A stretch of 64,000 nt of DNA from an uncultured Paracoccaceae bacterium (GTDB taxonomy: Bacteria > Pseudomonadota > Alphaproteobacteria > Rhodobacterales > Rhodobacteraceae). The stretch lies in assembly GCA_947495795.1 (NCBI GenBank), contig CANMAI010000016.1, positions 1 through 64,000 on the forward strand, in the 5' to 3' direction. Below are positions 1 to 64,000 of the stretch, one piece after another (positions within the stretch are counted from its first letter, which is position 1; every line of letters starts with the position of its first letter). The position numbers and the translations under genes were made by a program. Under the pieces are notes generated by a model, which worked only from the letters and a program-made list of their open reading frames with translations, ran no database searches and was not told the origin of the DNA.

Positions 1-328
1 CGGCTGCGCAAGTTCAATCTAGACGGTGTGCCAAAACCAGAGGGGCGTTCAGCCGACTGAACCCGGCAGCACTCTGTCGAAGTCTTGTTGTGATCGAAAT
101 CCTAAGCGAACGGTCGTGCGAACACGGCGAATGCCCGTTTCGTCCCGCATATCGCCGGTTGATAGCGCAGTTTCTAACGGCTGGTTCGACGGCAATCTGC
201 GCCCCCTTCAAACAAACTTGAAGCAGGCCCGGTCACGAAAAATCACCTTCCGAGAATATGCCCAAGTCAACAACTTGACGCCGCTCATGATACGGCCGGA
301 CTAAGATCAAACTCCCTGCCAAGCGCAC
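1..328. other. Window edge, no gene recognised
   Basis: No reading frame here has recognisable protein content, and no ribosome binding site was seen. It lies downstream of the minus-strand mobilisation operon that ends at 329. No clear terminator was found. Confidence 0.5.
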
Positions 329-2320
329 TCAAACCCGCGCAACGGACACGCCACCGATTTCACCTTCCAGAACGTCCAAATCGCTCAGCGCGTTTTCGAC
401 TTCCGCAATATCCTCGCCAGAGGGCGTATCAACTTCAAGATCGGCATGTTCGCCAAAGTCCAACTCAAACTGCCGCTGATCATCCGCAATTACAGCTGCG
501 CGCGCACGTGGCGCCCCATTTGCCAGGTCGTCACTGAAGGACGCCTGTCCATTCGCTTCGTCAATACCCATTCTGGCCTCGAAATCCCGTTCCGACAAAC
601 CAGAGCCTCGTGGAGACGTTGGTGTAGCCTGGACGCTCAGAGGGACTTTTGCATCTGGCTGCGGAGCAGGACTTGCCGGGAACGGCAAGTCCCCCTGCTG
701 CGCGGCATGAATGTTCTTGAAGAACGGATCCTCAAAATAGACAATCCGTTTTGCCCGAACGGGCATCTGCGCATCGACAACGACAACGATTTCGTCGAGC
801 GGCAGCCGGCGCGCTTCGTCCTCCGGGAGCAGCGGCGTCTCTTCTGTCCGCTCAGATTGGCTGCGCCCCTCGAAGGGATTCTTGCCGACCGCGCGCGAAC
901 GGGTCACCACTGTCTTTGTGGTTTTTCCCACGGCTTTGCTGAGTTCCTCAACCGTCTTTTCATCCGATGGGGTGAGGTAGAGCTTCACGCCCGCGTTGCC
1001 TTGTATGGCGCGTCTTGTGTTCTCCCCATAGATTTCGTCAATAGCGGGGATCGTTTGTGTGACCACGGCCAGATGCCCACGGTAATGCCTCAGCACCTCG
1101 ATGCTTTCAGCCACGATGGGCATCTTGCCCAGCCGGTTGAACTCGTCGAGCATGATCATCACCGGCCATGGCTCATCGGGACCTGGCTCTTTGTCCTGCA
1201 GGGCTGACAAGAGGTCCGAGAAGAACAATCGAATGAGCGGTGCCAGTGGCTTCACCATCAACGGCTGGACCACAAGATATACGCTGAACGGCTTCTTGCG
1301 GATCGTCCGAAAGTCAAAGTCCGAGACAGAGGTCGCATCGTCTATCGCCGGGTTCTGCCACTGGTCGAGACCCGAAGTCATCAACAGCGACACATAAGAG
1401 GTCAGCGTGTCGTTGTTGGTGGACGCCAATCGCGTGAAGATCAGCTTCGCCGCCGCGTTATCCACCTCATGACAGCGCGTGAGATACTCCTTTTGCTTAT
1501 TCCCGCCTGAAGCCGCAATCCGGTAGATCTCGCCAATGGTTGGACGCTTGCGCTGGAACGCCAGCAATCCCGCCGCGACAAAGAGATCGATCCCGCCCTT
1601 CAAAAGCCCCTGCACGCGATCATTGTCATTCTGCAAAAAGAGCGTTGCCAAGAGCTGCAATTCCATTTGTTGACGGGCCGGGTCAGCCAACTCATAGATG
1701 CGCAAGAGCGGGTTGTAGCGATGCGTGCGCTTGTCCTCCCAGTCCGTGGGCGCAAAACGATAGACTGTATCCCCCTGCCCCGCCCGGTGACGTGCTGAGG
1801 CCTCAAAGCACTCGCCCTTCACATCGAGAACGACCGCAGACCCCTGCCAGGTCAGCAGGTTGGGAATGACAAAGCCGATCGTCTTGCCTCGCCCGGTTGG
1901 GGCCACGATCAAGGCATGCGGATAGGTCTTGGAACACAGAAACTGGCCGCGCGATGTCGGCTTGCCAAGCTTGCCGATCACAAAGCCTGTTCCCGGGGCG
2001 CCAAAGAACCCATTCCGTTTCAACTCGCGGCGGGTCTGCCAATGGGTGTACCCAAAGCGGGTCAGCGCGGAGCCAGAGAGGGCCAGACTGACCATCAAAC
2101 CGCCAGTTCCTGCGCCCCCCATGATCAGGTTGATCAGCTGGAAAGCATCCGGTCTGATGGCGCGGATCGCCAGATAGTTTTGCGCGATGTAGTAGAAATC
2201 AATGTCAGACTGGAATCCAAGGTCTTTGAAGGTGAGCACCGCAGAGGCCACCATGTAACCCATAGCGATCGCCACAAGCGTAATCAGAACCACGCCAACC
2301 GCGAGGCGCTCACGGCCCAT
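329..2320 (-). CDS. traG: VirD4/TraG-family type IV coupling protein
   Basis: Coupling ATPase that recruits the relaxase-DNA complex to a type IV secretion channel at the inner membrane. Two N-terminal hydrophobic segments (about residues 7-30 and 60-85) are followed by a RecA-like ATPase. Walker A is APTGRGKT (about residues 140-147) and Walker B is PVMIMLDEFNRLG (about 387-399), both in family-typical surroundings. The length of 663 residues is normal for VirD4/TraG. The ATG at 2320 shares its A with the TGA of the relaxase (TGATG), so the two are probably translationally coupled; a TTG at 2323 is the alternative start. The C-terminal 110 residues are acidic and poorly conserved in appearance. 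Family assignment is firm. No VirB or Trb channel genes are visible in the window, so the plasmid may only be mobilisable. Confidence 0.93.
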   Translation of the reverse strand: MGRERLAVGVVLITLVAIAMGYMVASAVLTFKDLGFQSDIDFYYIAQNYLAIRAIRPDAFQLINLIMGGAGTGGLMVSLALSGSALTRFGYTHWQTRRELKRNGFFGAPGTGFVIGKLGKPTSRGQFLCSKTYPHALIVAPTGRGKTIGFVIPNLLTWQGSAVVLDVKGECFEASARHRAGQGDTVYRFAPTDWEDKRTHRYNPLLRIYELADPARQQMELQLLATLFLQNDNDRVQGLLKGGIDLFVAAGLLAFQRKRPTIGEIYRIAASGGNKQKEYLTRCHEVDNAAAKLIFTRLASTNNDTLTSYVSLLMTSGLDQWQNPAIDDATSVSDFDFRTIRKKPFSVYLVVQPLMVKPLAPLIRLFFSDLLSALQDKEPGPDEPWPVMIMLDEFNRLGKMPIVAESIEVLRHYRGHLAVVTQTIPAIDEIYGENTRRAIQGNAGVKLYLTPSDEKTVEELSKAVGKTTKTVVTRSRAVGKNPFEGRSQSERTEETPLLPEDEARRLPLDEIVVVVDAQMPVRAKRIVYFEDPFFKNIHAAQQGDLPFPASPAPQPDAKVPLSVQATPTSPRGSGLSERDFEARMGIDEANGQASFSDDLANGAPRARAAVIADDQRQFELDFGEHADLEVDTPSGEDIAEVENALSDLDVLEGEIGGVSVARV

Positions 2321-4182
2321 CAATGCGTCTCCCCACGCTCAGAGTCCCCGTCCCGAAGATCGGCACGATTGAGCTCGTATTCCCGGTCGGCGATCTCCTC
2401 GACAACGGCTCGTGCCGCTTCGCTGTTCGCCGTCTCAGCATTTGATTGAAGATACACCTTCGCGGCATAGAGCCGATCGAGACGGTCCTCGATTTGACTT
2501 TCCAGAACGTCGACATCGCCGTCCCGCAGCCGATCAATCTCGTCGTCTTCAAGGTCGCGTTCCACCGCGCCGCGATAGAGAAGGCGCTCCTCGGCATCGG
2601 CAAACGGGGAGGACAGATTGCCATCGCGCTCATGCGCGACAACGCGCCGGACATCCGCATCAGCCACCTCTCCACGCTCCAATGTGATCGGGGCTTGTGC
2701 CTCTGTCGTCACCCGATCGTGCTCTTCTACGATGTCCTCTCGGGTCTCTGCCACGAGCCCATCTTGCCGCAGAACCTCGTTCCTCTCGAGCGTGATCCCA
2801 AGCTGCACATGAGCCGTGTTGAGCCTATCGCGCGCGGTTTCCAAATCGGCGCGGCGTTCCAGGTTCAACCCGTCGGTCTCTGCAACGCGGGACAAATCAT
2901 CTGCAATCCAATGCCGCTCAAGCGCTGCATTCTGCGCCCCGGTTTCCATCCGAGCGATCACCACAGAGGAGCTGATCCCTGTTCCGCGCAGCGCCGTATC
3001 AACCTGGGCACGAACACTTGGATCCTGTAGCCGCTCCACCTCGTCCCGGTCAATATTGGCCTCCGAATAGACGCCCCCATCCGAGGGTCTCTCAGTGAGC
3101 GTGACCGACCGCAACCCGAGCGGTTGCATATGCGCAAGACGCGCCTGGATTTCATTGAGGCTGCGCTCAAGACGCGGTCGTTCAACGTCCGGCTTGTCGT
3201 CAATCATACCCTGGATGCGCGTTACCTGATCGGCATAGCGTGTGCGGAGATCGTCGAATGATTGCTCCTCGGCCATGTAAACATCTCCTTCCAAATTGAG
3301 CCTGCTGCCCTTCGCCAAAACTTCGCCCGCCCGGAACAGCGCGTCCGCGATATCTTCGCGGTTCTCGGATGAGGCTTCAGCAGCCAGTGAATGATAAACG
3401 GCGCGGGTGTTGGCGATCTCTTCGAGCGCCCGCTCAAGGTCTGCACCAACCCGTGCCCGGACCGCAGGAGGACGTCCTTCCTCCTTCGCGCGGTAGACCT
3501 CGCGGGTTCTGGCTGGGTAGTGAACAACCCCCCGATCCAGCCTACGCGTGGCCTCCAAACGCACCCCATAGGTCTCGGCCTCTTCGACCATGGCGAGCCG
3601 GAAATCGTCGTAGTTGAACCGGTGATCCCGACCCAGATAGAAGAACTCGCCCTCCTGCGACCGGCGGTTCAAAACGATGTGGGCATGCGGGTGATCGCGG
3701 TCCTCATGGACCGCGATGATGTAATCAAAATGTCCTTCATCGGTCTGAAAGAACCGGTCCGCAACCTTCGCCGTGATGTCGCGGACATCTTCTCCCCGGG
3801 TTCCGATTGGGTAGGACAAAAGCATGTGGGTGGTCTGCCCCAACTTGGGCTTGAATCCGGCCTGCCAGCGCTTCGCAAAGCGCTCCGAGAGATCCTTGAT
3901 TTCACCTTTTTCAAGCCGCGCTTTGCCGTCCAGAAACCCGCTTGAATCCACAATATGGGTGGACTTCGTGGTGAGGTATTCGAGCTGATTTGTAAGCTGC
4001 GATTTGCTATGCGTCCCACCCCCACGGATGGCCTTGAAGACGGCCGCGCGGTGCCCCGCCGCAGCCCGGACGAGCTGCTTTTGCTTGGACGTATGCAACC
4101 CCTGCATGGAGCCTCGGATCCGGCTCCAACCATCCCGGAAAATCTCCCCGGTGACCGCATCAACAGCATCATTCAGCCGCAT
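2320..4182 (-). CDS. VirD2-like relaxase (mobilisation nuclease)
   Basis: Strand transferase that nicks the transfer origin and pilots the strand during conjugation. The relaxase core covers about residues 40-200 and contains the three-histidine metal site in HEDRDHPHAHIVLNR (about residues 159-173), preceded by a YPIGT segment also typical of this family. The catalytic Tyr should lie in the N-terminal part, but I cannot pick one with certainty. The C-terminal 400 residues are charged, helical and probably coiled-coil. I chose the ATG at 4182 because GGGAG lies 7 nt upstream; a TTG at 4188 is too close to that site. The gene overlaps mobC upstream by 14 nt and the coupling-protein gene downstream by 1 nt, giving a compact three-gene mobilisation operon. 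Confidence 0.92.
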   Translation of the reverse strand: MRLNDAVDAVTGEIFRDGWSRIRGSMQGLHTSKQKQLVRAAAGHRAAVFKAIRGGGTHSKSQLTNQLEYLTTKSTHIVDSSGFLDGKARLEKGEIKDLSERFAKRWQAGFKPKLGQTTHMLLSYPIGTRGEDVRDITAKVADRFFQTDEGHFDYIIAVHEDRDHPHAHIVLNRRSQEGEFFYLGRDHRFNYDDFRLAMVEEAETYGVRLEATRRLDRGVVHYPARTREVYRAKEEGRPPAVRARVGADLERALEEIANTRAVYHSLAAEASSENREDIADALFRAGEVLAKGSRLNLEGDVYMAEEQSFDDLRTRYADQVTRIQGMIDDKPDVERPRLERSLNEIQARLAHMQPLGLRSVTLTERPSDGGVYSEANIDRDEVERLQDPSVRAQVDTALRGTGISSSVVIARMETGAQNAALERHWIADDLSRVAETDGLNLERRADLETARDRLNTAHVQLGITLERNEVLRQDGLVAETREDIVEEHDRVTTEAQAPITLERGEVADADVRRVVAHERDGNLSSPFADAEERLLYRGAVERDLEDDEIDRLRDGDVDVLESQIEDRLDRLYAAKVYLQSNAETANSEAARAVVEEIADREYELNRADLRDGDSERGETH

Positions 4183-4786
4183 GAGCAAACTCCCGCAATG
4201 CGGCTGTCGCCTGCAGCTTCATGGCGTCGCGGCGACGCCGCACTAGGAGGTCAATTTCGTCCGCAGTATCCAGGACGAACCGCGCCAAACCCCGCATCTG
4301 CGCAAGCCGCAAATCTGAGAATTCATCTGCTGGCCCCTGCCCTCGTCGGTTGGCCTCAAGCATCTGTTTGGTGAGCTGCGCGACCCCGTTTCCAACACGG
4401 TGCAATTCTTCTCTGTAGCGCGCCATCTCAGCGGTCAAATCAGCATCCGGAACGAAGGTCCCGCCAGCACCTTGGATAAGCCGTCTCAGCCCCTCTGTGC
4501 GGGTCTCAATACCCGCGGCACTCAGAACCTCCTCGAAGGCATCAGCCTCGTCCAAAGTCAACTTCACGGTAACACCGACCGTTGCCACAGCCGCATCCTT
4601 CTGCCGCTCGACGTCCGCCTTCAGCGTGTAGCGCACCGCCCGGGGCGTTACGCCAAACCGCTTGGCCAACTCGGCCGTCGACACACCCGCTTGCGCCTCG
4701 CGGACGATCTCCATGCGTTCTGCATCGGTCAGTCTTTTCGCCTGGGACATGCGGAAGAAAGCCCCCCTATTTCCTGCCACCTTCAT
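4169..4786 (-). CDS. MobC-like relaxosome accessory protein with N-terminal HTH
   Basis: 205 residues. The N-terminal half resembles a helix-turn-helix of the transposase/regulator type (about residues 15-55, with TAELAKRFGVTPRAVRYTL). The C-terminal half has the MobC-like segment VGNGVAQLTKQMLEANRRG (about 132-150). MobC proteins bind the transfer origin and help the relaxase melt and nick it. It is first in the operon and overlaps the relaxase gene by 14 nt. The start at 4786 has GGGTGATC 5-12 nt upstream, an extended anti-16S match; an internal ATG at 4750 is possible but has only a G-run before it. Combining an HTH with a MobC-like tail suggests it may also repress the operon, which is inference. 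Confidence 0.8.
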   Translation of the reverse strand: MKVAGNRGAFFRMSQAKRLTDAERMEIVREAQAGVSTAELAKRFGVTPRAVRYTLKADVERQKDAAVATVGVTVKLTLDEADAFEEVLSAAGIETRTEGLRRLIQGAGGTFVPDADLTAEMARYREELHRVGNGVAQLTKQMLEANRRGQGPADEFSDLRLAQMRGLARFVLDTADEIDLLVRRRRDAMKLQATAALREFAHAAE

Positions 4787-5253
4787 TTAAGATCACCCTT
4801 CATCCTACATAACTATAGTATCGAGTCAATTGCTATACCTTTGAATCAGCCCTTGAGGCGACCTTAAATTCCGTTTCTGCCGAGCGCCAAAGGCGCGAGG
4901 CCGCTTTTTTCGCCCATATTGCAACTTCCTCCAGCTGAAGCTTGACGGCGTTGGTGCTGACCAAATTTTCAAGAATGGAACCGGCTCCTGGTCTCGTCTC
5001 GTCGGGGGTCGTCGAAGTCTGAATTTGTGATCCGCAAATGAAGAAACCAATCGACAAATCACCCATCGAAGATCGAAGAGTTCCAAAATCCAGCTGCTCC
5101 CAAGCGAGCGTCAGCGAACTGGTAAATTTCACCCGGGTTTCACCTGTCAGCCGACCCGGAGTTTGACCTTCAACCGCCCTCAATTCGAACGCCAAAATTG
5201 GCCCGCAAGTGGACCCACACCGCGACCCTTGTCGCGTCTGCGGAACGGGGAGA
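4787..5253. other. Upstream region of the mobilisation operon; candidate oriT; doubtful ORF
   Basis: About 470 bp between two minus-strand genes. The 4805-4845 stretch is AT-rich and holds a dyad (ATAG and CTAT arms around an AT-rich core) with CATCCTACATAAC beside it. Lying directly upstream of mobC and relaxase genes, it is the natural place for an origin of transfer and the operon promoter. I cannot identify a nick site with confidence. A minus-strand frame of 120 codons (4833-5195, TTG start) has ordinary composition but no recognisable domain and no good ribosome binding site, so I do not call it a gene. Confidence 0.35.
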
Positions 5254-5273
5254 GGGCCGCCCGCAGGCGGCCC
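5254..5273 (-). terminator. Hairpin downstream of the small gene at 5289
   Basis: Perfect 8-bp stem GGGCCGCC/GGCGGCCC with a 4-nt loop, 16 nt after the stop of the minus-strand gene 5289-5495. There is no run of T after it on the minus strand, so it may be an mRNA 3' stabiliser rather than an intrinsic terminator. Confidence 0.5.
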
Positions 5274-5288
5274 ATCCTCAAAGAGGAT

Positions 5289-5495
5289 TTATTCTTCGTG
5301 TTCGCGGGAGCTGGGTGGGAACATTACCAGCTCCTGAACCGCGACGGGGAAGTCCAGCTTGAGGCTGAAAAACTCCGACCCGTCTCCGTTCCGGGTGTTG
5401 CGGAACATGGCGTCGACGCGCTGGAACCGGGTGCGCTCCTGGCCGTCGTTGTCGGTGTATTTGACGGGAACTGTTGCAACGTAGTGATTGGTCAT
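5289..5495 (-). CDS. Small conserved-looking plasmid protein, unknown function
   Basis: 68 residues beginning MTNHYVATVPVKY, ending in SSREHEE. The start at 5495 is fixed by an excellent ribosome binding site, AAAAAAGGAGAGACC, 3 nt upstream of the ATG side; longer frames reaching further upstream lack such a site. The protein has regular hydrophobic spacing like a small beta-rich fold, no cysteines and no membrane segment. I do not recognise a family. A stable hairpin follows the stop and a long imperfect inverted repeat lies in its leader (5499-5680). It belongs to a group of small minus-strand genes with the same type of ribosome binding site that fills 5-20 kb. Confidence 0.6.
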   Translation of the reverse strand: MTNHYVATVPVKYTDNDGQERTRFQRVDAMFRNTRNGDGSEFFSLKLDFPVAVQELVMFPPSSREHEE

Positions 5496-5498
5496 TTG

Positions 5499-5680
5499 GG
5501 TCTCTCCTTTTTTGCGATGAGGATCTACCAGCACGGGGGCTGAGGACGGGGCGCAAGGGCAAATGCGGAGGGTCCGCGGCACCGCCGTGGAAACCGTATT
5601 TGTCCTTGCCGGAGCGCAGCGGAGGGAACGACCCGGACGACCCCGTGCGATCCGCATCAATGAGCAAAAAAGGAGAGACC
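5499..5680. repeat. Long imperfect inverted repeat in the leader of the 5289 gene
   Basis: The 17-mer GCAAAAAAGGAGAGACC occurs on the plus strand at 5664-5680 and on the minus strand at 5499-5515. Similarity continues inward on both sides: GATGAGGATC against GATGCGGATC, GCACGGGG in both, and CAAGGGCAAATGCGG against CAAGGACAAATACGG. The two arms are each about 75-80 bp around a centre near 5588. It includes the ribosome binding site of the 5289 gene, so the leader seems to have been duplicated in inverted orientation. Confidence 0.6.
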
Positions 5681-5683
5681 TGG

Positions 5684-5953
5684 ATGTGCAAGATTTGCGC
5701 TGTTGCAACGGGCCAGTCATGTATCCGATTTTTGCCAGGCCGGACGGACCGAAACGCGCGCTGTGCGCCGGGGTCTCTCATCCAGAACCGCCGACGATGG
5801 ACACTCCTGCCGTACTGGTCGTTTGGGGATCGCAGGCCTCGAACTGGTGATGTTCCTGCCTTGTGCTGGGCACGCCGAGCTTCCTTCGGAGAGGTCTTGG
5901 CCGCCGGTGGGTGGCCCGCGCGTCGCGACAGATTTCGGAGAGACGGTTGGTGA
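5684..5953 (+). CDS. Doubtful small ORF behind the duplicated ribosome binding site
   Basis: 89 codons starting ATG at 5684, 3 nt after the duplicated AAAAAAGGAGAGACC. The predicted product (MCKICAVATGQSC...) is Arg- and Trp-rich and looks more like translated non-coding DNA than a protein. It is listed only because the ribosome binding site is perfect. The inverted repeat probably placed a copy of that site here by chance. The rest of 5500-5970 holds no other candidate gene. Confidence 0.2.
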   Translation: MCKICAVATGQSCIRFLPGRTDRNARCAPGSLIQNRRRWTLLPYWSFGDRRPRTGDVPALCWARRASFGEVLAAGGWPARRDRFRRDGW

Positions 5954-5972
5954 GACACCCCTGCATGAGAGA

Positions 5973-6002
5973 CAAAAGAAAAGGGCCGCCCGAAGGCGAC
6001 CC
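5973..6002 (-). terminator. Rho-independent terminator after the SLOG gene
   Basis: On the minus strand GGGTCGCC-TTCG-GGCGGCCC is followed by TTTTCTTTTG. It lies 9 nt past the stop of the gene at 6011-6940 and contains a stable UUCG loop. Confidence 0.85.
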
Positions 6003-6010
6003 TCGTAAGC

Positions 6011-6940
6011 TTAGCTCTCTGGTTTGGACTTGGCTTTGTCGCTGACGCGCATCACGGTGAGACCCTTCGCCTCGGCTTTCTGTCCGAGGTTGAGAGCAAC
6101 CCCATTGCCGCCGAAGAGCACGACCCCGGTTGGGGCGAACTTATCGTCGAGCATCTCGTCATTGCATTTGAACGGAGCTGCGCGACCATGGGCTGACCAG
6201 CGTGGATCGAAGCGCGCTTGTGCAACGCCGCGCGCCCGGGCCCACCGAGCTGCGATCATCTCGGCACCGTTCTTGCCGCCTTTGTGGCAGATGAAGATGT
6301 CCTGATTGCGGTTCTGCTTGATCCGGTCGCGGACCTTGTCAAGGGTCGAGAAGATGACATCGATATCGGTCCAGTCTGTAGCACCCGAGACAATCAACGG
6401 AACGCCCTGGACTTTCGATTTCTCGGCCGTCTCGCGATCATGCTGTTCGAGGAGTTGCTTGGCCTCAAAGACAGCGCCCGTCTCTTTGGCGCGTGCGCTC
6501 GCACGGGACCCTGAGGCTGGTATGAAGGCATGGCCTGTTTCTCCCTCGTAGCACTGAGCGGCGGCTTCGCTCATCGTCTCGATAGCGCCCACGACCTCCC
6601 GGAGCTGGAGGAAGCGCGCCTGCGCCTCTTCAAGAGAGGTCTCGCTGATCTCTGAGCCGTCATGGCTTTTTGCGAGGGCACCGATCTTATCTGCGGTGCG
6701 GTCCAGCTCATTCGCGATTGCAACTTTGCGGCGCTGCAAGACTGTGGCGAGCCCATGTGCAAGCGGCTCAATCTCGGCCTCAAGACCTGTATTGCGCAAC
6801 TGGCCCAAAAGGCTCTCAAAGGTTTCTCGGATGATCTGGTCCTTGAGGATGTCATCGGAGGGGATAGGAAGCTGGGCGTCCTTTTCGGTTAGCCCAAAGA
6901 GTTCAATTGTCTCATAGGTCGTCGCTTGATCGTAAGCCAT
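6011..6940 (-). CDS. DUF2493 / YspA-like SLOG-domain protein
   Basis: 309 residues. The C-terminal 130 residues match the DUF2493 (cpYpsA-related SLOG) pattern: a strand then DWTDIDVIFSTLD, the glycine-rich KGGKNGAEMIAARWARARG, FDPRWSAHGRAAPF, and a final GVVLFGGNGVALNL. SLOG proteins bind nucleotides or nucleotide-derived ligands, and many occur in stress, plasmid or phage-conflict settings. The N-terminal 170 residues are helical and unassigned. The start at 6940 was chosen because GGAGAG lies 8 nt upstream; a longer frame to 6973 exists. This gene is a regular member of Rhodobacterales plasmid backbones in my experience of the family, but its biochemical role is unknown. Confidence 0.8.
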   Translation of the reverse strand: MAYDQATTYETIELFGLTEKDAQLPIPSDDILKDQIIRETFESLLGQLRNTGLEAEIEPLAHGLATVLQRRKVAIANELDRTADKIGALAKSHDGSEISETSLEEAQARFLQLREVVGAIETMSEAAAQCYEGETGHAFIPASGSRASARAKETGAVFEAKQLLEQHDRETAEKSKVQGVPLIVSGATDWTDIDVIFSTLDKVRDRIKQNRNQDIFICHKGGKNGAEMIAARWARARGVAQARFDPRWSAHGRAAPFKCNDEMLDDKFAPTGVVLFGGNGVALNLGQKAEAKGLTVMRVSDKAKSKPES

Positions 6941-6965
6941 GTGGTCTCTCCAGTTTTTATGATGG

Positions 6966-7547
6966 GCCACCACGTGAGGGTGGTGGCATGGCCCTACGTT
7001 CGGTTTCCAAATCTGAGCGGGTCAGGGACGGCGCAGCCGCCGGCGGGCCGGGCGGAAAAGTTTTCTGCGTGCGCGGGCCTAGGCAAGCGCGGCATCACCG
7101 ATTGGCGCACCCGGGCAACGAGCGCATGGGTTGCGGAAAAGTTTTGCGATCCTTGAGGCGGGCTGATTTGGGGGCCATCCGGAGGATATGCTTCCGCACT
7201 CATGTGTGTGTGGGGTGACGGGAGGCGGGACCGACCCGAGCAGGCAAGCGCCGGGACTGGACGCGACAGACGGATGAAGTGGCGGGATCGTTTTGCCATT
7301 TGGCAAAACAGACCAGAGCGCAATCCGGCGGAGCGGCCAAGGCGCGGCGCGCTCGCGAGGCGGGCACGCCGGGATGCCGGGTACAACGCCGCGGTGAGGC
7401 CGCATGGCCGAATGCGCGACAGGCCATGAGCCTGTTCTCACCTGCGACACGCGCAGCCGAGCCGGTGAGGTCGTCAGGCAAACCAGATGGGCGGAAGGCT
7501 GAACCAACACGTCAGCTGGCGGTCTTGTCTCCTGTCACCGACGCGAC
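6966..7547. other. GC-rich non-coding stretch with repeats and palindromes
   Basis: No protein-like frame. It contains an 8-bp inverted repeat GCCACCAC/GTGGTGGC (6966-6973, 6980-6987) in the leader of the SLOG gene, a 13-bp direct repeat GCGGAAAAGTTTT (7052-7064 and 7133-7145), and a perfect 20-bp palindrome at 7290-7309. Its role is unknown; a regulatory or replication-related site is possible. Confidence 0.5.
7290..7309. promoter_or_regulatory. Perfect 20-bp palindrome, possible protein-binding site
   Basis: GTTTTGCCATTTGGCAAAAC reads the same on both strands. It is isolated in a 600-bp gene-free stretch. The size and symmetry suit a dimeric DNA-binding protein. The only ParB-like proteins in the window are encoded at 15985 and 58059; whether either binds here is unknown. 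Confidence 0.4.
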
Positions 7548-7582
7548 AAAAAGGAAAAGGGCCCGCGCTGACGCACGGACCC
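7548..7582 (-). terminator. Rho-independent terminator after the 7589 small gene
   Basis: On the minus strand GGGTCCGTGC and GCGCGGGCCC pair across a GTCA loop and are followed by TTTTCCTTTTT. It begins just after the stop codon of the 52-residue gene. Confidence 0.8.
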
Positions 7583-7588
7583 TGACCT

Positions 7589-7747
7589 CTAGACCGGCCG
7601 GGATTGATCCGGCGGCGCAAGTGTCGTTTCAATGTCGATCTCGATTTTGAGAATATGCGACACTGAGAGAACGACGCTGAGCTTAAGTTTGGCTTGTGTG
7701 CCGAGGGCGTTCAGGATTGCGCGAATTTTCTTCAACAGTTTTGTCAT
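7589..7747 (-). CDS. 52-residue protein of unknown function
   Basis: Starts MTKLLKKIRAILNALG, a basic amphipathic helix, followed by an alternating hydrophobic stretch (LKLSVVLSVSHILKIEIDIE) that looks like beta strands. The start is fixed by AAAAGGAGACC about 5 nt upstream of the ATG at 7747. A Rho-independent terminator follows directly, so it appears to be a monocistronic gene. I do not recognise the family. Its helical, lysine-rich N-terminus could bind membrane or nucleic acid, which is a guess. Confidence 0.55.
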   Translation of the reverse strand: MTKLLKKIRAILNALGTQAKLKLSVVLSVSHILKIEIDIETTLAPPDQSRPV

Positions 7748-8103
7748 GGTGGTCTCCTTTTGGTTTGGGTGAATGACGCAGCCCAGGTGACGCACCAAGG
7801 AGAGAGGCCGCACCCACGCGGGTCGCAACGCAGTGGAGAAGGGCGCAGCCCTTGCAGGCGTACGACGGTGTGTCATCGTCAGGGCGCAGGATTGGCCCTT
7901 GCCAGAAGGAGAAAGATGACTGCTTTGAGAAAGGTCGCGCACTCGCTGCGTCGTTCGAGTTAGAAGCGATGCACGTCTGGCCCGCGCCCGGGCGAAGATC
8001 GTGACCCGCATGGGCGGAGACCTTGGGCTCCGGTCGGCGGAGCCGACTAGAGCTGGTCGCTGAAGGCGACGCCCCCTGATGTCGTCGATCTCAACCAAGG
8101 AGC

Positions 8104-8454
8104 CGGTTCGCCGAGAAGCTGATTTCTTGCGCTTCCCTCAAGAGATTTCGACCTGACTTGGATCGTCGAGCTGAACCAAGCGTGGCGCAGACGATAGAAG
8201 GTCGTCAAGTCGTTCCGTCCAGCCGCCTTGAGAAGCTTGCTGGCGACCGACAGGATCAGTATTCAATTCGGATTAGCCAGAAATGGTGGATCTGCCTCAA
8301 ACCGAAAGGCGAAGACACCTTCGACGTAGAGATTGTGGGTTATCACTGGGAGATGATCATGATGACGACGGCATTTCCGGCGCTTAGCGGCGAAGTCCTC
8401 AAGGAGGATGTTCCGGACGCAATGAACTCGACCGAACAGAAGGTTACCGTTTGA
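8104..8454 (+). pseudogene. Decayed HigBA toxin-antitoxin remnant
   Basis: One continuous frame first reads like the C-terminal half of a HigB/RelE-type toxin: SRLEKLAGDRQDQYSIRI, then W-IC and DVEIVGYH, matching the usual NRLExLxGDRxGQYSIRI...WRIC...DVEIVDYH. It then runs without a stop into what resembles the first 30 residues of a HigA antitoxin (MMTTAFPALSGEVLKEDV). Upstream codons from about 8104 still resemble a degraded toxin N-terminus (RFRPDLDRRA) but lack a start codon and some residues. HigA ends at 8454 before its helix-turn-helix. HigB normally cleaves mRNA on the ribosome; here the toxin has no intact N-terminus and the antitoxin no DNA-binding domain, so the pair is almost surely inactive. 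Confidence 0.7.
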
Positions 8455-8693
8455 TGGACATCAACGCAATACTGCGAGAAGGCATGACTGCAATTGGTGA
8501 GATGCTGGACGAGCGCGCTGGCCCGCCGAACCCTGTCGCGGCACTTGCTCTGGCCAAAGCCCTGCAAAGCTTGCATCCAAATCCAAGGGTTCTGGCCAAC
8601 ACTGCCGATGACTTGAAGCTCTTTCGAGACAAGCATCCTGACGTCGTAGAGGCCCTTTTGGCCGAGACCTTCAAATGGGTGGATCGGCAATGA
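8454..8693 (+). CDS. 79-residue protein of unknown function
   Basis: Begins MDINAILREGMTAIGEMLDERAG and ends TFKWVDRQ; it is helical, with hydrophobic heptad-like spacing and no known motif. The ATG shares its A with the TGA of the HigBA remnant (TGATG), and AGAAGG lies 10 nt upstream, so it may be coupled to translation of the remnant. Its composition is protein-like, which makes it more credible than chance. Function unknown. Confidence 0.5.
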   Translation: MDINAILREGMTAIGEMLDERAGPPNPVAALALAKALQSLHPNPRVLANTADDLKLFRDKHPDVVEALLAETFKWVDRQ

Positions 8694-8800
8694 GCGTCTT
8701 AGACAACGTGCAGCAGGACCTCGTGGTCTCAATGGCTGTCAAAGGCCGACCCCTTGAGTTGCGATACGAGAAACCCGCCGCAAAACCGGACAGAAGATAA
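8690..8800 (+). CDS. Possible 36-residue ORF
   Basis: Starts with an ATGA overlap with the preceding gene and reads MSVLDNVQQDLVVSMAVKGR before a short basic tail. Too short to judge by content; listed because of the tight overlap that continues the coupled array from 8158. Confidence 0.25.
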   Translation: MSVLDNVQQDLVVSMAVKGRPLELRYEKPAAKPDRR

Positions 8801-8833
8801 GATGCGTTGGTCGCGTTCTCGCGCGCCGCGTTG

Positions 8834-8868
8834 AAACAAGAAAAGGGAGCCAGGTTTCCCTGGCTCCC
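8834..8868 (-). terminator. Rho-independent terminator after the DUF736 gene
   Basis: On the minus strand a perfect 10-bp stem GGGAGCCAGG/CCTGGCTCCC with a 4-nt loop is followed by TTTTCTTGTTT. It lies about 60 nt past the stop at 8930. Confidence 0.85.
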
Positions 8869-8929
8869 TTGCCCAATCGATGGAAGTGTCGCCGGGCCTG
8901 CTCGATTTTTATTTCGGCGAAGATGAGGT

Positions 8930-9658
8930 TTAGGCGACCAACGATAGTCCGGCGCTGTCACCCTGGTCTTGCTCACCGCTCTCGACAAACGGGATGATCG
9001 AGAAGGTCTGACCACCGCGTTGCTCTTCGTTCTGCACAGCGTTCACACGCAAATCGCCATCGGCCGTGTTGATCAGGATCGACACGTAGTCGTTGCCGGT
9101 ACGGATGCCTTTGGCCATCCAGGCGGACCCGACCCGAATGGGCGTGCCTTTGGGAGAGCTGACTTCGATCCGGTAGTCGGGATGTTTCTCATCGGTCTTG
9201 TAGTCATTTTCGATGAGCATGAAGTCGAGGTCGAACATCATGTTCGCCACATAGCCGGCGAAGGCGTTGTCCGCATCCATCGCCGTCAACTCACCCGAGA
9301 TGGACCCGGATTTCATTGTGCCGGTTGAGACGAGCGGGATGATCTCAAATTGATCGCTCTTGGCCTCCAGCGCCTCTTTCGACTGTACGGCATTTACCCG
9401 AAACGGACCGAGGCCCACATCCATTTGCATCGAGATGTAGGGGTTGCCTGTTGTGTTGCCCGTCTCGTTCCACGCAGTGCCGATGCGGACCTTGCGGCCG
9501 GATTTGTTGACGGCGGTGACATCATAGTCCGGGCTGCGCTCCGACATTTTTGCACGCGTCTCAAGCTGGATCGCGATGTCAAAACGCGTCGAATGGATCA
9601 TGCCTGTGAAGATCACGGCATTGGTTCCAGCGGTTTTTGTAAGAGTTCCTGCGAACAT
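8930..9658 (-). CDS. Tandem DUF736-like protein
   Basis: 242 residues made of two copies of the same unit. The first has SPDYDVTAVNKSGRKVRIGTAW followed by TGNPYISMQMD and RVNAVQ; the second has HPDYRIEVSSPKGTPIRVGSAW, TGNDYVSILIN and RVNAVQ. This is the DUF736 pattern (xPDYR...IGAAW...TGxxYLSVxLD), normally a single unit of about 100 residues. The function of DUF736 is unknown; members are common next to plasmid transfer and maintenance genes. The start at 9658 has AAAGGAA 7 nt upstream. The gene is followed by a terminator and is probably transcribed alone. The duplication is the notable point. Confidence 0.78.
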   Translation of the reverse strand: MFAGTLTKTAGTNAVIFTGMIHSTRFDIAIQLETRAKMSERSPDYDVTAVNKSGRKVRIGTAWNETGNTTGNPYISMQMDVGLGPFRVNAVQSKEALEAKSDQFEIIPLVSTGTMKSGSISGELTAMDADNAFAGYVANMMFDLDFMLIENDYKTDEKHPDYRIEVSSPKGTPIRVGSAWMAKGIRTGNDYVSILINTADGDLRVNAVQNEEQRGGQTFSIIPFVESGEQDQGDSAGLSLVA

Positions 9659-9801
9659 GGGATTTCCTTTCTGATATGCCGATCTCTGGCGCGTGGCCTG
9701 ATCCGGCGGGTTGCTCTCGACCCCTTGTTGGGATCACAAACCAGAAAGCCTGCTTTCCTCTTTCCCCACCCGATCTGCAGCAAAGTCGAACGTTCCCATT
9801 C

Positions 9802-10209
9802 TCAGGACGCCGCTTGTCCATCGTGCCCGACACCATAGTCTCGAATGGGTCTGGTGGTCAGTTTCACTTCGCCCTGACAGGTATTGCACCAGGCATGATC
9901 GTGTACGCTGACAACCTCCCAGGTCTGCAACTCTGCGTTCCAGGCTGCCCAACAATCACGCTGGACGTCCTCGCTGGAGCAGTCACTGCAATGGAGCGTC
10001 TCACCAAGGTCTGGGCGCGACACAAAGAACGCGTCTTCCGCACCGTTCAATCGCGTTTCCGACCGATCAGTTAGTCCAATGCTATGGGCATTGGGCTGAA
10101 ACGTGATCAGGTACTGGCCGAGTGCATCTCTGTGCACGAGATAGCCTTCATTGGACCAATGCACCGATTTGCCTGCATCCACTGCGGATTTGATTTGATC
10201 AAGGGTCAT
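9802..10209 (-). CDS. 135-residue Cys-containing plasmid protein, unknown function
   Basis: Begins MTLDQIKSAVDAGKSVHWSN and continues with a beta-rich stretch (GYLVHRDALGQYLITF). Two Cys pairs, CSDC (about residue 75) and CNTC (about residue 112), with nearby His residues could hold a metal ion. The start is set by AAGGAGGT 7 nt upstream, one of the best ribosome binding sites in the window. It lies downstream of the helicase-methylase gene in the same orientation with an inverted repeat between. Similar small genes occur in Rhodobacterales plasmid backbones, but I know no function. Confidence 0.6.
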   Translation of the reverse strand: MTLDQIKSAVDAGKSVHWSNEGYLVHRDALGQYLITFQPNAHSIGLTDRSETRLNGAEDAFFVSRPDLGETLHCSDCSSEDVQRDCWAAWNAELQTWEVVSVHDHAWCNTCQGEVKLTTRPIRDYGVGHDGQAAS

Positions 10210-10227
10210 TCGGACCTCCTTCATGGG

Positions 10228-10262
10228 CCATTGCGGCCGCGCGCTCGGACGAGAGCGGGCGG
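10228..10262. repeat. Inverted repeat between the helicase gene and the 9802 gene
   Basis: GGCCGCGCGCTC and GAGAGCGGGCGGCC form a long GC-rich stem around GGAC. There is no T-run on the minus strand, so it may be an mRNA processing or stability element rather than a terminator. Confidence 0.45.
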
Positions 10263-10301
10263 CCTTTGCTGATTGATTTGGAATGTGTTTGCCTGCTTGG
10301 G

Positions 10302-13300
10302 TCAGGCGGCTGTCTGCAGCTGCGCGGCATCTCCGCCGATGATCTTGGACAGGATGATTGCCGTATCGACGCCATCCCCATGGGGGACAAACACGCGAAG
10401 CTGGGAGGCGATGATTTCCGTGAAGCAGCCGAGCGCCTTCAGACCCTCTATGGACCCCGCATCCGCACCGTCGATCTCAAGGCGCGGGCTGCCAGCCACA
10501 CGTCTGCGCGTCAACGTCAAACCGCGCCTAAGTTGCACCGGGGCCGTTGAGCCAAGCGCGGCTGTCAGCATGTCCTCGGGCGTTCGTGGGGTGCCGACGA
10601 GAAACCGTGCGCGCAGTGCGGCAGCGCCGTCTTCGCTGACGGTGCGCCCGATCATGCTCGCCTCACCGTTTGGCGTGACACGATAGATGCGCTCGTTGCC
10701 GGACGGGATATCCTTCCAGATGGGCAGCAGCAGGCCCGTAAGAAGAAAGAGCTTGGTTGTCGTGGTCTTGGGGAGGCTCGCGACCTCTTCGTCCCAATGC
10801 CGCAGGAAAGTGTCGCGCTCAATCTCTTCCCAGGCCGAGGCTTTGAACTTGGCCTCGTCAATGTAGGTGGCACCGGTTGGCCGAACCACCTTGCGCATGT
10901 GCGAGACCACATCCTCGTCATACATCTGCATCGGTTCCGCAGAAATCAAAGCGGCGCGCCTTGAAGCGCTGTTCACCATGGGGATTTTCCGGTGGTGTCG
11001 ACGGCGTGCCTCGGACGCCGTGGAGAAGATCACTGGATCAGTCACATCAAGCCCCACGATCCGCGTGACCGCGCCTGAGCGCGGGCATGTCCAAAGATCT
11101 TGGACTGAGGTTTGCGCGATCGTCTCTCCGCGTAAGGTTTCAACGCCGAGATCAAGCGTCCCGGCCGCCCGAGCGCGCTCGGTTTGATCGGATATGCGGG
11201 TCGTAAACTCTTCAAAGAGCGCGTTCTGAAGTGCGATTGGCAAAGCGAGCACGCGGTTGAGGAAGCGCTGGATAGGGGGCAAGTCTTCTAGAAGTACGCC
11301 GTCCTTGTCGATCAAGCGCAGCGCGGTCCAATCGGTGAAAGTCTCGTAACTCATGGAGGGTGCGGTTCCGGCCGCGAGATCGGCAAAGAAACCGCGCAGA
11401 GCACCGCGCGCGATAGGGCTCTCGAGATTGTCTTCCTCTCGGAACATACCTTGCGCGCCGGTTTCGCGCTGGCCTTTGGTGAGCGCACCGAGTTGGTCCA
11501 ATCGCCTCGCAATGGTTGACGTGAAGCGTTTCTCGCCGTGGACGTCCGTGGTGCAGACCCGGAAGAAGGGCGCGCTTACTTGCGCCGAGCGATGCGTGCG
11601 CCCAAGCCCCTGAATGGCCGCATCGGCGCGCCAACCCGGTTCAAGCAGATAGTGACGTCGACGCTTTTGGTTCTTTGCTGTTTGAGAGGCATGGTAGGAC
11701 CGTCCTGTGCCGCCAGCGTCAGAGAAGATGAGGATGTCCTTGTCGCCATCCATGAACGCCTGCGTTTCAGCGGAGTTGGTGCTCACGACGCGTTTTTCGA
11801 TATAGAGGACACCGTCGCCCGATTTGAGCGGGCGAAGAGATCGACCCGTGACCTCGGCGACAGCCTCATCGCCAAAGGCCCATAGAACTTGGTCGAGCGC
11901 GGACGGGATCGGTGCGAGTGTCATCAGCTCGGTCATCGCGGTTTCACGCAGCGCCAGCGCTTCCCTTGAGACCACAAAGGCCCCTGTCGCATCGCGCAAG
12001 GGTTCTGCGACCATATTCCCATCGATTTCAACGAGCTTTTGAGCATGGATCGGGAAAGCCTGCTCGAGATAGGCGAGCACATAGTCCCGCGGCGTCAACG
12101 CGCCTTCGACCAAGGCATCATCGGGGTCCATGGCCTCAAGGCGGCGCTTGAGAAGGCTCTCGCCTGTGGAGACCACCTGGAGCACGCAGGCATATCCCTC
12201 TTGCAGATCCGTGCGAATGGCATCGATCACCGATGGGGCCTTCATGCCCAGAAGCAGATGGTTGAAGAACCGCTGCTTGGTGCTTTCAAAGCGCGACCGG
12301 GCGGAGGCTTTTGCTGCAGACGCGTTGGTTTTGCCTGAAGCGTCGTTGACACCTGTGGCCGTGAGCGCCGCTTCTAGATTGTGGTGAATGGTGCGGAACG
12401 CGCCCGCATAGGCGTCGTAGATTTGTGTTTGAGCCGGGGTCAATGCGTGTTCGAGAACGTCGTACTCGACACCGTCGAAGCTCAGGGCACGTGCCGTGTA
12501 GAGACCAAGCGCTTTCAGGTCGCGCGCAACAACCTCCATGGCAGCCACGCCACCAGCCTCCATCGCGGAGACAAAGCTTTCGCGGCTGGGAAAGGGGTAC
12601 TCTGCCCCCTGCCCCCAAAGACCCAGGCGGGAGGCGTAGGCAAGATTTTGAACGCTCGTCGCCCCTGTTGCGGAGATATAGAAGACCCGCGCGCGCGGAG
12701 AGGCCAGCTGCAATCGAAGCCCGGCCAATCCTTGCTGGGAGGGTTTTGCGCCCCGCCCGTCTTCCGAGCCAGCGGCGTTTTGCATGGCATGGGCCTCATC
12801 GAAGGCCAGCACACCCTCATAGTCATCTCCCAACCAATCCAAAATTTGGTTGAGCCGTGTGGACCCGCATTTGCCCGTAGAGCGCAGCGTGGCGTAGGTG
12901 ACAAAGAGGATCCCATCCCCCATGGCCACGGGTTGGTCGGGTTTCCACTTGGAGAGCGATTGGATGTCGGCGGGTGAGCCACCCAAATCGGTCCAGTCGC
13001 GGATAGCATCTTCGATCAGCGTGGAAGATTTGGAAATCCAGACCGCCTTGCGCCGCCCGGCAAGCCAGTTGACCAGAATGAGTCCTGCGCATTCCCGGCC
13101 TTTGCCACATCCCGTGCCGTCGCCCAGAAAGTAGCCCAGGCGGTAGCGTTGGGCTTCAGGATCATCGTCAGACCGCGTGAGCCGCGTCTGATCATCGTTG
13201 ATCATGAAAGCACCAGGAAGGTCACGGCGATGCGCATCATCAGCCATGATGATGGTCTCAAGCTGTGCTTCCGAGAGATGGCCCTCTTTGATCAGACGGG

Positions 13301-14552
13301 CAGGCAGGCGCAGATGATTTGGCTCCAAGGCCTGCGGCAGTGGTGGCGCGACAGATGCCATGGCGATGCTCTCGACCAATGGGGTCGGATGCGCCTGGGC
13401 GGCTGCGATGTCCAGACGCTGCGGACGGTAGCGCGCGTAGATATCTGAGACCGGCATATTCTCGCGGGGCGTGACCAATCCCTGGAAGGCCAAGGGGATG
13501 GCCGCATGACGCGATGCTGGCAACGACGAGCGCGTAACAGGCTTTCGCGCAGATACGGGCGACATGCCCGGGCGTGCACGAAGAGTCGGTGTCTGCTTGT
13601 CCGCAATGTTCTCACTGGTCGCAGCGCGCGATGAGGCTACGGCGTCGACATGCTCGTGGGCTTCATCGAGGTTTGCAGCAGGTGCGCACTCAAAGACCAC
13701 CTCGTCAGGTGTCTTATCGAAGACAATGAGTTGCGTCTCAACGCTGGTTCCCAGTTTGCGGTAAATCTGGCCGGGTATCTGGAGAGCGAGACGTGGTTTC
13801 ACGATCCCTGCCAGTCGTGACCAATGTGCACCTTCCCGCTCGGGCGTGAAGCCCATCGGCATAATGGCGACAAGGCGACCACCGAGTGCGAGCCGTTTCG
13901 CCGCGCTGATCAGGTGCTTGGCGGCGATGTGCTTGTCGCGAGACCGGTCGACAGAAGACGCAAAGGGCGGGTTCATCAAGACGACAGTGGGCGCCCTTTT
14001 GTCTTCAAGGAGGTCGTCGAGATGCTCGCCGTCGAAACCCGTTGCCGCGCTCCCAAAGACAAGATCGAGAAGCGCACGCCGAAACGGGTCGATCTCATTC
14101 AACATCAGGCAACAGCCAGCCGCATGCGCAAATCCGGCCAAAGCGCCGGTGCCGGCCGAGGGCTCCAGGATAACATCGTTTGAGCGCAAAGCGGCTGCGC
14201 GCGCCACCAGAGCTGCATAAGGAAGTGGTGTCGAAAACTGTTGGAGGCGGATTTGCTGCTGTGATCGCCGCGTCTCCGTAAGAAGGCGCGACGCAACTGC
14301 GAGGGCATCTTTGGCATCAGCTGAGCGTGGTGCGACAAGCAGATGCCGCACCGCGGCCGCTTGCATGACGTCATAGGCCATCCGCCAGGTCCAGGCTCCC
14401 GACGCATCGCTTCCGCCCAGGGCGTCTCGCATGACCTGCGCGAGAGCTGAGCTCTTCAGCGGTCGCTCGGCAATGATCTGCGAGACGGCAGATAAAGCAG
14501 ATGACAGCTGTGCTGTTGTTGGAGCCGGAGTGTCGGGCGATGTGATATCCAT
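10302..14552 (-). CDS. N6-adenine methylase / strawberry-notch-like helicase fusion
   Basis: 1416 residues with two parts. The N-terminal 300 residues carry a class I methyltransferase: LEPSAGTGAL (SAM-binding loop) and VVLMNPPFASS (NPPF catalytic motif), followed by GGRLVAIMPMGF. The rest is an SF2 helicase of the strawberry-notch type: GDGTGCGKGRECAGLIL (Walker A region), WISKSSTLIEDAIRDW, the Walker B LAFDEAHAMQN, and a C-terminal helicase half with FSDAGGTGRSYHAS and IQGLGRTHRS. Proteins of this design are carried by large plasmids, phages and integrative elements and are thought to modify or remodel DNA, possibly against restriction; the exact role is unknown. The start at 14552 was chosen because GAGGACCACC lies just upstream; a second ATG at 14567 is possible. 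Confidence 0.88.
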   Translation of the reverse strand: MDITSPDTPAPTTAQLSSALSAVSQIIAERPLKSSALAQVMRDALGGSDASGAWTWRMAYDVMQAAAVRHLLVAPRSADAKDALAVASRLLTETRRSQQQIRLQQFSTPLPYAALVARAAALRSNDVILEPSAGTGALAGFAHAAGCCLMLNEIDPFRRALLDLVFGSAATGFDGEHLDDLLEDKRAPTVVLMNPPFASSVDRSRDKHIAAKHLISAAKRLALGGRLVAIMPMGFTPEREGAHWSRLAGIVKPRLALQIPGQIYRKLGTSVETQLIVFDKTPDEVVFECAPAANLDEAHEHVDAVASSRAATSENIADKQTPTLRARPGMSPVSARKPVTRSSLPASRHAAIPLAFQGLVTPRENMPVSDIYARYRPQRLDIAAAQAHPTPLVESIAMASVAPPLPQALEPNHLRLPARLIKEGHLSEAQLETIIMADDAHRRDLPGAFMINDDQTRLTRSDDDPEAQRYRLGYFLGDGTGCGKGRECAGLILVNWLAGRRKAVWISKSSTLIEDAIRDWTDLGGSPADIQSLSKWKPDQPVAMGDGILFVTYATLRSTGKCGSTRLNQILDWLGDDYEGVLAFDEAHAMQNAAGSEDGRGAKPSQQGLAGLRLQLASPRARVFYISATGATSVQNLAYASRLGLWGQGAEYPFPSRESFVSAMEAGGVAAMEVVARDLKALGLYTARALSFDGVEYDVLEHALTPAQTQIYDAYAGAFRTIHHNLEAALTATGVNDASGKTNASAAKASARSRFESTKQRFFNHLLLGMKAPSVIDAIRTDLQEGYACVLQVVSTGESLLKRRLEAMDPDDALVEGALTPRDYVLAYLEQAFPIHAQKLVEIDGNMVAEPLRDATGAFVVSREALALRETAMTELMTLAPIPSALDQVLWAFGDEAVAEVTGRSLRPLKSGDGVLYIEKRVVSTNSAETQAFMDGDKDILIFSDAGGTGRSYHASQTAKNQKRRRHYLLEPGWRADAAIQGLGRTHRSAQVSAPFFRVCTTDVHGEKRFTSTIARRLDQLGALTKGQRETGAQGMFREEDNLESPIARGALRGFFADLAAGTAPSMSYETFTDWTALRLIDKDGVLLEDLPPIQRFLNRVLALPIALQNALFEEFTTRISDQTERARAAGTLDLGVETLRGETIAQTSVQDLWTCPRSGAVTRIVGLDVTDPVIFSTASEARRRHHRKIPMVNSASRRAALISAEPMQMYDEDVVSHMRKVVRPTGATYIDEAKFKASAWEEIERDTFLRHWDEEVASLPKTTTTKLFLLTGLLLPIWKDIPSGNERIYRVTPNGEASMIGRTVSEDGAAALRARFLVGTPRTPEDMLTAALGSTAPVQLRRGLTLTRRRVAGSPRLEIDGADAGSIEGLKALGCFTEIIASQLRVFVPHGDGVDTAIILSKIIGGDAAQLQTAA

Positions 14553-14589
14553 TTGGGTGGTCCTCATGTCAGGGGTGATCTGCCATGAC

Positions 14590-14629
14590 AAAAAGCCCCC
14601 TTTGCACTTTGGTGGGTGCGAAGGGAGCC
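14590..14629 (-). terminator. Probable terminator between 14657 gene and helicase gene
   Basis: On the minus strand GCTCCCTTCGCAC pairs with GTGCAAAGGGGGC, followed by TTTTT. It separates the gene starting at 15313 from the helicase gene starting at 14552. Confidence 0.65.
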
Positions 14630-14656
14630 AGGTGGACCGACGGGTGGGTATGAGCG

Positions 14657-15313
14657 CTAGTCTTGCAAGCTGTCGAAGAACTCGGTGAGAACCGGAATTG
14701 CACCGGCCTTTGCCGAAGAGATGAGTTTGGATCCAGCCAGCGTTTGCCGTGAGAGACGCACAAGCACGCCAGTTTCCACATTCCGATAGCAACGCCGCTT
14801 TTGCCGCCCGCGACGATAGTGGGTCACGGTGACGACCTCGCAGGATGATCCATCCGTCAGGCTTACTGCATTGGCGAGTTGGACCCGGTCGCCCTCGGCA
14901 TAGTCAGGAATCGCAGCCCAGTCGCGACTTCGCTGGCGCCATGCGTGCGCATAGCTGTCGGGATCCTTGAGCGCGGATAACAGTGCCAAGAGACCGAGGG
15001 GAGCCTGCGACTGGACCGGGCCTGCGCTTTCCTCCATGTCTTTGTAGCCCCAACATCCGCCATCGTATTTCGTGAGGAAAACTGCTCCGAACGTAAAGGA
15101 CCCGTCCTTGTCGGTGACATAGGTCGCATCCTCAATCGGCGTGCCGTCGAGCGACGAGACACGAGCGGCCGCGTACCACGTGGACCCGACCTTGCTGGCT
15201 TTGACGAGGGTTGTCTGTCGCGTCTCCGTGGCAAAGGTGCAGAGCCGGGTGATTTCGGCCTTTTCGTCGGCATAGCATTTGACCCGGGCGTCAGTATAGA
15301 AGAGCCATCCCAC
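14657..15313 (-). CDS. Plasmid protein of unknown function (218 aa)
   Basis: Begins MGWLFYTDARVKCYADEKAEI; the middle has a beta-rich stretch with W and Y residues (GSTWYAAARV, CWGYKDMEES) and the C-terminus a basic segment. I do not recognise a domain with confidence. The GTG start shares its G with the TAG of the upstream gene, and AGGAGG lies 8 nt before it, so the two are coupled. Proteins of this look are frequent next to ParB-like and strawberry-notch genes in alphaproteobacterial plasmids, which suggests a backbone or anti-restriction role; that is inference from context only. Confidence 0.6.
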   Translation of the reverse strand: MGWLFYTDARVKCYADEKAEITRLCTFATETRQTTLVKASKVGSTWYAAARVSSLDGTPIEDATYVTDKDGSFTFGAVFLTKYDGGCWGYKDMEESAGPVQSQAPLGLLALLSALKDPDSYAHAWRQRSRDWAAIPDYAEGDRVQLANAVSLTDGSSCEVVTVTHYRRGRQKRRCYRNVETGVLVRLSRQTLAGSKLISSAKAGAIPVLTEFFDSLQD

Positions 15314-15906
15314 TACGCTGCCCTCCTGTCATCAATCTCAATGAGCGCATCAAGAGGCACGCGATAGGGCAGCATCTCGTCAAAGTCTTCGCAATTGCCT
15401 TGGTTCTGGACGATAGCTGAGCTGTCATCTGCGTCTTGCAGGATGACGCGGAAGGTTCCCCCGAGCCCCGAAGGGACGTCATACGCGCCACCAATGAGGT
15501 AATCAGCCGCGCGCTGGACAAAGACGCGGATCGTGTGGCCGTCGGTGGTGAGACGAATGGTTTTTTTGCCGCGGTCGATCAGCATCTGCACGTCGCCCAG
15601 AATGTCCGTGTAGAACTGTCCGGTCAGATCGCGAAATGCGGCAGCACGCGCTGCCATCCAATCTGTGTCGCAATATGGGTTGATGCCTTGGGCAAAGGCA
15701 AAGCTTGGGTCGGCTTTGGCAGTGGTGACGATCCGCGTGGTCGACCCATCAATCCCGTTTGAGCGGAGATGGACGCCGTTGCCGACGATGAGGATCAAGG
15801 CAGGTGAACCGAAAGGCCCATTCCAGTTGGGCAGAAAGACGGAACACGAACGGGCATGAGCGATTTGGTCCGCGACTGCGGACGCAGGAAACGTGAGGAT
15901 GGCCAT
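15313..15906 (-). CDS. Plasmid protein of unknown function (197 aa)
   Basis: Begins MAILTFPASAVADQIAHARS and ends ALIEIDDRRAA. It has alternating strands and helices, no Cys cluster and no membrane segment. Motifs with recognisable function were not found. The start at 15906 has AAGGAG 9 nt upstream. It is translationally coupled to the 14657 gene by a 1-nt overlap and preceded by a perfect 15-bp hairpin after the ParB-like gene, so 15906-14657 is probably one transcription unit or a processed part of a longer one. Confidence 0.55.
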   Translation of the reverse strand: MAILTFPASAVADQIAHARSCSVFLPNWNGPFGSPALILIVGNGVHLRSNGIDGSTTRIVTTAKADPSFAFAQGINPYCDTDWMAARAAAFRDLTGQFYTDILGDVQMLIDRGKKTIRLTTDGHTIRVFVQRAADYLIGGAYDVPSGLGGTFRVILQDADDSSAIVQNQGNCEDFDEMLPYRVPLDALIEIDDRRAA

Positions 15907-15941
15907 GAGAGGCTCCTTCAAGATGTGAGAAGTTTGGGCTG

Positions 15942-15974
15942 GCCTCGCGGCAGGGTGAAACCCTGCCGCGAGGC
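15942..15974 (-). terminator. Perfect 15-bp hairpin after the ParB-like gene
   Basis: GCCTCGCGGCAGGGT and ACCCTGCCGCGAGGC form a perfect stem with a 3-nt loop, 10 nt past the stop at 15985. There is no T-run on the minus strand, so it may block 3' exonucleases or end transcription with Rho. Confidence 0.6.
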
Positions 15975-15984
15975 GCAAACGAGA

Positions 15985-17961
15985 TCAGGCGGCGTCAGCG
16001 AGGTCTGCCTCCTCGGCAGAGGCCTGGGCGTCCTCATCCGTCACGGACACCACGCCCGCCGTCTGCATCATCGGTGGACACCAAGCCGCAACGGCTGTCC
16101 GTTGCGCGTCGGTGAGTGTTGCGAATGGCTCTGCAAAGAGTTTGTCGAAGAAGGCGACAATCTCTTTCTTGCTGGAGGATGCCAAGGTGACCGCCTCCTG
16201 CGTGAGGCCCAAGTCCTCGTTCAGGATTTTGAGAAGCCAGGCTTTCTTGAAGCGGTTGAAGAGTGCCGCATTCGGCGTCCAATAGGCGCGGATATCCGGC
16301 ATGATCTCCACCTCGAAATCATGCATCAGACTGTCGCTTTGGGGGTTACGTGCAAAGCAGGACTGCGTGGTGCTGGCCGTTGCGAAGGCGACGAGCTTGG
16401 CTTTCTCGGCTGGTGCCAAGGCGCGGAACAGTTGGAACTGATCTGCAGGTGATTTGGTGTCATCAGCCCAGGACAGATCGAGCGCATCTTGGGCTTCGCC
16501 AAATTGATCAAGCGAGGTGGTGTCGATTTCCTCCATTTTGGCATGCGTGCGATAGGCCGTGCTCGCCGAGACTTTGATCGCATGGGTCACACTCATTCCG
16601 CTGCGCAGGACATCACAGACCAGCTTGAAGAGAGTGAGGTCCAAAGTGGCTTCCGGATGCAGAGCCATAGCTGCGCCAAGAGCCATCGCGCGTTCGGTGT
16701 TGAGGTCATCTGCCAAAGAGTTCGGGTAGACGATCTCATCGCTTGAGTCCGGCCCGGTGGCCGTTTTGGCGCCTGATTCTGACGTGGTTGCCTCCGCCGC
16801 CTTGTCCTCTGGACGTACCAAGCCAACATGGAGCTGCACTTGCCCATGGGCCCATGCAGCGATGACACCAGACCGCTCGAGATCTTCAGCGCTATAGGCC
16901 TCTTGCAGCCCGCGCATTTCCTCCTCGAGATCGTCCACTTTCTCTGACAGTGCACCATAGGCGTCATCATCAAGGTCTTCGTCTTCCATTTCGAGCTGAA
17001 GCGCTTCAATCTCTGCTGTGATCTCCTCGAGACGCTTTTGACCCGCCTCGTCCGGTTCAATTGGGCTTGGATAGACGCGGCCATAGTCCGACATCTCAGC
17101 GTAATCGAAACGCATCACGGCATCTGCCCAGGCAAATCCGGATTGAGAGCGGGCCTCCTCGGCGGCGGCGGTCAGCTTCTCCAAAAGAATGGTGTTGACC
17201 AGATCCGCATCTTCGAGGACCGAATGCTCTTCGAGCAGATCAGCGGCGATGGCCCCGCCCCGGGCCTCATAATCTTCACGCACAAAGGCCCCGATGTCAT
17301 CGCTGACCTGGACACCACGCGCCTTGAGGGCTTGGCGGACGGTATAGGCCTGAAGATAGCTGTCCTCGGATGTGAGCGCATCAAAGACCGATTTTTGCAC
17401 CTCCTGGCTTGGATGATCTGCGAACGCCTTCATCGTGTCGAGCGTGATCGATTTGGCCCGTGCCGCATCTCGGATGTCTGGGTGAATGAGCCCATACCGC
17501 AGCCGACCTTTGACGGCAGCGACTGTGGTGCCGAAGGTCATTGCAATAGTCTCTGGAGTCTGCCCGTCGACCTCCATCATGCGCGCGAAGGCTTCGAACT
17601 CGTCAATAGCACCCATGGGGGCTTGCGTGATGTTTTCGGCAAGCGAGAGTGCTGTTGTGACATCGCAGTCCTCTGCGACGAGACGACACTCGATCTTGGT
17701 CCGCTTGGTGAAGCCTTTCGCCGCTTTATCTGCGACAAGTTCTTGCAGAGCGGCATGACGACGCCCGCCGGCGAGCACGCCGTATTTTCCATCGATCTTC
17801 TGGATCAGAAGAGGCTGAAGCAGCCCAAGAGTGGCGATGCTGGCCTTGAGATGCGCGATGTTTTCGCTGGCATATGTCTCCGGAGATTTTGCGCGCACGT
17901 TGGCGGGGTGTTGGACGAGATCCGCGATAGCAACGGATTGAGATTGTAGGGATTGTGTCAT
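15985..17961 (-). CDS. Large ParB/RepB-like nuclease-domain protein
   Basis: 658 residues. The N-terminal 230 residues form a ParB-like domain: ENIAHLKASIATLGLLQPLL and the box II motif LAGGRRHAALQ (about residues 65-75), then SLAENITQAPMGAIDEFEAF and a helix-turn-helix (TPETIAMTFGTTVAAVKGRL). The remaining 400 residues are acidic, with a predicted coiled coil near 300-350 (EITAEIEALQLEMEDEDLDD). Proteins of this size with a ParB N-terminus accompany DUF3768, ArdC and strawberry-notch genes on large plasmids and integrative elements; they are not the partition partner of a ParA and their function is uncertain. The start at 17961 has AAAAGGAAAC upstream. The true plasmid partition ParB in this window is RepB at 58059. 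Confidence 0.85.
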   Translation of the reverse strand: MTQSLQSQSVAIADLVQHPANVRAKSPETYASENIAHLKASIATLGLLQPLLIQKIDGKYGVLAGGRRHAALQELVADKAAKGFTKRTKIECRLVAEDCDVTTALSLAENITQAPMGAIDEFEAFARMMEVDGQTPETIAMTFGTTVAAVKGRLRYGLIHPDIRDAARAKSITLDTMKAFADHPSQEVQKSVFDALTSEDSYLQAYTVRQALKARGVQVSDDIGAFVREDYEARGGAIAADLLEEHSVLEDADLVNTILLEKLTAAAEEARSQSGFAWADAVMRFDYAEMSDYGRVYPSPIEPDEAGQKRLEEITAEIEALQLEMEDEDLDDDAYGALSEKVDDLEEEMRGLQEAYSAEDLERSGVIAAWAHGQVQLHVGLVRPEDKAAEATTSESGAKTATGPDSSDEIVYPNSLADDLNTERAMALGAAMALHPEATLDLTLFKLVCDVLRSGMSVTHAIKVSASTAYRTHAKMEEIDTTSLDQFGEAQDALDLSWADDTKSPADQFQLFRALAPAEKAKLVAFATASTTQSCFARNPQSDSLMHDFEVEIMPDIRAYWTPNAALFNRFKKAWLLKILNEDLGLTQEAVTLASSSKKEIVAFFDKLFAEPFATLTDAQRTAVAAWCPPMMQTAGVVSVTDEDAQASAEEADLADAA

Positions 17962-18026
17962 AATGTTTCCTTTTGATGCGTTTCGCCGACCGCTCAAGGG
18001 CCGACCCAATCCCCAACTCCGGGGAT

Positions 18027-18069
18027 CAAAAGAAAAAAGGCCCACTTTCCCTTTTGGGGTCGGTGGGCC
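18027..18069 (-). terminator. Rho-independent terminator after the DUF3768 gene
   Basis: On the minus strand GGCCCAC and GTGGGCC form the stem, with an A-rich loop, and TTTTTTCTTTTG follows. It separates the DUF3768 gene from the ParB-like gene. Confidence 0.75.
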
Positions 18070-18098
18070 AGGCGGGAGAGAACTTGGAAACGGGCGAG

Positions 18099-18485
18099 CT
18101 ACCAGTCGCGCGCCATCATGATGGTCAGGACGCGCGTGGTCGTTGATGGATCTTCCGGGGTCTCCGCACCAAAACGGAAATCCGACGACGTCTCATAGAG
18201 ATCAATCTTCCAGAACAGCGTCTCGCCTTGGAGTTGAAATGATCCGAAGTCATGCCATCCGTTCGGGTCATTGTCTGGTTCAAACCTGTCGAACTCGCCG
18301 ACGGCCTTCACGGCCATGAGCGCAAAACCGTCACCTGCTTCAGCAACAGAATGCGTGACCACAAGACGGCCTTGCAGAGGGTCCTGCGGCGTTTCTCCGA
18401 GGCATGCAAACCTGCGGAAACCGTCATTCTGTGATGCGATCGTTGTGGGGTTGGGGCGGTCATTAAGAGCCTGAGCTTGCGTCAT
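18099..18485 (-). CDS. DUF3768 family protein
   Basis: 128 residues. The family signature is clear: NDGFRRFACLG near the N-terminus, GRLVVTHSV, then FDRFEPDNDPNGWHDFG, FWKIDLYE and a C-terminal TTTRVLTIMMARDW, matching the usual NDxFR, FDxFxxDNDPxGEHDFG, FWKIDYYD and RVLTIMLA elements. The function of DUF3768 is unknown; it is almost always found on alphaproteobacterial plasmids and integrative elements next to ArdC-like and ParB-like genes, as here. The start at 18485 has AAAGGATGA 5 nt upstream; frames reaching to 18518 lack this spacing. Confidence 0.85.
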   Translation of the reverse strand: MTQAQALNDRPNPTTIASQNDGFRRFACLGETPQDPLQGRLVVTHSVAEAGDGFALMAVKAVGEFDRFEPDNDPNGWHDFGSFQLQGETLFWKIDLYETSSDFRFGAETPEDPSTTTRVLTIMMARDW

Positions 18486-18616
18486 GGGGTCATCCTTTCT
18501 GATGCATTGGAAACACAACTTCCCAAAGCCCCCTTTCCCTTTTGGCCTTGCACCAAAGGAATGATTGCTGGTTTCGGGTCATGTGAAGGCGACTGCGGGA
18601 GTTCTGAGACCAGATC

Positions 18617-19549
18617 TCAGGCGGCCAGGTCTGAGGTCTGAGACCGCCCTGCGCTGGACGCGGCGACCAGCCAATCGTAGGCGCGTTGCGCGTCGGCTGC
18701 ATGTTTGAAGATGGCGGACTTGTCTGACCGCAGGACCCGCAGCCAATTCTCAAGATAAGACGCGTTCATCTCGAGCGTGTAGGCTGAAAAGCCAAGCTCC
18801 TGCCCCAGAAAACAAGACGTCAGTTCAGCCACGATCTCCTCTCGCGCATACGCGGTATTTCCGAACCGCGAATAGCCGAAGGTGCGGTTCAACCGATGTG
18901 GTGCCTTTGTCGCATGGGCGAGTTCATGGGCCCAAACCCCATAGAAGGACCTCGGATCCTCGAACCGAGAAATCTCGGGCATATAGACCTTGTCGACCGT
19001 GCCCATGTAATAGGCTTCGCGACCTGTGAAGGCGGTGTGGATGTCGATCGCATCAAAGAAGGCCTGCATGTGAGGGATGGGTTCATGCGCAGGCAGGTCT
19101 GGAAGCGGCTCAGGCTCAGGGTGGAACCGATCCGGCAAGCCCTCAATCTGGTCGGCGTTGAAAACCCGATAAGATTTTTGAAACCGAAAGCTGTAGCCCT
19201 TGTCGTCATCTTCTTCCTTGGCGCTACCGTCTGCCGCGTCAGGTTTGTAGGCCTGCCCATAATAGACGACGAGAGAGGATCGCTCCCCTTTCCGGATTTT
19301 TGCATCGAGCTGATTGGCTTGCAGCAATGTCATCCAATAGGGCGACGCATAACCCGCAAGCTGGGTCCGCATCGTCAGCAGGAAGTTGTTGATGCCCTTG
19401 TATGCCGCGCCGTTTTCGCGGAGGGGCCGGGAACTGGCTCCAGCGATCCAGGGTTTGCGCCAGGGCAAGACCCCACGCTCTATGATGCGAATGAGTTCGT
19501 TTGTGATGGCGTCTGAGGCGTCCAATTTGGACGAGCGGGATCGGGCCAT
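18617..19549 (-). CDS. ArdC-like antirestriction protein
   Basis: 310 residues. The N-terminal 130 residues match the ArdC single-strand-DNA-binding domain (DAITNELIRIIERGVLPWRKPW, RPLRENGAAYKGINNFLL). The C-terminal part is a zincin-like metallopeptidase domain with YGVWAHELAHATKAPHRL (HExxH-type HELAH) and the downstream REEIVAELTSCFL Glu. ArdC proteins of conjugative plasmids protect incoming single-stranded DNA and interfere with type I restriction after transfer. AAAGGGAGGC lies 5 nt before the ATG. It sits among plasmid backbone genes and next to the helicase/methylase region, which fits an establishment role. Confidence 0.9.
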   Translation of the reverse strand: MARSRSSKLDASDAITNELIRIIERGVLPWRKPWIAGASSRPLRENGAAYKGINNFLLTMRTQLAGYASPYWMTLLQANQLDAKIRKGERSSLVVYYGQAYKPDAADGSAKEEDDDKGYSFRFQKSYRVFNADQIEGLPDRFHPEPEPLPDLPAHEPIPHMQAFFDAIDIHTAFTGREAYYMGTVDKVYMPEISRFEDPRSFYGVWAHELAHATKAPHRLNRTFGYSRFGNTAYAREEIVAELTSCFLGQELGFSAYTLEMNASYLENWLRVLRSDKSAIFKHAADAQRAYDWLVAASSAGRSQTSDLAA

Positions 19550-19586
19550 GGCTAGCCTCCCTTTCGATGGTGTGGCTTGTGTTGTG

Positions 19587-20054
19587 CTAGGACTGGCGGT
19601 CGCGAGGATCGTTCAGGATGCGCGCACCCAGAGGCTCGACGAGGTCGAGGTAGGTGGACAATGACACCTTCGAAGAGAGAGCAGCGCGCGCCGGATCAGT
19701 CGTTTCCTCCTGGTCGACGCGCGGCAGCGCAAGCAGGCTCACAAGATCGGAAATGGGACGTAGATCGATGAAGGGTGTACCGAGGCCGACGGCCAGTGCT
19801 GCCAGTGAAAACCGTTCTATTGGTGCCGCTGTTGATACGGTGGTCCACCCAAGATGGAGGAAGGTGCCGCCGTGACTGCAGATGACATGCGCCTGTGAAA
19901 GCGTGGTTGCGAGACGGAGATAGCCAAGATCGCGCTGGATGGTTGGGCGTTCCAGCTTGCGCGCCAAGTCAACCTGACCGCTACGGCGCAGCTCTTTGTG
20001 CCGCCACCACGCGGCAGCGGAGGCGCGCAACGCGCGCAAAACTTCTGTCTTCAT
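19587..20054 (-). CDS. Hypothetical plasmid protein (155 aa)
   Basis: Begins MKTEVLRALRASAAAWWRHKEL. The first 60 residues are basic and helical; the rest has hydrophobic helices ending in LGARILNDPRDRQS. No domain recognised. The start at 20054 is the first ATG that leaves a protein-like N-terminus; its ribosome binding site is weak (GAAAG about 10 nt upstream). It is upstream of ardC in the same orientation with a 37-nt gap, so it may belong to the same transcript. Confidence 0.5.
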   Translation of the reverse strand: MKTEVLRALRASAAAWWRHKELRRSGQVDLARKLERPTIQRDLGYLRLATTLSQAHVICSHGGTFLHLGWTTVSTAAPIERFSLAALAVGLGTPFIDLRPISDLVSLLALPRVDQEETTDPARAALSSKVSLSTYLDLVEPLGARILNDPRDRQS

Positions 20055-20402
20055 GGGAAGGACTTTCGTCAGGACTGACAGGCCGGAAACCGGCCCGGAC
20101 TGTTCAGAAACACCCCCGAAAGGACAATTCTGTGAGTCCCAAGACAAAAAGAACACTTTCTCTTTAATGAGGAGAAACGCTCAGACCCGAAATCGCTTTT
20201 GGAGCAAAGCGAGAAGTTCGGCGTCTCGCTTCAAACTTCTTCAACTAGTCACTGAACAGCGGCCACATGCGGAAACGATAGCCCCGAAGTATTATTCAAT
20301 TTCCTTCGGACATCGGTGGGTCCTGCGGACAACGGCAGCTTGAGAGCCCAAAGTGACAGGTGCTGCGAAATGCATGCATGACCGCTTTGGTGACTAGAAA
20401 AG

Positions 20403-21041
20403 TTATTCAGCGGCAGAATCCTGCACCATTTTTTTTTGTGAATGCATGATCGAAAAATTGACAGCCTCTTCATAGGTTGAACCGCGCGTAGCAGCGAACA
20501 ATTGTCCGCCCGACGGGTGTAGAGGATGCAGAATGATGTCTTGGCCTGTGTTTGGGGACAAAAAGTGGCTCCCGACTAAGTTGCCCGGTCGCCAATCCAC
20601 TTTTTGCATTGTCTCAAGTGCAATTCGATTAACCATGCAGTCTACGAACCATTCCCCGTCATCTTTGAAGCCAAAAGGTAGATCGTTCGGTTGCTCTTGA
20701 TAAAACGTATCCAGTTCTGCTGAAAATTCTACCCAACCAGGGCATTCGCTCGAATTGAGTACGGAATAATAGGTACAATGTGGCGACCAGACTGGATGCT
20801 CGCCTTGGTTTAACAGAAAAACATCAAAATCTCGTCGTGCCGTCACAAACTTTGGATGGCTCGTGTCTACGCTCATAAACATTGCCCAGCCTTTTGCGGT
20901 GATCGACCGATCCACAAGAGCGGCAAGCCACATCTGACTGAGTTTATGCCAGTCGATCCCCCAACTCGCGCCTCTAGGAATGGGCGCAGACATCATTTCC
21001 TGCTCCTCAACGCTAGCCGAAACGAATAAGTCTTGTGTCAT
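20403..21041 (-). CDS. Hypothetical protein (212 aa), AT-richer than its neighbours
   Basis: Begins MTQDLFVSASVEEQEMMSAP and ends HSQKKMVQDSAAE. Aromatic-rich middle (GWAMFMSVDTSHPKF, HPVWSPHCTYYSVLNSS) suggests a globular enzyme or immunity-type protein, but no motif is recognisable. Base composition is clearly lower in GC than the genes on its left, which marks the start of the accessory part of the window. The start is uncertain: 21041 and an internal ATG near 20996 both lack strong ribosome binding sites, and the open frame extends to 21137. Between 20055 and 20402 I see no gene. Confidence 0.5.
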   Translation of the reverse strand: MTQDLFVSASVEEQEMMSAPIPRGASWGIDWHKLSQMWLAALVDRSITAKGWAMFMSVDTSHPKFVTARRDFDVFLLNQGEHPVWSPHCTYYSVLNSSECPGWVEFSAELDTFYQEQPNDLPFGFKDDGEWFVDCMVNRIALETMQKVDWRPGNLVGSHFLSPNTGQDIILHPLHPSGGQLFAATRGSTYEEAVNFSIMHSQKKMVQDSAAE

Positions 21042-21177
21042 GATGTCTAATCCAGTTGGTTTATGACGCCAGACATTAACCTGAAATGTGAAAGCGGACA
21101 CTCGAATTCTACTTTTGGATGGCAGCACAGTCCGCACACCGGACTCAGGCGCGGCGAACTTGAATGACCGCCTTGGA

Positions 21178-21204
21178 GATATTGGGTCCCATTATCGTTA
21201 CCGC
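21178..21204. repeat. Recombination-site-like repeat A
   Basis: CCATTATCGTTACCGC at 21189-21204 is identical, over 16 bp, to the site upstream of the recombinase at 36243-36258; the GATAT further left (21178-21182) aligns at the same distance too. The left arm is degenerate compared with sites B and C, so this may be a used or decayed half. Confidence 0.55.
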
Positions 21205-21340
21205 TCTGGCGGACGGGCTCATCAGTGCCCATCGCCCGAAAAGAAGGCTTCTCAATGGTCCAACCTGCACCGTCACGATGGTGGTGCTACCGAGCGAAAT
21301 CTTCATACACATTCAATACGGAGCGTGGTAAGTTAGACCT

Positions 21341-21559
21341 ATGAGCAAGAGCACCGCACTCAAGAGATCGGCGACCACAGGACGCTTCGTGACCAAGGCT
21401 TTGGGCAAAAGCAAGGCCACCAAGTTTGCCAAGGTCGAGGGTGTAACCACCACCTCGAAATCTGCCAAAACACTTAAGACCTATTCCGATCGCGGCCTCA
21501 AAGGCGACGCACTTCGTTCGGCGATCACCGGTACCTTTACCAACAAAAAAGGGAAATGA
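21341..21559 (+). CDS. Small basic partner of the Fic protein (putative antitoxin)
   Basis: 72 residues, very rich in Lys, Ser and Thr (MSKSTALKRSATTGRFVTKALG...), overlapping the Fic gene by ATGA. Genes directly upstream of and overlapping fic are usually its antitoxin, in which an inhibitory helix carries (S/T)xxxE(G/N). Here the nearest match is FAKVEG (about residues 29-34), which keeps E-G but has Phe in the Ser/Thr position, so inhibition by the standard mechanism is doubtful. The composition would also suit a nucleic-acid-binding protein. Antitoxin role is inferred from position only. Confidence 0.6.
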   Translation: MSKSTALKRSATTGRFVTKALGKSKATKFAKVEGVTTTSKSAKTLKTYSDRGLKGDALRSAITGTFTNKKGK

Positions 21560-22137
21560 GCCGGTACGACGTCACTGAGGATCCCCTCTGTTATCCCGAC
21601 ACCAACGTTCTGAGGAACAAGGCCGACCTAACCGATCAGGACGAGCTTGATCAGTTCGAGCAGCTTATGTTCTTAACTCGGTCTGAGGAGCCGCTGCCGG
21701 AAGGTGCGCTCGACTATATGCATTATCGAGCGATCCATCATCACTTCTTCCAAGACGTCTACACATGGGCGGGACAAGCGAGACAAGTTCGAACCGCTAA
21801 GGGTGGGAATTGGTTCTGCTATCCAGAGTACATCGATGCCGAGATGAACAGGATCTTTCGCGAACTCTCTGAAGAGAACCACCTGGCTGACACCAGCAGT
21901 GTTCAAGATTTCGCTGAGCGCGCGGCCCACTACATCGCTGACATCAACGCCGTCCATCCCTTTCGCGAGGGTAATGGGCGTTGCCAACTCACGTTGCTCG
22001 ATATCCTCATGCAGGTCGCCGGCCTTGAGATGGTCGAGGAAAACATAGAGGAGGACGAGTTAATGAATGCCATGATATCAAGCTTCGCCGGGGATGAAGC
22101 TCCTCTCGTCAACGCGATCATCAAGATGGTAGTCTGA
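21556..22137 (+). CDS. Fic-domain protein (putative toxin)
   Basis: 193 residues. The Fic core is clear: IHHHFFQDVYTWAGQAR, then the flap region AKGGNWFCYP, and the catalytic loop HPFREGNGRCQL (residues 134-145). Fic enzymes usually transfer AMP from ATP to a hydroxyl of a target protein. The canonical loop HxFx(D/E)GNGRxxR has a second Arg that binds the nucleotide gamma-phosphate; here that position is Leu145, so substrate or regulation may differ. The ATGA overlap with the small upstream gene indicates coupled expression as a toxin-antitoxin pair. It ends 70 bp before repeat B. Confidence 0.85.
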   Translation: MSRYDVTEDPLCYPDTNVLRNKADLTDQDELDQFEQLMFLTRSEEPLPEGALDYMHYRAIHHHFFQDVYTWAGQARQVRTAKGGNWFCYPEYIDAEMNRIFRELSEENHLADTSSVQDFAERAAHYIADINAVHPFREGNGRCQLTLLDILMQVAGLEMVEENIEEDELMNAMISSFAGDEAPLVNAIIKMVV

Positions 22138-22206
22138 ATCTGACGATGTCTACAGGCGCATTCCACCATTGTGACCAGCCTACCAACCGCTCTGGCGATG
22201 CGCGAA

Positions 22207-22236
22207 GTAACGATAGCTGGAGATTATCGTTACTGC
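22207..22236. repeat. Recombination-site-like dyad B (left edge of the catabolic island)
   Basis: GTAACGATA (22207-22215) and TATCGTTAC (22225-22233) are perfect 9-bp inverted arms around a 9-bp spacer, the layout of a tyrosine recombinase core site. The right arm and its flank (TATCGTTACTGC) match sites A and C. It lies in the gap between the convergent Fic and thiolase genes. Confidence 0.6.
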
Positions 22237-22268
22237 ATACGCAAAGACATTTATACTAAGCGTTCTTT

Positions 22269-23477
22269 TCAAGGCCTCTGTAAGGCCAAGGCAATCCCTT
22301 GACCGACCCCGATGCACATCGTGGCGAGCCCAGTACGTGCGTCCGTGTTTTGCAATTCCAGCGCCAAAGTGCCGGCAAGCCGCGCTCCCGACATTCCAAG
22401 GGGGTGTCCAAGCGCGATCGCGCCGCCATTGGGATTGACGTGAGAGGCATCGTCCGCAATCCCGAGTTTGCGCAGAACCGCCAAGGCCTGACTCGCGAAG
22501 GCTTCGTTCAGTTCGATCACATCAAAATCTGTCGGTTTCATCCCGATCTGCTGGCAAAGTTTGAGAGTTGCTGGTGCGGGACCCATGCCCATAATTCTAG
22601 GCGATACGCCAGCAGTTGCACCCGCTACAACTCTGGAAATGGGATTCAACCCATGCGTTCTTACCGCCCCACCAGACGCAAGCAAAAGAGCCGCAGCGCC
22701 ATCGTTCACCCCCGATGCATTTCCAGCCGTAACGCTGCCGCCCGACCGGAATGGTGCCCTTAGCGCAGCGAGCTGTTCCATGGTCGCCGATCGCGGATGT
22801 TCGTCCGTGTCGACCAGGGTGACATTGCCCTTTCGATCTTCTATCGGAACCGGGATGATCTCCTGAGCAAGCCTGTCGTTGGTCTGTGCAGCGGCCGCCC
22901 GTACCTGAGATCGCAGGGCGAACGCATCCTGATCCTGACGCGAAATACCAAAGTCTTCTGCAACGTTCTCAGCCGTTTCCGGCATGGAATCGACACCGTA
23001 AGCGGCATTCATCTCCGGATTAACAAAGCGCCAGCCGATAGTCGTATCGTGAACCTCAGCAGATCTTGAAAAGCTGGAAGTTGCCTTTGGCATCACAAAA
23101 GGCGCGCGCGACATGCTTTCTACGCCACCTGCAACTGCAAGGTCATAAGCGCCGACCTGAATGGCGCGTGCCACATACATAACAGCATCAAGCCCGGACC
23201 CGCACAGCCTGTTGAGCGTTGTTGCCGGAACGGAATCAGGAACACCGGCCAGCAAGAGCGCCATACGCGCAACATTGCGGTTGTCTTCACCCGATTGGTT
23301 TGCACACCCGAAAACAACTTCTCCCAGATTTGCGGGGGCAATATGAGGCGCGCGTTCCATGAGAGACTTGATCGGAATCGCCGCGAGGTCATCCGCGCGA
23401 ACGGACGATAACGCGCCACCATACCGGCCAATGGGCGTACGCACGTAATCACAAATATAGACGTCCCGCATGCTCAT
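22269..23477 (-). CDS. pcaF: 3-oxoadipyl-CoA thiolase (PcaF-type)
   Basis: 402 residues. Last step of the 3-oxoadipate pathway: 3-oxoadipyl-CoA plus CoA gives succinyl-CoA and acetyl-CoA. The thiolase residues are all present: nucleophile Cys92 in LNRLCGSGLDAV, the GGVESMSRAP element, His358 in NPNGGAIALGHPLG and Cys388 in CIGVGQG. The RPAIIxxYVRTPIGRYGGALSSVRADDL-like N-terminus is the one seen in PcaF rather than in general acetyl-CoA acetyltransferases, and the context (maleylacetate reductase and CoA-transferase) agrees. The ATG at 23477 overlaps the stop of the maleylacetate reductase gene by ATGA. It is the last gene of the minus-strand operon 26849-22269. Confidence 0.92.
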   Translation of the reverse strand: MSMRDVYICDYVRTPIGRYGGALSSVRADDLAAIPIKSLMERAPHIAPANLGEVVFGCANQSGEDNRNVARMALLLAGVPDSVPATTLNRLCGSGLDAVMYVARAIQVGAYDLAVAGGVESMSRAPFVMPKATSSFSRSAEVHDTTIGWRFVNPEMNAAYGVDSMPETAENVAEDFGISRQDQDAFALRSQVRAAAAQTNDRLAQEIIPVPIEDRKGNVTLVDTDEHPRSATMEQLAALRAPFRSGGSVTAGNASGVNDGAAALLLASGGAVRTHGLNPISRVVAGATAGVSPRIMGMGPAPATLKLCQQIGMKPTDFDVIELNEAFASQALAVLRKLGIADDASHVNPNGGAIALGHPLGMSGARLAGTLALELQNTDARTGLATMCIGVGQGIALALQRP

Positions 23478-24529
23478 CCTACGGGGCGCTCGCCATGCAG
23501 GGCAGCGTTCAAAATAGCGATGATATCGCTGCGTCTAAATGGTCTTGGGTTCCAATACGGACTTTCCATGGCAACGTCCGCAGCATGCGCAATGTCACCT
23601 TGTGAAAAACCCAGATCCGCCAGATTAAGTGGCGCACCAAGATCTGCTGCAAGATCAAAAAGCGCCTGGCCCGGCTTGCTCCCACCGAGCGAACGGTTAA
23701 TCGCAGCAAGCTGACCGTCCATCCCGTTGAAGGCCGTTACATGTGGCAGGATAACGGTGTGTGTGGCAGCATGAGGCAAATCAAACGTGCCACCAAGAAC
23801 ATGGCAAAGCTTGTGATGCAGCGCCATTGAGACTTGGCCGAGACAAGTGCCACACGCCCATGCACCAAAAAATGCATCACTTCGAGCGTCTGGATCATCC
23901 GGGGCTGATTTGAGCACGCAAAGCGACGTTCCAAAAGCGCGGATGCCACGTTCAGCCAGCGTTTCGACAACGGGGTTGCGGTCTTTTGCATAAAGCGCTT
24001 CCACCGCGTGCGCCATGGCGTTCATCGCGGACGTGACCGTCATTGACCATGGCAGGCTGAGAGTCAGATCAACATCGTAGATCACGGTCGCAGGCAGGAT
24101 GCTTGGGTCGCGACGGGTCAGCTTTTTCCCATCCGCCGTCTCACCCAAGATCGGGGTCATTTCCGATCCGGCGTAGCTGGTGGGTACAGCGATATGCGGC
24201 AGTCCCGCGCGCACGGAAATTGCTTTGCCAAGCCCGATTGTCGAACCGCCACCAATAGCGAGGATACCATCTGCATCATGCTGCTTGAGCGATGTCATGG
24301 CTTTCTCGGTGACATCGGTCGGTGTGTGCATTGTCGCGCCTGCGAACATACCAACGACCCGCTTTTCCGCCTGTTGTGCAACCTGCCCCGCCTGATCTGC
24401 TTGCTCTGGCGTCGCCAGCACCAGCAATCGCTTGACGCCAAGCTGCTCGGCTTCACTTTCGATTTCTGTTATCGTTCCAGAGCCGAAGAGAACACGGGAT
24501 TTTTGGGGTTCATATGTGAAGGCACGCAT
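23474..24529 (-). CDS. Maleylacetate reductase
   Basis: 351 residues of the iron-containing alcohol dehydrogenase fold. Reduces maleylacetate, the ring-cleavage product of hydroxyquinol, to 3-oxoadipate with NAD(P)H. It starts MRAFTYEPQKSRVLFGSGT, has the nucleotide-binding GGGSTIGLGKA and PTSYAGSEMTPI characteristic of maleylacetate reductases, and the HHKLCHVLGGTFDLPHA segment where the metal-binding His of the superfamily lies. AAAGAG lies 7 nt before the ATG at 24529; longer frames upstream run into the preceding gene. It overlaps the thiolase gene by 4 nt and follows the CoA-transferase genes, so the lower pathway is co-transcribed. Confidence 0.92.
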   Translation of the reverse strand: MRAFTYEPQKSRVLFGSGTITEIESEAEQLGVKRLLVLATPEQADQAGQVAQQAEKRVVGMFAGATMHTPTDVTEKAMTSLKQHDADGILAIGGGSTIGLGKAISVRAGLPHIAVPTSYAGSEMTPILGETADGKKLTRRDPSILPATVIYDVDLTLSLPWSMTVTSAMNAMAHAVEALYAKDRNPVVETLAERGIRAFGTSLCVLKSAPDDPDARSDAFFGAWACGTCLGQVSMALHHKLCHVLGGTFDLPHAATHTVILPHVTAFNGMDGQLAAINRSLGGSKPGQALFDLAADLGAPLNLADLGFSQGDIAHAADVAMESPYWNPRPFRRSDIIAILNAALHGERPVG

Positions 24530-24542
24530 AACTTGGCTCTTT

Positions 24543-25343
24543 CTATTGGGTATTGGCTGACCGCGCGTGCAAGGCGCGCAGTGTTTCGAGTTCAAGCGGT
24601 GTTGGAGTGGGCGTGACCCCGAGGTGGGGCGCAAATCGAACGGTCCACCCGACTGAGGCTACGACATCATCGCGCGTCACCCCAGGATGGAGCGAGACAA
24701 CGACAAATTCCGCCGTCTGTGCCTGGAAGTCCGGATCGCAAACCTTGAGCCCGTCAGGGTCCAGCATGTCCCATATGGCCAGATCCGTAACCAGTTGCGT
24801 GGGACCCTTTGTATGAACACCAAACGTGCCACGACTTTCACCGAATTGGCCGTGGCCAAGGCTTGTCAGAAAATCGATCTTGTCGACAAACGTACGTTTG
24901 GACTGTTCGGCTGTGATGAATATCTCGCGCGCCTGCGTCGCGATCTCGGGCGCGCCACCGCCACCCGGCAAACGCACTTTGGGGGCATCATAGCCGCCAA
25001 TGACCGTCGTATTCAGGTTACCGCGCCGGTCAAGTTGTGCCGCGCCAAGGAAGCCAATGCTGATCCGCCCACCCTGAAGCCAGTATTGAAACATCTCTGG
25101 AACGGACACCGTTGTCAGTGCCGTATCGTGCAGCTCTCCGTCGCCGATGGACAGCGGCAACCGATCGGGTGTGGTGGCAATTGTACCGGATTCGTAGATC
25201 AGGGTGATCTCAGGCGCATGTGTCAGGCGGGCCAGATTGCAGGCGGCAGACGGCGCACCGATGCCGACAAAACACACATCTTCATTGCGCAACAGACGAC
25301 CAGCAGAAACCGTCATGTATTCCTTGGGCGAAATGGTGGTCAT
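24543..25343 (-). CDS. 3-oxoadipate CoA-transferase, subunit B (CatJ/PcaJ-like)
   Basis: 266 residues. With the adjacent subunit it would move CoA from succinyl-CoA to 3-oxoadipate. The sequence fits subunit B of the family-I CoA-transferase branch related to glutaconate CoA-transferase and CatJ: CFVGIGAPSAACNLARLTHAPEITLIYESG with the ESG catalytic-Glu motif, then FLGAAQLDRRGNLNTTVIG and LPGGGGAPEIA. The ATG overlaps the stop of subunit A by ATGA, as expected for a hetero-oligomer. The substrate is inferred from the operon (maleylacetate reductase and PcaF-type thiolase) rather than from sequence alone. Confidence 0.88.
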   Translation of the reverse strand: MTTISPKEYMTVSAGRLLRNEDVCFVGIGAPSAACNLARLTHAPEITLIYESGTIATTPDRLPLSIGDGELHDTALTTVSVPEMFQYWLQGGRISIGFLGAAQLDRRGNLNTTVIGGYDAPKVRLPGGGGAPEIATQAREIFITAEQSKRTFVDKIDFLTSLGHGQFGESRGTFGVHTKGPTQLVTDLAIWDMLDPDGLKVCDPDFQAQTAEFVVVSLHPGVTRDDVVASVGWTVRFAPHLGVTPTPTPLELETLRALHARSANTQ

Positions 25344-26191
25344 CGGGCACCCTCCTGCACTGAAGCGTCGAATGGATGCGCCAGAACATGTTCTTCAATC
25401 CACGCCAGAAACCTGTCTCGATCAGACGAAATCCTGCTCCACTCCAGATAAAAATCATTGTCGCGCGGGTAATAGCCGGTGGCATAGCTCGGAGCGGCTC
25501 CCTTGGGCACATGACAGATCGCAGTGACACACCAACCTGGCAGGATGCAGGTATTCGCGTTGCGGTTTGGCAGCGCCCGAAGGTCGTCGACAATCTCTTC
25601 AACGGTCACGATGGCCACTTTGGCCGCCAGAACTGCTTCTTTTTGAACACCAACGATGCCGTCGATCTGAACATTGCCATTCCGATCAGCGCGCTGTGCA
25701 TGAATAATCGTCACATCGGGACGTATTGCGGGCACGCAGGCCAGTTTTTCATTGGTAAATGGGCAGATGACGGATTTTATATTCCGGTTGACGTTTGTCA
25801 GATCCGTCCCGCGGTACCCTCTGAACACGGCGCTCGGCAGGTTGGCGGCACCTGCGTGATAGGCGTTCGCCATCGCGGCATGGCTGTGCTCTTCCAGCTC
25901 GAGCGCACGGGGCCAGCCGTTTTCTACCGCATCCCTGACCCGGTGAAGCAAGCCCGCACCGGGATTGCCCGCGTAAGAAAACACCATCTTGCGCGCGGCG
26001 CCCACTCCGACAAGTTGGTCATAGATGATGTCCGGCGTCATTCGGATCAACGTCAGGTCCTCGACGCCCTGACGGATGACTTCGTGGGCCGCGGCGAAGG
26101 GGATCAAGTGAGTGAACCCCTCCATCGCGATAGACTGCCCGTTCGAGACGTTGTCTCGTATGGCGTCCGATAATGTGGTGAACGTCGCCAT
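25340..26191 (-). CDS. 3-oxoadipate CoA-transferase, subunit A (CatI/PcaI-like)
   Basis: 283 residues. Begins MATFTTLSDAIRDNVSNGQS, followed by the typical AMEGFTHLIPFAAAHEVIRQG and LTLIRMTPDIIYDQLVGVGAARK; the middle has CPFTNEKLACVPAIRPD and HAQRADRNGNVQIDG, all standard for subunit A of this CoA-transferase branch. The start at 26191 lies 7 nt after the stop of the nitroreductase gene, with only a weak GAAG upstream, so translation may be coupled. It forms the 3-oxoadipate activating enzyme with the overlapping subunit B. Confidence 0.88.
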   Translation of the reverse strand: MATFTTLSDAIRDNVSNGQSIAMEGFTHLIPFAAAHEVIRQGVEDLTLIRMTPDIIYDQLVGVGAARKMVFSYAGNPGAGLLHRVRDAVENGWPRALELEEHSHAAMANAYHAGAANLPSAVFRGYRGTDLTNVNRNIKSVICPFTNEKLACVPAIRPDVTIIHAQRADRNGNVQIDGIVGVQKEAVLAAKVAIVTVEEIVDDLRALPNRNANTCILPGWCVTAICHVPKGAAPSYATGYYPRDNDFYLEWSRISSDRDRFLAWIEEHVLAHPFDASVQEGAR

Positions 26192-26198
26192 CTGTGCT

Positions 26199-26849
26199 TC
26201 AGACGATTCGTGCGACGTCGTCGAAGTCCAAGCGCGGCAAACGTCGGAACAGCTTCTCTTCGTCGCCGTACCCAAGATTGCACAGGAAATTAGACTTCCA
26301 TGTGGTTCCAGCAAGGAACGCCTCATCGACGGCGGCAGGATTAAAGCCCGACATTGGCCCCGCATCAAGGCCCAGTGCCCGCGCCGCGATCAGAAAATAT
26401 GCACCTTGCATTGAGCCGTTGCGAAACGCATTTCCGGCGGCCATTTCGGCGTTGTCCGCGAACATGTCACGCGCTTTGGGGTTTGGCGGAAACAGAACAG
26501 GCAGCTTTTCGAAAAACGCGGTGTCAAACGCGATGATCGCTGTGACCGGGGCAGACATCATCTTGACCTGGTTCGGTTCCATCAAAGCGGGACGCAAACG
26601 CTCTTTGGCTTCAGCGCTACGCACAAAAACGAAACGTGCAGGCTGTTGGTTCATGCTGGTTGGACCCCATTTGGCGAGGTCGTAAAGCTCTTTCAGAACG
26701 TCATCGCTGACCTCCTTGTCGGAAAACCCATAATGCGTTCTGGCATCCCGCAAAAGCAGGTCCAGCGTCGCCGGGTCTGCTTTGGTAATCCGGGCGCGGG
26801 CTTCGCGGACATCGGCGCGTGCGTTCGCATCAAGTGTGTCTGTATCCAT
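26199..26849 (-). CDS. Nitroreductase-family protein (RutE/HadB-like)
   Basis: 216 residues, FMN-dependent nitroreductase fold. The central segment [20 protein letters not shown] is the FMN-binding motif of the RutE subgroup, with a matching C-terminal [18 protein letters not shown] and [11 protein letters not shown]. RutE reduces malonic semialdehyde; related HadB-type enzymes reduce quinones or haloaromatic intermediates. As the first gene of the operon for hydroxyquinol breakdown it could keep hydroxyquinol or a substituted quinone reduced, which is inference. It is transcribed from the divergent promoter region that carries the two IclR-type palindromes; one of them starts 19 nt upstream of its ATG. 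Confidence 0.82.
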
Positions 26850-26867
26850 CTGCTTTTCCTTACTTTT

Positions 26868-26882
26868 GTTCGATTATCGAAC
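26868..26882. promoter_or_regulatory. IclR-type operator 1
   Basis: GTTCGATTATCGAAC, a perfect inverted repeat around a central T. It differs at two of 15 positions from the PcaR site known from Pseudomonas (GTTCGATAATCGCAC). It lies in the leader of the nitroreductase-CoA-transferase-thiolase operon. Confidence 0.75.
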
Positions 26883-26993
26883 CTCTGAAACATCGACCTG
26901 CATGGAAGGTGATCCGGAAGCACATATTTTTGTAGTAATCGTTCTTGACGGCTGTCTTTATTTTTGTCAACATCATTACATAAACTAATTTTC

Positions 26994-27008
26994 GTTCGAT
27001 TATCGAAC
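26994..27008. promoter_or_regulatory. IclR-type operator 2
   Basis: Second identical copy of GTTCGATTATCGAAC, ending 13 nt before the dctP start codon and abutting its GGGAGG ribosome binding site. The centres of the two copies are 126 bp apart, close to twelve helical turns. Confidence 0.75.
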
Positions 27009-27021
27009 ATGGGAGGAAATA

Positions 27022-28068
27022 ATGTTACTCAAACCCGCTTTGGCGGCAGCCGTTCTGCTGACCGCTCACACGGCCTCGGCCGAGACGTTCAATCTGACGA
27101 TGGGATCGAGCCATCCAACGGTGGTTCCATGGGTTGGCGTCTTGTCCGATCACGTGGTCGGCCAGACAAATGCGCGTCTTGAAGCGATGGGGTCGCAAGA
27201 TCGCGTTGAATGGACCGAAAGCTATGGCGGGGCCCTGTTCGGGTTTCAGGATACTCTCGAAGCCGTCGAAGACGGGTTGGTCGATGCGGGATGGGTCGGT
27301 GCTGGGCTTTGGGAGGAGTCCAAGATGCCACTGCAGACCATCACCTATTACGCACCGTTCGTCATTGATGATCAGCCAACACTGATGCGCATCATGAATG
27401 AGCTCAATGCAACCGTACCGGCCATGGCGCAGTCATGGGAGGCGCACAATCAGGTTTTTCTCGGGTCTTCAGGCGTGGAAACCTACCATCTGCTGACCAC
27501 GTTTCCCGTGACTTCACTTGCTGATCTGGAGGGGCGTAAAATCCTTGCGCCGGGTCCCTCAGGCAACTGGATGTCCGCGATTGGCGCCGTGCCTGTCAAT
27601 GGCGCGTTGCCAACGTATTATAACTCTCTGCAGACGGGCGTTGCCGACGGTGTCATCTCGATCATCACCGGCACCTATCCCAACAAACTGCACGAAGTTG
27701 CCCCCTACCTGACCCTTGTCGGTGTTGGCGCACAATACACCGGTGGGCTGACCGTCAACAAAGATAGCTGGGACGGGTTATCCCCCGATGTCCAAACCGT
27801 CCTGCGCGAATTGGGGTCGGAATACGCAACACTTCACGCAGAGCAGGTGCAGGTCCGCTACGATACCGCGCTTCAGGCCATGCGTGATGATCCTGCTGTC
27901 ACCGTCACAACACTTTCAGAGACGGATCGGCAAGCGTGGATCGACCGACTTCCAAACTTGGCCGGTGACTGGGCCTCGCGCCATCCAGCGGGCCCGGACA
28001 CCCTCGCCGCCTTCATGAGTGCCGTGCGCAAGGCCGGAATCGAGCCAGGTCGCAACTGGGATCAATAA
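27022..28068 (+). CDS. TRAP transporter substrate-binding protein (DctP family)
   Basis: 348 residues, periplasmic. A signal peptide (residues 1-20) ends in TASAETF, cleaved after ASA. The mature part has family features: an early FNLTMGSSHP strand, VEWTESYGGALFGFQDTLEAVEDGLVD, LADLEGRKILAPG and the signature LPTYYNSLQTGVADGVI where carboxylate-binding residues normally lie. It would hand the growth substrate to the DctQM permease encoded next. GGGAGGAAAT lies just before the ATG, next to IclR operator 2. The substrate is unknown; the operon suggests an aromatic acid or a product that feeds hydroxyquinol. Confidence 0.9.
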   Translation: MLLKPALAAAVLLTAHTASAETFNLTMGSSHPTVVPWVGVLSDHVVGQTNARLEAMGSQDRVEWTESYGGALFGFQDTLEAVEDGLVDAGWVGAGLWEESKMPLQTITYYAPFVIDDQPTLMRIMNELNATVPAMAQSWEAHNQVFLGSSGVETYHLLTTFPVTSLADLEGRKILAPGPSGNWMSAIGAVPVNGALPTYYNSLQTGVADGVISIITGTYPNKLHEVAPYLTLVGVGAQYTGGLTVNKDSWDGLSPDVQTVLRELGSEYATLHAEQVQVRYDTALQAMRDDPAVTVTTLSETDRQAWIDRLPNLAGDWASRHPAGPDTLAAFMSAVRKAGIEPGRNWDQ

Positions 28069-28083
28069 TGCGACTTAGACGCA

Positions 28084-28110
28084 GCCCCGTGGCACATCCT
28101 GCCGCGGGGC
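28084..28110 (+). terminator. Intergenic hairpin between dctP and dctQM
   Basis: GCCCCGTGGCA and TGCCGCGGGGC form an 11-bp stem (one G-T wobble) with a 5-nt loop and no T-run. Such hairpins after genes for binding proteins commonly protect the upstream mRNA and lower downstream expression. Confidence 0.6.
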
Positions 28111-28135
28111 ACGCCGGCACTCGGGAGGAATAGAT

Positions 28136-30121
28136 ATGTCGCGCTCACCAACCCTTTTGCATCGTGGATTCGATGCTGACGATCCCGAAGGAACACGGAA
28201 ACGCAGCTGGTTTGACCGCCTGCACATCGTATTTTCAAAATGCGCCGCTTTTCTCGCAGCCGGAGCGACATCCTGGATATTCGTGATCATGGTGATGATA
28301 TGCGCCGATGTGATCGGCCTCAAAGTGTTCTCGCGACCCCTCTACGGCGTTGTTGAACTCACAGCCGCCTCCATTGTGGCCGTCGTTTTTGCACAACTGC
28401 CTCACACCTTGTTTGAAAAGCGCATGACACGCGCCGACTTCCTGATCTCAAGCCTGGAAATCCGCACGCCCTCGTTCGCCGCCGCGCTAAATTTGATCTT
28501 TTGTCTCTGTGGTCTTGGCATCTTCGGCGCGCTCGCATGGTCCCTGATCGCGCACACCACATCCGCGCTGCTGAATGGAGAATTCATCGGCACCCAGGGC
28601 ATCTTCACGATGCAGGTGTGGCCCATCAAGGCGATCATCCTGTTGGGCGTCGTGATGACGGCGATCGAATTTGCCTTTCAATCCATCCACCAGTTGCGTG
28701 ACATCACGGCTGGCCACGCCCGGAAATCAGTTTTGCTGGTGTCCGTCGTACTTGTTGCGATCATCCTTTCCATTGCCGTTTCGACCGATCCCGACCGTGT
28801 CTGGATCGGCACAGTCGCCGTTGGTGCGCTGGTCGCGATGATTCTTCTGGGAATGCACATCCCGGTCGCGATGATGCTGGTAGCGCTGGTCGGCGTCTGG
28901 TTGATCCGCGACAACCCTACGCTCGCCGTAAAAACGATCCGCTCAGCCGCGACCGGTTCCATCAACAAGTTCGATTTCGGTGTCGTGCCCTTGTTTGTGC
29001 TGATGGGCCTGCTTGTCGATGCGTCCGATCTGGGCAAAGACGCCTACCGTGTCATGGCCGCACTGTTGCGCCGACTTTATGGCGGTCTGGCCATTGCAAC
29101 AGTCGCCGCCAACACGGTCTTCGCCGCCATCACCGGCATTTCCATCGCGTCGGCGGCTGTGTTCACGCGCGTGGCTGTCCCTCAAATGACAGAACATCAC
29201 TATTCTCCGGGGTTTGCAGCGGGAACCGTGGCCGGGTCTTCGGTGCTGGGTATGATGATACCGCCAAGTCTGCTGCTGATCATCTATGGATTTGTGACCG
29301 AAACAAGCGTCGGCAGCCTGTTTATCGCGGCCACCCTGCCCGGCCTTCTACTTGCTGCATCCTTTTGTCTGTTCATCTATCTGGCGGCACGTTTCGCACC
29401 CGAACGCGTCGGATGCCCGGCAATCGCCGATGATATTTCACCGGTTTCGGCCCGTGAGATATTCAAGGCCCTTTTTCCGATCCTGTTTCTGGTCTTTATC
29501 GTGATGGGCGGCATCTATGGTGGTGTCTTTACCCCGACCCAGGCAGGCGCGGTCGGTGCCGCCGCAACCCTCGTGGTCGCAGTATTGCGCAGGTCCCTCA
29601 CGTGGCGCAGCCTGTGGCGCGTGATGAAGGAAACCGGCGTCATCTCGGTCACGATCCTCATGCTCATCGTTGCGGCTTCGGCGTTCACCAAGATGCTGGT
29701 CATGTCGGGTATCCCGAATGCGATCGTTTCGATGTTTCTGGAACAAGGTGTGTCGTTCTGGGGCTTCATGCTCGGCTATTTTGCCGTGATCATCTTGTTG
29801 GGCATGTTTCTGGATTCGACCTCGATCATCCTGATTGTCGTTCCACTTGTGATCGGGATTGTGCCGGACATCACCCAAGGCGTTGTCGTCGGAGATCCGA
29901 TGATCTGGTTTGGGATCGTCACGATCATTGCCGTCGAAATCGGCCTGCTGACGCCCCCCTTTGGCATCACGGTCTATGTCGTCAAGGCGACGCTGGACCG
30001 TGATGACATCACCCTGATCGACATATTCAAGGGTGCCCTGCCGTATGTCGGCATCATGGCGATCGTGATGATCATACTGACGGCTTTCCCTACCATCTCA
30101 CTGTTCTGGTTACAGCCATGA
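28136..30121 (+). CDS. Fused TRAP transporter DctQ-DctM membrane protein
   Basis: 661 residues. The N-terminal 190 residues form a four-helix DctQ small subunit (GATSWIFVIMVMICADVIGL, then PLYGVVELTAASIVAVVF and a later helix pair). After a linker, residues about 215-655 form the DctM large subunit with many helices, including MLVALVGVWLIRD, FVLMGLLVDASDLG, GTVAGSSVLGMMIPPS and the C-terminal LLTPPFGITVYVVKA typical of DctM. It forms a sodium-driven importer with the preceding DctP. Fusion of Q and M into one chain is known in the family. GGGAGGAATA precedes the ATG. Confidence 0.92.
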   Translation: MSRSPTLLHRGFDADDPEGTRKRSWFDRLHIVFSKCAAFLAAGATSWIFVIMVMICADVIGLKVFSRPLYGVVELTAASIVAVVFAQLPHTLFEKRMTRADFLISSLEIRTPSFAAALNLIFCLCGLGIFGALAWSLIAHTTSALLNGEFIGTQGIFTMQVWPIKAIILLGVVMTAIEFAFQSIHQLRDITAGHARKSVLLVSVVLVAIILSIAVSTDPDRVWIGTVAVGALVAMILLGMHIPVAMMLVALVGVWLIRDNPTLAVKTIRSAATGSINKFDFGVVPLFVLMGLLVDASDLGKDAYRVMAALLRRLYGGLAIATVAANTVFAAITGISIASAAVFTRVAVPQMTEHHYSPGFAAGTVAGSSVLGMMIPPSLLLIIYGFVTETSVGSLFIAATLPGLLLAASFCLFIYLAARFAPERVGCPAIADDISPVSAREIFKALFPILFLVFIVMGGIYGGVFTPTQAGAVGAAATLVVAVLRRSLTWRSLWRVMKETGVISVTILMLIVAASAFTKMLVMSGIPNAIVSMFLEQGVSFWGFMLGYFAVIILLGMFLDSTSIILIVVPLVIGIVPDITQGVVVGDPMIWFGIVTIIAVEIGLLTPPFGITVYVVKATLDRDDITLIDIFKGALPYVGIMAIVMIILTAFPTISLFWLQP

Positions 30122-30603
30122 CAGTCATTCCAACAAAAAAGAGAACCTCCGTCATGCTATTTCTTTTTGGTGCAAGCGCTGCTCTTGTCTGCGGCTTGTT
30201 GATGGGTATTCAACCCGCCGTTAATGCCGAAATCAGCCGCCGGTTGGCATCCCCCTTTGCCGCTGTTTTGTTCTCACTGGCGATCAGCATCATTATCATT
30301 CTGCCATTCGCTCTGTGGCAGGAGCGCGAACCGGTTCTCGCAGCGATTATAGGCGCCCCATGGTGGGTCTGGCTCGGTGGGTTGGCTGGGGCGGCATTCG
30401 TCACGGCGGGCATTACGGTTGCGCCAATTATTGGCTTCGCTCTGTTCTTGATGATCGTCGTGACCGGGCAACTTGTCGCGGCATCACTAGCTGATCATTT
30501 CGCTCTTTTCGGGGGTCAGGAACGTCCAATCACGATGAGTCGCCTACTTGGTCTTTGCCTTGTACTTTGCGGCGTTCTGACGTTCCGGTTCGGCAAGTTC
30601 TGA
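30118..30603 (+). CDS. DMT/YdcZ-type (DUF606) small membrane transporter
   Basis: 161 residues with five hydrophobic helices (MLFLFGASAALVCGLLMGI, FAAVLFSLAISIIIILPFA, WWVWLGGLAGAAFVTAGI, IIGFALFLMIVVTGQLVAA, LLGLCLVLCGVLTFRF) and the IQPAVNAEISRRL and GG(L)AGAAFV elements of the DUF606 family. DUF606 proteins are drug/metabolite-type transporters, often acting in pairs. The ATG overlaps the dctQM stop by 4 nt. It may export or import a pathway compound; specificity is unknown. Confidence 0.8.
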   Translation: MTVIPTKKRTSVMLFLFGASAALVCGLLMGIQPAVNAEISRRLASPFAAVLFSLAISIIIILPFALWQEREPVLAAIIGAPWWVWLGGLAGAAFVTAGITVAPIIGFALFLMIVVTGQLVAASLADHFALFGGQERPITMSRLLGLCLVLCGVLTFRFGKF

Positions 30604-30606
30604 GAT

Positions 30607-31419
30607 ATGCAGATGTCCCGATCCGGTTCAGAACGCAGCTCGACCCTGACAAAGGGTTTGGCGGTGCTGCGGTTTGTTGCCCCTCAGGCAGAGGGCTGCA
30701 CCATTTCGCAAGTTGCACTGGGAGTTGAGATCAGCCGTGCGGCGGCGCGGCGCTTCCTGCTCACGCTTTGTGACGAAGGCTACTTGCGGCAAAGCCAAAG
30801 CCTTTTTTTGCCCACGCCAAAAATCAGCAAGCTGGCCGATACACCCATCGCCGACGGCACCTTCTGGAACACGCTACTGCCACCTATGAAACACGTCGCC
30901 GACGAGACCGGCGAGGCCTGTTCGATGTCGGTCATGGTTGATCACGATATCATTTATGTTGCCCGCGCGCCCAGCAGACGGGTCGTGTCCGTTCATCTCG
31001 AAGTCGGCAGCCGCCTACCAGCCGCACATACGTCAATGGGCCGCGTGATGTTGGCCAGCCAACCCCAGGACGCAATTGCGCATTTTCTGGACATGGTCGA
31101 CTTGCCGCGTCGAACACGGTTTTCCATCTCCGGGAGCAGAAGCTTGCGCGACGCGATCTCGGCATCGGCCAGCGATGGATTCTCCATTGTTGATCAAGAG
31201 CTGGAAGAAGGTCTCATTTCGGTCGCCGTTCCCGTCACAGCCCCGAACGGAGCCGTTCTGAGCGCCCTGAACTTCAGTTCCACGCCGACAAGATACCCGT
31301 CAAAAAGGCTCCGGGAAAGCATCGTACCGATGCTTCAGGCGGCTTCCCGAGACATTACAGAAATTCTGCGCACTAAGCGCGAAATTGCCTCCATCCCACA
31401 AAAGGAAACACTCCAATGA
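30607..31419 (+). CDS. IclR-family regulator (PcaR/PobR-like)
   Basis: 270 residues. N-terminal winged helix: SSTLTKGLAVLRF, ISQVALGVEISRAAARRFLLTL, GYLRQS. C-terminal ligand-binding domain: IIYVARAPSRRVVSVHLEVGSRLPAAHTSMGRVMLAS, the signature of the Pca-type branch that senses protocatechuate-pathway or aromatic intermediates, and GFSIVDQELEEGLISVAVPV. It is the natural candidate to bind the two GTTCGATTATCGAAC palindromes at 26868 and 26994 and to control both divergent operons. Its stop overlaps the start of the dioxygenase gene by ATGA, so regulator and enzyme are co-expressed. The effector could be hydroxyquinol, maleylacetate or 3-oxoadipate; this is inference. Confidence 0.9.
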   Translation: MQMSRSGSERSSTLTKGLAVLRFVAPQAEGCTISQVALGVEISRAAARRFLLTLCDEGYLRQSQSLFLPTPKISKLADTPIADGTFWNTLLPPMKHVADETGEACSMSVMVDHDIIYVARAPSRRVVSVHLEVGSRLPAAHTSMGRVMLASQPQDAIAHFLDMVDLPRRTRFSISGSRSLRDAISASASDGFSIVDQELEEGLISVAVPVTAPNGAVLSALNFSSTPTRYPSKRLRESIVPMLQAASRDITEILRTKREIASIPQKETLQ

Positions 31420-32285
31420 CCAGAAATTTCACCGAGGAAAACGCAACTGAAGAAGTCCTGAGCCGCTACGCAGATTGTCCAAACCCGCGGCTCAAGGAGG
31501 TATCAGAAGCAATCGTGCGCCACCTGCATGCACTGATCCGCGAAGTCGAACCGACAACGGAAGAATGGATGCAGGCTTTGGAATTTCTCACAGACGTGGG
31601 ACAGAAATGCGATGACAAGCGGCAGGAATTCATTCTGCTGTCAGATGTCTTCGGCGTCTCCACGCTTGTCGATGCGATCAACAACCGCAAACCTGTAGAA
31701 GCAACAGAATCCACTGTGTTGGGGCCGTTCCATATGGTCGAGAGCCCCGCCTACCCGAACGGTGAAAACGTTGCGCGTCACGGCGGTGGTGCAGCACTGG
31801 TCGTCACGGGTACGGTGACCGACACCGCCGGTAACGTGCTGCCAGACGCCAAAGTCGACATCTGGCAAGCGAACGAAGACGGATTCTATGACGTTCAAAA
31901 GCCCGGGGAACTGCCCGACCTGAACCTGCGTGGGCTGTTCACCACCCAGCAGAACGGCTCGTTCTGGTTCCGCTCCATTCTACCCAGCTTTTATCCGATC
32001 CCGACAGATGGTCCGGTCGGAGAAATGGTCCTGGCTGCAGGCCGCCACCCCAACAGACCCGCACATATCCACTTCATCGGGATGGCTGAAGGTCATGAAC
32101 CAATCACCAGCCATCTTTTCGTAGAGGGCGATCCCTACATCGAATCCGATGTCGTCTTTGGCGTAAAGGAAAGCCTGGTGCGCGATTTCGACCTGATTGA
32201 CGATGAAAGGCGCGCAAAGGAATACGGTGTGCCCAATCCTTTCTACCACGTGCACAACGTCATCTCGCTTGTGCGCAACACGTAA
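31416..32285 (+). CDS. Hydroxyquinol 1,2-dioxygenase
   Basis: 289 residues, intradiol dioxygenase. Cleaves hydroxyquinol (1,2,4-trihydroxybenzene) with O2 to maleylacetate. The N-terminal helical domain (about residues 20-100, RLKEVSEAIVRHLHALIREV, SDVFGVSTLVDAINN) is followed by the catalytic beta-sandwich. The non-haem Fe(III) ligands are visible: Tyr158 (DGFYDVQ), Tyr193 (SFYPIP), His217 and His219 (RPAHIHF). The N-terminal domain and the order of elements match hydroxyquinol and chlorocatechol-type enzymes; the presence of maleylacetate reductase in the same island supports hydroxyquinol. Co-translated with the IclR regulator. Confidence 0.92.
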   Translation: MTRNFTEENATEEVLSRYADCPNPRLKEVSEAIVRHLHALIREVEPTTEEWMQALEFLTDVGQKCDDKRQEFILLSDVFGVSTLVDAINNRKPVEATESTVLGPFHMVESPAYPNGENVARHGGGAALVVTGTVTDTAGNVLPDAKVDIWQANEDGFYDVQKPGELPDLNLRGLFTTQQNGSFWFRSILPSFYPIPTDGPVGEMVLAAGRHPNRPAHIHFIGMAEGHEPITSHLFVEGDPYIESDVVFGVKESLVRDFDLIDDERRAKEYGVPNPFYHVHNVISLVRNT

Positions 32286-32297
32286 GGAACCGGGATT

Positions 32298-32591
32298 ATG
32301 TACTTCATTGCCAAAGCACTCGACCGTCCCGGAGTATCAAATACCCGCGGCGATTTGCATCCCCGGCACAAGGCCCATCTGGACGCGGCAGGGGCAGACA
32401 CCAAGGTCATCATAAGTGGCCCCCTTGTCGGATTGGACGGAGAGCCCGAAGGGTCGTTTTTTATCTATGAGGCCGAAACGCCCGAGGCTGTTCGCCGTTT
32501 CATGAATCAGGACCCTTTTGCGCAGGCGGGGGTCTGGTCATCACTTGAAATACACGCCTTTGATTGGCGGCGCGGAAAGCCGCCCGCATGA
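32298..32591 (+). CDS. YciI-family protein
   Basis: 97 residues. Matches the YCII fold: MYFIAKALDRPG, HPRHKAHLDAAG, IISGPLVGLDGEPEGSFFIYEAETPEAVRRFMNQDPFAQAGVW. YciI-like proteins resemble muconolactone isomerases and are found in aromatic-degradation clusters, sometimes as accessory dehalogenase-like enzymes with a His-Asp pair (His23 region here). The role here is not known. It begins 12 nt after the dioxygenase stop and overlaps the next gene by ATGA. Confidence 0.85.
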   Translation: MYFIAKALDRPGVSNTRGDLHPRHKAHLDAAGADTKVIISGPLVGLDGEPEGSFFIYEAETPEAVRRFMNQDPFAQAGVWSSLEIHAFDWRRGKPPA

Positions 32592-33232
32592 TCCGCCTAT
32601 GGGGGCGTGACACGTCCACAAACGTACAGAAGGTTCTTTGGCTAATTGCGGAATTGGGGCTGTCGGTAGATCATCAGCAGGTGGGTGGCCCCTTTGGCGG
32701 CCTCGATACGCCGGAATTCCGACGACTGAACCCCAACGGCACCATCCCCGTGCTGGAATACGGAACGGCTACTGTCTGGGAGTCCCATGCCATCCTGCGG
32801 TTCCTCGCGACGAAAACCGGCGCGACTGGCATATATCCGACAGATCCAGAGGCGCGGTCCTTTGATGACAGTTGGTTAGACTGGCATTCAAACGTCTATT
32901 GGCCACCTATCAGGACCCTGTTCCTGGAAGGATGGCGGGATAAGATCCTGCGCTTTGAATCTGGTGAGGCAAAGGCGCTGTACACGCGCATCGATCACAA
33001 CATGTCATTGCTCGCGGAAAATCGGCTGACGGATTTGCAGACCTTGGATCAAGGCCTGCGATTGAGCGACATACCCTTGGCCGTCGGCATCAGCAGATTA
33101 CGGACGATGCTGCCGGAGTATGAATTTCCAGCCGTGGTCGAGGATTGGTTTGAAGCACTGACGAAACGCCCCGCGTTTGACGTCGTGCACCTTGCAGAAA
33201 CAAAATTGAGGACCGGAGATTATGCAGGATAA
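32588..33232 (+). CDS. Glutathione S-transferase 1
   Basis: 214 residues. N-terminal thioredoxin-like domain MIRLWGRDTSTNVQKVLWLI with the Ser of STN in the catalytic position, and the glutathione-binding NPNGTIPVLE and TVWESHAILRFLA elements; C-terminal helical domain from about residue 90. ATG at 32588 overlaps the YciI stop by ATGA. Glutathione transferases in aromatic pathways isomerise maleylacetoacetate-type products, remove halogens or cleave ethers. Three of them here suggest that the natural substrate is substituted. Substrate unknown. Confidence 0.87.
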   Translation: MIRLWGRDTSTNVQKVLWLIAELGLSVDHQQVGGPFGGLDTPEFRRLNPNGTIPVLEYGTATVWESHAILRFLATKTGATGIYPTDPEARSFDDSWLDWHSNVYWPPIRTLFLEGWRDKILRFESGEAKALYTRIDHNMSLLAENRLTDLQTLDQGLRLSDIPLAVGISRLRTMLPEYEFPAVVEDWFEALTKRPAFDVVHLAETKLRTGDYAG

Positions 33233-33680
33233 CTTTGCAAATGCCGCGTCCAACACTGATGCCACATCCAAACTGGCCTTCAAGAGTGTTGCCATCTCCG
33301 TGGCAAATCTTGACCGCAGCATCGCTTTCTACGAAAGGGTTCTGGGCTTTAGCGTCACGTCCCGAACCTATTTTGAACCTGTATCAGCGCATGTTGCATT
33401 CATCGCCTCCGGCGCGCTGCAACTCGAACTGTTGAAAGTGACGGGTTCATCGCGGTTGAAACAACTGGATGCGGCACCGCCGGATCATCTCCTTACTCAA
33501 GGGTTCAAGGCCATCGTTCTTGAGGTGCCTGATCTGGGTAGGTTTACCGCACATCTGGACACCCAGGATGTCGATGTCGTTTGGCGCGAATTGGTGCTGG
33601 ATGATACAGGGTCGGTATCCACCCTTTTTCGCGACCCAGATGGGAATCTGATCAGCGTCTTCGGGGTGAAAGATGATTGA
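33222..33680 (+). CDS. VOC-family (glyoxalase/dioxygenase-fold) protein
   Basis: 152 residues. One pair of beta-alpha-beta-beta-beta modules: AFKSVAISVANLDRSIAFYERVLGF, then HVAFIASGALQLELLKV, FKAIVLEVPDLGRF, and FRDPDGNLISVFGV, the standard VOC layout with metal-ligand candidates His/Glu/Glu. The family includes glyoxalases, extradiol dioxygenases, epimerases and fosfomycin-resistance proteins. In this operon it could act on a ring-derived or glutathione-linked intermediate. It overlaps the preceding gene by 11 nt and the next by 8 nt. Confidence 0.85.
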   Translation: MQDNFANAASNTDATSKLAFKSVAISVANLDRSIAFYERVLGFSVTSRTYFEPVSAHVAFIASGALQLELLKVTGSSRLKQLDAAPPDHLLTQGFKAIVLEVPDLGRFTAHLDTQDVDVVWRELVLDDTGSVSTLFRDPDGNLISVFGVKDD

Positions 33681-34305
33681 TTTGTATTATTGGAACACAT
33701 CGAACGGACACAAGGTCGCGATCTGTCTGGAAGAAATGCAGCTCGACTATCAGGTGCATAAGATCAACATCCAGAAAGACGAACAGTTCACACCTGCGTT
33801 CTTGGAAATCAATCCGAACAACAAGATACCCGCGATCGTCGATCATGCGCCGCACGACCATGTGCCACCTCAAACACTTTTCGAATCCGGGGCGATCTTG
33901 CTTTATCTCGCTGAAAAAACAGGTAAATTTCTGCCGCATGACACAGCGGAACGGTTGAACGTGTTGAAGTGGCTGTTTTGGCAAGCCGCCGGATTTGGTC
34001 CGATGCTTGGTCAAGCGCATCACTTCAACCGCAAAGCCCCTCAAGACGCAACATACGCGCGGGATCGATACAACAGCGAAGCACAGCATCTGTATGGGGT
34101 GTTGGAACGCCAGCTCACCGGGCAGTCATACGTTGCGGGGGCCTATTCCATCGCCGACATGATGATCCTTCCCTGGGTACGGCGGCATGACTGGCAACGC
34201 ATCGACCTGAATGATTTTCCAAATGTGTCGAAATGGCATGACAGAGTCGCGAACCGGACCGCGGTTAGAACGGCCTATGCGCTCCCATCAAAGCTGGACC
34301 TCTAA
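33673..34305 (+). CDS. Glutathione S-transferase 2 (Nu-class/YfcG-like)
   Basis: 210 residues. The N-terminus MIDLYYWNTSNGHKVAICLEE and the glutathione-site motif EINPNNKIPAIVDH match the Nu-class (YfcG) subgroup, whose members reduce disulfides of glutathione conjugates; FESGAILLYLAEKTGKFLP follows as usual. The C-terminal domain carries QAAGFGPMLGQAHHF, also Nu-class. It is the last gene of the plus-strand operon starting at 27022 and converges on the TetR gene with a 4-nt overlap of stop codons. Confidence 0.88.
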   Translation: MIDLYYWNTSNGHKVAICLEEMQLDYQVHKINIQKDEQFTPAFLEINPNNKIPAIVDHAPHDHVPPQTLFESGAILLYLAEKTGKFLPHDTAERLNVLKWLFWQAAGFGPMLGQAHHFNRKAPQDATYARDRYNSEAQHLYGVLERQLTGQSYVAGAYSIADMMILPWVRRHDWQRIDLNDFPNVSKWHDRVANRTAVRTAYALPSKLDL

Positions 34306-34877
34306 CGCTTGGCCGACAGCACCAGATCGACAACGGAATCCAGGTCATTCCTGCTTGCGTTCGTCCTGGCAGAAACGGAAAGCCCGCGCATCAGGACGAG
34401 GATACTTGCCGCTGACTCCTTCGGGTCTGGATCGCCCAGTTCCATCAATCTCGCCGCTATTGCCGCCTGAGTCGCCTCCGCTTGCGCGGCCACAAGTGCG
34501 TTGGCTTCTGCATCCTGTGACATCAACGCACCATTCAGCACCATGCACCCTTTGATGTCCCCAGATGAATACACTTCGGCGGACGAACGCAGGACTTTCT
34601 CCCAGACCTCAAAGGGCGTCGACGCGGCAGCAAGTGCAGCACTGACAAACTTGCCAGTCGAGTTGGCATAGTTTTCCACCGCACGTGTGTAGAGGCCCAG
34701 CTTGTTGCCAAAAGCGGCGTATAGTGATGTTGGCGTGACCCCCAACGTTTCGCAAATTTCACTCATCCCCACTGTGTCGAAACCACGACCGGCAAATAGG
34801 GCTTGGGCCTGCACAACACCCACATCCACGTCAAATTTCCGGGGTCGGCCTCTAGATCTTTTTTTTGCAGTGGTCAT
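34302..34877 (-). CDS. TetR-family regulator
   Basis: 191 residues. N-terminal DNA-binding domain after a basic arm (MTTAKKRSRGRPRKF): FAGRGFDTVGMSEICETLGVTPTSLYAAFGNKLGLY, a typical TetR helix-turn-helix. C-terminal all-helical ligand-binding domain. It is divergent from the monooxygenase-like gene at 34984 and its operator is probably the imperfect dyad at 34911-34925. It likely controls the 34984-36090 pair, one of which is a third glutathione transferase. Ligand unknown. Confidence 0.88.
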   Translation of the reverse strand: MTTAKKRSRGRPRKFDVDVGVVQAQALFAGRGFDTVGMSEICETLGVTPTSLYAAFGNKLGLYTRAVENYANSTGKFVSAALAAASTPFEVWEKVLRSSAEVYSSGDIKGCMVLNGALMSQDAEANALVAAQAEATQAAIAARLMELGDPDPKESAASILVLMRGLSVSARTNASRNDLDSVVDLVLSAKR

Positions 34878-34910
34878 TACATTATTCTCTTGACGCTGGT
34901 TCGCTTATAT

Positions 34911-34925
34911 TAGTAACAGTCACTA
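34911..34925. promoter_or_regulatory. Probable TetR operator
   Basis: TAGTAACAGTCACTA, arms TAGTAAC and GTCACTA with one mismatch, in the 106-bp gap between divergent genes. A TTGACG at 34890-34895 could be a -35 element for the rightward genes, placing the dyad over the -10 region. Confidence 0.55.
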
Positions 34926-34983
34926 CATTAATCAGTTGCCCCACTGGTTTCAACTGATTTGTCAAAACCGAAGGAAATTCCAA

Positions 34984-35412
34984 ATGTCCCCTACATCAAA
35001 TCTGCCTTCCTTGAAAGGCGCTCTGCTTGCCACCGCTCTGATCTTCACACCTGTGCTCGCGTCGGCTCAAGAGGCAACTGCGACCCTGACAACCACCGGC
35101 GACCACGTCACTTTCGTCAACATTATGACCCCAAATGACGGTGTGACACTTGATGAATTGGCCTCACAGTTGACGGCAGCAATGGAAAATGACGCCAGCA
35201 AGATGCCGGGGTTTCGTAGCGCGTCGGTGCATGTCAGCCGCGACAACAGCTATGTGCTGAACTACGCACAATGGGATGACGTTGCCTCTGTCGACGCCGT
35301 CGTCACAGCGCTGCAATCCGGGTCCTTGCCTGATCTGGCGCAGGCTTTCTCGATGTCCTCGCCAGAGTTCCATCCGTACGACGTGTTCAGCATCACGCTG
35401 CCGAGCGAGTAA
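34984..35412 (+). CDS. Exported ABM-type (monooxygenase-fold) protein
   Basis: 142 residues. A signal peptide (LKGALLATALIFTPVLASA) precedes cleavage before QEATATL. The mature part follows the antibiotic-biosynthesis-monooxygenase-like ferredoxin fold: VTFVNIMTPNDGVTLDELASQL, MPGFRSASVHVSRDNSYVLNYAQWDD. Members are small cofactor-free oxygenases or haem-binding proteins; here export to the periplasm is unusual. AAGGAAAT lies 6 nt upstream of the ATG at 34984. It is co-directed with the third glutathione transferase, 3 nt downstream. Confidence 0.78.
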   Translation: MSPTSNLPSLKGALLATALIFTPVLASAQEATATLTTTGDHVTFVNIMTPNDGVTLDELASQLTAAMENDASKMPGFRSASVHVSRDNSYVLNYAQWDDVASVDAVVTALQSGSLPDLAQAFSMSSPEFHPYDVFSITLPSE

Positions 35413-35415
35413 GAC

Positions 35416-36090
35416 ATGGCTGATCTCACATTCTTCTTTCACCCCTCCCCCAACCCACTGAAGGTTGCACTGATGCTTGAAGAGCTCGGGCTCGACTACG
35501 CAGTCAAGCCCGTGGATACCTTCAAGGGCGAACAACACGAGCCGAACTTTCTTGCGGTCAACCCAAATGCCAAACTGCCTGCGTTGCAGGACGGCGCAGT
35601 CACCGTGTTCGATTCAAACGCCATTCTGCTTTACCTGGCAGACAAGCATGGCCAATTTCTGCCCGCGTCCTCTGACGGGAAGGCGCAGGTGCTTAGCTGG
35701 CATATGTTCGTTGCAACAGGTCTCTCGCCGTTTTCCGGTCAAGCCGTGCACTTCCTTAAAATGTGCCCGGAGGATATTCCCTACGCAAAAAACCGGTACG
35801 AAAAGGAAGTGATACGTCACTATGCGATCCTGGACGAACGTCTGAAATCGAACCCCTATATCGCTGGCACGGACTATTCGATTGCAGATATCGGCGCGTG
35901 GGGCTGGATGAATTTTGCACCCTACATCTTCGACGACGGGCTTTCGCGGTTCCCGAACGTTGAGCGGCTGTTCAACGAGATTTCAGCCCGTCCCGCCGCA
36001 CAGCGGGTCAACGCGGTGAAAGAGAAATTCGAGTTCAAGCAGGACTTCGATGAAGAAACGCAAAAGGCTCTGTTTCCGCAGAACGCTTAA
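35416..36090 (+). CDS. Glutathione S-transferase 3
   Basis: 224 residues. N-terminal domain MADLTFFFHPSPNPLKVALMLEE, glutathione-binding AVNPNAKLPALQDG and VFDSNAILLYLADKHGQFLP; C-terminal helices with GLSPFSGQAVHFLKMCPEDIPYAKNRY and GTDYSIADIGAWGWM. It is similar in layout to the Nu-class protein at 33673 but keeps a Ser-Pro-Asn active-site turn. A hairpin follows the stop, ending the operon. Likely acts with the exported ABM-type protein under the TetR regulator. Confidence 0.87.
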   Translation: MADLTFFFHPSPNPLKVALMLEELGLDYAVKPVDTFKGEQHEPNFLAVNPNAKLPALQDGAVTVFDSNAILLYLADKHGQFLPASSDGKAQVLSWHMFVATGLSPFSGQAVHFLKMCPEDIPYAKNRYEKEVIRHYAILDERLKSNPYIAGTDYSIADIGAWGWMNFAPYIFDDGLSRFPNVERLFNEISARPAAQRVNAVKEKFEFKQDFDEETQKALFPQNA

Positions 36091-36096
36091 CCATTG

Positions 36097-36134
36097 GAGA
36101 GTGCTCTGTCGCCTATGGGCGATTGGGCACTCTC
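36097..36134 (+). terminator. Hairpin at the end of the catabolic island
   Basis: Arms GAGAGTGC and GCACTCTC plus inner pairing TCGCC/GGCGA form a 38-nt hairpin 7 nt after the stop of the third transferase gene. There is no long T-run. Confidence 0.6.
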
Positions 36135-36226
36135 ACTGTGTAGAGTTGCCGAGGACTGACGCCTTCGAATTGGATCTCCTGGAGAATTGGTTCCCTTGTG
36201 GGATTCACTGACTCCCCCACCTATGA

Positions 36227-36258
36227 GCAACGATATGGAGCTCCATTATCGTTACCGC
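36227..36258. repeat. Recombination-site-like dyad C (right edge of the catabolic island)
   Basis: GCAACGATA (36227-36235) and TATCGTTAC (36247-36255) are inverted arms around an 11-bp, itself palindromic, spacer; CCATTATCGTTACCGC (36243-36258) is identical to site A. It lies 70 bp upstream of the tyrosine recombinase start codon. Confidence 0.6.
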
Positions 36259-36328
36259 ACCGGCAGGCGATTTCGGAGCTATGACCAGCCTGTGCTGAAC
36301 TGCCTGAACTCACCCAAAGGAGTTCAGC

Positions 36329-37267
36329 ATGCCCTATCTCGATCACACCGCTTTCGTCAATTCGCGCCGCGATGAGCGCAGCCTCGGCCACCACACGCTC
36401 CGGGCCTACGCCCAGGATCTGCGCACCTTCGCGCGCTTTAGCAGGGCCCATCAGCTCACCGATCCGTTGTCGAGAGACGACGTCCTCGCCTACCACCGGC
36501 ATCTGCGCGACGAGTTGGGCGCCAAGCCCGCGACCATCGAGCGGCGCCTAGTAACCCTCAAGTCTTACTTCGCCTGGAGGGCAGAGCGGAACAATGCCCT
36601 GCCCTCCCCATTCGCCGATGTCCGTATAACTGTGAAGCTCCCAAGGCGCCTACCGCGGCCAATCGATCGCGACACTCTAAGGGCAGTTCTTCAGGCCCAT
36701 GACTGCGCAACTGATCCGCTGTCGACTCCAGGCACAAACCACACGGTACCAGACGCGCAAAATGCCGTTACGATCTTGATCATCAAGTTACTGATCGTAA
36801 CGGGGCTCCGCATCAGCGAACTCACCAATCTGAAGGTCCGTGACGTCTCGCCGGACGGCGGCGAAATCCTCGTGCAAGGCAAAGGCAGCAAGGAACGGAT
36901 CGTCTTCGTGCCGAACCGAGAGCTGCAGGAGGAGCTTCAACGCTTCTGTCAGATACGATCCAAAGACGGCTCGATTGCCTCGCCACTGTTCCTCAACATG
37001 GCCGGGCGCCGGCTCCGCGCGGCCACCTTCCGAAAGCGGCTGCGAGCGCTATCCAAGCGCCTTAGCATTGAACCGCATCTGACCCCGCACCGTTTCCGGC
37101 ACTCGGCCGCGACGCTCCTGATCGAAGAGGGTATCGACATTCGTATGGTCCAGGCGCTCCTTGGACACGCAAACCTCAAGACGACGGAAATATATGTGCG
37201 GGTTTCGAACCATGCGCTGCGACGCGCATTGGAGCGGGCGGATATTCTGGAAGTCCTAAGAAACTAG
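36329..37267 (+). CDS. Tyrosine recombinase (XerC/D-like)
   Basis: 312 residues. N-terminal SAM-like core-binding domain (about residues 10-100) and C-terminal catalytic domain with the full set: Arg161 (GLRISELTNL), Lys188 (GKGSKERIV), His254 and Arg257 (HRFRHSAATLL), His280 (LLGHANL) and the nucleophile Tyr289 (TTEIYVRVS). AAAGGAG lies 7 nt before the ATG. It is just outside site C, one of three related dyads in the window, and lies between the catabolic island and the defence island. The obvious proposal is that it integrated or exchanged modules at these sites. No transposase or transposon ends are near, so it is not part of a recognisable insertion sequence. Confidence 0.92.
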   Translation: MPYLDHTAFVNSRRDERSLGHHTLRAYAQDLRTFARFSRAHQLTDPLSRDDVLAYHRHLRDELGAKPATIERRLVTLKSYFAWRAERNNALPSPFADVRITVKLPRRLPRPIDRDTLRAVLQAHDCATDPLSTPGTNHTVPDAQNAVTILIIKLLIVTGLRISELTNLKVRDVSPDGGEILVQGKGSKERIVFVPNRELQEELQRFCQIRSKDGSIASPLFLNMAGRRLRAATFRKRLRALSKRLSIEPHLTPHRFRHSAATLLIEEGIDIRMVQALLGHANLKTTEIYVRVSNHALRRALERADILEVLRN

Positions 37268-37392
37268 GGCGGGTCTTGGTCGTTAATGCAAATCAGTGCC
37301 CTACACTGACTGTAAAGCGAACGCGTCGGGTAGTAGTTTCATAGCCAATCCGATTTAATGACTTCGATTTCTAGCATCTGAGGCACTTTGAC

Positions 37393-39120
37393 ATGCAGAT
37401 TCGTCATATCTCGATCCAAAACTTCAAAGGCATCAAAACGCTGAAGTGGACTCCGGATAGCGCTTTCTGTTGTTTAATTGGTTCGGGAGATGTGGGAAAA
37501 ACAAGTATTCTTGACGCAATAGAAGCAACGCTGTCCACACGTTGGATCACCTTCGCTGAAGCAGACTTTGTCGATTGTGACACCAGCAATGAAATACTAG
37601 TTGAGGTTACAATTGGTGAATTATCGACCGAACTAAAATCGGACGAGCGATTTGGTCTCTATACCCGAGGTTGGACTAGCTCAGGCGATGTGCGCGACGA
37701 ACCCGCTGGCGACGATCAACCAGTTCTGACTGTCAGGCTGTCGGTCGATGCGACACTGGAACCTGTATGGGAACTAGTGTGTGACCGATCAGACCGACCA
37801 AGGACACTTTCAAACCGGGATCGCTCGCACTTTGGTTTGGTGAGGCTTTCGGGAAGTGACGCTCGACATCTGGCCTGGGGCCAAGGATCCGTTTTAGCAA
37901 GGCTGACCGACAACACGGATGAAACTGCACTCCGCCTAGCCGGAGCCTATCGGCGAGCTCGGGAAGGCGCAGACTTCAGTGATATACAAGAGCTATCCGG
38001 GTCGGCGAGAGAAGCTGAGAAGTCGGCCAAAGAGCTGGGAGCATATGTCAGCGGAAAATATCAACCTGGTCTCGAACTCGGTCGATCCGGGTTTTCTTCT
38101 GGCTCGATAGCGTTGCACGATTCAGGTGTTCCATTGCGCCAAGCTGGGCTTGGCACAAAAAGGCTTGCAACGCTCGCAATCCAAAAGTCAGGAATACAAG
38201 CAGGCGCGATAATCCTGATCGACGAGATTGAGAACGGCCTTGAGCCACATCGGATTATCGGAGCGATTTCTCAAATTAAGTCCGATCAGAGATCATCAAC
38301 GAATGCGAATGCACCAACTGGCCAGATTCTTATGACGACGCATTCCGACGTAGCACTTGCAGAGGCTGGCGGCTCTAGCCTTCGGATTGTTCAAAGGGAT
38401 CACAACACGCGAAAGATGAACATCCTTGCTCCCAAGACCGCCGATACCCTTAAGCCAATACTTCGTTTCGCGCCTCGTGCCCTGCTAGCAAAGCGGGTGC
38501 TTGTAATCGAAGGATACACCGAAGTTGGAATACTTCATGGAATAAAGGAATTTTGGCCTCAATTGCACGAAGGCAAACCAATTGAACAACTTGGTGCGGC
38601 TTTGGTAGACGGCAACGGGCATCAGGCTCCAAGCATCGCAAAAGCTATTCGAGAGCTTGGCTACTCCGCTTGTTTATTCCGAGACTCTGATAGCGCCTTA
38701 GGGGAGCAGGAACTAAAAAGCCTAGAAGCCGCAGGCATCCCAGTCATTCAATACGCGGGCACGTGCAACACAGAGCAAGCCATTTTTATGGCAGCCGATG
38801 ACGCATGTTTTGGCGAGTTACTCGACTTTGCAATGGCCGAGCATGGAGCAGAAGCCGTCGCCTCCAGTATTGCAAGCAAAATCGATGGTTTGACGCCGGT
38901 GAACGCACAGTCGCCTCACTCTGAGTGGACGTTCTCGCAAGAGATCAGTCAGGAAGACTTGCGGAAACTGGTTGGTGAAGTCGCACACAAAAAGAAATGG
39001 TTCAAAGAGCTTAGGTTGGGTCGCGAGGTGTCTCCCTTGGTATGGAAAAGCATCCAAGCTAACAAAGGAAGCGATCTGGCTAAGACTGTTTCAAAGGTCG
39101 AGAACTGGCTTTATGGCTGA
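37393..39120 (+). CDS. gajA: Gabija GajA-like ATPase/TOPRIM nuclease
   Basis: 575 residues, the usual length of GajA. An OLD-type ABC ATPase with Walker A GSGDVGKTS (residues 30-38) and the Walker B ILIDEIENGLEPH is followed by a C-terminal TOPRIM domain: VLVIEGYTEVGIL (catalytic Glu), LVDGNGHQAPSIAKAI and LFRDSDSAL (D-x-D). In Gabija, GajA is a nucleotide-gated DNA nicking enzyme that forms a complex with GajB and acts when phage transcription or replication lowers NTPs. The C-terminal residues overlap the next gene by 8 nt, as in known gajAB pairs. The gene is more AT-rich than the plasmid backbone, and its own promoter probably lies in the 125-bp gap after the recombinase. Confidence 0.9.
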   Translation: MQIRHISIQNFKGIKTLKWTPDSAFCCLIGSGDVGKTSILDAIEATLSTRWITFAEADFVDCDTSNEILVEVTIGELSTELKSDERFGLYTRGWTSSGDVRDEPAGDDQPVLTVRLSVDATLEPVWELVCDRSDRPRTLSNRDRSHFGLVRLSGSDARHLAWGQGSVLARLTDNTDETALRLAGAYRRAREGADFSDIQELSGSAREAEKSAKELGAYVSGKYQPGLELGRSGFSSGSIALHDSGVPLRQAGLGTKRLATLAIQKSGIQAGAIILIDEIENGLEPHRIIGAISQIKSDQRSSTNANAPTGQILMTTHSDVALAEAGGSSLRIVQRDHNTRKMNILAPKTADTLKPILRFAPRALLAKRVLVIEGYTEVGILHGIKEFWPQLHEGKPIEQLGAALVDGNGHQAPSIAKAIRELGYSACLFRDSDSALGEQELKSLEAAGIPVIQYAGTCNTEQAIFMAADDACFGELLDFAMAEHGAEAVASSIASKIDGLTPVNAQSPHSEWTFSQEISQEDLRKLVGEVAHKKKWFKELRLGREVSPLVWKSIQANKGSDLAKTVSKVENWLYG

Positions 39121-40513
39121 AGATCGACTGGTTGTTGAGGGCGAAAACAGTTCGGTAATCGCGCCAGCTGGCTTCGGCAAAACGGAGACAATAGCGAAGG
39201 CCGCAGGCCATTGCCGACGTGCGCTGATTTTGACCCATACGCATGCAGGCGTGCAAGCTGTCCGTGCCCGCCTTCGGAAGCTAGAAGTCCCCCATGGTCG
39301 TGCGAGTGTCGATACGTTTGCTGGCTGGTGCATGAAATACTCCAACAGCTTCCCGAAAACGGCTCAACCGCCAGGTTCACTTCCCCAGGGAGGGGAGTGG
39401 GACGTACTCTACAAAGGAACAAGAGACGCTCTAGAGGTCGCTGCGGTAAGGCAAATTGTGGCCGCATCTTACGACAGAATTCTCATTGACGAGTACCAAG
39501 ACTGTAATCCACATCAGCATGAGGCGGCGCTTGCCCTTAGCACGATTGTTCCAACGACGATATTTGGCGACCCCATGCAAGGTATTTTCGAATTTGCGGG
39601 AGCCTCGCTCGACTGGCAAACAACGATTTTCCCACGGTTTCCGCTCATAGCGGAGCTCAAAACTCCGCATAGATGGGAGAAGCACAATCGAAGCTTGGGC
39701 GAATGGATAAGCGATACCCGCAAACGGCTGATCGCGGGGCATGAAATCGAACTTGATGATGAGCGGATCAAATGGAGGCAAAGCAGTGATGCTTTCGACA
39801 TGGGTGTGTTGTTCGAAGGTTTGGATCGCGAAGCAGAAAAAGTCGCTGCTATTCACTGTAGGAAGGGCACGTGCATAAATTTAGCACGGGCAACAAATGG
39901 TGCATTCCAGGCGATCGAAGAATTAGCCGCTAACCGAATGCAAGAATTTGCTCGCGATTGGGATCACTCAACGCATGATCGCGCGTATGATCAAGTGATC
40001 CGCGGGCTCTTCTCCGATTGTTTTCGCCAAAAAGAGAAATCTGCTGATGGCTTGGAAGAGGATCATTCGGCTGTAGAGCAACTGATGCATGAGTTGGTCA
40101 AGCAATTGTCTGGCGCGGAGCCAGCACTAGCGGCAAGTGGGTTGCTCTATGCCGCCAGAGATCACCCCAGGTGGCGGCTGTTTAGAAGCGAACTCTGGCG
40201 GGACTGTGAACGCGCCATATCGGAGGTTGTAAATGGTAGGTGCTCAACAATGGCGGAAGCTGCGGAGGTCGTTCGCCAGAGGAGCAATCATATTGGGCGG
40301 CAACTACCTCGCCGAACCGTTTCCACTCCACTTCTCTTGAAAGGGTTGGAATTTCAGGACGTCGTGATCCCCTATGCGCCGCATTTCAATTTTGAGGAGC
40401 AAGCTCAGGCGAAGCTATTCTATGTGGCGATCTCACGCGCAACTCGCTCTCTCGTCATTGGAGCTCCAAGTAAGGCTTTGCGGTTTCCACAACCGTTACT
40501 TCGGCAAACCTAG
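39113..40513 (+). CDS. gajB: Gabija GajB-like UvrD/PcrA-type helicase
   Basis: 466 residues. SF1A helicase motifs in order: Walker A APAGFGKTET (motif I, about residues 18-27), VDTFAGWCM (Ia), ILIDEYQDCN (II), IFGDPMQGIFEFAG (III), then an HRW element (IV), LLLKGLEFQDVVIPY (V) and LFYVAISRATRSL (VI). GajB senses DNA ends and hydrolyses ATP to activate GajA. It starts inside the end of gajA (8-nt overlap), is slightly shorter than the reference GajB of about 490 residues and lacks no helicase motif. A reverse transcriptase gene follows 61 bp downstream in the same orientation. Confidence 0.9.
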   Translation: MAEDRLVVEGENSSVIAPAGFGKTETIAKAAGHCRRALILTHTHAGVQAVRARLRKLEVPHGRASVDTFAGWCMKYSNSFPKTAQPPGSLPQGGEWDVLYKGTRDALEVAAVRQIVAASYDRILIDEYQDCNPHQHEAALALSTIVPTTIFGDPMQGIFEFAGASLDWQTTIFPRFPLIAELKTPHRWEKHNRSLGEWISDTRKRLIAGHEIELDDERIKWRQSSDAFDMGVLFEGLDREAEKVAAIHCRKGTCINLARATNGAFQAIEELAANRMQEFARDWDHSTHDRAYDQVIRGLFSDCFRQKEKSADGLEEDHSAVEQLMHELVKQLSGAEPALAASGLLYAARDHPRWRLFRSELWRDCERAISEVVNGRCSTMAEAAEVVRQRSNHIGRQLPRRTVSTPLLLKGLEFQDVVIPYAPHFNFEEQAQAKLFYVAISRATRSLVIGAPSKALRFPQPLLRQT

Positions 40514-40574
40514 CTGATAGGTTCTAACGAATGCATTTAGTCAAAGACCAATCATTGGTAAGGGATGTTTTTTC

Positions 40575-42218
40575 GTGGCAAGCAAGAGTGTAATTTTCCA
40601 AAGACTACTCGAACGGGGATTCTATCCTCGTGAATTGCCTCCCTGTTTCAGAACCGTAAAGTTCGGGACCCTGCTTGCTTCGAAGCCGGAATACCTCAAG
40701 CCGCAAAAAGACTTCTCAGGTGAGATTGCTTTCCTTGATGGCGCAACTTTTCAAGGTAACCATAGGACCTTTGGCGTCATCAATCCGATCAACTATGCAC
40801 TACTTTCGCAGTTTTTGGCGGATAATTGGCCTCAGATTGAAAACGTTATGGACCTGAGCAACTTTTCTGCCTTCAAGATCGTGTTTCCAAATAACGTTGC
40901 GGTCGGGGGGAGAGCTTTCCAGAGGTCTTCGTTTTCGGGAAAGCTCAAGAAACAGGCATACCTATCCAGTGCGTACCCGTCAGTTGTCCACCTTGACATT
41001 AACAGATTCTACGGCTCCATCTACTCGCACTCAATTCCCTGGGCGGTACTTGGAAAGCCTGAAGCCTTGAAACAGCACAAGGCGAAGAAGCTAGACGCGC
41101 ATTGGAGTGCGGAACTTGATCGCTTAGTTAGAGCTTGCAACCGCAACCAAACAATCGGGATCCCAATCGGTCCGGACACCTCACGGGTAGTTTCCGAGCT
41201 CGTGTTGTCTCGTATTGATCATGAACTGAAGAAAAATGGGCCTGGCCTGCGCAAAAGGCAGGTTTTTCACAACATTGATGACTACGAGATTGGGGTGGAA
41301 AAGACCACGGATGCGGACAGAGTCATCGCACGGTTCGAAAAAGAGATCAGACAGTTCGAGCTTAGGAGCCACGAGGGAAAGACAGCAGTTTTTTCTGGCG
41401 AGCTACCTGAAAACCTCCGTTGGGAGCCCAAGTTCAATCTTTTGAATGGTTTAGAGGAAACTGAGTTCCTAGATGGACTGTTTGCGCTACTGGCTAGTGA
41501 ACGACAGGCTCATCCCGGGTCGAATATTGTAGGCTACGGTTTGAGTAGGTTTGCGAAGAAAATTGCTTCTTGCTCGGACAAAGACCTTTCCTTGCGTCAT
41601 CTTCAAACACTGCTTTATTCGTCACCACGATTTGTCAGCTGGGTGGCTCCACTATTTGTCGGCCTTAAGGGTGGGGATGACCTCGATCGAGCACAAAAAA
41701 GAATGCTACGCTGGGGCTTGGAGGAGTGCTCGCGAAGGCATGATGTTGTCTCGCTGTTGTGGTTTTTGTACCTCCACATTCAATTTGATCTCAAGGTGTC
41801 AAAGGCTCACAAGAAACTATGCTTCGAGGTCGAGTCGGTACTGGTCGACCTTGTCTTGGCACACGCGGACCACAATTCGCTCTTGAAGGGAGGGTTTGCC
41901 GAGGCTTCTGGGCGGTACGCCAACGTCGCTCTTAGTACTTCATCATGGTTGTTCCTCTATGAGACTGAGGTTCGTGGATGGAAGGCGGTAACCGGCACAA
42001 GTAAAATTGGTACATCCGACGACCCCAACAAATTTTTCAAGCTTATGAAGGATAATGAGGTCCACTTTTACGACGTTGCCGCTTTCGGAGTATCCGCGTT
42101 CCAATGGGGCCTAGATGAAGACGATTTCAACCCGAGTGATCACGATTTAGATGCGGAGCTCGATTATGAAGAATTTGATCCTGATGACGACGAGACAGAC
42201 GATTACTTCTTGTACTGA
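40575..42218 (+). CDS. Reverse transcriptase, defence-associated type
   Basis: 547 residues. RT motifs: VVHLDINRFYGSIYSH (motif A, Asp141), GIPIGPDTSRVVSELVLSRID (motif B region, 195-215) and FHNIDDYEIG (motif C, Asp235-Asp236). The usual Y-x-D-D is here N-I-D-D. The rest, about 300 residues, is helical, and the last 40 residues are strongly acidic and end in DDYFLY. GTG start with TAAGGGATG upstream. The enzyme resembles the unclassified/DRT and Abi-type RTs that act in phage defence, not group II intron or retron RTs: no msr-msd is visible and there is no maturase or endonuclease domain. It follows gajAB closely, so a joint defence locus is suggested; partners within the known DRT classes were not recognised. 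Confidence 0.85.
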   Translation: MASKSVIFQRLLERGFYPRELPPCFRTVKFGTLLASKPEYLKPQKDFSGEIAFLDGATFQGNHRTFGVINPINYALLSQFLADNWPQIENVMDLSNFSAFKIVFPNNVAVGGRAFQRSSFSGKLKKQAYLSSAYPSVVHLDINRFYGSIYSHSIPWAVLGKPEALKQHKAKKLDAHWSAELDRLVRACNRNQTIGIPIGPDTSRVVSELVLSRIDHELKKNGPGLRKRQVFHNIDDYEIGVEKTTDADRVIARFEKEIRQFELRSHEGKTAVFSGELPENLRWEPKFNLLNGLEETEFLDGLFALLASERQAHPGSNIVGYGLSRFAKKIASCSDKDLSLRHLQTLLYSSPRFVSWVAPLFVGLKGGDDLDRAQKRMLRWGLEECSRRHDVVSLLWFLYLHIQFDLKVSKAHKKLCFEVESVLVDLVLAHADHNSLLKGGFAEASGRYANVALSTSSWLFLYETEVRGWKAVTGTSKIGTSDDPNKFFKLMKDNEVHFYDVAAFGVSAFQWGLDEDDFNPSDHDLDAELDYEEFDPDDDETDDYFLY

Positions 42219-42365
42219 ACACCGCTTGCTTAATTCGTGCTAATTTTCTTTTGTTTCGGCTCATGCAGTCATCTCTCTCCGGCTGCAGTGGGCGGCTTTT
42301 GCCAGCCGCAGCGCAGTACCGATGGCGCTCAATGAACAACCTGTTTCAGCTGAAAAGAGCAGCGC

Positions 42366-42926
42366 TTAGAGCGTTAACCATTGTCTCAATTTATCAACGC
42401 TTTGTGTTGAAATCGTTGAGATGCTTAGCCCTGTATCCGTCGGGGTCACCCAAAAACCTGCGTATTTTGGCAAATCAGAAGGAAGAAATGCATGCGGGAC
42501 TTCTTCTGCACTCCTCGTGACGTAAGTGTGTCTTCCATCGACAAAAGTGATCAACGCGATCCCATGTTCTGCCGCAAATTCGATGGCACCACGTTGAAAC
42601 CCAGACGTTGAGAAGATGATACCTTTGTGCGAGCCAGTCTCCTGAATTTTGCCCTTAAGGATCATTGCCACATCACGTTCAACTGGACGCTTCAGTTTCT
42701 TGCATTCAACCAGAACTGCTATCTCTGCACCTTCAAAAATCTTGAATTTCGCCACGGCATCAATGACATATTCGCCCCCGCTGCCAGGCAATGTCTCAAG
42801 GTGCTGAACAGAAAAGCCAGCAAGCTTCCCTTCAGCTTCCTCAAGCCATGAGACAACTTGTTTTTCATATTCTGAAGGCGTCACTTCAATCGGGCTGCTT
42901 GGTTCCCAAGGCAATTCTCTCGTCAT
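42366..42926 (-). CDS. Mrr-like restriction endonuclease (PD-(D/E)XK)
   Basis: 186 residues from the chosen ATG. The Mrr catalytic core is clear: YVIDAVAKF (Asp), VLVECKKLKRPV (E-x-K) and GIIFSTSGFQRGAIEFAAEHGIALI, the helix-strand motif that marks the Mrr family. Mrr-type enzymes are type IV restriction nucleases that cut modified DNA. The start is uncertain: the open frame extends to 43064, but the next gene on the plus strand starts at 43075, and the segment beyond 42926 has little protein-like content, so I prefer 42926. It converges on the RT gene, with a GC-rich stem (42284-42314) in between that could serve as a bidirectional terminator. Confidence 0.8.
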   Translation of the reverse strand: MTRELPWEPSSPIEVTPSEYEKQVVSWLEEAEGKLAGFSVQHLETLPGSGGEYVIDAVAKFKIFEGAEIAVLVECKKLKRPVERDVAMILKGKIQETGSHKGIIFSTSGFQRGAIEFAAEHGIALITFVDGRHTYVTRSAEEVPHAFLPSDLPKYAGFWVTPTDTGLSISTISTQSVDKLRQWLTL

Positions 42927-43074
42927 GAAACTGTTTTCCCGCCGTCTGGTAACCATCCAGCACAGGCTAGCGGTTACTGCAACGGACGTCTCCTCTTCTG
43001 TGACGCATCCCAGCATTGCGGCTGGCACGTAGACGGCGGCTTTGGGCTGGGCCATCTCCACCATTTTCAGCTAA

Positions 43075-43338
43075 ATGATCCTGATGACATACACTTTGAA
43101 CACATGGTGCGATCGTTTGGGACCAGCACTGAGCCAGCTCGCCGAGGTACAAGAACCCTTTCTAGAGGAATACTGGCAAGTGAACAGTTACCCGACACGA
43201 GTCACATTTAACGGAGTGGATGAAACACCCTTTCCAAAGGATGACATTGCCCATCTATATGATCTCGCGCGCATGGCCTCGCGATCCGCTGATAAGAAAC
43301 ACTACAAGCCGCTTTGCGAAGTGCTTGACCCGGTATGA
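43075..43338 (+). pseudogene. N-terminal fragment of a HEPN protein gene, ended by in-frame TGA
   Basis: 87 codons ending in TGA at 43336-43338. The same reading frame continues open past this stop through GILRSHPSLARALGTRIG into the gene starting at 43450, and the flanking peptides join into a plausible single chain. This suggests that 43075-44466 was one gene of about 463 residues with one nonsense change (for example TGG to TGA), or that the downstream part is re-started at 43450. No motif is recognised in this fragment. See the companion entry. Confidence 0.55.
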
Positions 43339-43449
43339 GGTATCCTGAGGTCACACCCATCACTCGCTAGGGCACTTGGGACGCGCATCGGTAATGACGA
43401 GTTTCACGTCAAAATATTCAACGGGACGTCGCTCACTTGGCTTACACAG

Positions 43450-44466
43450 ATGGTGGCTGGGCTTCTGGAGCGCGCACACGACCATGGAGACGGCGGGTAT
43501 AGGAAAGCTGCAAACGAACTTGGATCGATCCTTGATCTGAGTTCGACGACCTTAGAAGTTGATGTCCCAAACGGGCTCGATTTGGGCTACGACTTACTGC
43601 TCTTCCATGGTCCCGAAATTGGCAACGAATTTGAGATTCAGGAGGGTTTAGTCGTCAAACCCGCTGCCGCTCTCTCAGACTATCTGGATCGCGAATGGAT
43701 CCGGGATTTTGTGCCAGAGGAGATGGATCGACGTGATTGGCGGCAGATCGGCGCTGTGGTGCGACCGTTCAAATGGCGACCTGCGTTCCGGAGGAAAACT
43801 GACTATCGGGAGGAGCATCCCAGCTGGCCACCAAGATTTGAGGATGGCGCTCTCACGTTTTTGGAGATCCTGTCCATCGCGAACCAAACTGCGATCTTAC
43901 CTTTCATGTTGATGCACGGATGTGTGCATCGATCCGCACATGGCTTGTTGGGGTTGGCTCACAGTCAAGATGGCTACCAACCGATAAGTCTCGTCGGACG
44001 TCGGTACGATCCTTTTCGAACCCCTCCACAGCTCCGGGACAGCTCGATCGATTTGGCCAAAGAAGCCTTTAGCAAACGAAGCGATGAGGAATTTGAACGC
44101 CTTGCACCAATCATTCATCGGCTTTCAGAAGCCTTGGCGCGCTTGGGGCGTTTTGGTGCCAACGATCGAATTCTGGATGTTTCGCAATCTTTGGAATTGA
44201 TGTTCAGGCCCAAAGGCGGAGGGATAAGCCGAAAACTCCAAGACGGGATGGCCGAGTTGCTGGGTGTCGATGAAGCGCACAAGGACGACATAAGAACCGC
44301 GATCAAGCAATTCTATGATGTTCGCTCAGCGGTCGTACATGGCGCAACCGACGCGAGGCGCAAACGCAATTTGGAAGATCGCCAACGCGCATTTATCAGC
44401 GGCTTCAATTTGACCCAGCAGGCGCTCTTCAAGATGCTACTGAATGATGCTGGAGCCCGTAACTAA
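43450..44466 (+). CDS. HEPN-domain protein (C-terminal Rx4H motif)
   Basis: 338 residues. The last 110 residues resemble Apea-like HEPN domains: RILDVSQSLELMF, LQDGMAELLGVDEAHKDDI, then YDVRSAVVHG with Arg292 and His297 in the Rx4H RNase motif. HEPN proteins with Rx4H are metal-independent RNases acting as toxins or defence effectors. The N-terminal 200 residues are unassigned; WIRDFVPEEMDRRDW and the aromatic-rich middle could be a sensor domain. The frame is open further upstream to 43339, and an in-frame TGA separates it from 43075-43338, so the true gene may be longer. The role is inferred from the HEPN motif and from the neighbouring nucleases. Confidence 0.7.
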   Translation: MVAGLLERAHDHGDGGYRKAANELGSILDLSSTTLEVDVPNGLDLGYDLLLFHGPEIGNEFEIQEGLVVKPAAALSDYLDREWIRDFVPEEMDRRDWRQIGAVVRPFKWRPAFRRKTDYREEHPSWPPRFEDGALTFLEILSIANQTAILPFMLMHGCVHRSAHGLLGLAHSQDGYQPISLVGRRYDPFRTPPQLRDSSIDLAKEAFSKRSDEEFERLAPIIHRLSEALARLGRFGANDRILDVSQSLELMFRPKGGGISRKLQDGMAELLGVDEAHKDDIRTAIKQFYDVRSAVVHGATDARRKRNLEDRQRAFISGFNLTQQALFKMLLNDAGARN

Positions 44467-44703
44467 TTCTGGGCAGTTATGATTGTCCGCAGGCCATGAG
44501 TTCGAATATCTCCAGATCGCGCACTTGCGGCGAATGGCGGCTATGCGGGCTGCGGGCGCAGCATCTTGACTGAGTGTCCAAGGTCTGGAATGGGCCGACG
44601 CCTTAGCAATTCTCAAATGAAGTTATTCAGCCGTATTTTTTGCCAGAGGCTGGATCAATTTGCCTCAAAGCCGCATCCTGGCGATAAAGAATTGAGTAAT
44701 CAC

Positions 44704-45198
44704 ATGGGACGCCGCAAGACAGCAATCTACAAAGACCTGCTTCAGAGGTATGAGGCTGCAGCAAAGGCAGGCTTCTTCTACGAAGCAAACTGGTTTGCAT
44801 ACGCCATCATGGAAGACCGAACCCGAAGCATCGTATCGAACTCCGGTGATGGGCTGGGACATGGCGGCAGTATGTCGGAGAAACTTGTGCTCATCTTCGA
44901 ACGTCATGACGCCAAGGTCGCAAAAGTTGTCAACGGGCGGCCCGTCAGAGTGCGTGGAAAGAAAGAAAAGATCCCGAAGTACCCTCATCTTCATACACTG
45001 AGGCGTAGTGATGTGCTGATCATGCGACGATGGACGAAGAAACGAAACGAGCTGTCCCATGCGCTTGCGTCGGGACACCTTCGCTTGCCGGAGGCCGATC
45101 ATTCCTCCAAAAGGCTTTCGCGAGTTGCTGATCGGCTGTTGCGCCGTTTGTGCGCCGCTGCCAGGCGTCTGAAAAAGCTTCGAGCCAGGGAGGAATAA
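44704..45198 (+). CDS. Small HEPN-like protein with Rx4H motif
   Basis: 164 residues beginning MGRRKTAIYKDLLQRYEAAAKAG, all-helical in appearance. The motif RNELSHALA (Arg114, His119) fits the HEPN Rx4H signature, with a preceding hydrophobic helix (EANWFAYAIMEDRTRSIVSNS). The C-terminal 40 residues are very basic (RRLCAAARRLKKLRAREE), which suits RNA binding. The open frame extends upstream to 44566, but the first 46 residues look non-native and the ATG at 44704 has TTGAG upstream. It lies between a HEPN gene and a nuclease gene in the same orientation. Function unknown. Confidence 0.6.
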   Translation: MGRRKTAIYKDLLQRYEAAAKAGFFYEANWFAYAIMEDRTRSIVSNSGDGLGHGGSMSEKLVLIFERHDAKVAKVVNGRPVRVRGKKEKIPKYPHLHTLRRSDVLIMRRWTKKRNELSHALASGHLRLPEADHSSKRLSRVADRLLRRLCAAARRLKKLRAREE

Positions 45199-45283
45199 GG
45201 AGCGAAATAACCGCCAGCGCATGCACCCAAGAGACAATGCATTTTACTGTATGGCCTCTGACCGAGAAATTGTAGGACCGGAA

Positions 45284-45736
45284 ATGGACCGAGAGAAACT
45301 GGAGATATTGCTAAGCGACTCACTGAGGGAACTCTATGTGAGGGACCTGGGCATGCTCGAACGGGACGCGAATGAGAGGACGATTACAGGCAGACTGGGG
45401 AGATACATAGAAGATCGAATCGAAGGGTATGATGTTACCGTCGAATACAACAGACACGGTATTGATCCAAAAGAAGTCGAACTGCCAGATAACGACGGTG
45501 TTCTAACCCTGCAAAGGGTAATGCCGGATATCATAGTTCATCATCTGGGCGACGACAGTGACAACTTGCTTGTGATCGAGGCAAAGAAGACATCCAACCC
45601 GGCGCCCGATAACCGGGACATCGAGAAGCTTACAGCTCTCAAGCAGAATATTGGGTACCGTTACGCGGTCTTCCTGAGATTACCCGTTGGCCGAGAGGCG
45701 GACGTGCGCTTGGTTCAAATCCGCTGGGTTGAGTGA
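45284..45736 (+). CDS. PD-(D/E)XK-type nuclease-like protein
   Basis: 150 residues. Helical N-terminus (DREKLEILLSDSLRELYVRD), then a restriction-nuclease-like core: VMPDIIVHHLGDDSDNLLVIEAKKTSN (Asp, then Glu-x-Lys in IEAKK) and DIEKLTALKQNIGYRYAVFLRLPVG. The spacing of D...E-x-K with following helix and strand suits PD-(D/E)XK enzymes. Start: an upstream ATG at 45221 is also open, but the ATG at 45284 has TAGGACC 7 nt before it. Together with three HEPN proteins around it, it could form a nuclease-effector array. Specific activity unknown. Confidence 0.65.
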   Translation: MDREKLEILLSDSLRELYVRDLGMLERDANERTITGRLGRYIEDRIEGYDVTVEYNRHGIDPKEVELPDNDGVLTLQRVMPDIIVHHLGDDSDNLLVIEAKKTSNPAPDNRDIEKLTALKQNIGYRYAVFLRLPVGREADVRLVQIRWVE

Positions 45737-45755
45737 GCCGGGCGAGGTTATTTAG

Positions 45756-46679
45756 GTGGCAAAGCCCGAACAGACCTACGACCTACTTGTCCCGCTTGAG
45801 ATGCCCAAGCAGACAACATTCAATGCTGGCCCCCACAGCCGTGCTCCAGGCATCAATGACGAGACTGCCTTTCGTTTCGCTACCTGGAACGCCTCATTCC
45901 ACGAGTTTGGTGAGATCCGCTACATTGTTTTGAGGCTCGGCCTGCCTCTTGTACGGATGCGAGAACTCCTGCCGACCATTTTCCTAAGGATTGCCCGGGC
46001 CTCGGTCGCTCTTGATGTGTCGATGAGACCGGTATCGCCACCCTTGACCGTGCTTTCCAATGGCGAACGCGCAGACCTGGATCGGCTCAGTGCGATCCCG
46101 TCTGGAGGCACGCCAGCGGTGCAACATAGAAGTTCGAGTTTCCAAGTTGGGTTGTCGGTCGAGCTGTTCAGCGATGCACTTGGCAAAGGTTTGTCAGTAG
46201 ACGACAATGCCGGCGCGTCCCGAATGTTTTCTGACGTCGATTTTGAAGCCACGCCAGACAGTAAGTTTGTTCTTCTGTCCACGATCCTGGAGCTGCTCTC
46301 TGTGAGACAAGCAAGGGACAAACAAGCTCAGGAGTTGCTGAATAAATGGAAAGCAGATGCCATGAAGGCAAAACGACAAGACCTTGCGCAAGCCTTGGAT
46401 CTGATGCGGTCGGAGTCAATCGGGACTTCAATCTTCGAACTGGTTTCGAAAGCGGCAAGGGCAGCGGGATGTGAGGAAAAGGTTGCTAAGACGTTCTCCG
46501 AAAGCGCGAGGGATGCCTACCGTAAGCGTGGCAAGCTCCTGCATGCAGGCGTTTCAGTTAGCAAAGAAGAACTTTCGACTTTGCGGTCAATTGTTCGCCT
46601 GGTGTTGGTCGGAGATACCAAAGGGACCCCCTTTACACCTATTGGCAATGGCGAATGGGAAGAGGGCGACAGATTCTGA
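45756..46679 (+). CDS. HEPN-like protein with C-terminal Rx4H motif
   Basis: 307 residues, GTG start with GAGG about 9 nt upstream. The C-terminal 130 residues are helical and end with YRKRGKLLHAGVS, giving Arg258 and His263 in Rx4H spacing, followed by EELSTLRSIVRLVL, a typical terminal HEPN helix. The N-terminal half (PKQTTFNAGPHSRAPGINDE; VLRLGLPLVRMRELLPTIFLRI) is unassigned and may sense a ligand or another protein. It starts 20 nt after the stop of the nuclease gene, so both are probably in one transcript. Third HEPN-type protein of the cluster. Confidence 0.65.
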   Translation: MAKPEQTYDLLVPLEMPKQTTFNAGPHSRAPGINDETAFRFATWNASFHEFGEIRYIVLRLGLPLVRMRELLPTIFLRIARASVALDVSMRPVSPPLTVLSNGERADLDRLSAIPSGGTPAVQHRSSSFQVGLSVELFSDALGKGLSVDDNAGASRMFSDVDFEATPDSKFVLLSTILELLSVRQARDKQAQELLNKWKADAMKAKRQDLAQALDLMRSESIGTSIFELVSKAARAAGCEEKVAKTFSESARDAYRKRGKLLHAGVSVSKEELSTLRSIVRLVLVGDTKGTPFTPIGNGEWEEGDRF

Positions 46680-47163
46680 TTGGCCACTTGGACGGTCCAA
46701 TCTGGAAGTTAGCGCATGGCTGGCCCCTGGTCCATCTGGATGATAGCCTCGGGCCCAAGTGGGCGATCGCCATATCGACGGTACTGGCACGTCCAAACTC
46801 ACAAAGTAGTCCGTTTCGTCTTACTCAGATTGTAGCAAGCACTGCATTCTATCGAGAGCCTAACCCCACCCACCGGCCAGCCAGATAGCCGACGCTTAGT
46901 CCCGAGATCTGTTAAATTGCCCACAACCCGATTTCGCGTTTGCAGCGAACGACCGGTCTGACGGGCCGCGCCGCAGCACTCCGCTTACTGGATAAATGGC
47001 AACTATGGGCCGCTACCTCAACATCGCCCCAGTTCCACGGGCTTTCGCATCCCTAGCAGAACATTGAGGCAAAAAATATGAAGAACATCGGCTTTCTTGT
47101 TGGCCCAAAACGGTCTTTCGGCAGAGCGCTCAGTTGCTGAGAGACAGCCTGCTCGGACCACGG
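46680..47163. other. 484-bp gap without a recognised gene
   Basis: Lies between the plus-strand HEPN gene and the minus-strand E2-like gene, so it is a converging junction. No open frame with protein-like content was found, and no clear terminator hairpin. It may be remnant DNA. Confidence 0.5.
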
Positions 47164-47955
47164 CTATGCCAAAGGACAATCCTTCATGGTCCCGCAACAG
47201 GGCGTTTTTGACTGCTTGAGATCGTTCAGTAACTCCTGTTCTTGGGATCGGCGTTTGATCTCAAGACGATTGAGGCTCTCAATAACGTCCCGGTTCGGGC
47301 AACTTGCGCGCAAAATTGGACGATGGTCTTTTTGGCAATCGATTTTGCACTCGTGGCGCTCACAGGACCTCTTGCGGTACGGAAAATGAAGCCTCTTGCA
47401 GCCGCGAGGGCAAGGTGTTCTCAGGTTCACAAATCTTGACTTGTCCTTGCTTAACCGGAGCGGCGCATCGTGTAGAAACCCCGCCCCTCGAAAAATCGAG
47501 CTTAAGACTTCGTCTTTCCAACCAACAGTGTCTGCTACGCGTTCCATTTCAACTTGAGTGATGGCCGCATCTCCGTGGCTTAAACCTTGATGGATGGGCC
47601 AACGGCCAAATCTGGCAGCGTACTCTTGATTGGAGAGATACCTCGCCAGACTTTTCCACCAATCGCGCGCGGCTATCGGGCTCCCAACTGGCTTCGAGGA
47701 GTCTAAATGTAGGCAGAAGCTAGAGTCGGAGTTGATGTGACGCTCAACGCAACACTTCGGCAACTTCTGTTCGGCCTTGGTCTCATAGATCTTTATTCGA
47801 TCAGAAGCCAATTGCTCGACTACGAGGGAATAGACGTCGCCAAGCGCTCCGCTGTCGCGAACACAGGTGGCGCTGATTACTGCCCTTTTTAATTTTCTGG
47901 ACTCGACCTCAACCCAATCGGGTACTTGTTGGAATAGTTCATCGAGTGAGCTCAT
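47164..47955 (-). CDS. Cys-rich E2-like protein associated with the cyclase
   Basis: 263 residues. The middle carries CCVERHINSDSSFCLHLD followed by WWKSLARYLSNQEYAARFGRWPIHQGLSHGDAA, which resembles bacterial E2-like (ubiquitin-conjugating fold) proteins: an H-x-N-S-D-x-x-F-C-L segment with a candidate catalytic Cys, then W-x-x-L and a WP-x-x-x-x-LSHG turn. The C-terminal third has many cysteines (TPCPRGCKRLH, SCERHECKIDC, CCGTMKDC), probably zinc-binding. It overlaps the cyclase gene by ATGA, so the two are made together. E2-like proteins accompany some cyclic-nucleotide defence systems, where they condition the nucleotide synthase; that function is inferred here. Assignment to E2 is moderate. 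Confidence 0.55.
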   Translation of the reverse strand: MSSLDELFQQVPDWVEVESRKLKRAVISATCVRDSGALGDVYSLVVEQLASDRIKIYETKAEQKLPKCCVERHINSDSSFCLHLDSSKPVGSPIAARDWWKSLARYLSNQEYAARFGRWPIHQGLSHGDAAITQVEMERVADTVGWKDEVLSSIFRGAGFLHDAPLRLSKDKSRFVNLRTPCPRGCKRLHFPYRKRSCERHECKIDCQKDHRPILRASCPNRDVIESLNRLEIKRRSQEQELLNDLKQSKTPCCGTMKDCPLA

Positions 47956-49559
47956 TTCTTCTCAAGGTGCGCACGCGTATCCGTAACAACCGACGGTGCG
48001 TGGGCTCGCGCGTACGGTGCGGCAACTTCTGCGACTGCCGGAGTACTCACGGCAGTGCTGACATCATCAAACTGAAGATCTCCGGCCATCCCGTCACTTG
48101 AAATCAGATCGTTCAAGGCCACAGGAACAAGTTTGAGCACCTCTGGTCCAAACCGCGTCTCGTTATGAGCACAGGATTTTTGCATAGCTTCAGAAACACT
48201 CGTAGTTTTGCTTGATGCAACACGAACCGAGCGGTCACCTTGTATTCCGATCTTGGAGATCGGTGTCTGACCGTACTCGACACCAATGGCCAATCCCAAT
48301 TCGTTCACTCCCATCAAAGCCGACTTGCATAGATCAAACGAAGACCGGATTGCGCCAGCGCACTTGGCTGCTTCCATTATGGTTTCTTCAGAGTTTGTCT
48401 CCCGGTGATCACCTTCCGCATGCAATGCGTGAATGCAGTCTCCAATGAAACGCACTTTGCGCCCGCCAAAGTCGTCATGAACAACGTTTTGAAACTCCTC
48501 TCGGATCACATGAAGGGCTTTGACGGCATCGGCAATCATACCATGCGCGATAGCACGGTCGATGTAGTCCGTGAATCCCGACAGGTCAGCATAGATTGAT
48601 GTAAGCGGCATCCTAATCGACTTGCTCGGAGAGATGTCCTCGAACTTAATCTCAGCAAGCGGCGGGCGCTTGTAGTGAAATACAAAATTCGGATTGGTGG
48701 GATCGGGCACTGAACGTGCTTGGATGGCCGTCCGCCATTCATTGATCACCCCGTCTAGTGAGCGCGGCATCTGATCGAAGCCAAGTTCGATGCCCTCACG
48801 GATATCCCTTGACGCGACAAGACGCCCATATGTCGCTTCGTCCAACTGGAGCAGGGATTCAAAGCTCGAACTAAGTTCAGCTTGGCCTATTGCAGTCCTC
48901 ACGCGATTTGAAAGATAGATGCCGGGTTCGTCACCGTCTGCTAGCTTGGCGGCATGGTTCGCTGGACTGCCCAAGAACATAGGCTCCTGCTCGTGCCCGG
49001 TCCCATTGTTGATCGCAACGCAGCGTCCTGCATCCACTCCGATACGGAAACGTGCTTCGAACTCACCATCGGCGAGTTCTTTGTTAGCCTGTTCAGCGAC
49101 ATAACGAAGGTCTCGTACGAAGGCCAAGGCGTTCGACACAGTTTCCTCGGTGACGCCGTTTTCCCCTTCCGCGACTACGACAGCATGCATCCGGCCGCCG
49201 TGAAAATCCACCCGCTGAGCAGGGCTGTGTTCCATCGCACGGTCGCAAGCGCTATAGTGCAGATGTAGGAACTTCAGCGCCTTCGCATGCGATGCTTCCG
49301 TTTCCCTGCGCTCTTCCATTCGGTAGTCGTCGTAGTTCACCAAAGTCACATAGACATGCACCGCATCCACAACCACGGCGCGGCCCTTGGGCAGTTCGTA
49401 CAGCGGAGGAGTTCCCCGATGACCCTCCGCTAGCAACGCTTTGCGGCTCTCCAAAAACTGGGGAAGGTAGTCTTCATGGAACTTCTGGACTTCGATAGCG
49501 GGCGCTTCATCAATCAGTTTTGTTATGCGCTTCTGCGCAACATTGTGTCGCCAAGGCAT
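47952..49559 (-). CDS. Tandem class III nucleotide cyclase (Pycsar-like)
   Basis: 535 residues with two cyclase-like halves. Half 2 (about 315-470) has both metal-binding Asp: SIYADLSGFT (Asp325) and RKVRFIGDCIHAL (Asp374). Half 1 (about 60-220) has VVVDAVHVYVTLVNYDD and FHGGRMHAV, where the second Asp is Gly, but keeps FLGSPANHAAKLA, the N-x-x-x-K/R transition-state motif, which half 2 lacks (SVRVASSKTTSVS). The halves could therefore form one composite active site as in mammalian cyclases. Cyclases with a cyclic-nucleotide-binding membrane effector next door are the hallmark of Pycsar defence (cCMP or cUMP). AGGAG precedes the ATG. Divergent from the CapW-like gene, with a 127-bp gap. Confidence 0.82.
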   Translation of the reverse strand: MPWRHNVAQKRITKLIDEAPAIEVQKFHEDYLPQFLESRKALLAEGHRGTPPLYELPKGRAVVVDAVHVYVTLVNYDDYRMEERRETEASHAKALKFLHLHYSACDRAMEHSPAQRVDFHGGRMHAVVVAEGENGVTEETVSNALAFVRDLRYVAEQANKELADGEFEARFRIGVDAGRCVAINNGTGHEQEPMFLGSPANHAAKLADGDEPGIYLSNRVRTAIGQAELSSSFESLLQLDEATYGRLVASRDIREGIELGFDQMPRSLDGVINEWRTAIQARSVPDPTNPNFVFHYKRPPLAEIKFEDISPSKSIRMPLTSIYADLSGFTDYIDRAIAHGMIADAVKALHVIREEFQNVVHDDFGGRKVRFIGDCIHALHAEGDHRETNSEETIMEAAKCAGAIRSSFDLCKSALMGVNELGLAIGVEYGQTPISKIGIQGDRSVRVASSKTTSVSEAMQKSCAHNETRFGPEVLKLVPVALNDLISSDGMAGDLQFDDVSTAVSTPAVAEVAAPYARAHAPSVVTDTRAHLEKK

Positions 49560-49686
49560 GGCAGCTCCTGTTCAAGACGCCTCGCGCAGCACAAGACGGT
49601 GTAAATTTGTATGTCTACCACAGAAATTAGGACTTCAGTACTTTTTGTCAAGGTGCTACACTCTGGTACATCGGGAGGAAACCGCC

Positions 49687-50568
49687 TTGAACCCATTCAA
49701 AGACCTAAAAACAAGTATCAGACGACGTTTCGAGTTCATCGAGTTTTGTCTCAATTGGAGTGGGCACGTTGGTCGCCCACAACTGCAGAATCAGTTTGGA
49801 ATTTCGCCGCAGCAAGCCACGAATGATCTGACCAACTATTTGGACGGCTGCCCTGGAAACATGCAATATGACCCTAGGGAACGTGCGTACGTCACCAGTC
49901 CAGGCTTCAAGCCCAAACTGATTTCAGGCGAAGCATCTGAATATTTCATGCATCTTGAGATGTTCTCTAGAGGCTTCAGAACCAAGGAAGAAATTTGGAT
50001 TAAGGAACTTCCAGAAGTTTCGACGGTGTCGGTGTCTTCACGTCCTCTCGACAAGCGGATCGTTCGAACAGTGGTTCAAGCGATAACGACAGATTCCGCA
50101 TTGCACTGTGTATATGCATCCATCAATTCCGGCATAGACAGCGAGCGTACGCTGGTTCCAACCGCGCTGGTCAGTGACGGGCATCGCTGGCACGTCAGAG
50201 CCTACGACTTAGAGAAAAGGCGTTTCTCCGATTTTGTACTGACGCGCATGGCGACTCCAAGGGTGGTGGCAAAGCCTGATCAGGCCATACCGCCCGACGA
50301 TGAATGGAACGAAGAAATCACGGTGACGTTGTCAGCGGCATCCACTCTCAATGAGTGGCGTAGACAGCAGCTTGAGCATGAATATGAAATGGAGAACGGG
50401 ACGCTAGAGGTGCCCACGACAAAGGCGATGCTCTTCTACGTACTGCGTCAATATGGCTTCAATCCCTACGATCGAGAGGATGACGGCATGATGCGCAATG
50501 TTAGTAGCTTCCAACTTGAGGTCTTGAATTCCAAAGAGGTAGAGGAATGTTTGCGTCGAAGAAACTAA
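49687..50568 (+). CDS. CapW/BrxR-type WYL transcriptional regulator
   Basis: 293 residues from a TTG start that has GGGAGGAAACC 2 nt before it. N-terminal winged helix RRFEFIEFCLNWSGHVGRPQLQNQFGISPQQATNDLTNYL, then YDPRERAYV, matching CapW/BrxR proteins; the WYL domain follows (SALHCVYASINSG, TLVPTALVSDGHRWHVRAYDLEKRRFSDFVLTRM, where H-R-W-H-V-R-A-Y is the WYL-type core) and a C-terminal WCX-like region. Such repressors control CBASS, BREX and other defence operons and are released by DNA-damage or nucleic-acid signals. Its position between the divergent cyclase operon and the effector gene suggests it controls both. It overlaps the effector gene by 22 nt. Confidence 0.85.
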   Translation: MNPFKDLKTSIRRRFEFIEFCLNWSGHVGRPQLQNQFGISPQQATNDLTNYLDGCPGNMQYDPRERAYVTSPGFKPKLISGEASEYFMHLEMFSRGFRTKEEIWIKELPEVSTVSVSSRPLDKRIVRTVVQAITTDSALHCVYASINSGIDSERTLVPTALVSDGHRWHVRAYDLEKRRFSDFVLTRMATPRVVAKPDQAIPPDDEWNEEITVTLSAASTLNEWRRQQLEHEYEMENGTLEVPTTKAMLFYVLRQYGFNPYDREDDGMMRNVSSFQLEVLNSKEVEECLRRRN

Positions 50569-51446
50569 GACAACCTCCAGAAATTCAGACGAATTCCGTT
50601 CTTTCCGATGACGAAATCGAACGGGACTTGGAAACGCTGAAGCGCAACGAACTCGTTGCGGGAGACGAAGATATTGCGTGGCTAGTTCTGGAAAACTCGG
50701 ATGTCCACACCTTTAGTAAGGGTAGTCAGCTCATTGGTGAGGGCGATCAAGTTGACGATGTATTTTTTCTTCTTTTTGGCGACGTGGTGGTGATCCGAAA
50801 AGACAAAGGAAAGTTGGATACACTCAGTACACCCTCCACAGTCGGAGAGTTGGCAGCAGACGAACCTGGTCAACCCAGAACTGCATCTGTGATTTCAAGT
50901 TCAGATAGACTGAGGACACGTGCTCTTCCAGGACGAGTGTTTCGCGAGATCAGAGACAGCAATCCGAAATTTGCTTCCGCGCTTAAGAAGCTCATTAGCA
51001 ACATGAACCGCAGGAAGATTGCACAAAGCTTAGAGCAACGGTTCTTGGCCAAAGTTAGCAAACCACTACTGACCGGATGTGGTAGTTTTCTGATATCTGC
51101 ATTGTTGTTCTGGAACTTTACAGACCTGACTGCCGGCCAATTACTATCGCTGAGTGCGCTAGCTGCAGCTATCGTGGTTGGCCTGGCGACGTACTTCAAC
51201 CACCAGCACCGCTACGGAAGAGCGTTCTCGATGGCGCTTCTTGCCACAATACTGTACGGCTCACACTTCGGCGTCAGCTACTTCTTCTTCGTTGATGGGC
51301 GTACTGCTCCCTTCCCTTTCTTTTGGAAATTCACCGCCAATCCCGAGCAAAGCCCCTTAGTCGCCTCCGTATTTCTGGCGGTGCTATTTCTATTGTGCAT
51401 TGTTTGCGGAGTCTTCGACTACTTGAGAAACCACAGAGCAAACTAA
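50547..51446 (+). CDS. Cyclic-nucleotide-binding membrane effector (PycTM-like)
   Basis: 299 residues. The N-terminal half is a CAP-type cyclic-nucleotide-binding domain: VHTFSKGSQLIGEGDQVDDVFFLLFGDVVVIR, and the phosphate-binding cassette GELAADEPGQPRTASV (G-E-L-A and R-T-A-S). After a basic helix, four hydrophobic segments follow between about residues 170 and 295 (SKPLLTGCGSFLISALLFW; LLSLSALAAAIVVGLATYF; MALLATILYGSHFGVSYFFF; PLVASVFLAVLFLLCIVCG). This matches the PycTM effectors that disrupt the membrane on binding a pyrimidine cyclic nucleotide. The ATG is inside the CapW-like gene (22-nt overlap). The signal is presumably made by the divergent cyclase. Confidence 0.8.
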   Translation: MFASKKLRQPPEIQTNSVLSDDEIERDLETLKRNELVAGDEDIAWLVLENSDVHTFSKGSQLIGEGDQVDDVFFLLFGDVVVIRKDKGKLDTLSTPSTVGELAADEPGQPRTASVISSSDRLRTRALPGRVFREIRDSNPKFASALKKLISNMNRRKIAQSLEQRFLAKVSKPLLTGCGSFLISALLFWNFTDLTAGQLLSLSALAAAIVVGLATYFNHQHRYGRAFSMALLATILYGSHFGVSYFFFVDGRTAPFPFFWKFTANPEQSPLVASVFLAVLFLLCIVCGVFDYLRNHRAN

Positions 51447-51562
51447 CCTGAATTGACGATAGTCTTTGACTCAAGGATGTCCGGTATTGCGAACCCTTGC
51501 TTTGCTGAGCGCATCTGCAGCGAATGACAGCTTTCCGCCCACCCGACCGAAGCCTCTCCATC

Positions 51563-51595
51563 TTGACATTCAGAAAAACATATCCTATTTTCTGA
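51563..51595 (+). promoter_or_regulatory. AbiE promoter with overlapping operator
   Basis: A -35 TTGACA (51563-51568) and a -10 TATTTT (51586-51591) are 17 bp apart. The inverted repeat TCAGAAAA (51570-51577) and TTTTCTGA (51588-51595) covers the spacer and the -10, so bound protein would block RNA polymerase. AbiEi-type antitoxins bind such repeats; the first gene starts at 51610. Confidence 0.75.
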
Positions 51596-51609
51596 CATGG
51601 AGTTGAACC

Positions 51610-52206
51610 ATGATCACGTCAAAAATCAAGCAACGCATCGTTGGAAAGGGCCGAGGCGCCATCTTCGCCCCGTCGGACTTCCTCGACATTGGATCGCGCG
51701 CAAGCGTGGATCAGGCGCTATCGCGCCTTGCGGATCAGCGGGTGATCCGGCGGTTGACGCGTGGGCTCTACGACTATCCCAAGCAAAGCACGCGTTTCGG
51801 GCTCTTGGCGCCATCCGCCGATGACATCGCCCGCGCGGTTGCGCGGAAGGACAACCAGGTTCTGCAGCCTTCGCCTGCGATGGCGGCAAACCAGTTGGGT
51901 CTGTCCACCCAGGTCCCGTCCAATCCGACCTATATGACTGACGGGCCAACGCGAACGAAGAGGATCGGGCGGCAGGTCATCCAGTTCCGCAATGCCTCTC
52001 CGAAGACATTAGTCGGCGCCGGGTCTAAGACGGGCACTGTGTTCCAGGCGCTCCGCTATGTCGGCAAGGATCGCGTCGACGATCAGGTGATCGGCAAGAT
52101 CGCCCGCACGCTGGATGCCAAGGATCGGGCGCAGCTTGCAAAACAAAGCCGACACGTTCCGGCCTGGATGCATCCGGTCGTGCAGCAAATCGTGGCACAC
52201 GCCTGA
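51610..52206 (+). CDS. abiEi: AbiEi-like antitoxin (DUF6088 type)
   Basis: 198 residues. N-terminal winged helix (KGRGAIFAPSDFLDIGSRASVDQALSRLADQRVIRRLTRGLYDYP), followed by an antitoxin C-terminal domain (MAANQLGLSTQVPSNPTYMTDGPTRTKR). In AbiE systems the antitoxin both neutralises AbiEii and represses the operon by binding inverted repeats upstream; here a fitting dyad overlaps the promoter. GGAG lies 7 nt before the ATG (GGAGTTGAACC ATG). It is followed after 2 nt by the toxin gene. Confidence 0.85.
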   Translation: MITSKIKQRIVGKGRGAIFAPSDFLDIGSRASVDQALSRLADQRVIRRLTRGLYDYPKQSTRFGLLAPSADDIARAVARKDNQVLQPSPAMAANQLGLSTQVPSNPTYMTDGPTRTKRIGRQVIQFRNASPKTLVGAGSKTGTVFQALRYVGKDRVDDQVIGKIARTLDAKDRAQLAKQSRHVPAWMHPVVQQIVAHA

Positions 52207-52208
52207 GC

Positions 52209-53219
52209 ATGGACGCCTTCGCGAACGACAAGCCTGCAAACCGAGATGAAGCCTTTCGGCAAGCCGCGGCGGAGCTGGGGTTTGCAAAGGCGGTTGTCGA
52301 GAAAGACTTCTGGGTCTGCTGGTCCCTGCAGCACCTGTTTGCCCTTACCTCCTTCGGCAATCACCTGATCTTCAAGGGAGGCACGTCGCTTTCGAAGGCC
52401 TACGATGTGATCCACCGGTTTTCCGAGGACGTCGATCTGTCTCTAGACCGTGCACAGCTCGGGTTTGAAGGAGACCGTGATCCTGAGAACCCCCACCTTT
52501 CAGGCGGCAAACGCAAATCCCTGCTGCAAGACCTTCAGGAGGCCGCCGAGGCCGCTGTCGCAGGTCCCCTTCTCGACGAAATCAACACCGCCTTCTATGC
52601 GAGCCTGGAGCAACCGTTCTCCCTCCAGATCGACGAGAGCGACCCCCAGACAGTGCTGTTCGCTTACCCATCTCTAAACAGCGATGATCCAGGCTACATC
52701 AAACCAGTCGTGCGGTTCGAATTCGGGGCGCGTGGCGCACAGCTCCCCGCCGAGCAACGGACACTCTCAACTTATATCCAACAAGCTTTTCCTGATCTGC
52801 CCGGCCTTGCCCCTGTCGATGTGCGCACTCTCGGGATCGAGCGAACGTTCTGGGAAAAGGCGACGATCCTGCATATGCTTTTTCATCAAGACGCAAGCAA
52901 ACCGCTCGCTGACCGCATGTCTCGGCACTACTACGACATGGCACAACTGACCCGACATGACGCCAAGACGCGCGCCCTGGCCAATCTCGACCTCTTGAGT
53001 GAGGTCGGCCACCACAAATCGGTGTTCTTCAAGGCGGCGTGGGCTAGGTACGAAGATGCAAAACCGGGATCGCTACGCCTGAGCCCGGGCGACCACCTGA
53101 AGGCCGCCCTCCGTCGGGACTATGCCGGTATGCGTGAGATGATCATGGGCGACGCACCAAGTTTCGATGATGTGCTGAGCACGATTGCGGCGCTGGAGGC
53201 GGAGATCAACGCAGCCTGA
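52209..53219 (+). CDS. abiEii: AbiEii-like nucleotidyltransferase toxin
   Basis: 336 residues. Family motifs: EKDFWVCWSLQHLF, NHLIFKGGTSLSKAY (G-S/T nucleotidyltransferase motif), RFSEDVDLSLD (the D-x-D metal pair) and a helical C-terminus including ERTFWEKATILHML and YYDMAQL. AbiEii toxins transfer nucleotides, for example CTP to tRNA, and stop growth during phage infection or plasmid loss. It starts 2 nt after the antitoxin stop, so it is translationally coupled. The pair may stabilise the plasmid as well as act in defence. Confidence 0.87.
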   Translation: MDAFANDKPANRDEAFRQAAAELGFAKAVVEKDFWVCWSLQHLFALTSFGNHLIFKGGTSLSKAYDVIHRFSEDVDLSLDRAQLGFEGDRDPENPHLSGGKRKSLLQDLQEAAEAAVAGPLLDEINTAFYASLEQPFSLQIDESDPQTVLFAYPSLNSDDPGYIKPVVRFEFGARGAQLPAEQRTLSTYIQQAFPDLPGLAPVDVRTLGIERTFWEKATILHMLFHQDASKPLADRMSRHYYDMAQLTRHDAKTRALANLDLLSEVGHHKSVFFKAAWARYEDAKPGSLRLSPGDHLKAALRRDYAGMREMIMGDAPSFDDVLSTIAALEAEINAA

Positions 53220-53381
53220 CCTCAAAAAGCCTGGCGATTGGAAGTCAGGAGCCCGGTGATTGAGAGTCATTAGAGCTTCGACCGCCAAGCCAGCAAATGG
53301 TCATGAGTTATAGGATGCAGTTCTATAACTCATGAACGGCCCAAATTTGAGCGATAGATCGCGATTTTTGCCGCTGGCCTG

Positions 53382-53975
53382 TCACTCTGCAGCCAGTCCC
53401 GCATCCGTCAGCTGTTCACGGTCCGGCAGGTCTTGGAGCGACTCCAGCTCGAACGCCACGAGAAACTTTTCGGTTGTCACATAGGTGTAGGGTGCTCCGC
53501 GCCGCGGCGAGCGCGGGCCGGTCCCGATCAAACCGCGCGCATGCAGCCGTCCAATCAAGTCGCGGCTGATCTCCTTACCAAAGATGTCCTTGAGCCCGTC
53601 CCGTGTGATCGGTTGGTGATAGGCAATGGCGGCCAGCACAGCGACATCGTATTCGCGCAAATCGAGCGTCTGATCACCCACATCCGCCGCTGCTCGGATT
53701 GCCGCCGCATAGACTGGCCGCGTCCGCAGCATCCACCCGCCCGCCACCTTCGCTACTTCAAACGACCGCCCCTCGAGATCAGCCACCAGGTCCTCAATCA
53801 ACAGATCGACCGAGACCCCCTGCCCCACTACGCGCGCAAGGTCCTCGCGCGGCACAGGCGAGGCGGAGGCAAAGAGCACCGCCTCAATCCGGCGCACCCA
53901 TTCACGCCAACGCAAGTCTGCGGGCAGCTCTTCCAGCTTTCTGTCCAGATCGGGCTCATTGTGAACCTTGGCCAT
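53382..53975 (-). CDS. ScpB-like condensin subunit homologue
   Basis: 197 residues, ATG at 53975 (a TTG one codon upstream is possible). Two winged-helix modules typical of ScpB: RIEAVLFASASPVPREDLARVVG, then LEGRSFEVAKVAGGWMLRTRPVYAAAI, and EYDVAVLAAIAYHQPITRDGLKDIFGKEI with a conserved RGAPYTYVTTEKFL end. ScpB works with SMC and ScpA in chromosome segregation. This plasmid copy has no ScpA or SMC beside it; it is paired with a DUF1403 gene, an association known on alphaproteobacterial plasmids. The gap is 3 nt, so they form an operon. Function on the plasmid is unknown. Confidence 0.85.
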   Translation of the reverse strand: MAKVHNEPDLDRKLEELPADLRWREWVRRIEAVLFASASPVPREDLARVVGQGVSVDLLIEDLVADLEGRSFEVAKVAGGWMLRTRPVYAAAIRAAADVGDQTLDLREYDVAVLAAIAYHQPITRDGLKDIFGKEISRDLIGRLHARGLIGTGPRSPRRGAPYTYVTTEKFLVAFELESLQDLPDREQLTDAGLAAE

Positions 53976-53978
53976 CAA

Positions 53979-54857
53979 TCAAACCCCGTAGAGCCGGAAG
54001 GTGTCGCGCCCGGTCAACTCGCGCACCGCGCCGAGCGCGACCAACCGGTCACAGAAACGGCGCGCGGCCCGATCGGAGCGAAGCGACGTCAGAGCCGTTG
54101 GCGCTACAGCATCCCGGCTCAGGAGCAGCGCTACCGCCTCGTCGGCGCCCGTCGCCCGGAGCTTCGGCGCGACCTCCTTCAAGCGGGCCGTACGTCGAGC
54201 AAGGTCGCTGGCCTCCCGTGTTACCTCGACCGCTGCGGCCGCGATCACCCCATGGCAGGCCATCCGCAACGCCTCGCCCGTCTTCCGCTGATCGGTACGC
54301 TTCAGACCAAGCCCCAAAAATGGCGACACATGTGACCATCCGAGCGCCTGCACCAAAGCCGCGTCGGCAAGGACTAGAGCGGCGGTCTGGTCGCGGGGTC
54401 GGTCTGCGAGAGCTGCCTGCAGCACGGCCGCAGCCCGCGAGATCGGCGCCCCCTGCCCCGCGTCAAGCCAGGTCGCAATCTGCTCCGGTTCCAGATCAGG
54501 CAACGCGCGGTGAAGCGCATTGACTGACAAAGGTCTTTCGATCGCCCGTCGCCAAGACTGATAAACCTCCCCGGCAGGGCCCGGACTGTCACCGGACTGC
54601 AGGAATGCCATGGCATCCCGCAGATCCGGCATCCGTTCTGGACGCCCAGTTTGTACCAAGCAGGCCTCCGCCGCGCGCAGCGCCAGACGCGCCCGGAGCA
54701 AGGTCTGGGGGACTGCATCTTGGTTCAACACAAGATGCAGATGGTTGAGCGCCGCGCCTGACAAAAACACCACATCTTCAGGGACATCAGACCGCGCTGA
54801 GGTGACCCACGACGGCATCCGGGGTAGTGTTTCGAAGCTGTCAGCGGCATAGGTCAT
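53979..54857 (-). CDS. DUF1403-family protein
   Basis: 292 residues, mostly helical, with long Ala- and Leu-rich segments (LRARLALRAAEACLVQTGRPERMPDL, RAAAVLQAALADRPRD). The order matches DUF1403: an N-terminal PRMPSWV, DVVFLSGAALNHLHLVL, and a C-terminal winged-helix-like segment (ALTSLRSDRAARRFCDRLVALGAVREL). DUF1403 genes are always plasmid- or element-borne in alphaproteobacteria and usually sit next to ScpB, as here. It overlaps the ATG region of the divergent integrase-side frame by 2 nt but is separated from the integrase start. Confidence 0.8.
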   Translation of the reverse strand: MTYAADSFETLPRMPSWVTSARSDVPEDVVFLSGAALNHLHLVLNQDAVPQTLLRARLALRAAEACLVQTGRPERMPDLRDAMAFLQSGDSPGPAGEVYQSWRRAIERPLSVNALHRALPDLEPEQIATWLDAGQGAPISRAAAVLQAALADRPRDQTAALVLADAALVQALGWSHVSPFLGLGLKRTDQRKTGEALRMACHGVIAAAAVEVTREASDLARRTARLKEVAPKLRATGADEAVALLLSRDAVAPTALTSLRSDRAARRFCDRLVALGAVRELTGRDTFRLYGV

Positions 54858-54934
54858 GCCACAAGACTATCCTGTCGCGGCGCTTTTGCCTACCATATAC
54901 TGTAGAAACCGCCCCACCCTGCGGTTCTCTTCTA

Positions 54935-54961
54935 TGTCCAATAAGTTTGCATTATCGGACA
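54935..54961. promoter_or_regulatory. Dyad site upstream of the integrase
   Basis: TGTCCAATAA (54935-54944) and TTATCGGACA (54952-54961) are inverted 10-bp arms with one mismatch and a 7-bp spacer, the layout of a tyrosine recombinase core site or an operator. A possible promoter TTGCAT (54947-54952), 17 bp, TACACT (54970-54975) overlaps it and points at the integrase gene. Confidence 0.6.
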
Positions 54962-54981
54962 CAAAGAGATACACTCCCGAT

Positions 54982-56091
54982 ATGCCCACAAAACCGAGCC
55001 AAAACAGCGAGAAATCGAGCCCAGAGGCCCCTGCCCTCGTAAACCTCGATGAGCTCGACGAGAGAGACAGTTCTGAGGAGAACGCCATCAGCGTTCCAGT
55101 GTTGATCGCCAGTTCGGGCTCTCTTGAACGGCTGGTCGAGACCGCCCGGGACTACGCCGAACAAGCAACGGCCGAGAACACCAACAAAGCCTATCTGGCC
55201 GACTGGAAGCATTTCTCAAGCTGGTGTCGACGGCGTGGCGCCGACCAGTTCACGCCGGACCCGCAGCTGATCGGACTCTACATCACCGAACTTACCGCTC
55301 CTCAGGACGCCTCCCCTGCCCTCGCGTTCTCGACAATCGAACGTCGCTTGTCCGGCCTTGCCTGGAATTACCAGCAGCGTGGCAAGGTCCTGGATCGCAA
55401 GGATCGCCATATCGCGACCGTCCTCGCCGGCATCAAACGGGCCCATGCAAAGCCGCCGCTGCAAAAGGAACCGATCGCCCCTGATGAATTGCTTCAGATG
55501 GTGGGCACCTTGTCCTTCAGCCTGCGCGACCTGCGAGATCGCGCTATTCTGCTGATCGGCTATGCGGGTGGGTTCCGGCGTTCAGAGATCGTGGCATTGG
55601 ATGTGGGTCGGGATGACACCATCGACGGCAAGGGATGGATCGAGATCGAAGACGAAGGGGCTGTTGTGATCCTGCAGACCAAGACGGGGTGGAAAGAGGT
55701 TGCGATTGGCCGCGGTTCCTCAGACGACTCCTGCCCGGTCCGCGCACTGGAGCAATGGTTGCACTATGCGAAGATCGATTATGGGCCAGTTTTCCGGCGG
55801 GTGCTGCGGGACAACTCCAAGGTTCAGGACGACAGGCTATCGGACAAACACGTCGCTCGTCTGATCAAGAAGACGATGCTGGGTGCGGGGATCCGATCTG
55901 ATGTTCCCGAAAAGGAGCGCCTCGCCCTCTTCTCAGGCCATTCTCTGCGGGCAGGCCTTGCGTCCTATGCAGAAGCAGATGAACGCCATGTTCAGAAACA
56001 ACTCGGGCATGCTTCGGCGGAGATGACCCGACGCTATCAGCGGCGACGGGACCGGTTCCGAGTCAATCTGACCAAAGCCGCCGGCCTCTGA
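54982..56091 (+). CDS. Tyrosine-type site-specific integrase
   Basis: 369 residues from the chosen ATG. N-terminal core-binding domain (about residues 60-150: ENTNKAYLADWKHFSSWCRRR, ALAFSTIERRLSGLAW). Catalytic motifs: GGFRRSEIVALD (Arg), LQTKTGWKEV (Lys region), FSGHSLRAGLASYA (H-x-x-R), QKQLGHASAEMTRRYQRR (His and nucleophile Tyr). The open frame reaches back to 54856; I prefer 54982 because a promoter and dyad lie at 54935-54975, but an ATG at 54934 is also possible. Such integrases are common on Roseobacter plasmids, where they resolve multimers or capture cassettes. A dyad with 7-bp spacer just upstream is a plausible target. Confidence 0.87.
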   Translation: MPTKPSQNSEKSSPEAPALVNLDELDERDSSEENAISVPVLIASSGSLERLVETARDYAEQATAENTNKAYLADWKHFSSWCRRRGADQFTPDPQLIGLYITELTAPQDASPALAFSTIERRLSGLAWNYQQRGKVLDRKDRHIATVLAGIKRAHAKPPLQKEPIAPDELLQMVGTLSFSLRDLRDRAILLIGYAGGFRRSEIVALDVGRDDTIDGKGWIEIEDEGAVVILQTKTGWKEVAIGRGSSDDSCPVRALEQWLHYAKIDYGPVFRRVLRDNSKVQDDRLSDKHVARLIKKTMLGAGIRSDVPEKERLALFSGHSLRAGLASYAEADERHVQKQLGHASAEMTRRYQRRRDRFRVNLTKAAGL

Positions 56092-56105
56092 AGCTTTGCG
56101 CTACG

Positions 56106-56504
56106 TCACTCATCGCCTGGATAGAGCGTAATCCTTAGCGACATTTTGAGGGCGGCCATTCGTGAAATTGTCATCGCGCTCAGACCCTGGTTAAAGTCCA
56201 GTGGTTCATCCCCAACATCATAGGCCGCATTGAACTCCCGCAGACTGCACTGGTCGAATATCTGCCGCTCCGACGGCGGAAGTTGCTCCAACACATCCAA
56301 CATAGCCACTACCGTGGCGTCGACGTTCGCGTGAAATCTGTCCTCTTCGTCGCCAATGATTTCAAACACCGAAGTCCAATCTCCCTCCCCAATCTGATGG
56401 TGACCTAGGAGGGCCATTCCTGCGGCTTCGAGGTGGTGGTTCAGTTGATCTAGTGCACCGGCCGATATCAGGTCCAGATCTGTGTTTCTGTATTGTGTTT
56501 TCAT
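56106..56504 (-). CDS. Hypothetical protein downstream of repC
   Basis: 132 residues beginning MKTQYRNTDLDLISAGALDQ, acidic, with a helix-rich N-terminus and a beta-strand-like C-terminus (MSLRITLYPGDE). It begins 4 nt after the repC stop in the same orientation, so it is probably translated with repC. The pattern DFNQGLSAMTISRMAALKMSLRITLYP looks like a conserved fold, but I do not recognise the family. It could be a small accessory of the replicon. Confidence 0.6.
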   Translation of the reverse strand: MKTQYRNTDLDLISAGALDQLNHHLEAAGMALLGHHQIGEGDWTSVFEIIGDEEDRFHANVDATVVAMLDVLEQLPPSERQIFDQCSLREFNAAYDVGDEPLDFNQGLSAMTISRMAALKMSLRITLYPGDE

Positions 56505-56508
56505 AGGA

Positions 56509-57825
56509 TCACTCTGCCCTCGCCTCGCTTAGCCGTCCAAAGAAAGTCCGGTCCAAATGCAGTTCGCCAGCCTGTGCGCGCTCAACCAATGCACGGAGAT
56601 ACCCCCCCGGCGACTGGATCTGCCCTTCTGACTGCTTGTCGTAGATCAAAGCGACCACTGCTGCTGCAACAGGTGGACTCAATACCTTGTTTGCAACGCC
56701 CCAGGCATCCTCTGAGATTCCGATCATCGGCCTGATCTTGCCCGCTGCGCGATGGAAATCGTTCCAATCCTTGAGATATCCGTTCTCCATCGATCGCGCC
56801 ATCTCGGCAAACTGTGGACAAGCGATCATGATCATCGGCATATCCACGTCTGATTTGCGTTTTCGGGTATGGGTGCTCCAGTTGATATCAAGATCAACAT
56901 CCCCTGCCCCCTCCACAGGCTCATCGGTTGGGGTTCCAGGTGCTGTGCCCGCCGCGTGCTTTTTTTCAAAGCAATTACTTTTTACAGGATTAAGTTCATT
57001 TGTAGTTAGTATGTGCGTGTCAGGTGAGTCATCCTTGGGTGACATATTTGATGTAAAAGGAACAACATCAGCGCTTGTTTCAAGCTCCTGAGAGGGGGTT
57101 TGGGCATCTGATTGTTCAGGCCAGTCGAAGGCCGCTGTGAAAGCTTCCTCGACCCGCTCCTTGAACGTTGCAAAGAGGTCGGAGACATAATTCAGCGTAT
57201 CGAGCGCCACAGACCGTCCTGGAAGGCTCTGGAGAAGCTCTGCGAACTCTGCCTCAAGATGACGCCAAGGGCCTCTCAGCTGGCTCTCACGCGCCTTCTC
57301 GATTTTGGCGCGGATCACACGCCGGCTGATCGTGATCTGGCTTCTGAGGGCAGCACAGGCCTCACGCTCTTGAATTTGCTGCGCGTTAAGCCCCTCAAAC
57401 TCTTCAGCGCGGGCTGCAAGTGGTGCGAGATCAAAGCCATAGGCCTGAACGATGTAGCCATCGTCGTCTCTGCGCCCGTAGCGTTTGCCGTTAGGGCTGT
57501 CCTTCATCGCGATGATGCCGGCCTCACACAGCCGCCTCACATGCCGCTGAAGGCTCCGCAGGACCAATCCTGTCTTTTCCTCGAGGTACGCGTTGGAAGC
57601 CCAGACGATCGGCCGCCTGCCCGCCTCCCAGTCCTGAGCCTGTGTAAACGCACATAGCGTATCGAGGACCACGATATCCCCTGTCCTGAGCCCCAGTGAA
57701 GCTGCAACGCGTTTGATGGCTGCAACCGCTTGAGATTTCGGTATAGCTAACTGTTCACCGGCTTCTGCATGCATTTCTGCAATCAGAAGACCCGGTGTCG
57801 GCTTGCGCCAACCTGTATGTGTCAT
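56509..57825 (-). CDS. repC: Replication initiator RepC
   Basis: 438 residues. The N-terminal half is the RepC winged-helix region: WRKPTPGLLIAEM, AVAAIKRVAASLGLRTGDIVVLDTLCAF, VWASNAYLEEKTGLVLRSLQRHVRRLCEAG and the following DSPNGKRYGRRDDDG. The C-terminal part (PMIMIACPQFAEMARSMENGYLKDWNDF and VAAAVVALIYDKQSEGQIQSPGGYLRALVERAQAGEL) is also typical. RepC opens the replication origin, which lies inside the repC gene in repABC plasmids. The start at 57825 was chosen over upstream codons because the protein begins MTHTGWRKPTPG like other RepC. It is controlled by the counter-transcribed RNA upstream. Confidence 0.92.
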   Translation of the reverse strand: MTHTGWRKPTPGLLIAEMHAEAGEQLAIPKSQAVAAIKRVAASLGLRTGDIVVLDTLCAFTQAQDWEAGRRPIVWASNAYLEEKTGLVLRSLQRHVRRLCEAGIIAMKDSPNGKRYGRRDDDGYIVQAYGFDLAPLAARAEEFEGLNAQQIQEREACAALRSQITISRRVIRAKIEKARESQLRGPWRHLEAEFAELLQSLPGRSVALDTLNYVSDLFATFKERVEEAFTAAFDWPEQSDAQTPSQELETSADVVPFTSNMSPKDDSPDTHILTTNELNPVKSNCFEKKHAAGTAPGTPTDEPVEGAGDVDLDINWSTHTRKRKSDVDMPMIMIACPQFAEMARSMENGYLKDWNDFHRAAGKIRPMIGISEDAWGVANKVLSPPVAAAVVALIYDKQSEGQIQSPGGYLRALVERAQAGELHLDRTFFGRLSEARAE

Positions 57826-57891
57826 GTTGTTTCTTGACCTCCTCTGCTCGAAAGAAGGCAAAAGAATTGCGTTCACCGAATCGGTGTTTCG

Positions 57892-57978
57892 TTGACAACG
57901 ATTTGCGAGAGGTGCTATCTAAAAGCTGCAACACAGATAGATGAGCTCTCCATCCGCAAGGTGGGGGGCTTTTCTTTT
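57892..57978 (+). ncRNA. repABC counter-transcribed RNA (incompatibility RNA)
   Basis: In the repB-repC gap and antisense to the repABC mRNA. Promoter TTGACA (57892-57897) and TATCTA (57916-57921), 18 bp apart. The RNA should start near 57928 and end at a hairpin (57944-57970, eleven pairs with one bulged base and GCAA loop) followed by TTTTCTTTT. Such RNAs pair with the repC leader and lower RepC translation; position, orientation and terminator agree with the known design. Confidence 0.85.
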
Positions 57979-58058
57979 GCCGTTAAATCACTGCATGTTT
58001 GTTCCTGTTTCTAACCTCGTATGAGGGTCCGTCGAGCTGTCGTTGCAGCCCCTGCCTC

Positions 58059-59093
58059 TTAATTGGACCCATGTTTATTCAAGTACTCAGCGATGATGTC
58101 GCTCAGTCCATTCAAGACTTTTTTGTCGAGGGTGAGACCAGAGGCCGACACCGTCAGTCGCCCCCCCTTCCCTGCCACCGACAGTTTGTTGTTTCCGATT
58201 TTTCGCTCTACTAGGATCGACTTTGGCGCAGCGCCTCTTGCAGTCGGCTTTTTAGGCTTGCCGGTGATCTCCTTGAGCAACTTTTCTAGATCACGGTGAC
58301 TAAGTTCATATGGGTTTTTGCACGCGTGCAAAATTTGCTCCTGCGCCGCAAAAACTGCTCTCCCTCGTGACACTGCGCTGTTGTGTATCCCGACGCGTTG
58401 AGCGAAGTCAGTGGCCTTGATCGTCTCGCTCGGATCGGCTTCTTGAAGGCGCTCGAACATTTCGCCGATCGCAGCGAGCTGTTCGAAAGCACTCAAGTTC
58501 TCCCGTTCTTCGTTCTCACGAAAACGCATGAAGAGAGCTTCGAATTGCTCTTCGTTTGTGCCCCGCCGATTTTGTTGACCCAACAGCGCTCTCACTGGGC
58601 GCTTCAGAGTTTCAAGGATGTGATGACGGCGACGCCCAACAATAAGATGAAACTCAACGCCCTCAACGTTGCCTGGCTCTCGTTCGTCAGGCCGCCAGTC
58701 TGGATCCGCCGGCCATACGGTGATCGGGGTATCCTGGCCATGAGCTTCGATACTCGCCCTCAGCTTGGCAAACGCTTCCTGATCGCGCCAATCATCACGT
58801 CGGTCGGAGCCAATAACATCGACAATTTGGTCGGGAGAAAGAGTGAGCTCCTGCTGACCGTTAAGTATCTTCTCGACTGCCTGTGCGCGCTCTTCCTTCA
58901 ACAGCTTTTCAGCGTCGTTCAAGGCACCGGCCTTCCAAGCACTGCCTGATCCACCTAGGCGAGGCTTCACACCCGAAGTAGACTGATCGCCCAGATCAGG
59001 TGCTTGCGGATGAGGCTCTAAGGTAGCTTCGGCCTCGATAGTCTCATCTTTGGGCTTCTTTTTGAGAATGGATCCGCTCAACGTGCGCTTCAT
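58059..59093 (-). CDS. repB: Plasmid partition protein RepB
   Basis: 344 residues. ParB-family centromere binder. N-terminal arm (MKRTLSGSILKKKP), ParB-like domain with GVEFHLIVGRRRHHILE and LLGQQNRRGTNEEQFEALFMRFRENEERENLSAFEQL, then the helix-turn-helix DFAQRVGIHNSAVSRGRAVF, and a C-terminal dimerisation part. It overlaps repA by 4 nt. One copy of the putative centromere lies inside this gene (58315-58333). The family assignment is firm; symbol by synteny repA-repB-repC. Confidence 0.93.
   Translation of the reverse strand: MKRTLSGSILKKKPKDETIEAEATLEPHPQAPDLGDQSTSGVKPRLGGSGSAWKAGALNDAEKLLKEERAQAVEKILNGQQELTLSPDQIVDVIGSDRRDDWRDQEAFAKLRASIEAHGQDTPITVWPADPDWRPDEREPGNVEGVEFHLIVGRRRHHILETLKRPVRALLGQQNRRGTNEEQFEALFMRFRENEERENLSAFEQLAAIGEMFERLQEADPSETIKATDFAQRVGIHNSAVSRGRAVFAAQEQILHACKNPYELSHRDLEKLLKEITGKPKKPTARGAAPKSILVERKIGNNKLSVAGKGGRLTVSASGLTLDKKVLNGLSDIIAEYLNKHGSN
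58315..58333. promoter_or_regulatory. Putative centromere (parS) copy 1, inside repB
   Basis: TTTTTGCACGCGTGCAAAA, 19 bp identical to the copy upstream of repA (60593-60611) and containing an 18-bp perfect palindrome. Two identical palindromes at the two ends of the repA-repB region are the expected layout of RepB-binding sites. Confidence 0.75.
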
Positions 59094-60445
59094 GCCTCGT
59101 CCTCCTCAAAATTATAGAACTCTTCCATCCACTCCTTGGCATAGCCACGCTCTCGGCCTGGCCACAGTCGCTCGACAATGGCGTCATTTACGGCGTCCGC
59201 GTTCTCAATGAATCTGTTGATGCCCTTCTTCTTGCCGGGTGTGTCCGGTTCGTACTCGTAGACGGACTGGTAGACGTCGGATGCGTTCGAGATCGCGTCG
59301 GACCGCAAGTAGAAAACTGGAAGAACCTCATCTGGACAGTTCTCAAGTAGGTTGCCTACTTGCGTTAGGTCTTGCTCATTTGTCCGCTGAACGATTGTGG
59401 GGAGGAGCATATGCGCTCCACCTCCCATATCTATGCGATCGGTCGCAAAAATGTGGCGTAGCATCGTCAACAACCCGGTCACGAAAGTTGATAGCGTTGC
59501 GATGTCGAAGCCCTTCATTGTTTGGGGAATGATCAACGATGTCGAGGCCATAACATTGTTGAGCTGAAACAGGGTCAATGCAGGCTGATAGTCAATGATT
59601 ACACAGTCCAAAGTCTCGGAAAGGGCGGAATCTAGTTTGGCTTTGTCAACTTTTCCATTCTCCACAAGCTCGTCAGGCCGAGTGACAGGAACATTGCCTT
59701 CCTTCCAGCGTTCTATGGCATCTCTAAGAAATCTGTAGAACCGCTTGCCGGGCGTTTCGCTGCGCAACATGCGTGCGATTTGGATCTCGCCTTCAGAAGT
59801 CTCACCGTGTGCGGGAACAAGACGCACGCCAGGCCATGACGTTTTCTTAAAGAAACCGTCTAGGGTCTGTGCATCATAGTCGGTGTATGGAACATTCTCA
59901 TCAGTCTGAAACAAGCCTGCGAAGTCGACCATTGTGGGCGTGTTCTCATCGGGCAATGTCGGCATCTCTTCTCCGCCGACAAAGTACAGAGTGATAGTGC
60001 TTTGTGGATCAGCATCCATGACACCAACCCGCATCCCATAATGCAGACTCAGGTATTGAGCAAAATGCGCCGCGCTGAGGGATTTCGCTGTTCCACCTTT
60101 CTGGCTGGCGAAAGAAATTACGGGCAGTGGATCGTCCGCTTTGCGCCAAGCAAGAAAGTGGTCAGGTTTTTTTGCGGTTGCTGCCATGAGTGCCCGAATA
60201 TGCATAAGCTCGGTCAGCGTGAACACACGCTCACGTCCCACGTGCTTACCGGCAGGGAAGTCAGGATTGTCTTTGGCAAACTTGGTTAGGTGCTGATGGC
60301 TGATTCCGAGAAATCGGGCGCACTGCCTCATCGACCACGAACGCTTGATCCGCTCTCTTAGCGTGAGCTCTTTGTTTACTGATACGAGTGTCCGATCTAG
60401 ACCTCGTTCCAGCTCTTGAAGGAACTGTTCTATGCTGCCGCCCAT
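59090..60445 (-). CDS. repA: Plasmid partition ATPase RepA
   Basis: 451 residues. ParA-type ATPase that segregates the plasmid and represses the repABC operon. N-terminal HTH (MRQCARFLGISHQHLTKFAKD), deviant Walker A SQKGGTAKSLSAAHFAQYL (about residues 114-132), Walker A-prime MDADPQSTITLYF, and DCVIIDYQPALTL with the following helical segments. The start at 60445 has GGAGAG 10 nt upstream; a GTG two codons before is the alternative. It overlaps repB by ATGA. A 15-bp palindrome (60516-60530) and a parS-like copy lie upstream. Confidence 0.93.
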   Translation of the reverse strand: MGGSIEQFLQELERGLDRTLVSVNKELTLRERIKRSWSMRQCARFLGISHQHLTKFAKDNPDFPAGKHVGRERVFTLTELMHIRALMAATAKKPDHFLAWRKADDPLPVISFASQKGGTAKSLSAAHFAQYLSLHYGMRVGVMDADPQSTITLYFVGGEEMPTLPDENTPTMVDFAGLFQTDENVPYTDYDAQTLDGFFKKTSWPGVRLVPAHGETSEGEIQIARMLRSETPGKRFYRFLRDAIERWKEGNVPVTRPDELVENGKVDKAKLDSALSETLDCVIIDYQPALTLFQLNNVMASTSLIIPQTMKGFDIATLSTFVTGLLTMLRHIFATDRIDMGGGAHMLLPTIVQRTNEQDLTQVGNLLENCPDEVLPVFYLRSDAISNASDVYQSVYEYEPDTPGKKKGINRFIENADAVNDAIVERLWPGRERGYAKEWMEEFYNFEEDEA

Positions 60446-60515
60446 TGTCACCGCTCTCCATCGATTCTCTTGCGGAATCGCTTCAGCAGAAAAATAGCAC
60501 GGTTTTCGGTGTTTT

Positions 60516-60530
60516 GTACAGATACTGTAC
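60516..60530. promoter_or_regulatory. Palindrome upstream of repA, candidate operator
   Basis: GTACAG-ATA-CTGTAC lies about 70 nt upstream of the repA start codon. RepA/RepB complexes repress their own promoter in repABC plasmids, so this could be the operator or an overlapping promoter element. Confidence 0.5.
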
Positions 60531-60592
60531 GCCTATGAGTTTTCAGCGCACAATATGGGCTAGAATGAGCTGTCAAAGTGTGCACAAGATCC

Positions 60593-60612
60593 TTTTTGCA
60601 CGCGTGCAAAAA
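60593..60612. promoter_or_regulatory. Putative centromere (parS) copy 2, upstream of repA
   Basis: TTTTTGCACGCGTGCAAAAA, a perfect 20-bp palindrome. It shares its first 19 bp with the copy inside repB. Located about 150 nt upstream of repA, where repABC plasmids often carry centromere-like sites. Confidence 0.75.
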
Positions 60613-60659
60613 CTCACGCTCTCTTCATTAAGGTCCATCAAGCCATTACCATAAACCAC

Positions 60660-61008
60660 GGCGCGCAAACCTCACACACGGTCAATCTCGAAGCGGAATC
60701 ATCAAACGATCCGCTCGCCTCGAACATGACGCAAGCGCCCTTTACAGACCTGCTGCAGCTTTAGAGATCACCGTGCCGTCGTTCTGCTTCGCTTCACCCA
60801 TCCATCGATGTATGCGGTTTTCTGGTCTTGGTATGTGGACGTTTGCAATGCGTCCCGATCATTGCTGACACAAGCTATCCAACCAATACCTTGTAAGCCC
60901 CTGTCTTGCGGTCCACCGTTATTGAGTACAGATCAGGACGGGACCAAAGGTTCGCGCTGATGCGCCATGTCAAATAATACCCGCCGGCACCAACGAATAT
61001 CTCGATGA
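60660..61008. other. Gap upstream of repA, nothing recognised
   Basis: No protein-like open frame, repeat or terminator was found. It lies between the replication block and a region of doubtful coding content. Confidence 0.45.
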
Positions 61009-61746
61009 GTGGAGCCTCGTCTGATCTTCCGCAATGTCGCAAAGTTGCAGGACGTCTTCGTTCGAGACCGCATTTACCTCATGGCCCGCGGGGTTCACAT
61101 CCAATGCCTCTTTAATGCCTCCGCAGACGACAAGCTCACAGAACCTCGCCATACTTACAAAGTTCCGGAACTCTTGTGGGGCAGGGGCGTCCAACATAGA
61201 TCAAACTCATGGAACGCCTGCCGGGAACACGCCGCCGCTATCTTGAAGCAGTCTGAGCAACTTGACTGCTTGGATTTCCAGAGAGTTCGCTTGCCGCGCG
61301 CCATAAATCCGTTGGAGGCATGGAACATCATCATGTCTCGTCCGCGGTCGTTCCTTAGGGTGGCTTTCTACATTCACGACAAATATTCGTGCCTTTTTTT
61401 TGGTGTGAAACAGATTGGGGCGTTCACCGGCCGTTCGGTTCGGGCAGCCTTTTCGGGCAACTATCTCGACCTCTTTCTTGTGGAACATATAGGTGATGAG
61501 GTCCTCGTGCTGACGGAACGGGACAAGCACCCAGATGTTATGACGAGTTTGTCGGTGTATGACGGCGAGCTTTCGATCGTATCCTCGGTCGTCACGCACA
61601 ATCTGTTTGGCCAAGGATCGTCAGACACTGCCTTGTCCATTAGATACCGTGAAGCTTTGGATTACGATTTCTGCGGCCAGTTCATGCACTTCATTCCGAT
61701 CAACGCTTTCATGATCGGAAAAGATATCTGCTTCTCCAATGAGTGA
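61009..61746 (+). CDS. Doubtful ORF overlapping the hydrolase gene
   Basis: 245 codons, no recognised domain and no strong ribosome binding site. It overlaps the last 126 bp of the minus-strand hydrolase gene, and the opposite strand also has open stretches (60970-61197, 61207-61614) without recognisable content. This may be a decayed gene in either orientation. I list it to mark an unresolved 600-bp stretch. Confidence 0.2.
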   Translation: MEPRLIFRNVAKLQDVFVRDRIYLMARGVHIQCLFNASADDKLTEPRHTYKVPELLWGRGVQHRSNSWNACREHAAAILKQSEQLDCLDFQRVRLPRAINPLEAWNIIMSRPRSFLRVAFYIHDKYSCLFFGVKQIGAFTGRSVRAAFSGNYLDLFLVEHIGDEVLVLTERDKHPDVMTSLSVYDGELSIVSSVVTHNLFGQGSSDTALSIRYREALDYDFCGQFMHFIPINAFMIGKDICFSNE

Positions 61747-62637
61747 CTTGTCCGAGGGAAAATCTAGGAATGTGTAGTGTCCCACTTGTTTGCCTAGGTC
61801 ATGGTGCTGAAACTGGTCGTTCTGCAGGACGAGCCAGTCGGCACAGTGCTCTGATGGTGCTTCGTCATCCGCTCCGCCGGTAAGGACTACAATGGGTAGT
61901 TGAAGTTCGGCGACTGATTGCGGAACAAAGGATCGGATTGGTATTGCTGGAGCAATCGCGACCACCGACTTTATCCGCTTGTCGGTGTGGTCATGTCCGT
62001 GCTTTGCCCAAGAACGACGAAAAGCACCTGAGGTTTCCATCAGTCTAGGAACGCTTTCCGCCGCATCTGGGAACTCTTTCGGGCCGCCTTCAGTAATCCT
62101 ATTTGCGCTGCGCCAGTTGTCAAACTCATCCAAACAGGTTTGCGCTCCTGCTAGGGCCATAACCGTATGACCCCCTAGAGAAAACCCGGCCGCAAATACC
62201 TGATGGAAATCTAACCTGTCTGCGAAGAACCCGTTCGCCCCAAGTGACGACAACATCACGGACAAATCAGTCGCTCGTTCCCACCAGCAAAGAAAGCCTT
62301 CCGCGAGATACGGTTCCAAACCAGTATTGCCATGGTGATTTGCACCCAAGACCACATAGCCTTCACACGCAAGTGATCGCGCCAGCCATCCGAGACTCTC
62401 GGCTGTGCCACCAGTGCCGTGCGATAGCAATATGACCGGCAACTCCTTCTTGGCAGTCAGTGCGGCATCTAAGGTAACATCGCCAAGCTTAAAAAACTGC
62501 CCGGAAGCCTGCTTCCCGTTCTCTATATCATCTATTGGATACCACGCTGACCATGCGATTGGCCGTTCAGAATTGTTATGCCAGTCGGAGCGTGAAGAGT
62601 CGTGAATTACGCCGGTTCTATACCCGCAATTTGCCAT
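61621..62637 (-). CDS. Alpha/beta hydrolase (dienelactone hydrolase-like/lipase-like)
   Basis: 338 residues, alpha/beta hydrolase fold. The oxyanion region LPVILLSHGTGGTAESLGWLARSLACEGYVVLGANHHG, the nucleophile elbow AAGFSLGGHTVMAL (Ser in G-x-S-x-G), then QLPIVVLTGGADDEAPSEHC for the catalytic Asp and HYTFLDFP for His. This is the pattern of secreted-esterase or dienelactone-hydrolase-related proteins; no signal peptide is seen. Substrate unknown; it is not next to the catabolic island. The start codon region has a weak ribosome binding site. The 3' end overlaps a doubtful plus-strand frame. Confidence 0.82.
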   Translation of the reverse strand: MANCGYRTGVIHDSSRSDWHNNSERPIAWSAWYPIDDIENGKQASGQFFKLGDVTLDAALTAKKELPVILLSHGTGGTAESLGWLARSLACEGYVVLGANHHGNTGLEPYLAEGFLCWWERATDLSVMLSSLGANGFFADRLDFHQVFAAGFSLGGHTVMALAGAQTCLDEFDNWRSANRITEGGPKEFPDAAESVPRLMETSGAFRRSWAKHGHDHTDKRIKSVVAIAPAIPIRSFVPQSVAELQLPIVVLTGGADDEAPSEHCADWLVLQNDQFQHHDLGKQVGHYTFLDFPSDKSLIGEADIFSDHESVDRNEVHELAAEIVIQSFTVSNGQGSV

Positions 62638-63015
62638 TTTGAGCCCCCTTTAAAACCAACGCTCTAGAAAATTTTGAGAAATTTCAACGAGCTTGTTGCT
62701 CACTTGGCATCCTTTGAAGAAGCAGTCATTTGCACGAGGTGCAGCATTGAGCTCTCCGGTGTCTGATGACTTCACGTCCGCTGCCCATGCTACCATTGCG
62801 CCAACATGTAGGCCGAAGGTCGACGGGGTATACTCTTGGCAAGATGAAGGGGCAGGGGGCATGAGGGCTCGACGCTATACAGTAGTCTTGCATGCGCCGC
62901 ACAGAAATCCAGCAGAAAGATATTCCTTGTGCATAAAATATAGCATTACACCGCGAGCATAGCTGCGTTGCAGCATAGACTATTGTTGCAGCGCGGCGAG
63001 ACACCTATCTTACCC
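62638..63015. other. Non-coding stretch upstream of the small RNA
   Basis: No gene recognised. It separates the minus-strand hydrolase start from the plus-strand small RNA and should carry both promoters. A run TTGTTGCAGCGCGGCGAGACACC just before 63005 could be part of the small-RNA promoter; I cannot assign a sigma factor. Confidence 0.4.
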
Positions 63016-63148
63016 CTATAGGCAGTTGGCTTTCCATCCTCCTCCCGGAAAGTCGCTGCAAGTTTCGGATGTTGCTGCACCTCCTCCCGCGGCACGTCCG
63101 ACAAGAATTGGGCGCCATCTCTCCTCCCGAGATGGCGCCTTTTCTTTT
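63016..63148 (+). ncRNA. Anti-Shine-Dalgarno (CCUCCUCCC) small RNA, cuckoo/alpha-r14-like
   Basis: Three hairpins in 120 nt each expose an anti-Shine-Dalgarno motif. Hairpin 1: CTTTCC/GGAAAG around ATCCTCCTCCC (63030-63052). Hairpin 2: a GTTGCTGC/GCGGCAC stem around ACCTCCTCCC (motif 63080-63088). Hairpin 3: an 11-bp stem GGCGCCATCTC/GAGATGGCGCC with loop TCCTCCC (63111-63139), followed by TTTTCTTTT, so it is also the Rho-independent terminator. This matches the family of alphaproteobacterial stress-induced small RNAs with CCUCCUCCC loops (CcsR of Rhodobacter, alpha-r14). No protein-coding frame accounts for the terminator. The 5' end is an estimate. Confidence 0.85.
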
Positions 63149-63254
63149 CTGATAGATCTGATGTATGCGGCTTGCGTCCGGAGCAGGGTGCGTTACCGCT
63201 TCGCTACCTCGGGTTTATGCCGACATCTGCGAGCAACCACCCGACGGACCCTCA

Positions 63255-63770
63255 CTAGCGATCCTTTGAGACAAGTCCTGATTGCGTGATGGCCGTCAAA
63301 TTGTCCGGGGTTCGGCGCGTTAGCTCCGAGCCGTCGGGCGACATTGCGGCTTCGACGAACTCTGTCTTTTTCAGGACACCGCCATCGGCTTCCACCCAGG
63401 TCGTACTGGCTTCATCTTCGCGGGCAATCGATCCATCGTAATTCACGCGGATTGAGACACCTCCAACCTTCACTTTGACGGAGTATTGGTCAGCAATGAT
63501 CCCGTCCCAGGCGTCGCAGCAGTCTCGGCGCAATACGATCATGTCGGGACGCAGTTTTATCTGTACGTCCTGCGCGTCGTCTCCATTTACGCTCTTGAGC
63601 ATGACAAAAACCTCTTGCTCAGCGGGGTCGTTGTGAATGGTGGCGCGCGCATTTTTCGGCGGCCAGACCTTAGGAGCATCACGACGCTTGCCCTCTGGAT
63701 CCCGATGGAACCCAATATAGAGCTGTGCCGACTTCCAGACCCGGTGCATGGATTTTGTGAGCTTCGTCAT
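63255..63770 (-). CDS. Hypothetical protein (171 aa)
   Basis: Begins MTKLTKSMHRVWKSAQLYIGF and ends ITQSGLVSKDR. It is beta-rich in the middle (AEQEVFVMLKSVNGDD, DVQIKLRPDMIVLRRD, YSVKVKVGGVSIRVNYDGS), without membrane segments. AAAAGGAAGCC lies 5 nt upstream of the ATG, giving a clear start. I do not recognise the family. Its neighbours are the small RNA on one side and the window edge on the other. Confidence 0.6.
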   Translation of the reverse strand: MTKLTKSMHRVWKSAQLYIGFHRDPEGKRRDAPKVWPPKNARATIHNDPAEQEVFVMLKSVNGDDAQDVQIKLRPDMIVLRRDCCDAWDGIIADQYSVKVKVGGVSIRVNYDGSIAREDEASTTWVEADGGVLKKTEFVEAAMSPDGSELTRRTPDNLTAITQSGLVSKDR

Positions 63771-64000
63771 GTTGGCTTCCTTTTCTCCAGCTTACGGCAC
63801 TGACCCCGGGGGCTCCAAAACCACCGATCGCTGCCCCGGACAAAATCGGGCGGGGATTCTGGAAAGGACCGCGGCACGCGGCCCTTCTCCTGAAACCCTG
63901 CCGCCCGGCGAGGGCAGGAGGGGGGCCCGCGCCAGCCTGGAGGTCTGGGGGGAAAGGGGAGGGGGATCACCCGGCAACGCAGCCCGCAAGGACCGTTGTC
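63771..64000. other. Window edge, GC-rich, no gene recognised
   Basis: Very GC-rich with several local G-runs and C-runs and inverted repeats (for example around 63880-63930). No protein-like frame. It may be the leader of the minus-strand gene at 63770 or part of a gene cut by the window end. Confidence 0.4.

Follow-up and report, generated by a model that had tools for sequence, protein, structure and literature searches.

Three genes in succession, all on the + strand, were found in the window (the whole 64-kb stretch of DNA that was analysed). The ORFs of gajA and gajB overlap by 8 bp, and a reverse transcriptase (RT) gene begins 61 bp further on in the same direction. The features of the locus are as follows.

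37393..39120, + strand: gajA, encoding a 575-aa nuclease of the class 2 OLD type (ABC ATPase plus Toprim).
39113..40513, + strand: gajB, UvrD-like helicase/ATPase, 466 aa, with its ATG within ATGGCTGA.
40514..40574, + strand: gap of 61 bp between gajB and the RT gene, with a ribosome-site-like stretch, AAGGGA, at 40560-40565, as read from the sequence.
40575..42218, + strand: RT gene with a GTG start, encoding a 547-aa defence reverse transcriptase of the DRT6/UG12 kind.
40995..40997, + strand: codon of Asp141 in RT motif A; D in all 33 DRT6-like rows of the alignment, the window RT being one of them.
41271..41282, + strand: RT motif C, N233-I234-D235-D236; D235 and D236 in 33/33 of the same rows.
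42096..42215, + strand: acidic C-terminal tail of the RT, residues 508-547, disordered (pLDDT <50), ending in ...DDYFLY.

The gene arrangement, the RT's own ribosome binding site and the N-I-D-D of motif C had all been described in the first-pass annotation and were borne out.

GajA matched the PADLOC GajA model PDLC04168 with 544.5 bits over residues 1-573 (E 7.5e-164), and GajB matched the GajB model PDLC04173 with 376.5 bits (E 5.2e-113). The Pfam domains found were AAA_21, AAA_15 and OLD-like_TOPRIM on GajA and UvrD-helicase on GajB. Motif search located GSGDVGKT at 30, VIEG with E373 and RDSD with D431/D433 in GajA, and DEYQD at 126 in GajB; these were assigned, by motif and with no alignment behind it, to the Walker A, Toprim and DEXQD positions. 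In the excerpted text of PMC10781630 the catalytic residues of Gabija are given as E379, D432/D434 and DEXQD. By motif search gajA, gajB and the RT gene all look intact. The operon probably lies on a plasmid of the repABC type, and the window carries further defence genes besides Gabija and the RT, namely Mrr, PD-Lambda-3, Pycsar and AbiE.

The third gene had been called a defence-type RT in the first-pass annotation, and this call was upheld and refined to DRT6/UG12 by PADLOC, Foldseek and fold comparison. The best defence-RT model was PADLOC Drt6 PDLC03748 (400.6 bits, residues 8-505, E 2.8e-120), and the second-best PADLOC models were those of Drt4 (266.4 bits). The score against NCBIfam Drt4 NF041749 was 186.7 bits, below its 450-bit cut-off. 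When the AlphaFold model of the RT (pLDDT 79.3, pTM 0.82) was searched with Foldseek, rank 1 was 9wy8, a cryo-EM structure named 'hexameric DRT6' (E 1.3e-22). Comparison of the model with 9wy8 gave a Z of 38.8 and an rmsd of 2.6 over 483 residues, the fold covering the whole protein except the tail, compared to a Z of 33.8, 26.5 and 23.2 for DRT4, AbiK and Abi-P2, respectively. In the PDB profile search, 9wy8 was found with an E of 2.1e-201 compared to 1.2e-66 for UG15; the profile had 11 rows, and nine of them, distant relatives from viral contigs, may bias it towards 9wy8. The RT sequence by itself gave 5.8e-35 and 2.7e-27, respectively. These findings clearly show that the window RT is a DRT6/UG12 enzyme. 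The excerpts of PMC13213688 present DRT6 as a system of a single gene, with a product chemistry that is less resolved than in the case of DRT4.

The catalytic Asp triad of the window RT (D141, D235 and D236) appears intact from its sequence. Motif C position 233 was found to be N in five rows (the window and loci L001, L030, L031 and L039), Y in 17 and A in L032. The N-I-D-D is a variation at a tolerant position of motif C. It was ruled out as a mark of the window's subclade, since N also occurs in L039 and A in L032.

The strongly acidic tail that had been singled out in the first-pass annotation is real, with 11 D/E among the last 20 residues, but it is not odd, since such tails are common among DRT6-like RTs; L063 and L064, which have the highest Drt6 scores, have no acidic tail. 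A tyrosine within the last 25 residues was present in 27/33 DRT6-like rows and absent in 6/33, compared to 68/196 background ORFs. In the alignment, Y547 was matched by Tyr in only 9/33 rows and Y544 in 14/33. Tyr544 and Tyr547 are candidate priming residues, and the tail is the best candidate primer. An N-terminal primer like Y44 of AbiK was also considered and rejected: Tyr17 was matched in only 7/33 rows and Tyr40 in 6/33, the equivalence of these two residues to AbiK Tyr44 not coming from an alignment. Tyr150 is invariant, and it may be structural because it lies close to motif A. The acidic tail with its Tyr/Phe end resembles the C-terminal tip of SSB. In AbiK the priming residue is Tyr44, located on an N-terminal loop, and DRT3b is described in the excerpts of PMC13174585 as priming DNA from Tyr666 in a tail ending at 667. 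Owing to Y666 of DRT3b, the primer idea was preferred over SSB-tail mimicry. As an acidic, Tyr-bearing tail is common in DRT6, the start of DNA synthesis can be tested by point mutation.

The GTG start and the length of the RT were identical in two relatives. A simple scan of the + strand from 37200 to 42500 found no sigma-70-like sites, and the RT may therefore depend on gajAB expression. The gajB-RT gap showed no stable fold (z 0.47), the RT flanks folded no better than shuffles, and blastn gave no match between this gap and the corresponding gaps of L001 and L030. No Rfam family reached its gathering score over the whole 64 kb, in agreement with the earlier statement that there is no retron RNA, and NF038233, the only retron RT model listed, reached 18.2 bits, its cut-off being 235.

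The two nearest RTs, at L001 and L030, were 84-85% identical to the window RT and stood 40 bp behind type III R-M operons. With blastn, positions 30001-60000 of the window gave one match with each of these loci, 40575-42216 and 40575-42218, respectively, at 75% identity; by these limits, the DNA identity is that of the RT ORF alone and ends at both ORF edges. The G+C of the RT was 0.486-0.499 in the window, L001 and L030 alike, and that of the host operons was 0.51-0.53 for gajAB and 0.565-0.599 for three measured type III genes of L001 and L030. In the RT tree the window, L001 and L030 were grouped with support of 100/99. Other settings of the RT that were resolved gene by gene were the inside of a type I R-M operon (L039) and a position behind an integrase (L032). 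The RT lay within 61 bp behind a recognised defence operon, or overlapped one, at 5/19 loci (window, L001, L030, L039 and L075), and the nearest upstream ORF (at least 100 aa, mechanically picked) was 117-619 bp away in 12 of the 17 other DRT6 loci.

The gajA and gajB genes were found at 0/17 of the other DRT6 genome loci (8-9 kb on each side unless the contig ended, and only 1.2 kb upstream at L068) and at 0/26 viral-contig loci, where flanks were partly cut, in BLAST searches with GajA/GajB of the window and of L075 that other Gabija families could escape. The window RT's nearest relatives (L001, L030, L031 and L032) were without gajAB in all four cases. A UvrD-like match at L066 was rejected as gajB, since it belongs to one protein of 1706 aa that combines helicase domains of the DEAD and UvrD types. 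Weak matches at two loci outside the 17 were judged non-Gabija as well: at L045, stretches resembling UvrD that lie 3-5 kb upstream of the truncated RT, and at L046, an ATPase stretch of 75 aa at the locus's far end. No RT was found beside any of the 18 gajAB relatives opened; the closest of those opened were L054 (GajA 57% identical) and L106/L107 (68%). Within the same genus, the RT was present in one of three genomes, which was its own. A single-sequence scan of viral contigs gave three stretches that fit the pattern, none of them a relative, and the phages searched gave nine partial matches, none reaching 80% coverage. The literature excerpts held no report on the pair of Gabija and DRT6, of which an earlier description may exist. 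With all 38 rows of the RT tree labelled, the gajAB label needed two changes; with grouped rows, 209 of 500 shuffles were as low and the label was no more clustered than shuffled, DRT6 standing behind gajAB in two lineages in all, one of which is the discovery case. In its genomic half, the refuting condition set in the first-pass annotation, homologues of the RT usually alone or beside unrelated genes, thus holds for these loci. The linkage of the RT to Gabija is not conserved, which does not fit a third core Gabija gene.

A second gajA-gajB-DRT6 operon, with the same order and strand as in the window and the RT 15 bp behind gajB, was found on the Rhizobiaceae plasmids NZ_CP116686.1, NZ_CP148087.1, NZ_CP032928.1 and NZ_CP071458.1. 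Its Gabija is of another family (PDLC00090/PDLC00103) than the window's, and its RT is 27.7% identical to the window RT and falls in another clade. This operon is of separate origin from that of the window, and two distinct lineages have a DRT6 behind Gabija. GajA and the RT were found at matching distances in the plasmid records. Such a pattern is to be expected of a functional unit, although the six records in which both genes were present represent one recent lineage and three of them are plasmids of equal length. In the four records opened, the three genes were together, the upstream flanks differed and the downstream genes were common. The RTs in the same clade as the plasmid RTs (L033, L065, L066, L068 and L081) were without gajAB. 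The PADLOC model 'RTasHel' of the DRT set matched GajB of L075 with 186 bits and GajB of the window with 54.8 bits. We take this name to mean RT-associated helicase; if so, helicase-RT neighbours have been noticed before.

These findings make it quite likely that the RT is an autonomous antiviral polymerase of the DRT6 (UG12) kind, docked as a whole ORF behind a Gabija operon and sharing little with Gabija beyond, probably, a transcript. Close copies of the RT behind quite different immune operons argue for a movable stand-alone defence gene and not for a third part of Gabija. An independent DRT system beside Gabija, one of two possibilities offered in the first-pass annotation, is supported by the single-gene nature of DRT6, by the absence of gajAB at the 17 genome loci and by the nearest RTs standing behind type III R-M. 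The other, an add-on making cDNA as a signal or decoy for GajAB, found no direct support, and the second gajA-gajB-DRT6 operon leaves room for it.

As an autonomous DRT6, the RT would be transcribed by read-through from gajAB, and its own ribosome site would serve for its translation. Kinship by sequence and fold suggests that it may form a hexamer of RT plus helical-repeat domains of the DRT4/DRT6/AbiK type. By analogy with DRT4, AbiK and DRT3b, it would make DNA without a nucleic-acid template, begun on one of its tyrosines, for which the mobile acidic tail, with a Tyr near its end in most relatives, would serve in the manner of DRT3b Y666. For DRT4 and DRT6, the reported activator is a phage protein protecting the 3' ends of DNA. 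From review statements on these two systems, a phage protein protecting DNA ends, such as ORF55, would stabilise the RT-made ssDNA, which would accumulate and stop the infected cell. Gabija would act separately, on linear phage DNA; according to a preprint, its licensing comes from phage proteins that sit on DNA ends and keep RecBCD out. A shared cue, the DNA-end-protecting phage proteins, is a possible reason for the pairing of Gabija with DRT6.

It is unlikely that GajA, GajB and DRT6 form a true three-gene unit, in which the RT, once triggered by a phage, would make ssDNA or DNA ends that load GajB/GajA, activate them or label the cell as infected. Two lineages share the order and strand of the genes, with gaps of 61 and 15 bp, which would fit such a unit, as would the four plasmid records that keep the three genes despite differing upstream flanks (the downstream genes being common too) and a model with GajB detecting DNA termini that is cited in the excerpts of PMC10681800. 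However, gajAB is lacking beside the four nearest RT relatives and beside the RTs that share the clade of the plasmid RTs, and the closest gajAB relatives opened (L054 and L106/L107) are without the RT. Moreover, Gabija is described in the excerpts as two proteins, GajA and GajB, and their complex had neither helicase activity nor DNA binding in the assays excerpted from PMC10681800. As the linkage is not conserved, the three-gene system was rejected as the main reading, and it was kept as a rival on account of the Rhizobiaceae plasmid operons. In a convergent form of the unit, which we consider improbable, Gabija and DRT6 would both sense DNA-end-shielding phages, and ssDNA primed by the tail Tyr would act as a mobile 'DNA end', loading GajB and licensing GajA; if true, the unit would couple DNA synthesis to DNA cleavage.

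Plain juxtaposition in a defence island, with separate promoters, no common transcript or trigger and an accidental short gap, is hardly probable either. The Mrr, PD-Lambda-3, Pycsar and AbiE genes of the same window and the 117-619 bp to the upstream ORF in 12/17 other DRT6 loci would agree with it. In contrast, gajB and the RT are on the same strand 61 bp apart with no promoter-like site in the gap, and at 5/19 loci the RT follows a recognised defence operon within 61 bp or overlaps it. It is very improbable that the RT needs a missed nearby ncRNA template, as DRT2, DRT3a and DRT9 do. Such RNAs can escape Rfam, and divergence of noncoding DNA is conceivable at 75% identity, but there was no Rfam match, the DNA identity shared with L001 and L030 does not reach past the ORF edges, the flanks fold like shuffles and the nearest solved kin (DRT6, DRT4 and AbiK) are reported to be template-independent or single-gene. 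Under the preferred reading of an autonomous, docked DRT6, a whole defence RT gene with exact ORF boundaries, behind Gabija and behind type III restriction operons, is a clean case, and it cautions against counting a gene as part of a known defence system on the ground that it follows the operon after a short gap.

Compared to known systems, the window pair is a complete gajA-then-gajB Gabija of the PDLC04168/PDLC04173 kind and, unlike the 18 relatives opened of this two-gene system, is followed by the RT. DRT3b resembles the window RT as a class 1 UG RT with a C-terminal tail, but only the RT core aligns in sequence searches, and DRT3b acts together with DRT3a and an ncRNA. AbiK and Abi-P2, which are template-free and protein-primed polymerases, share the RT plus helical domain but are 16-19% identical to the window RT. 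DRT4/UG15 has the same architecture and belongs to the same hexamer family; in contrast, the match lies below the NCBIfam cut-off and the fold score is lower than that of DRT6. With DRT6 (9wy8) the window RT shares the full-length fold, the single RT gene and, as seen in the alignment, the acidic tail. It differs in being 25% identical to 9wy8, in carrying N for Y in motif C and in standing third behind gajAB, and it belongs to a divergent subclade together with L001, L030, L031 and L032.

The first-pass description of overlapping gajA and gajB genes, followed in the same direction by an RT gene 61 bp on, was confirmed: the overlap is 8 bp and all three genes lie on the + strand. Motifs resembling the Gabija active-site residues named in PMC10781630 were present in GajA and GajB by motif search, without alignment. 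The locus and its surroundings comprise:

36329-37267, XerC/D-like tyrosine recombinase, upstream of gajA
37393-39120, + strand, gajA, PADLOC PDLC04168, 544.5 bits, nearly full length
39113-40513, + strand, gajB, PADLOC PDLC04173, 376.5 bits, nearly full length
40575-42218, + strand, RT gene, GTG start
42366-43064, - strand, Mrr-type nuclease, downstream of the RT
47164-47955, - strand, prokaryotic E2-domain protein, 307 bits, adjoining PycC
47952-49559, - strand, PycC cyclase, PADLOC 579 bits
50547-51446, + strand, cNMP-binding protein, PADLOC TIR-type effector models at 118 and 100 bits on its N-terminal part
51610-53219, AbiEi (DUF6088)/AbiEii toxin-antitoxin pair, PADLOC 242 and 347 bits

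Besides RepC (PF03428, 199 bits), the window encodes a ParA-like protein and a MobA/VirD2-type relaxase; because of this gene content, the contig is probably part of a mobilisable repABC-type plasmid. The replication/transfer regions lie at 56509-60451 and 329-4188. A gene without a Pfam match occupies the ParB position between the RepC and ParA-like genes, and a TraG/VirD4-looking gene was read by eye. Further defence cargo probably adjoins the Gabija-RT genes at 42366-46679. A 338-aa protein (43450-44466) had no Pfam, PADLOC or NCBIfam match; a PD-Lambda-3_A-like protein (45221-45736) scored 91 bits, and its 307-aa partner was without a convincing match. The Pycsar-like locus at 47164-51446 is divergently arranged, with a WYL-domain protein on the + strand alongside the cNMP-binding protein, whose C-terminal part seems, by eye, to be membrane-spanning. 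The pairing of the Pycsar cyclase with the E2 protein is worth attention.

The components of the locus are already known, and its RT is a DRT6 that is both new and divergent. PADLOC matched this RT best to its Drt6 model (400.6 bits, residues 8-505), with Drt4 models next at 266 and 246 bits, and the NCBIfam Drt4 model reached 186.7 bits, below its cut-off of 450. In a single-sequence PDB search, 9wy8 ('Cryo-EM structure of the hexameric DRT6') ranked first at 5.8e-35, compared to 2.7e-27 for UG15; with a profile of the RT, its near relative L001 and nine viral-contig relatives, the E values were 2.1e-201 and 1.2e-66, respectively. The AlphaFold model of the RT (11 rows; pLDDT 79.3, pTM 0.82) matched 9wy8 with a Foldseek E of 1.3e-22 and a VIA Z of 38.8 (rmsd 2.6, 483 residues), compared to VIA Z scores of 33.8 for DRT4 and 26.5 for AbiK. 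Motif C does read N-I-D-D in place of Y-x-D-D, as had been noticed. Position 233 varies, being N in 5 of 33 DRT6-like rows (the window, L001, L030, L031 and L039) and Y in 17, and D141, D235, D236 and K269 are invariant among the 33. N is an unusual letter at a tolerant position.

The Drt6 model was run against 394, 385, 398 and 390 whole genomes of the same family, class, phylum and order, respectively, some drawn repeatedly, and gave 16 genomes besides the window's own with a match of at least 280 bits; matches of 169 bits and under were not counted as DRT6. With L001, the only confirmed relative from genome_contigs, these made 17 loci, read over 8-9 kb per side (shorter on one side at L035, L037, L038 and L068, the last with 1.2 kb upstream). 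No gajA or gajB was found in the stretch read at any of the 17 by BLAST with the window pair, then with the window pair and that of L075, a Rhizobiaceae plasmid locus. The sole match, a UvrD-like stretch at L066, was rejected as gajB by its size (a 1706-aa protein) and domains. Likewise, all 26 loci in viral contigs that carry a related RT were without a gaj match; several of these loci are short, and the weaker RTs among them are possibly not DRT6. Five DRT6-like RTs with acidic, Tyr-bearing tails (L082, L083, L084, L088 and L091) lie in viral, prophage-like contigs, some adjoining phage tail genes by eye.

On the Gabija side, three RT queries were run by tblastn against 18 gajAB relatives, comprising 11 of the window kind (three other genomes and 8 of 289 plasmid records) and seven of the L075 kind, out of 48 records. 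With L075 as positive control, the RT was absent from the stretch examined at all 18, including close relatives such as L054, whose GajA shares 57% identity with that of the window, and L106 and L107, whose GajA shares 68% with that of L075. Across the loci covered from either side, the linkage of RT and gajAB proposed for checking is not conserved.

Some RT match was found in 205 plasmid records, only seven of which cover 80% of the query. The seventh, L078, had no gaj match; the other six are Rhizobiaceae plasmids, three of identical length (520,191 bases), with RTs 99-100% identical to that of L075. The order ATPase - helicase - RT was found in each of the four examined directly (L074-L077). 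All six contain GajA, and in the remaining two its spacing from the RT is the same. In L075, GajA (PDLC00090), GajB (PDLC00103) and Drt6 scored 611.8, 583.8 and 516.8 bits, respectively; a 15-bp gap precedes the RT, which is 27.7% identical to the window RT. This operon is a real second case of gajAB-DRT6. In Rhizobium lentis (L074, p4; 541-7692), gajA is broken up by an IS4 element, with gajB and the DRT6 gene both annotated open: a natural experiment on RT persistence without Gabija.

The two nearest RTs, in L001 and L030, are 84-85% identical to the window RT in protein and follow type III restriction operons at a distance of 40 bp. Against PADLOC MTase_III the mod genes of these operons scored 584 and 553 bits, and against REase_III their res genes reached only 39 and 43. 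By blastn, window 30001-60000 gave one match to each (40575-42216 and 40575-42218, 75% identity) and none outside the RT ORF, including the gap and 3' flank. The G+C of the RT is 0.49-0.50 in all three despite differing upstream operons. At 3522-4712, L001 carries a PDC-M56A-like ATPase (459 bits) and a small ORF between mod and res that L030 does not; this difference is cargo exchange inside the R-M operon ahead of the RT. In L039, the RT lies within a type I R-M operon (hsdM - RhuM/Fic - hsdS - RT - hsdR, 4121-13697), overlapping each neighbour by 4 bp; as reported, the match in this genome contains one in-frame TGA.

In a tree of 38 RTs, leaving out two fragments and 16 of 26 viral loci, the window RT grouped with L001 and L030 (support 100/99); these three join L031 and L032 in a clade, supported at 100/100, separate from the plasmid clade. 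The gajAB label required two changes with all rows labelled, and for grouped rows alone 0 of 200 bootstrap trees allowed a single change. Because two changes are required and the GajAB pairs belong to different families, we read from these sequences that DRT6 probably docked behind Gabija twice, independently, and that the window's docking is recent when measured against its subclade.

The suggestion of an independent RT placed next to Gabija is probably right, supported by varied neighbours and ORF-only identity to L001 and L030; the second operon counts against it. That same operon favours a coupled gajA-gajB-DRT6 unit, which we nevertheless consider unlikely given the 17 DRT6 and 18 gajAB loci lacking the partner in the stretches read; direct coupling through ssDNA is opposed by PMC10681800, where neither helicase activity nor DNA binding by the GajA:GajB complex was detected in the assays used. 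The pairing is real but loose, and the locus is no evidence for a new Gabija subtype. A literature search limited to listings found no published account of Gabija with DRT6; an earlier description is possible. According to a preprint (PMC12407980), Gabija is licensed by phage DNA-end-binding proteins that exclude RecBCD, and a phage protein guarding DNA 3' ends reportedly activates DRT4/DRT6. If Gabija and DRT6 both responded to phages shielding their DNA ends, selection would have a reason to retain them together through this common cue, without a physical link; we suggest that it could explain the pairing.

The strongly acidic RT tail was also borne out, but such tails are frequent across DRT6-like RTs. 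Residues 508-547 are acidic and predicted to be disordered. The last 20 residues hold a mean of 8.0 D/E in 33 DRT6-like RTs compared to 2.65 in 196 neighbouring ORFs of at least 250 aa, five outgroup rows having been set aside before the count. The sequence ends in Tyr or Phe in 20/33 and 12/196, and Tyr occurs within the last 25 residues in 27/33 and 68/196, respectively; significance is overstated because related rows, some of them close to identical, were counted and the background ORFs may include non-genes. L063 and L064, with the highest Drt6 scores, are without an acidic tail. DRT3b, a class 1 UG RT, starts DNA on Tyr666 of its C-terminal tail (622-667), and both adduct and defence are lost in the Y666F mutant (PMC13174585, preprint). 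AbiK primes from Tyr44, close to its N-terminus (PMC9508834), and a conserved tyrosine is the stated primer of DRT4 (PMC13314766). From the tail statistics and this Tyr666 precedent, the tail tyrosine is the first candidate for the DRT6 primer.
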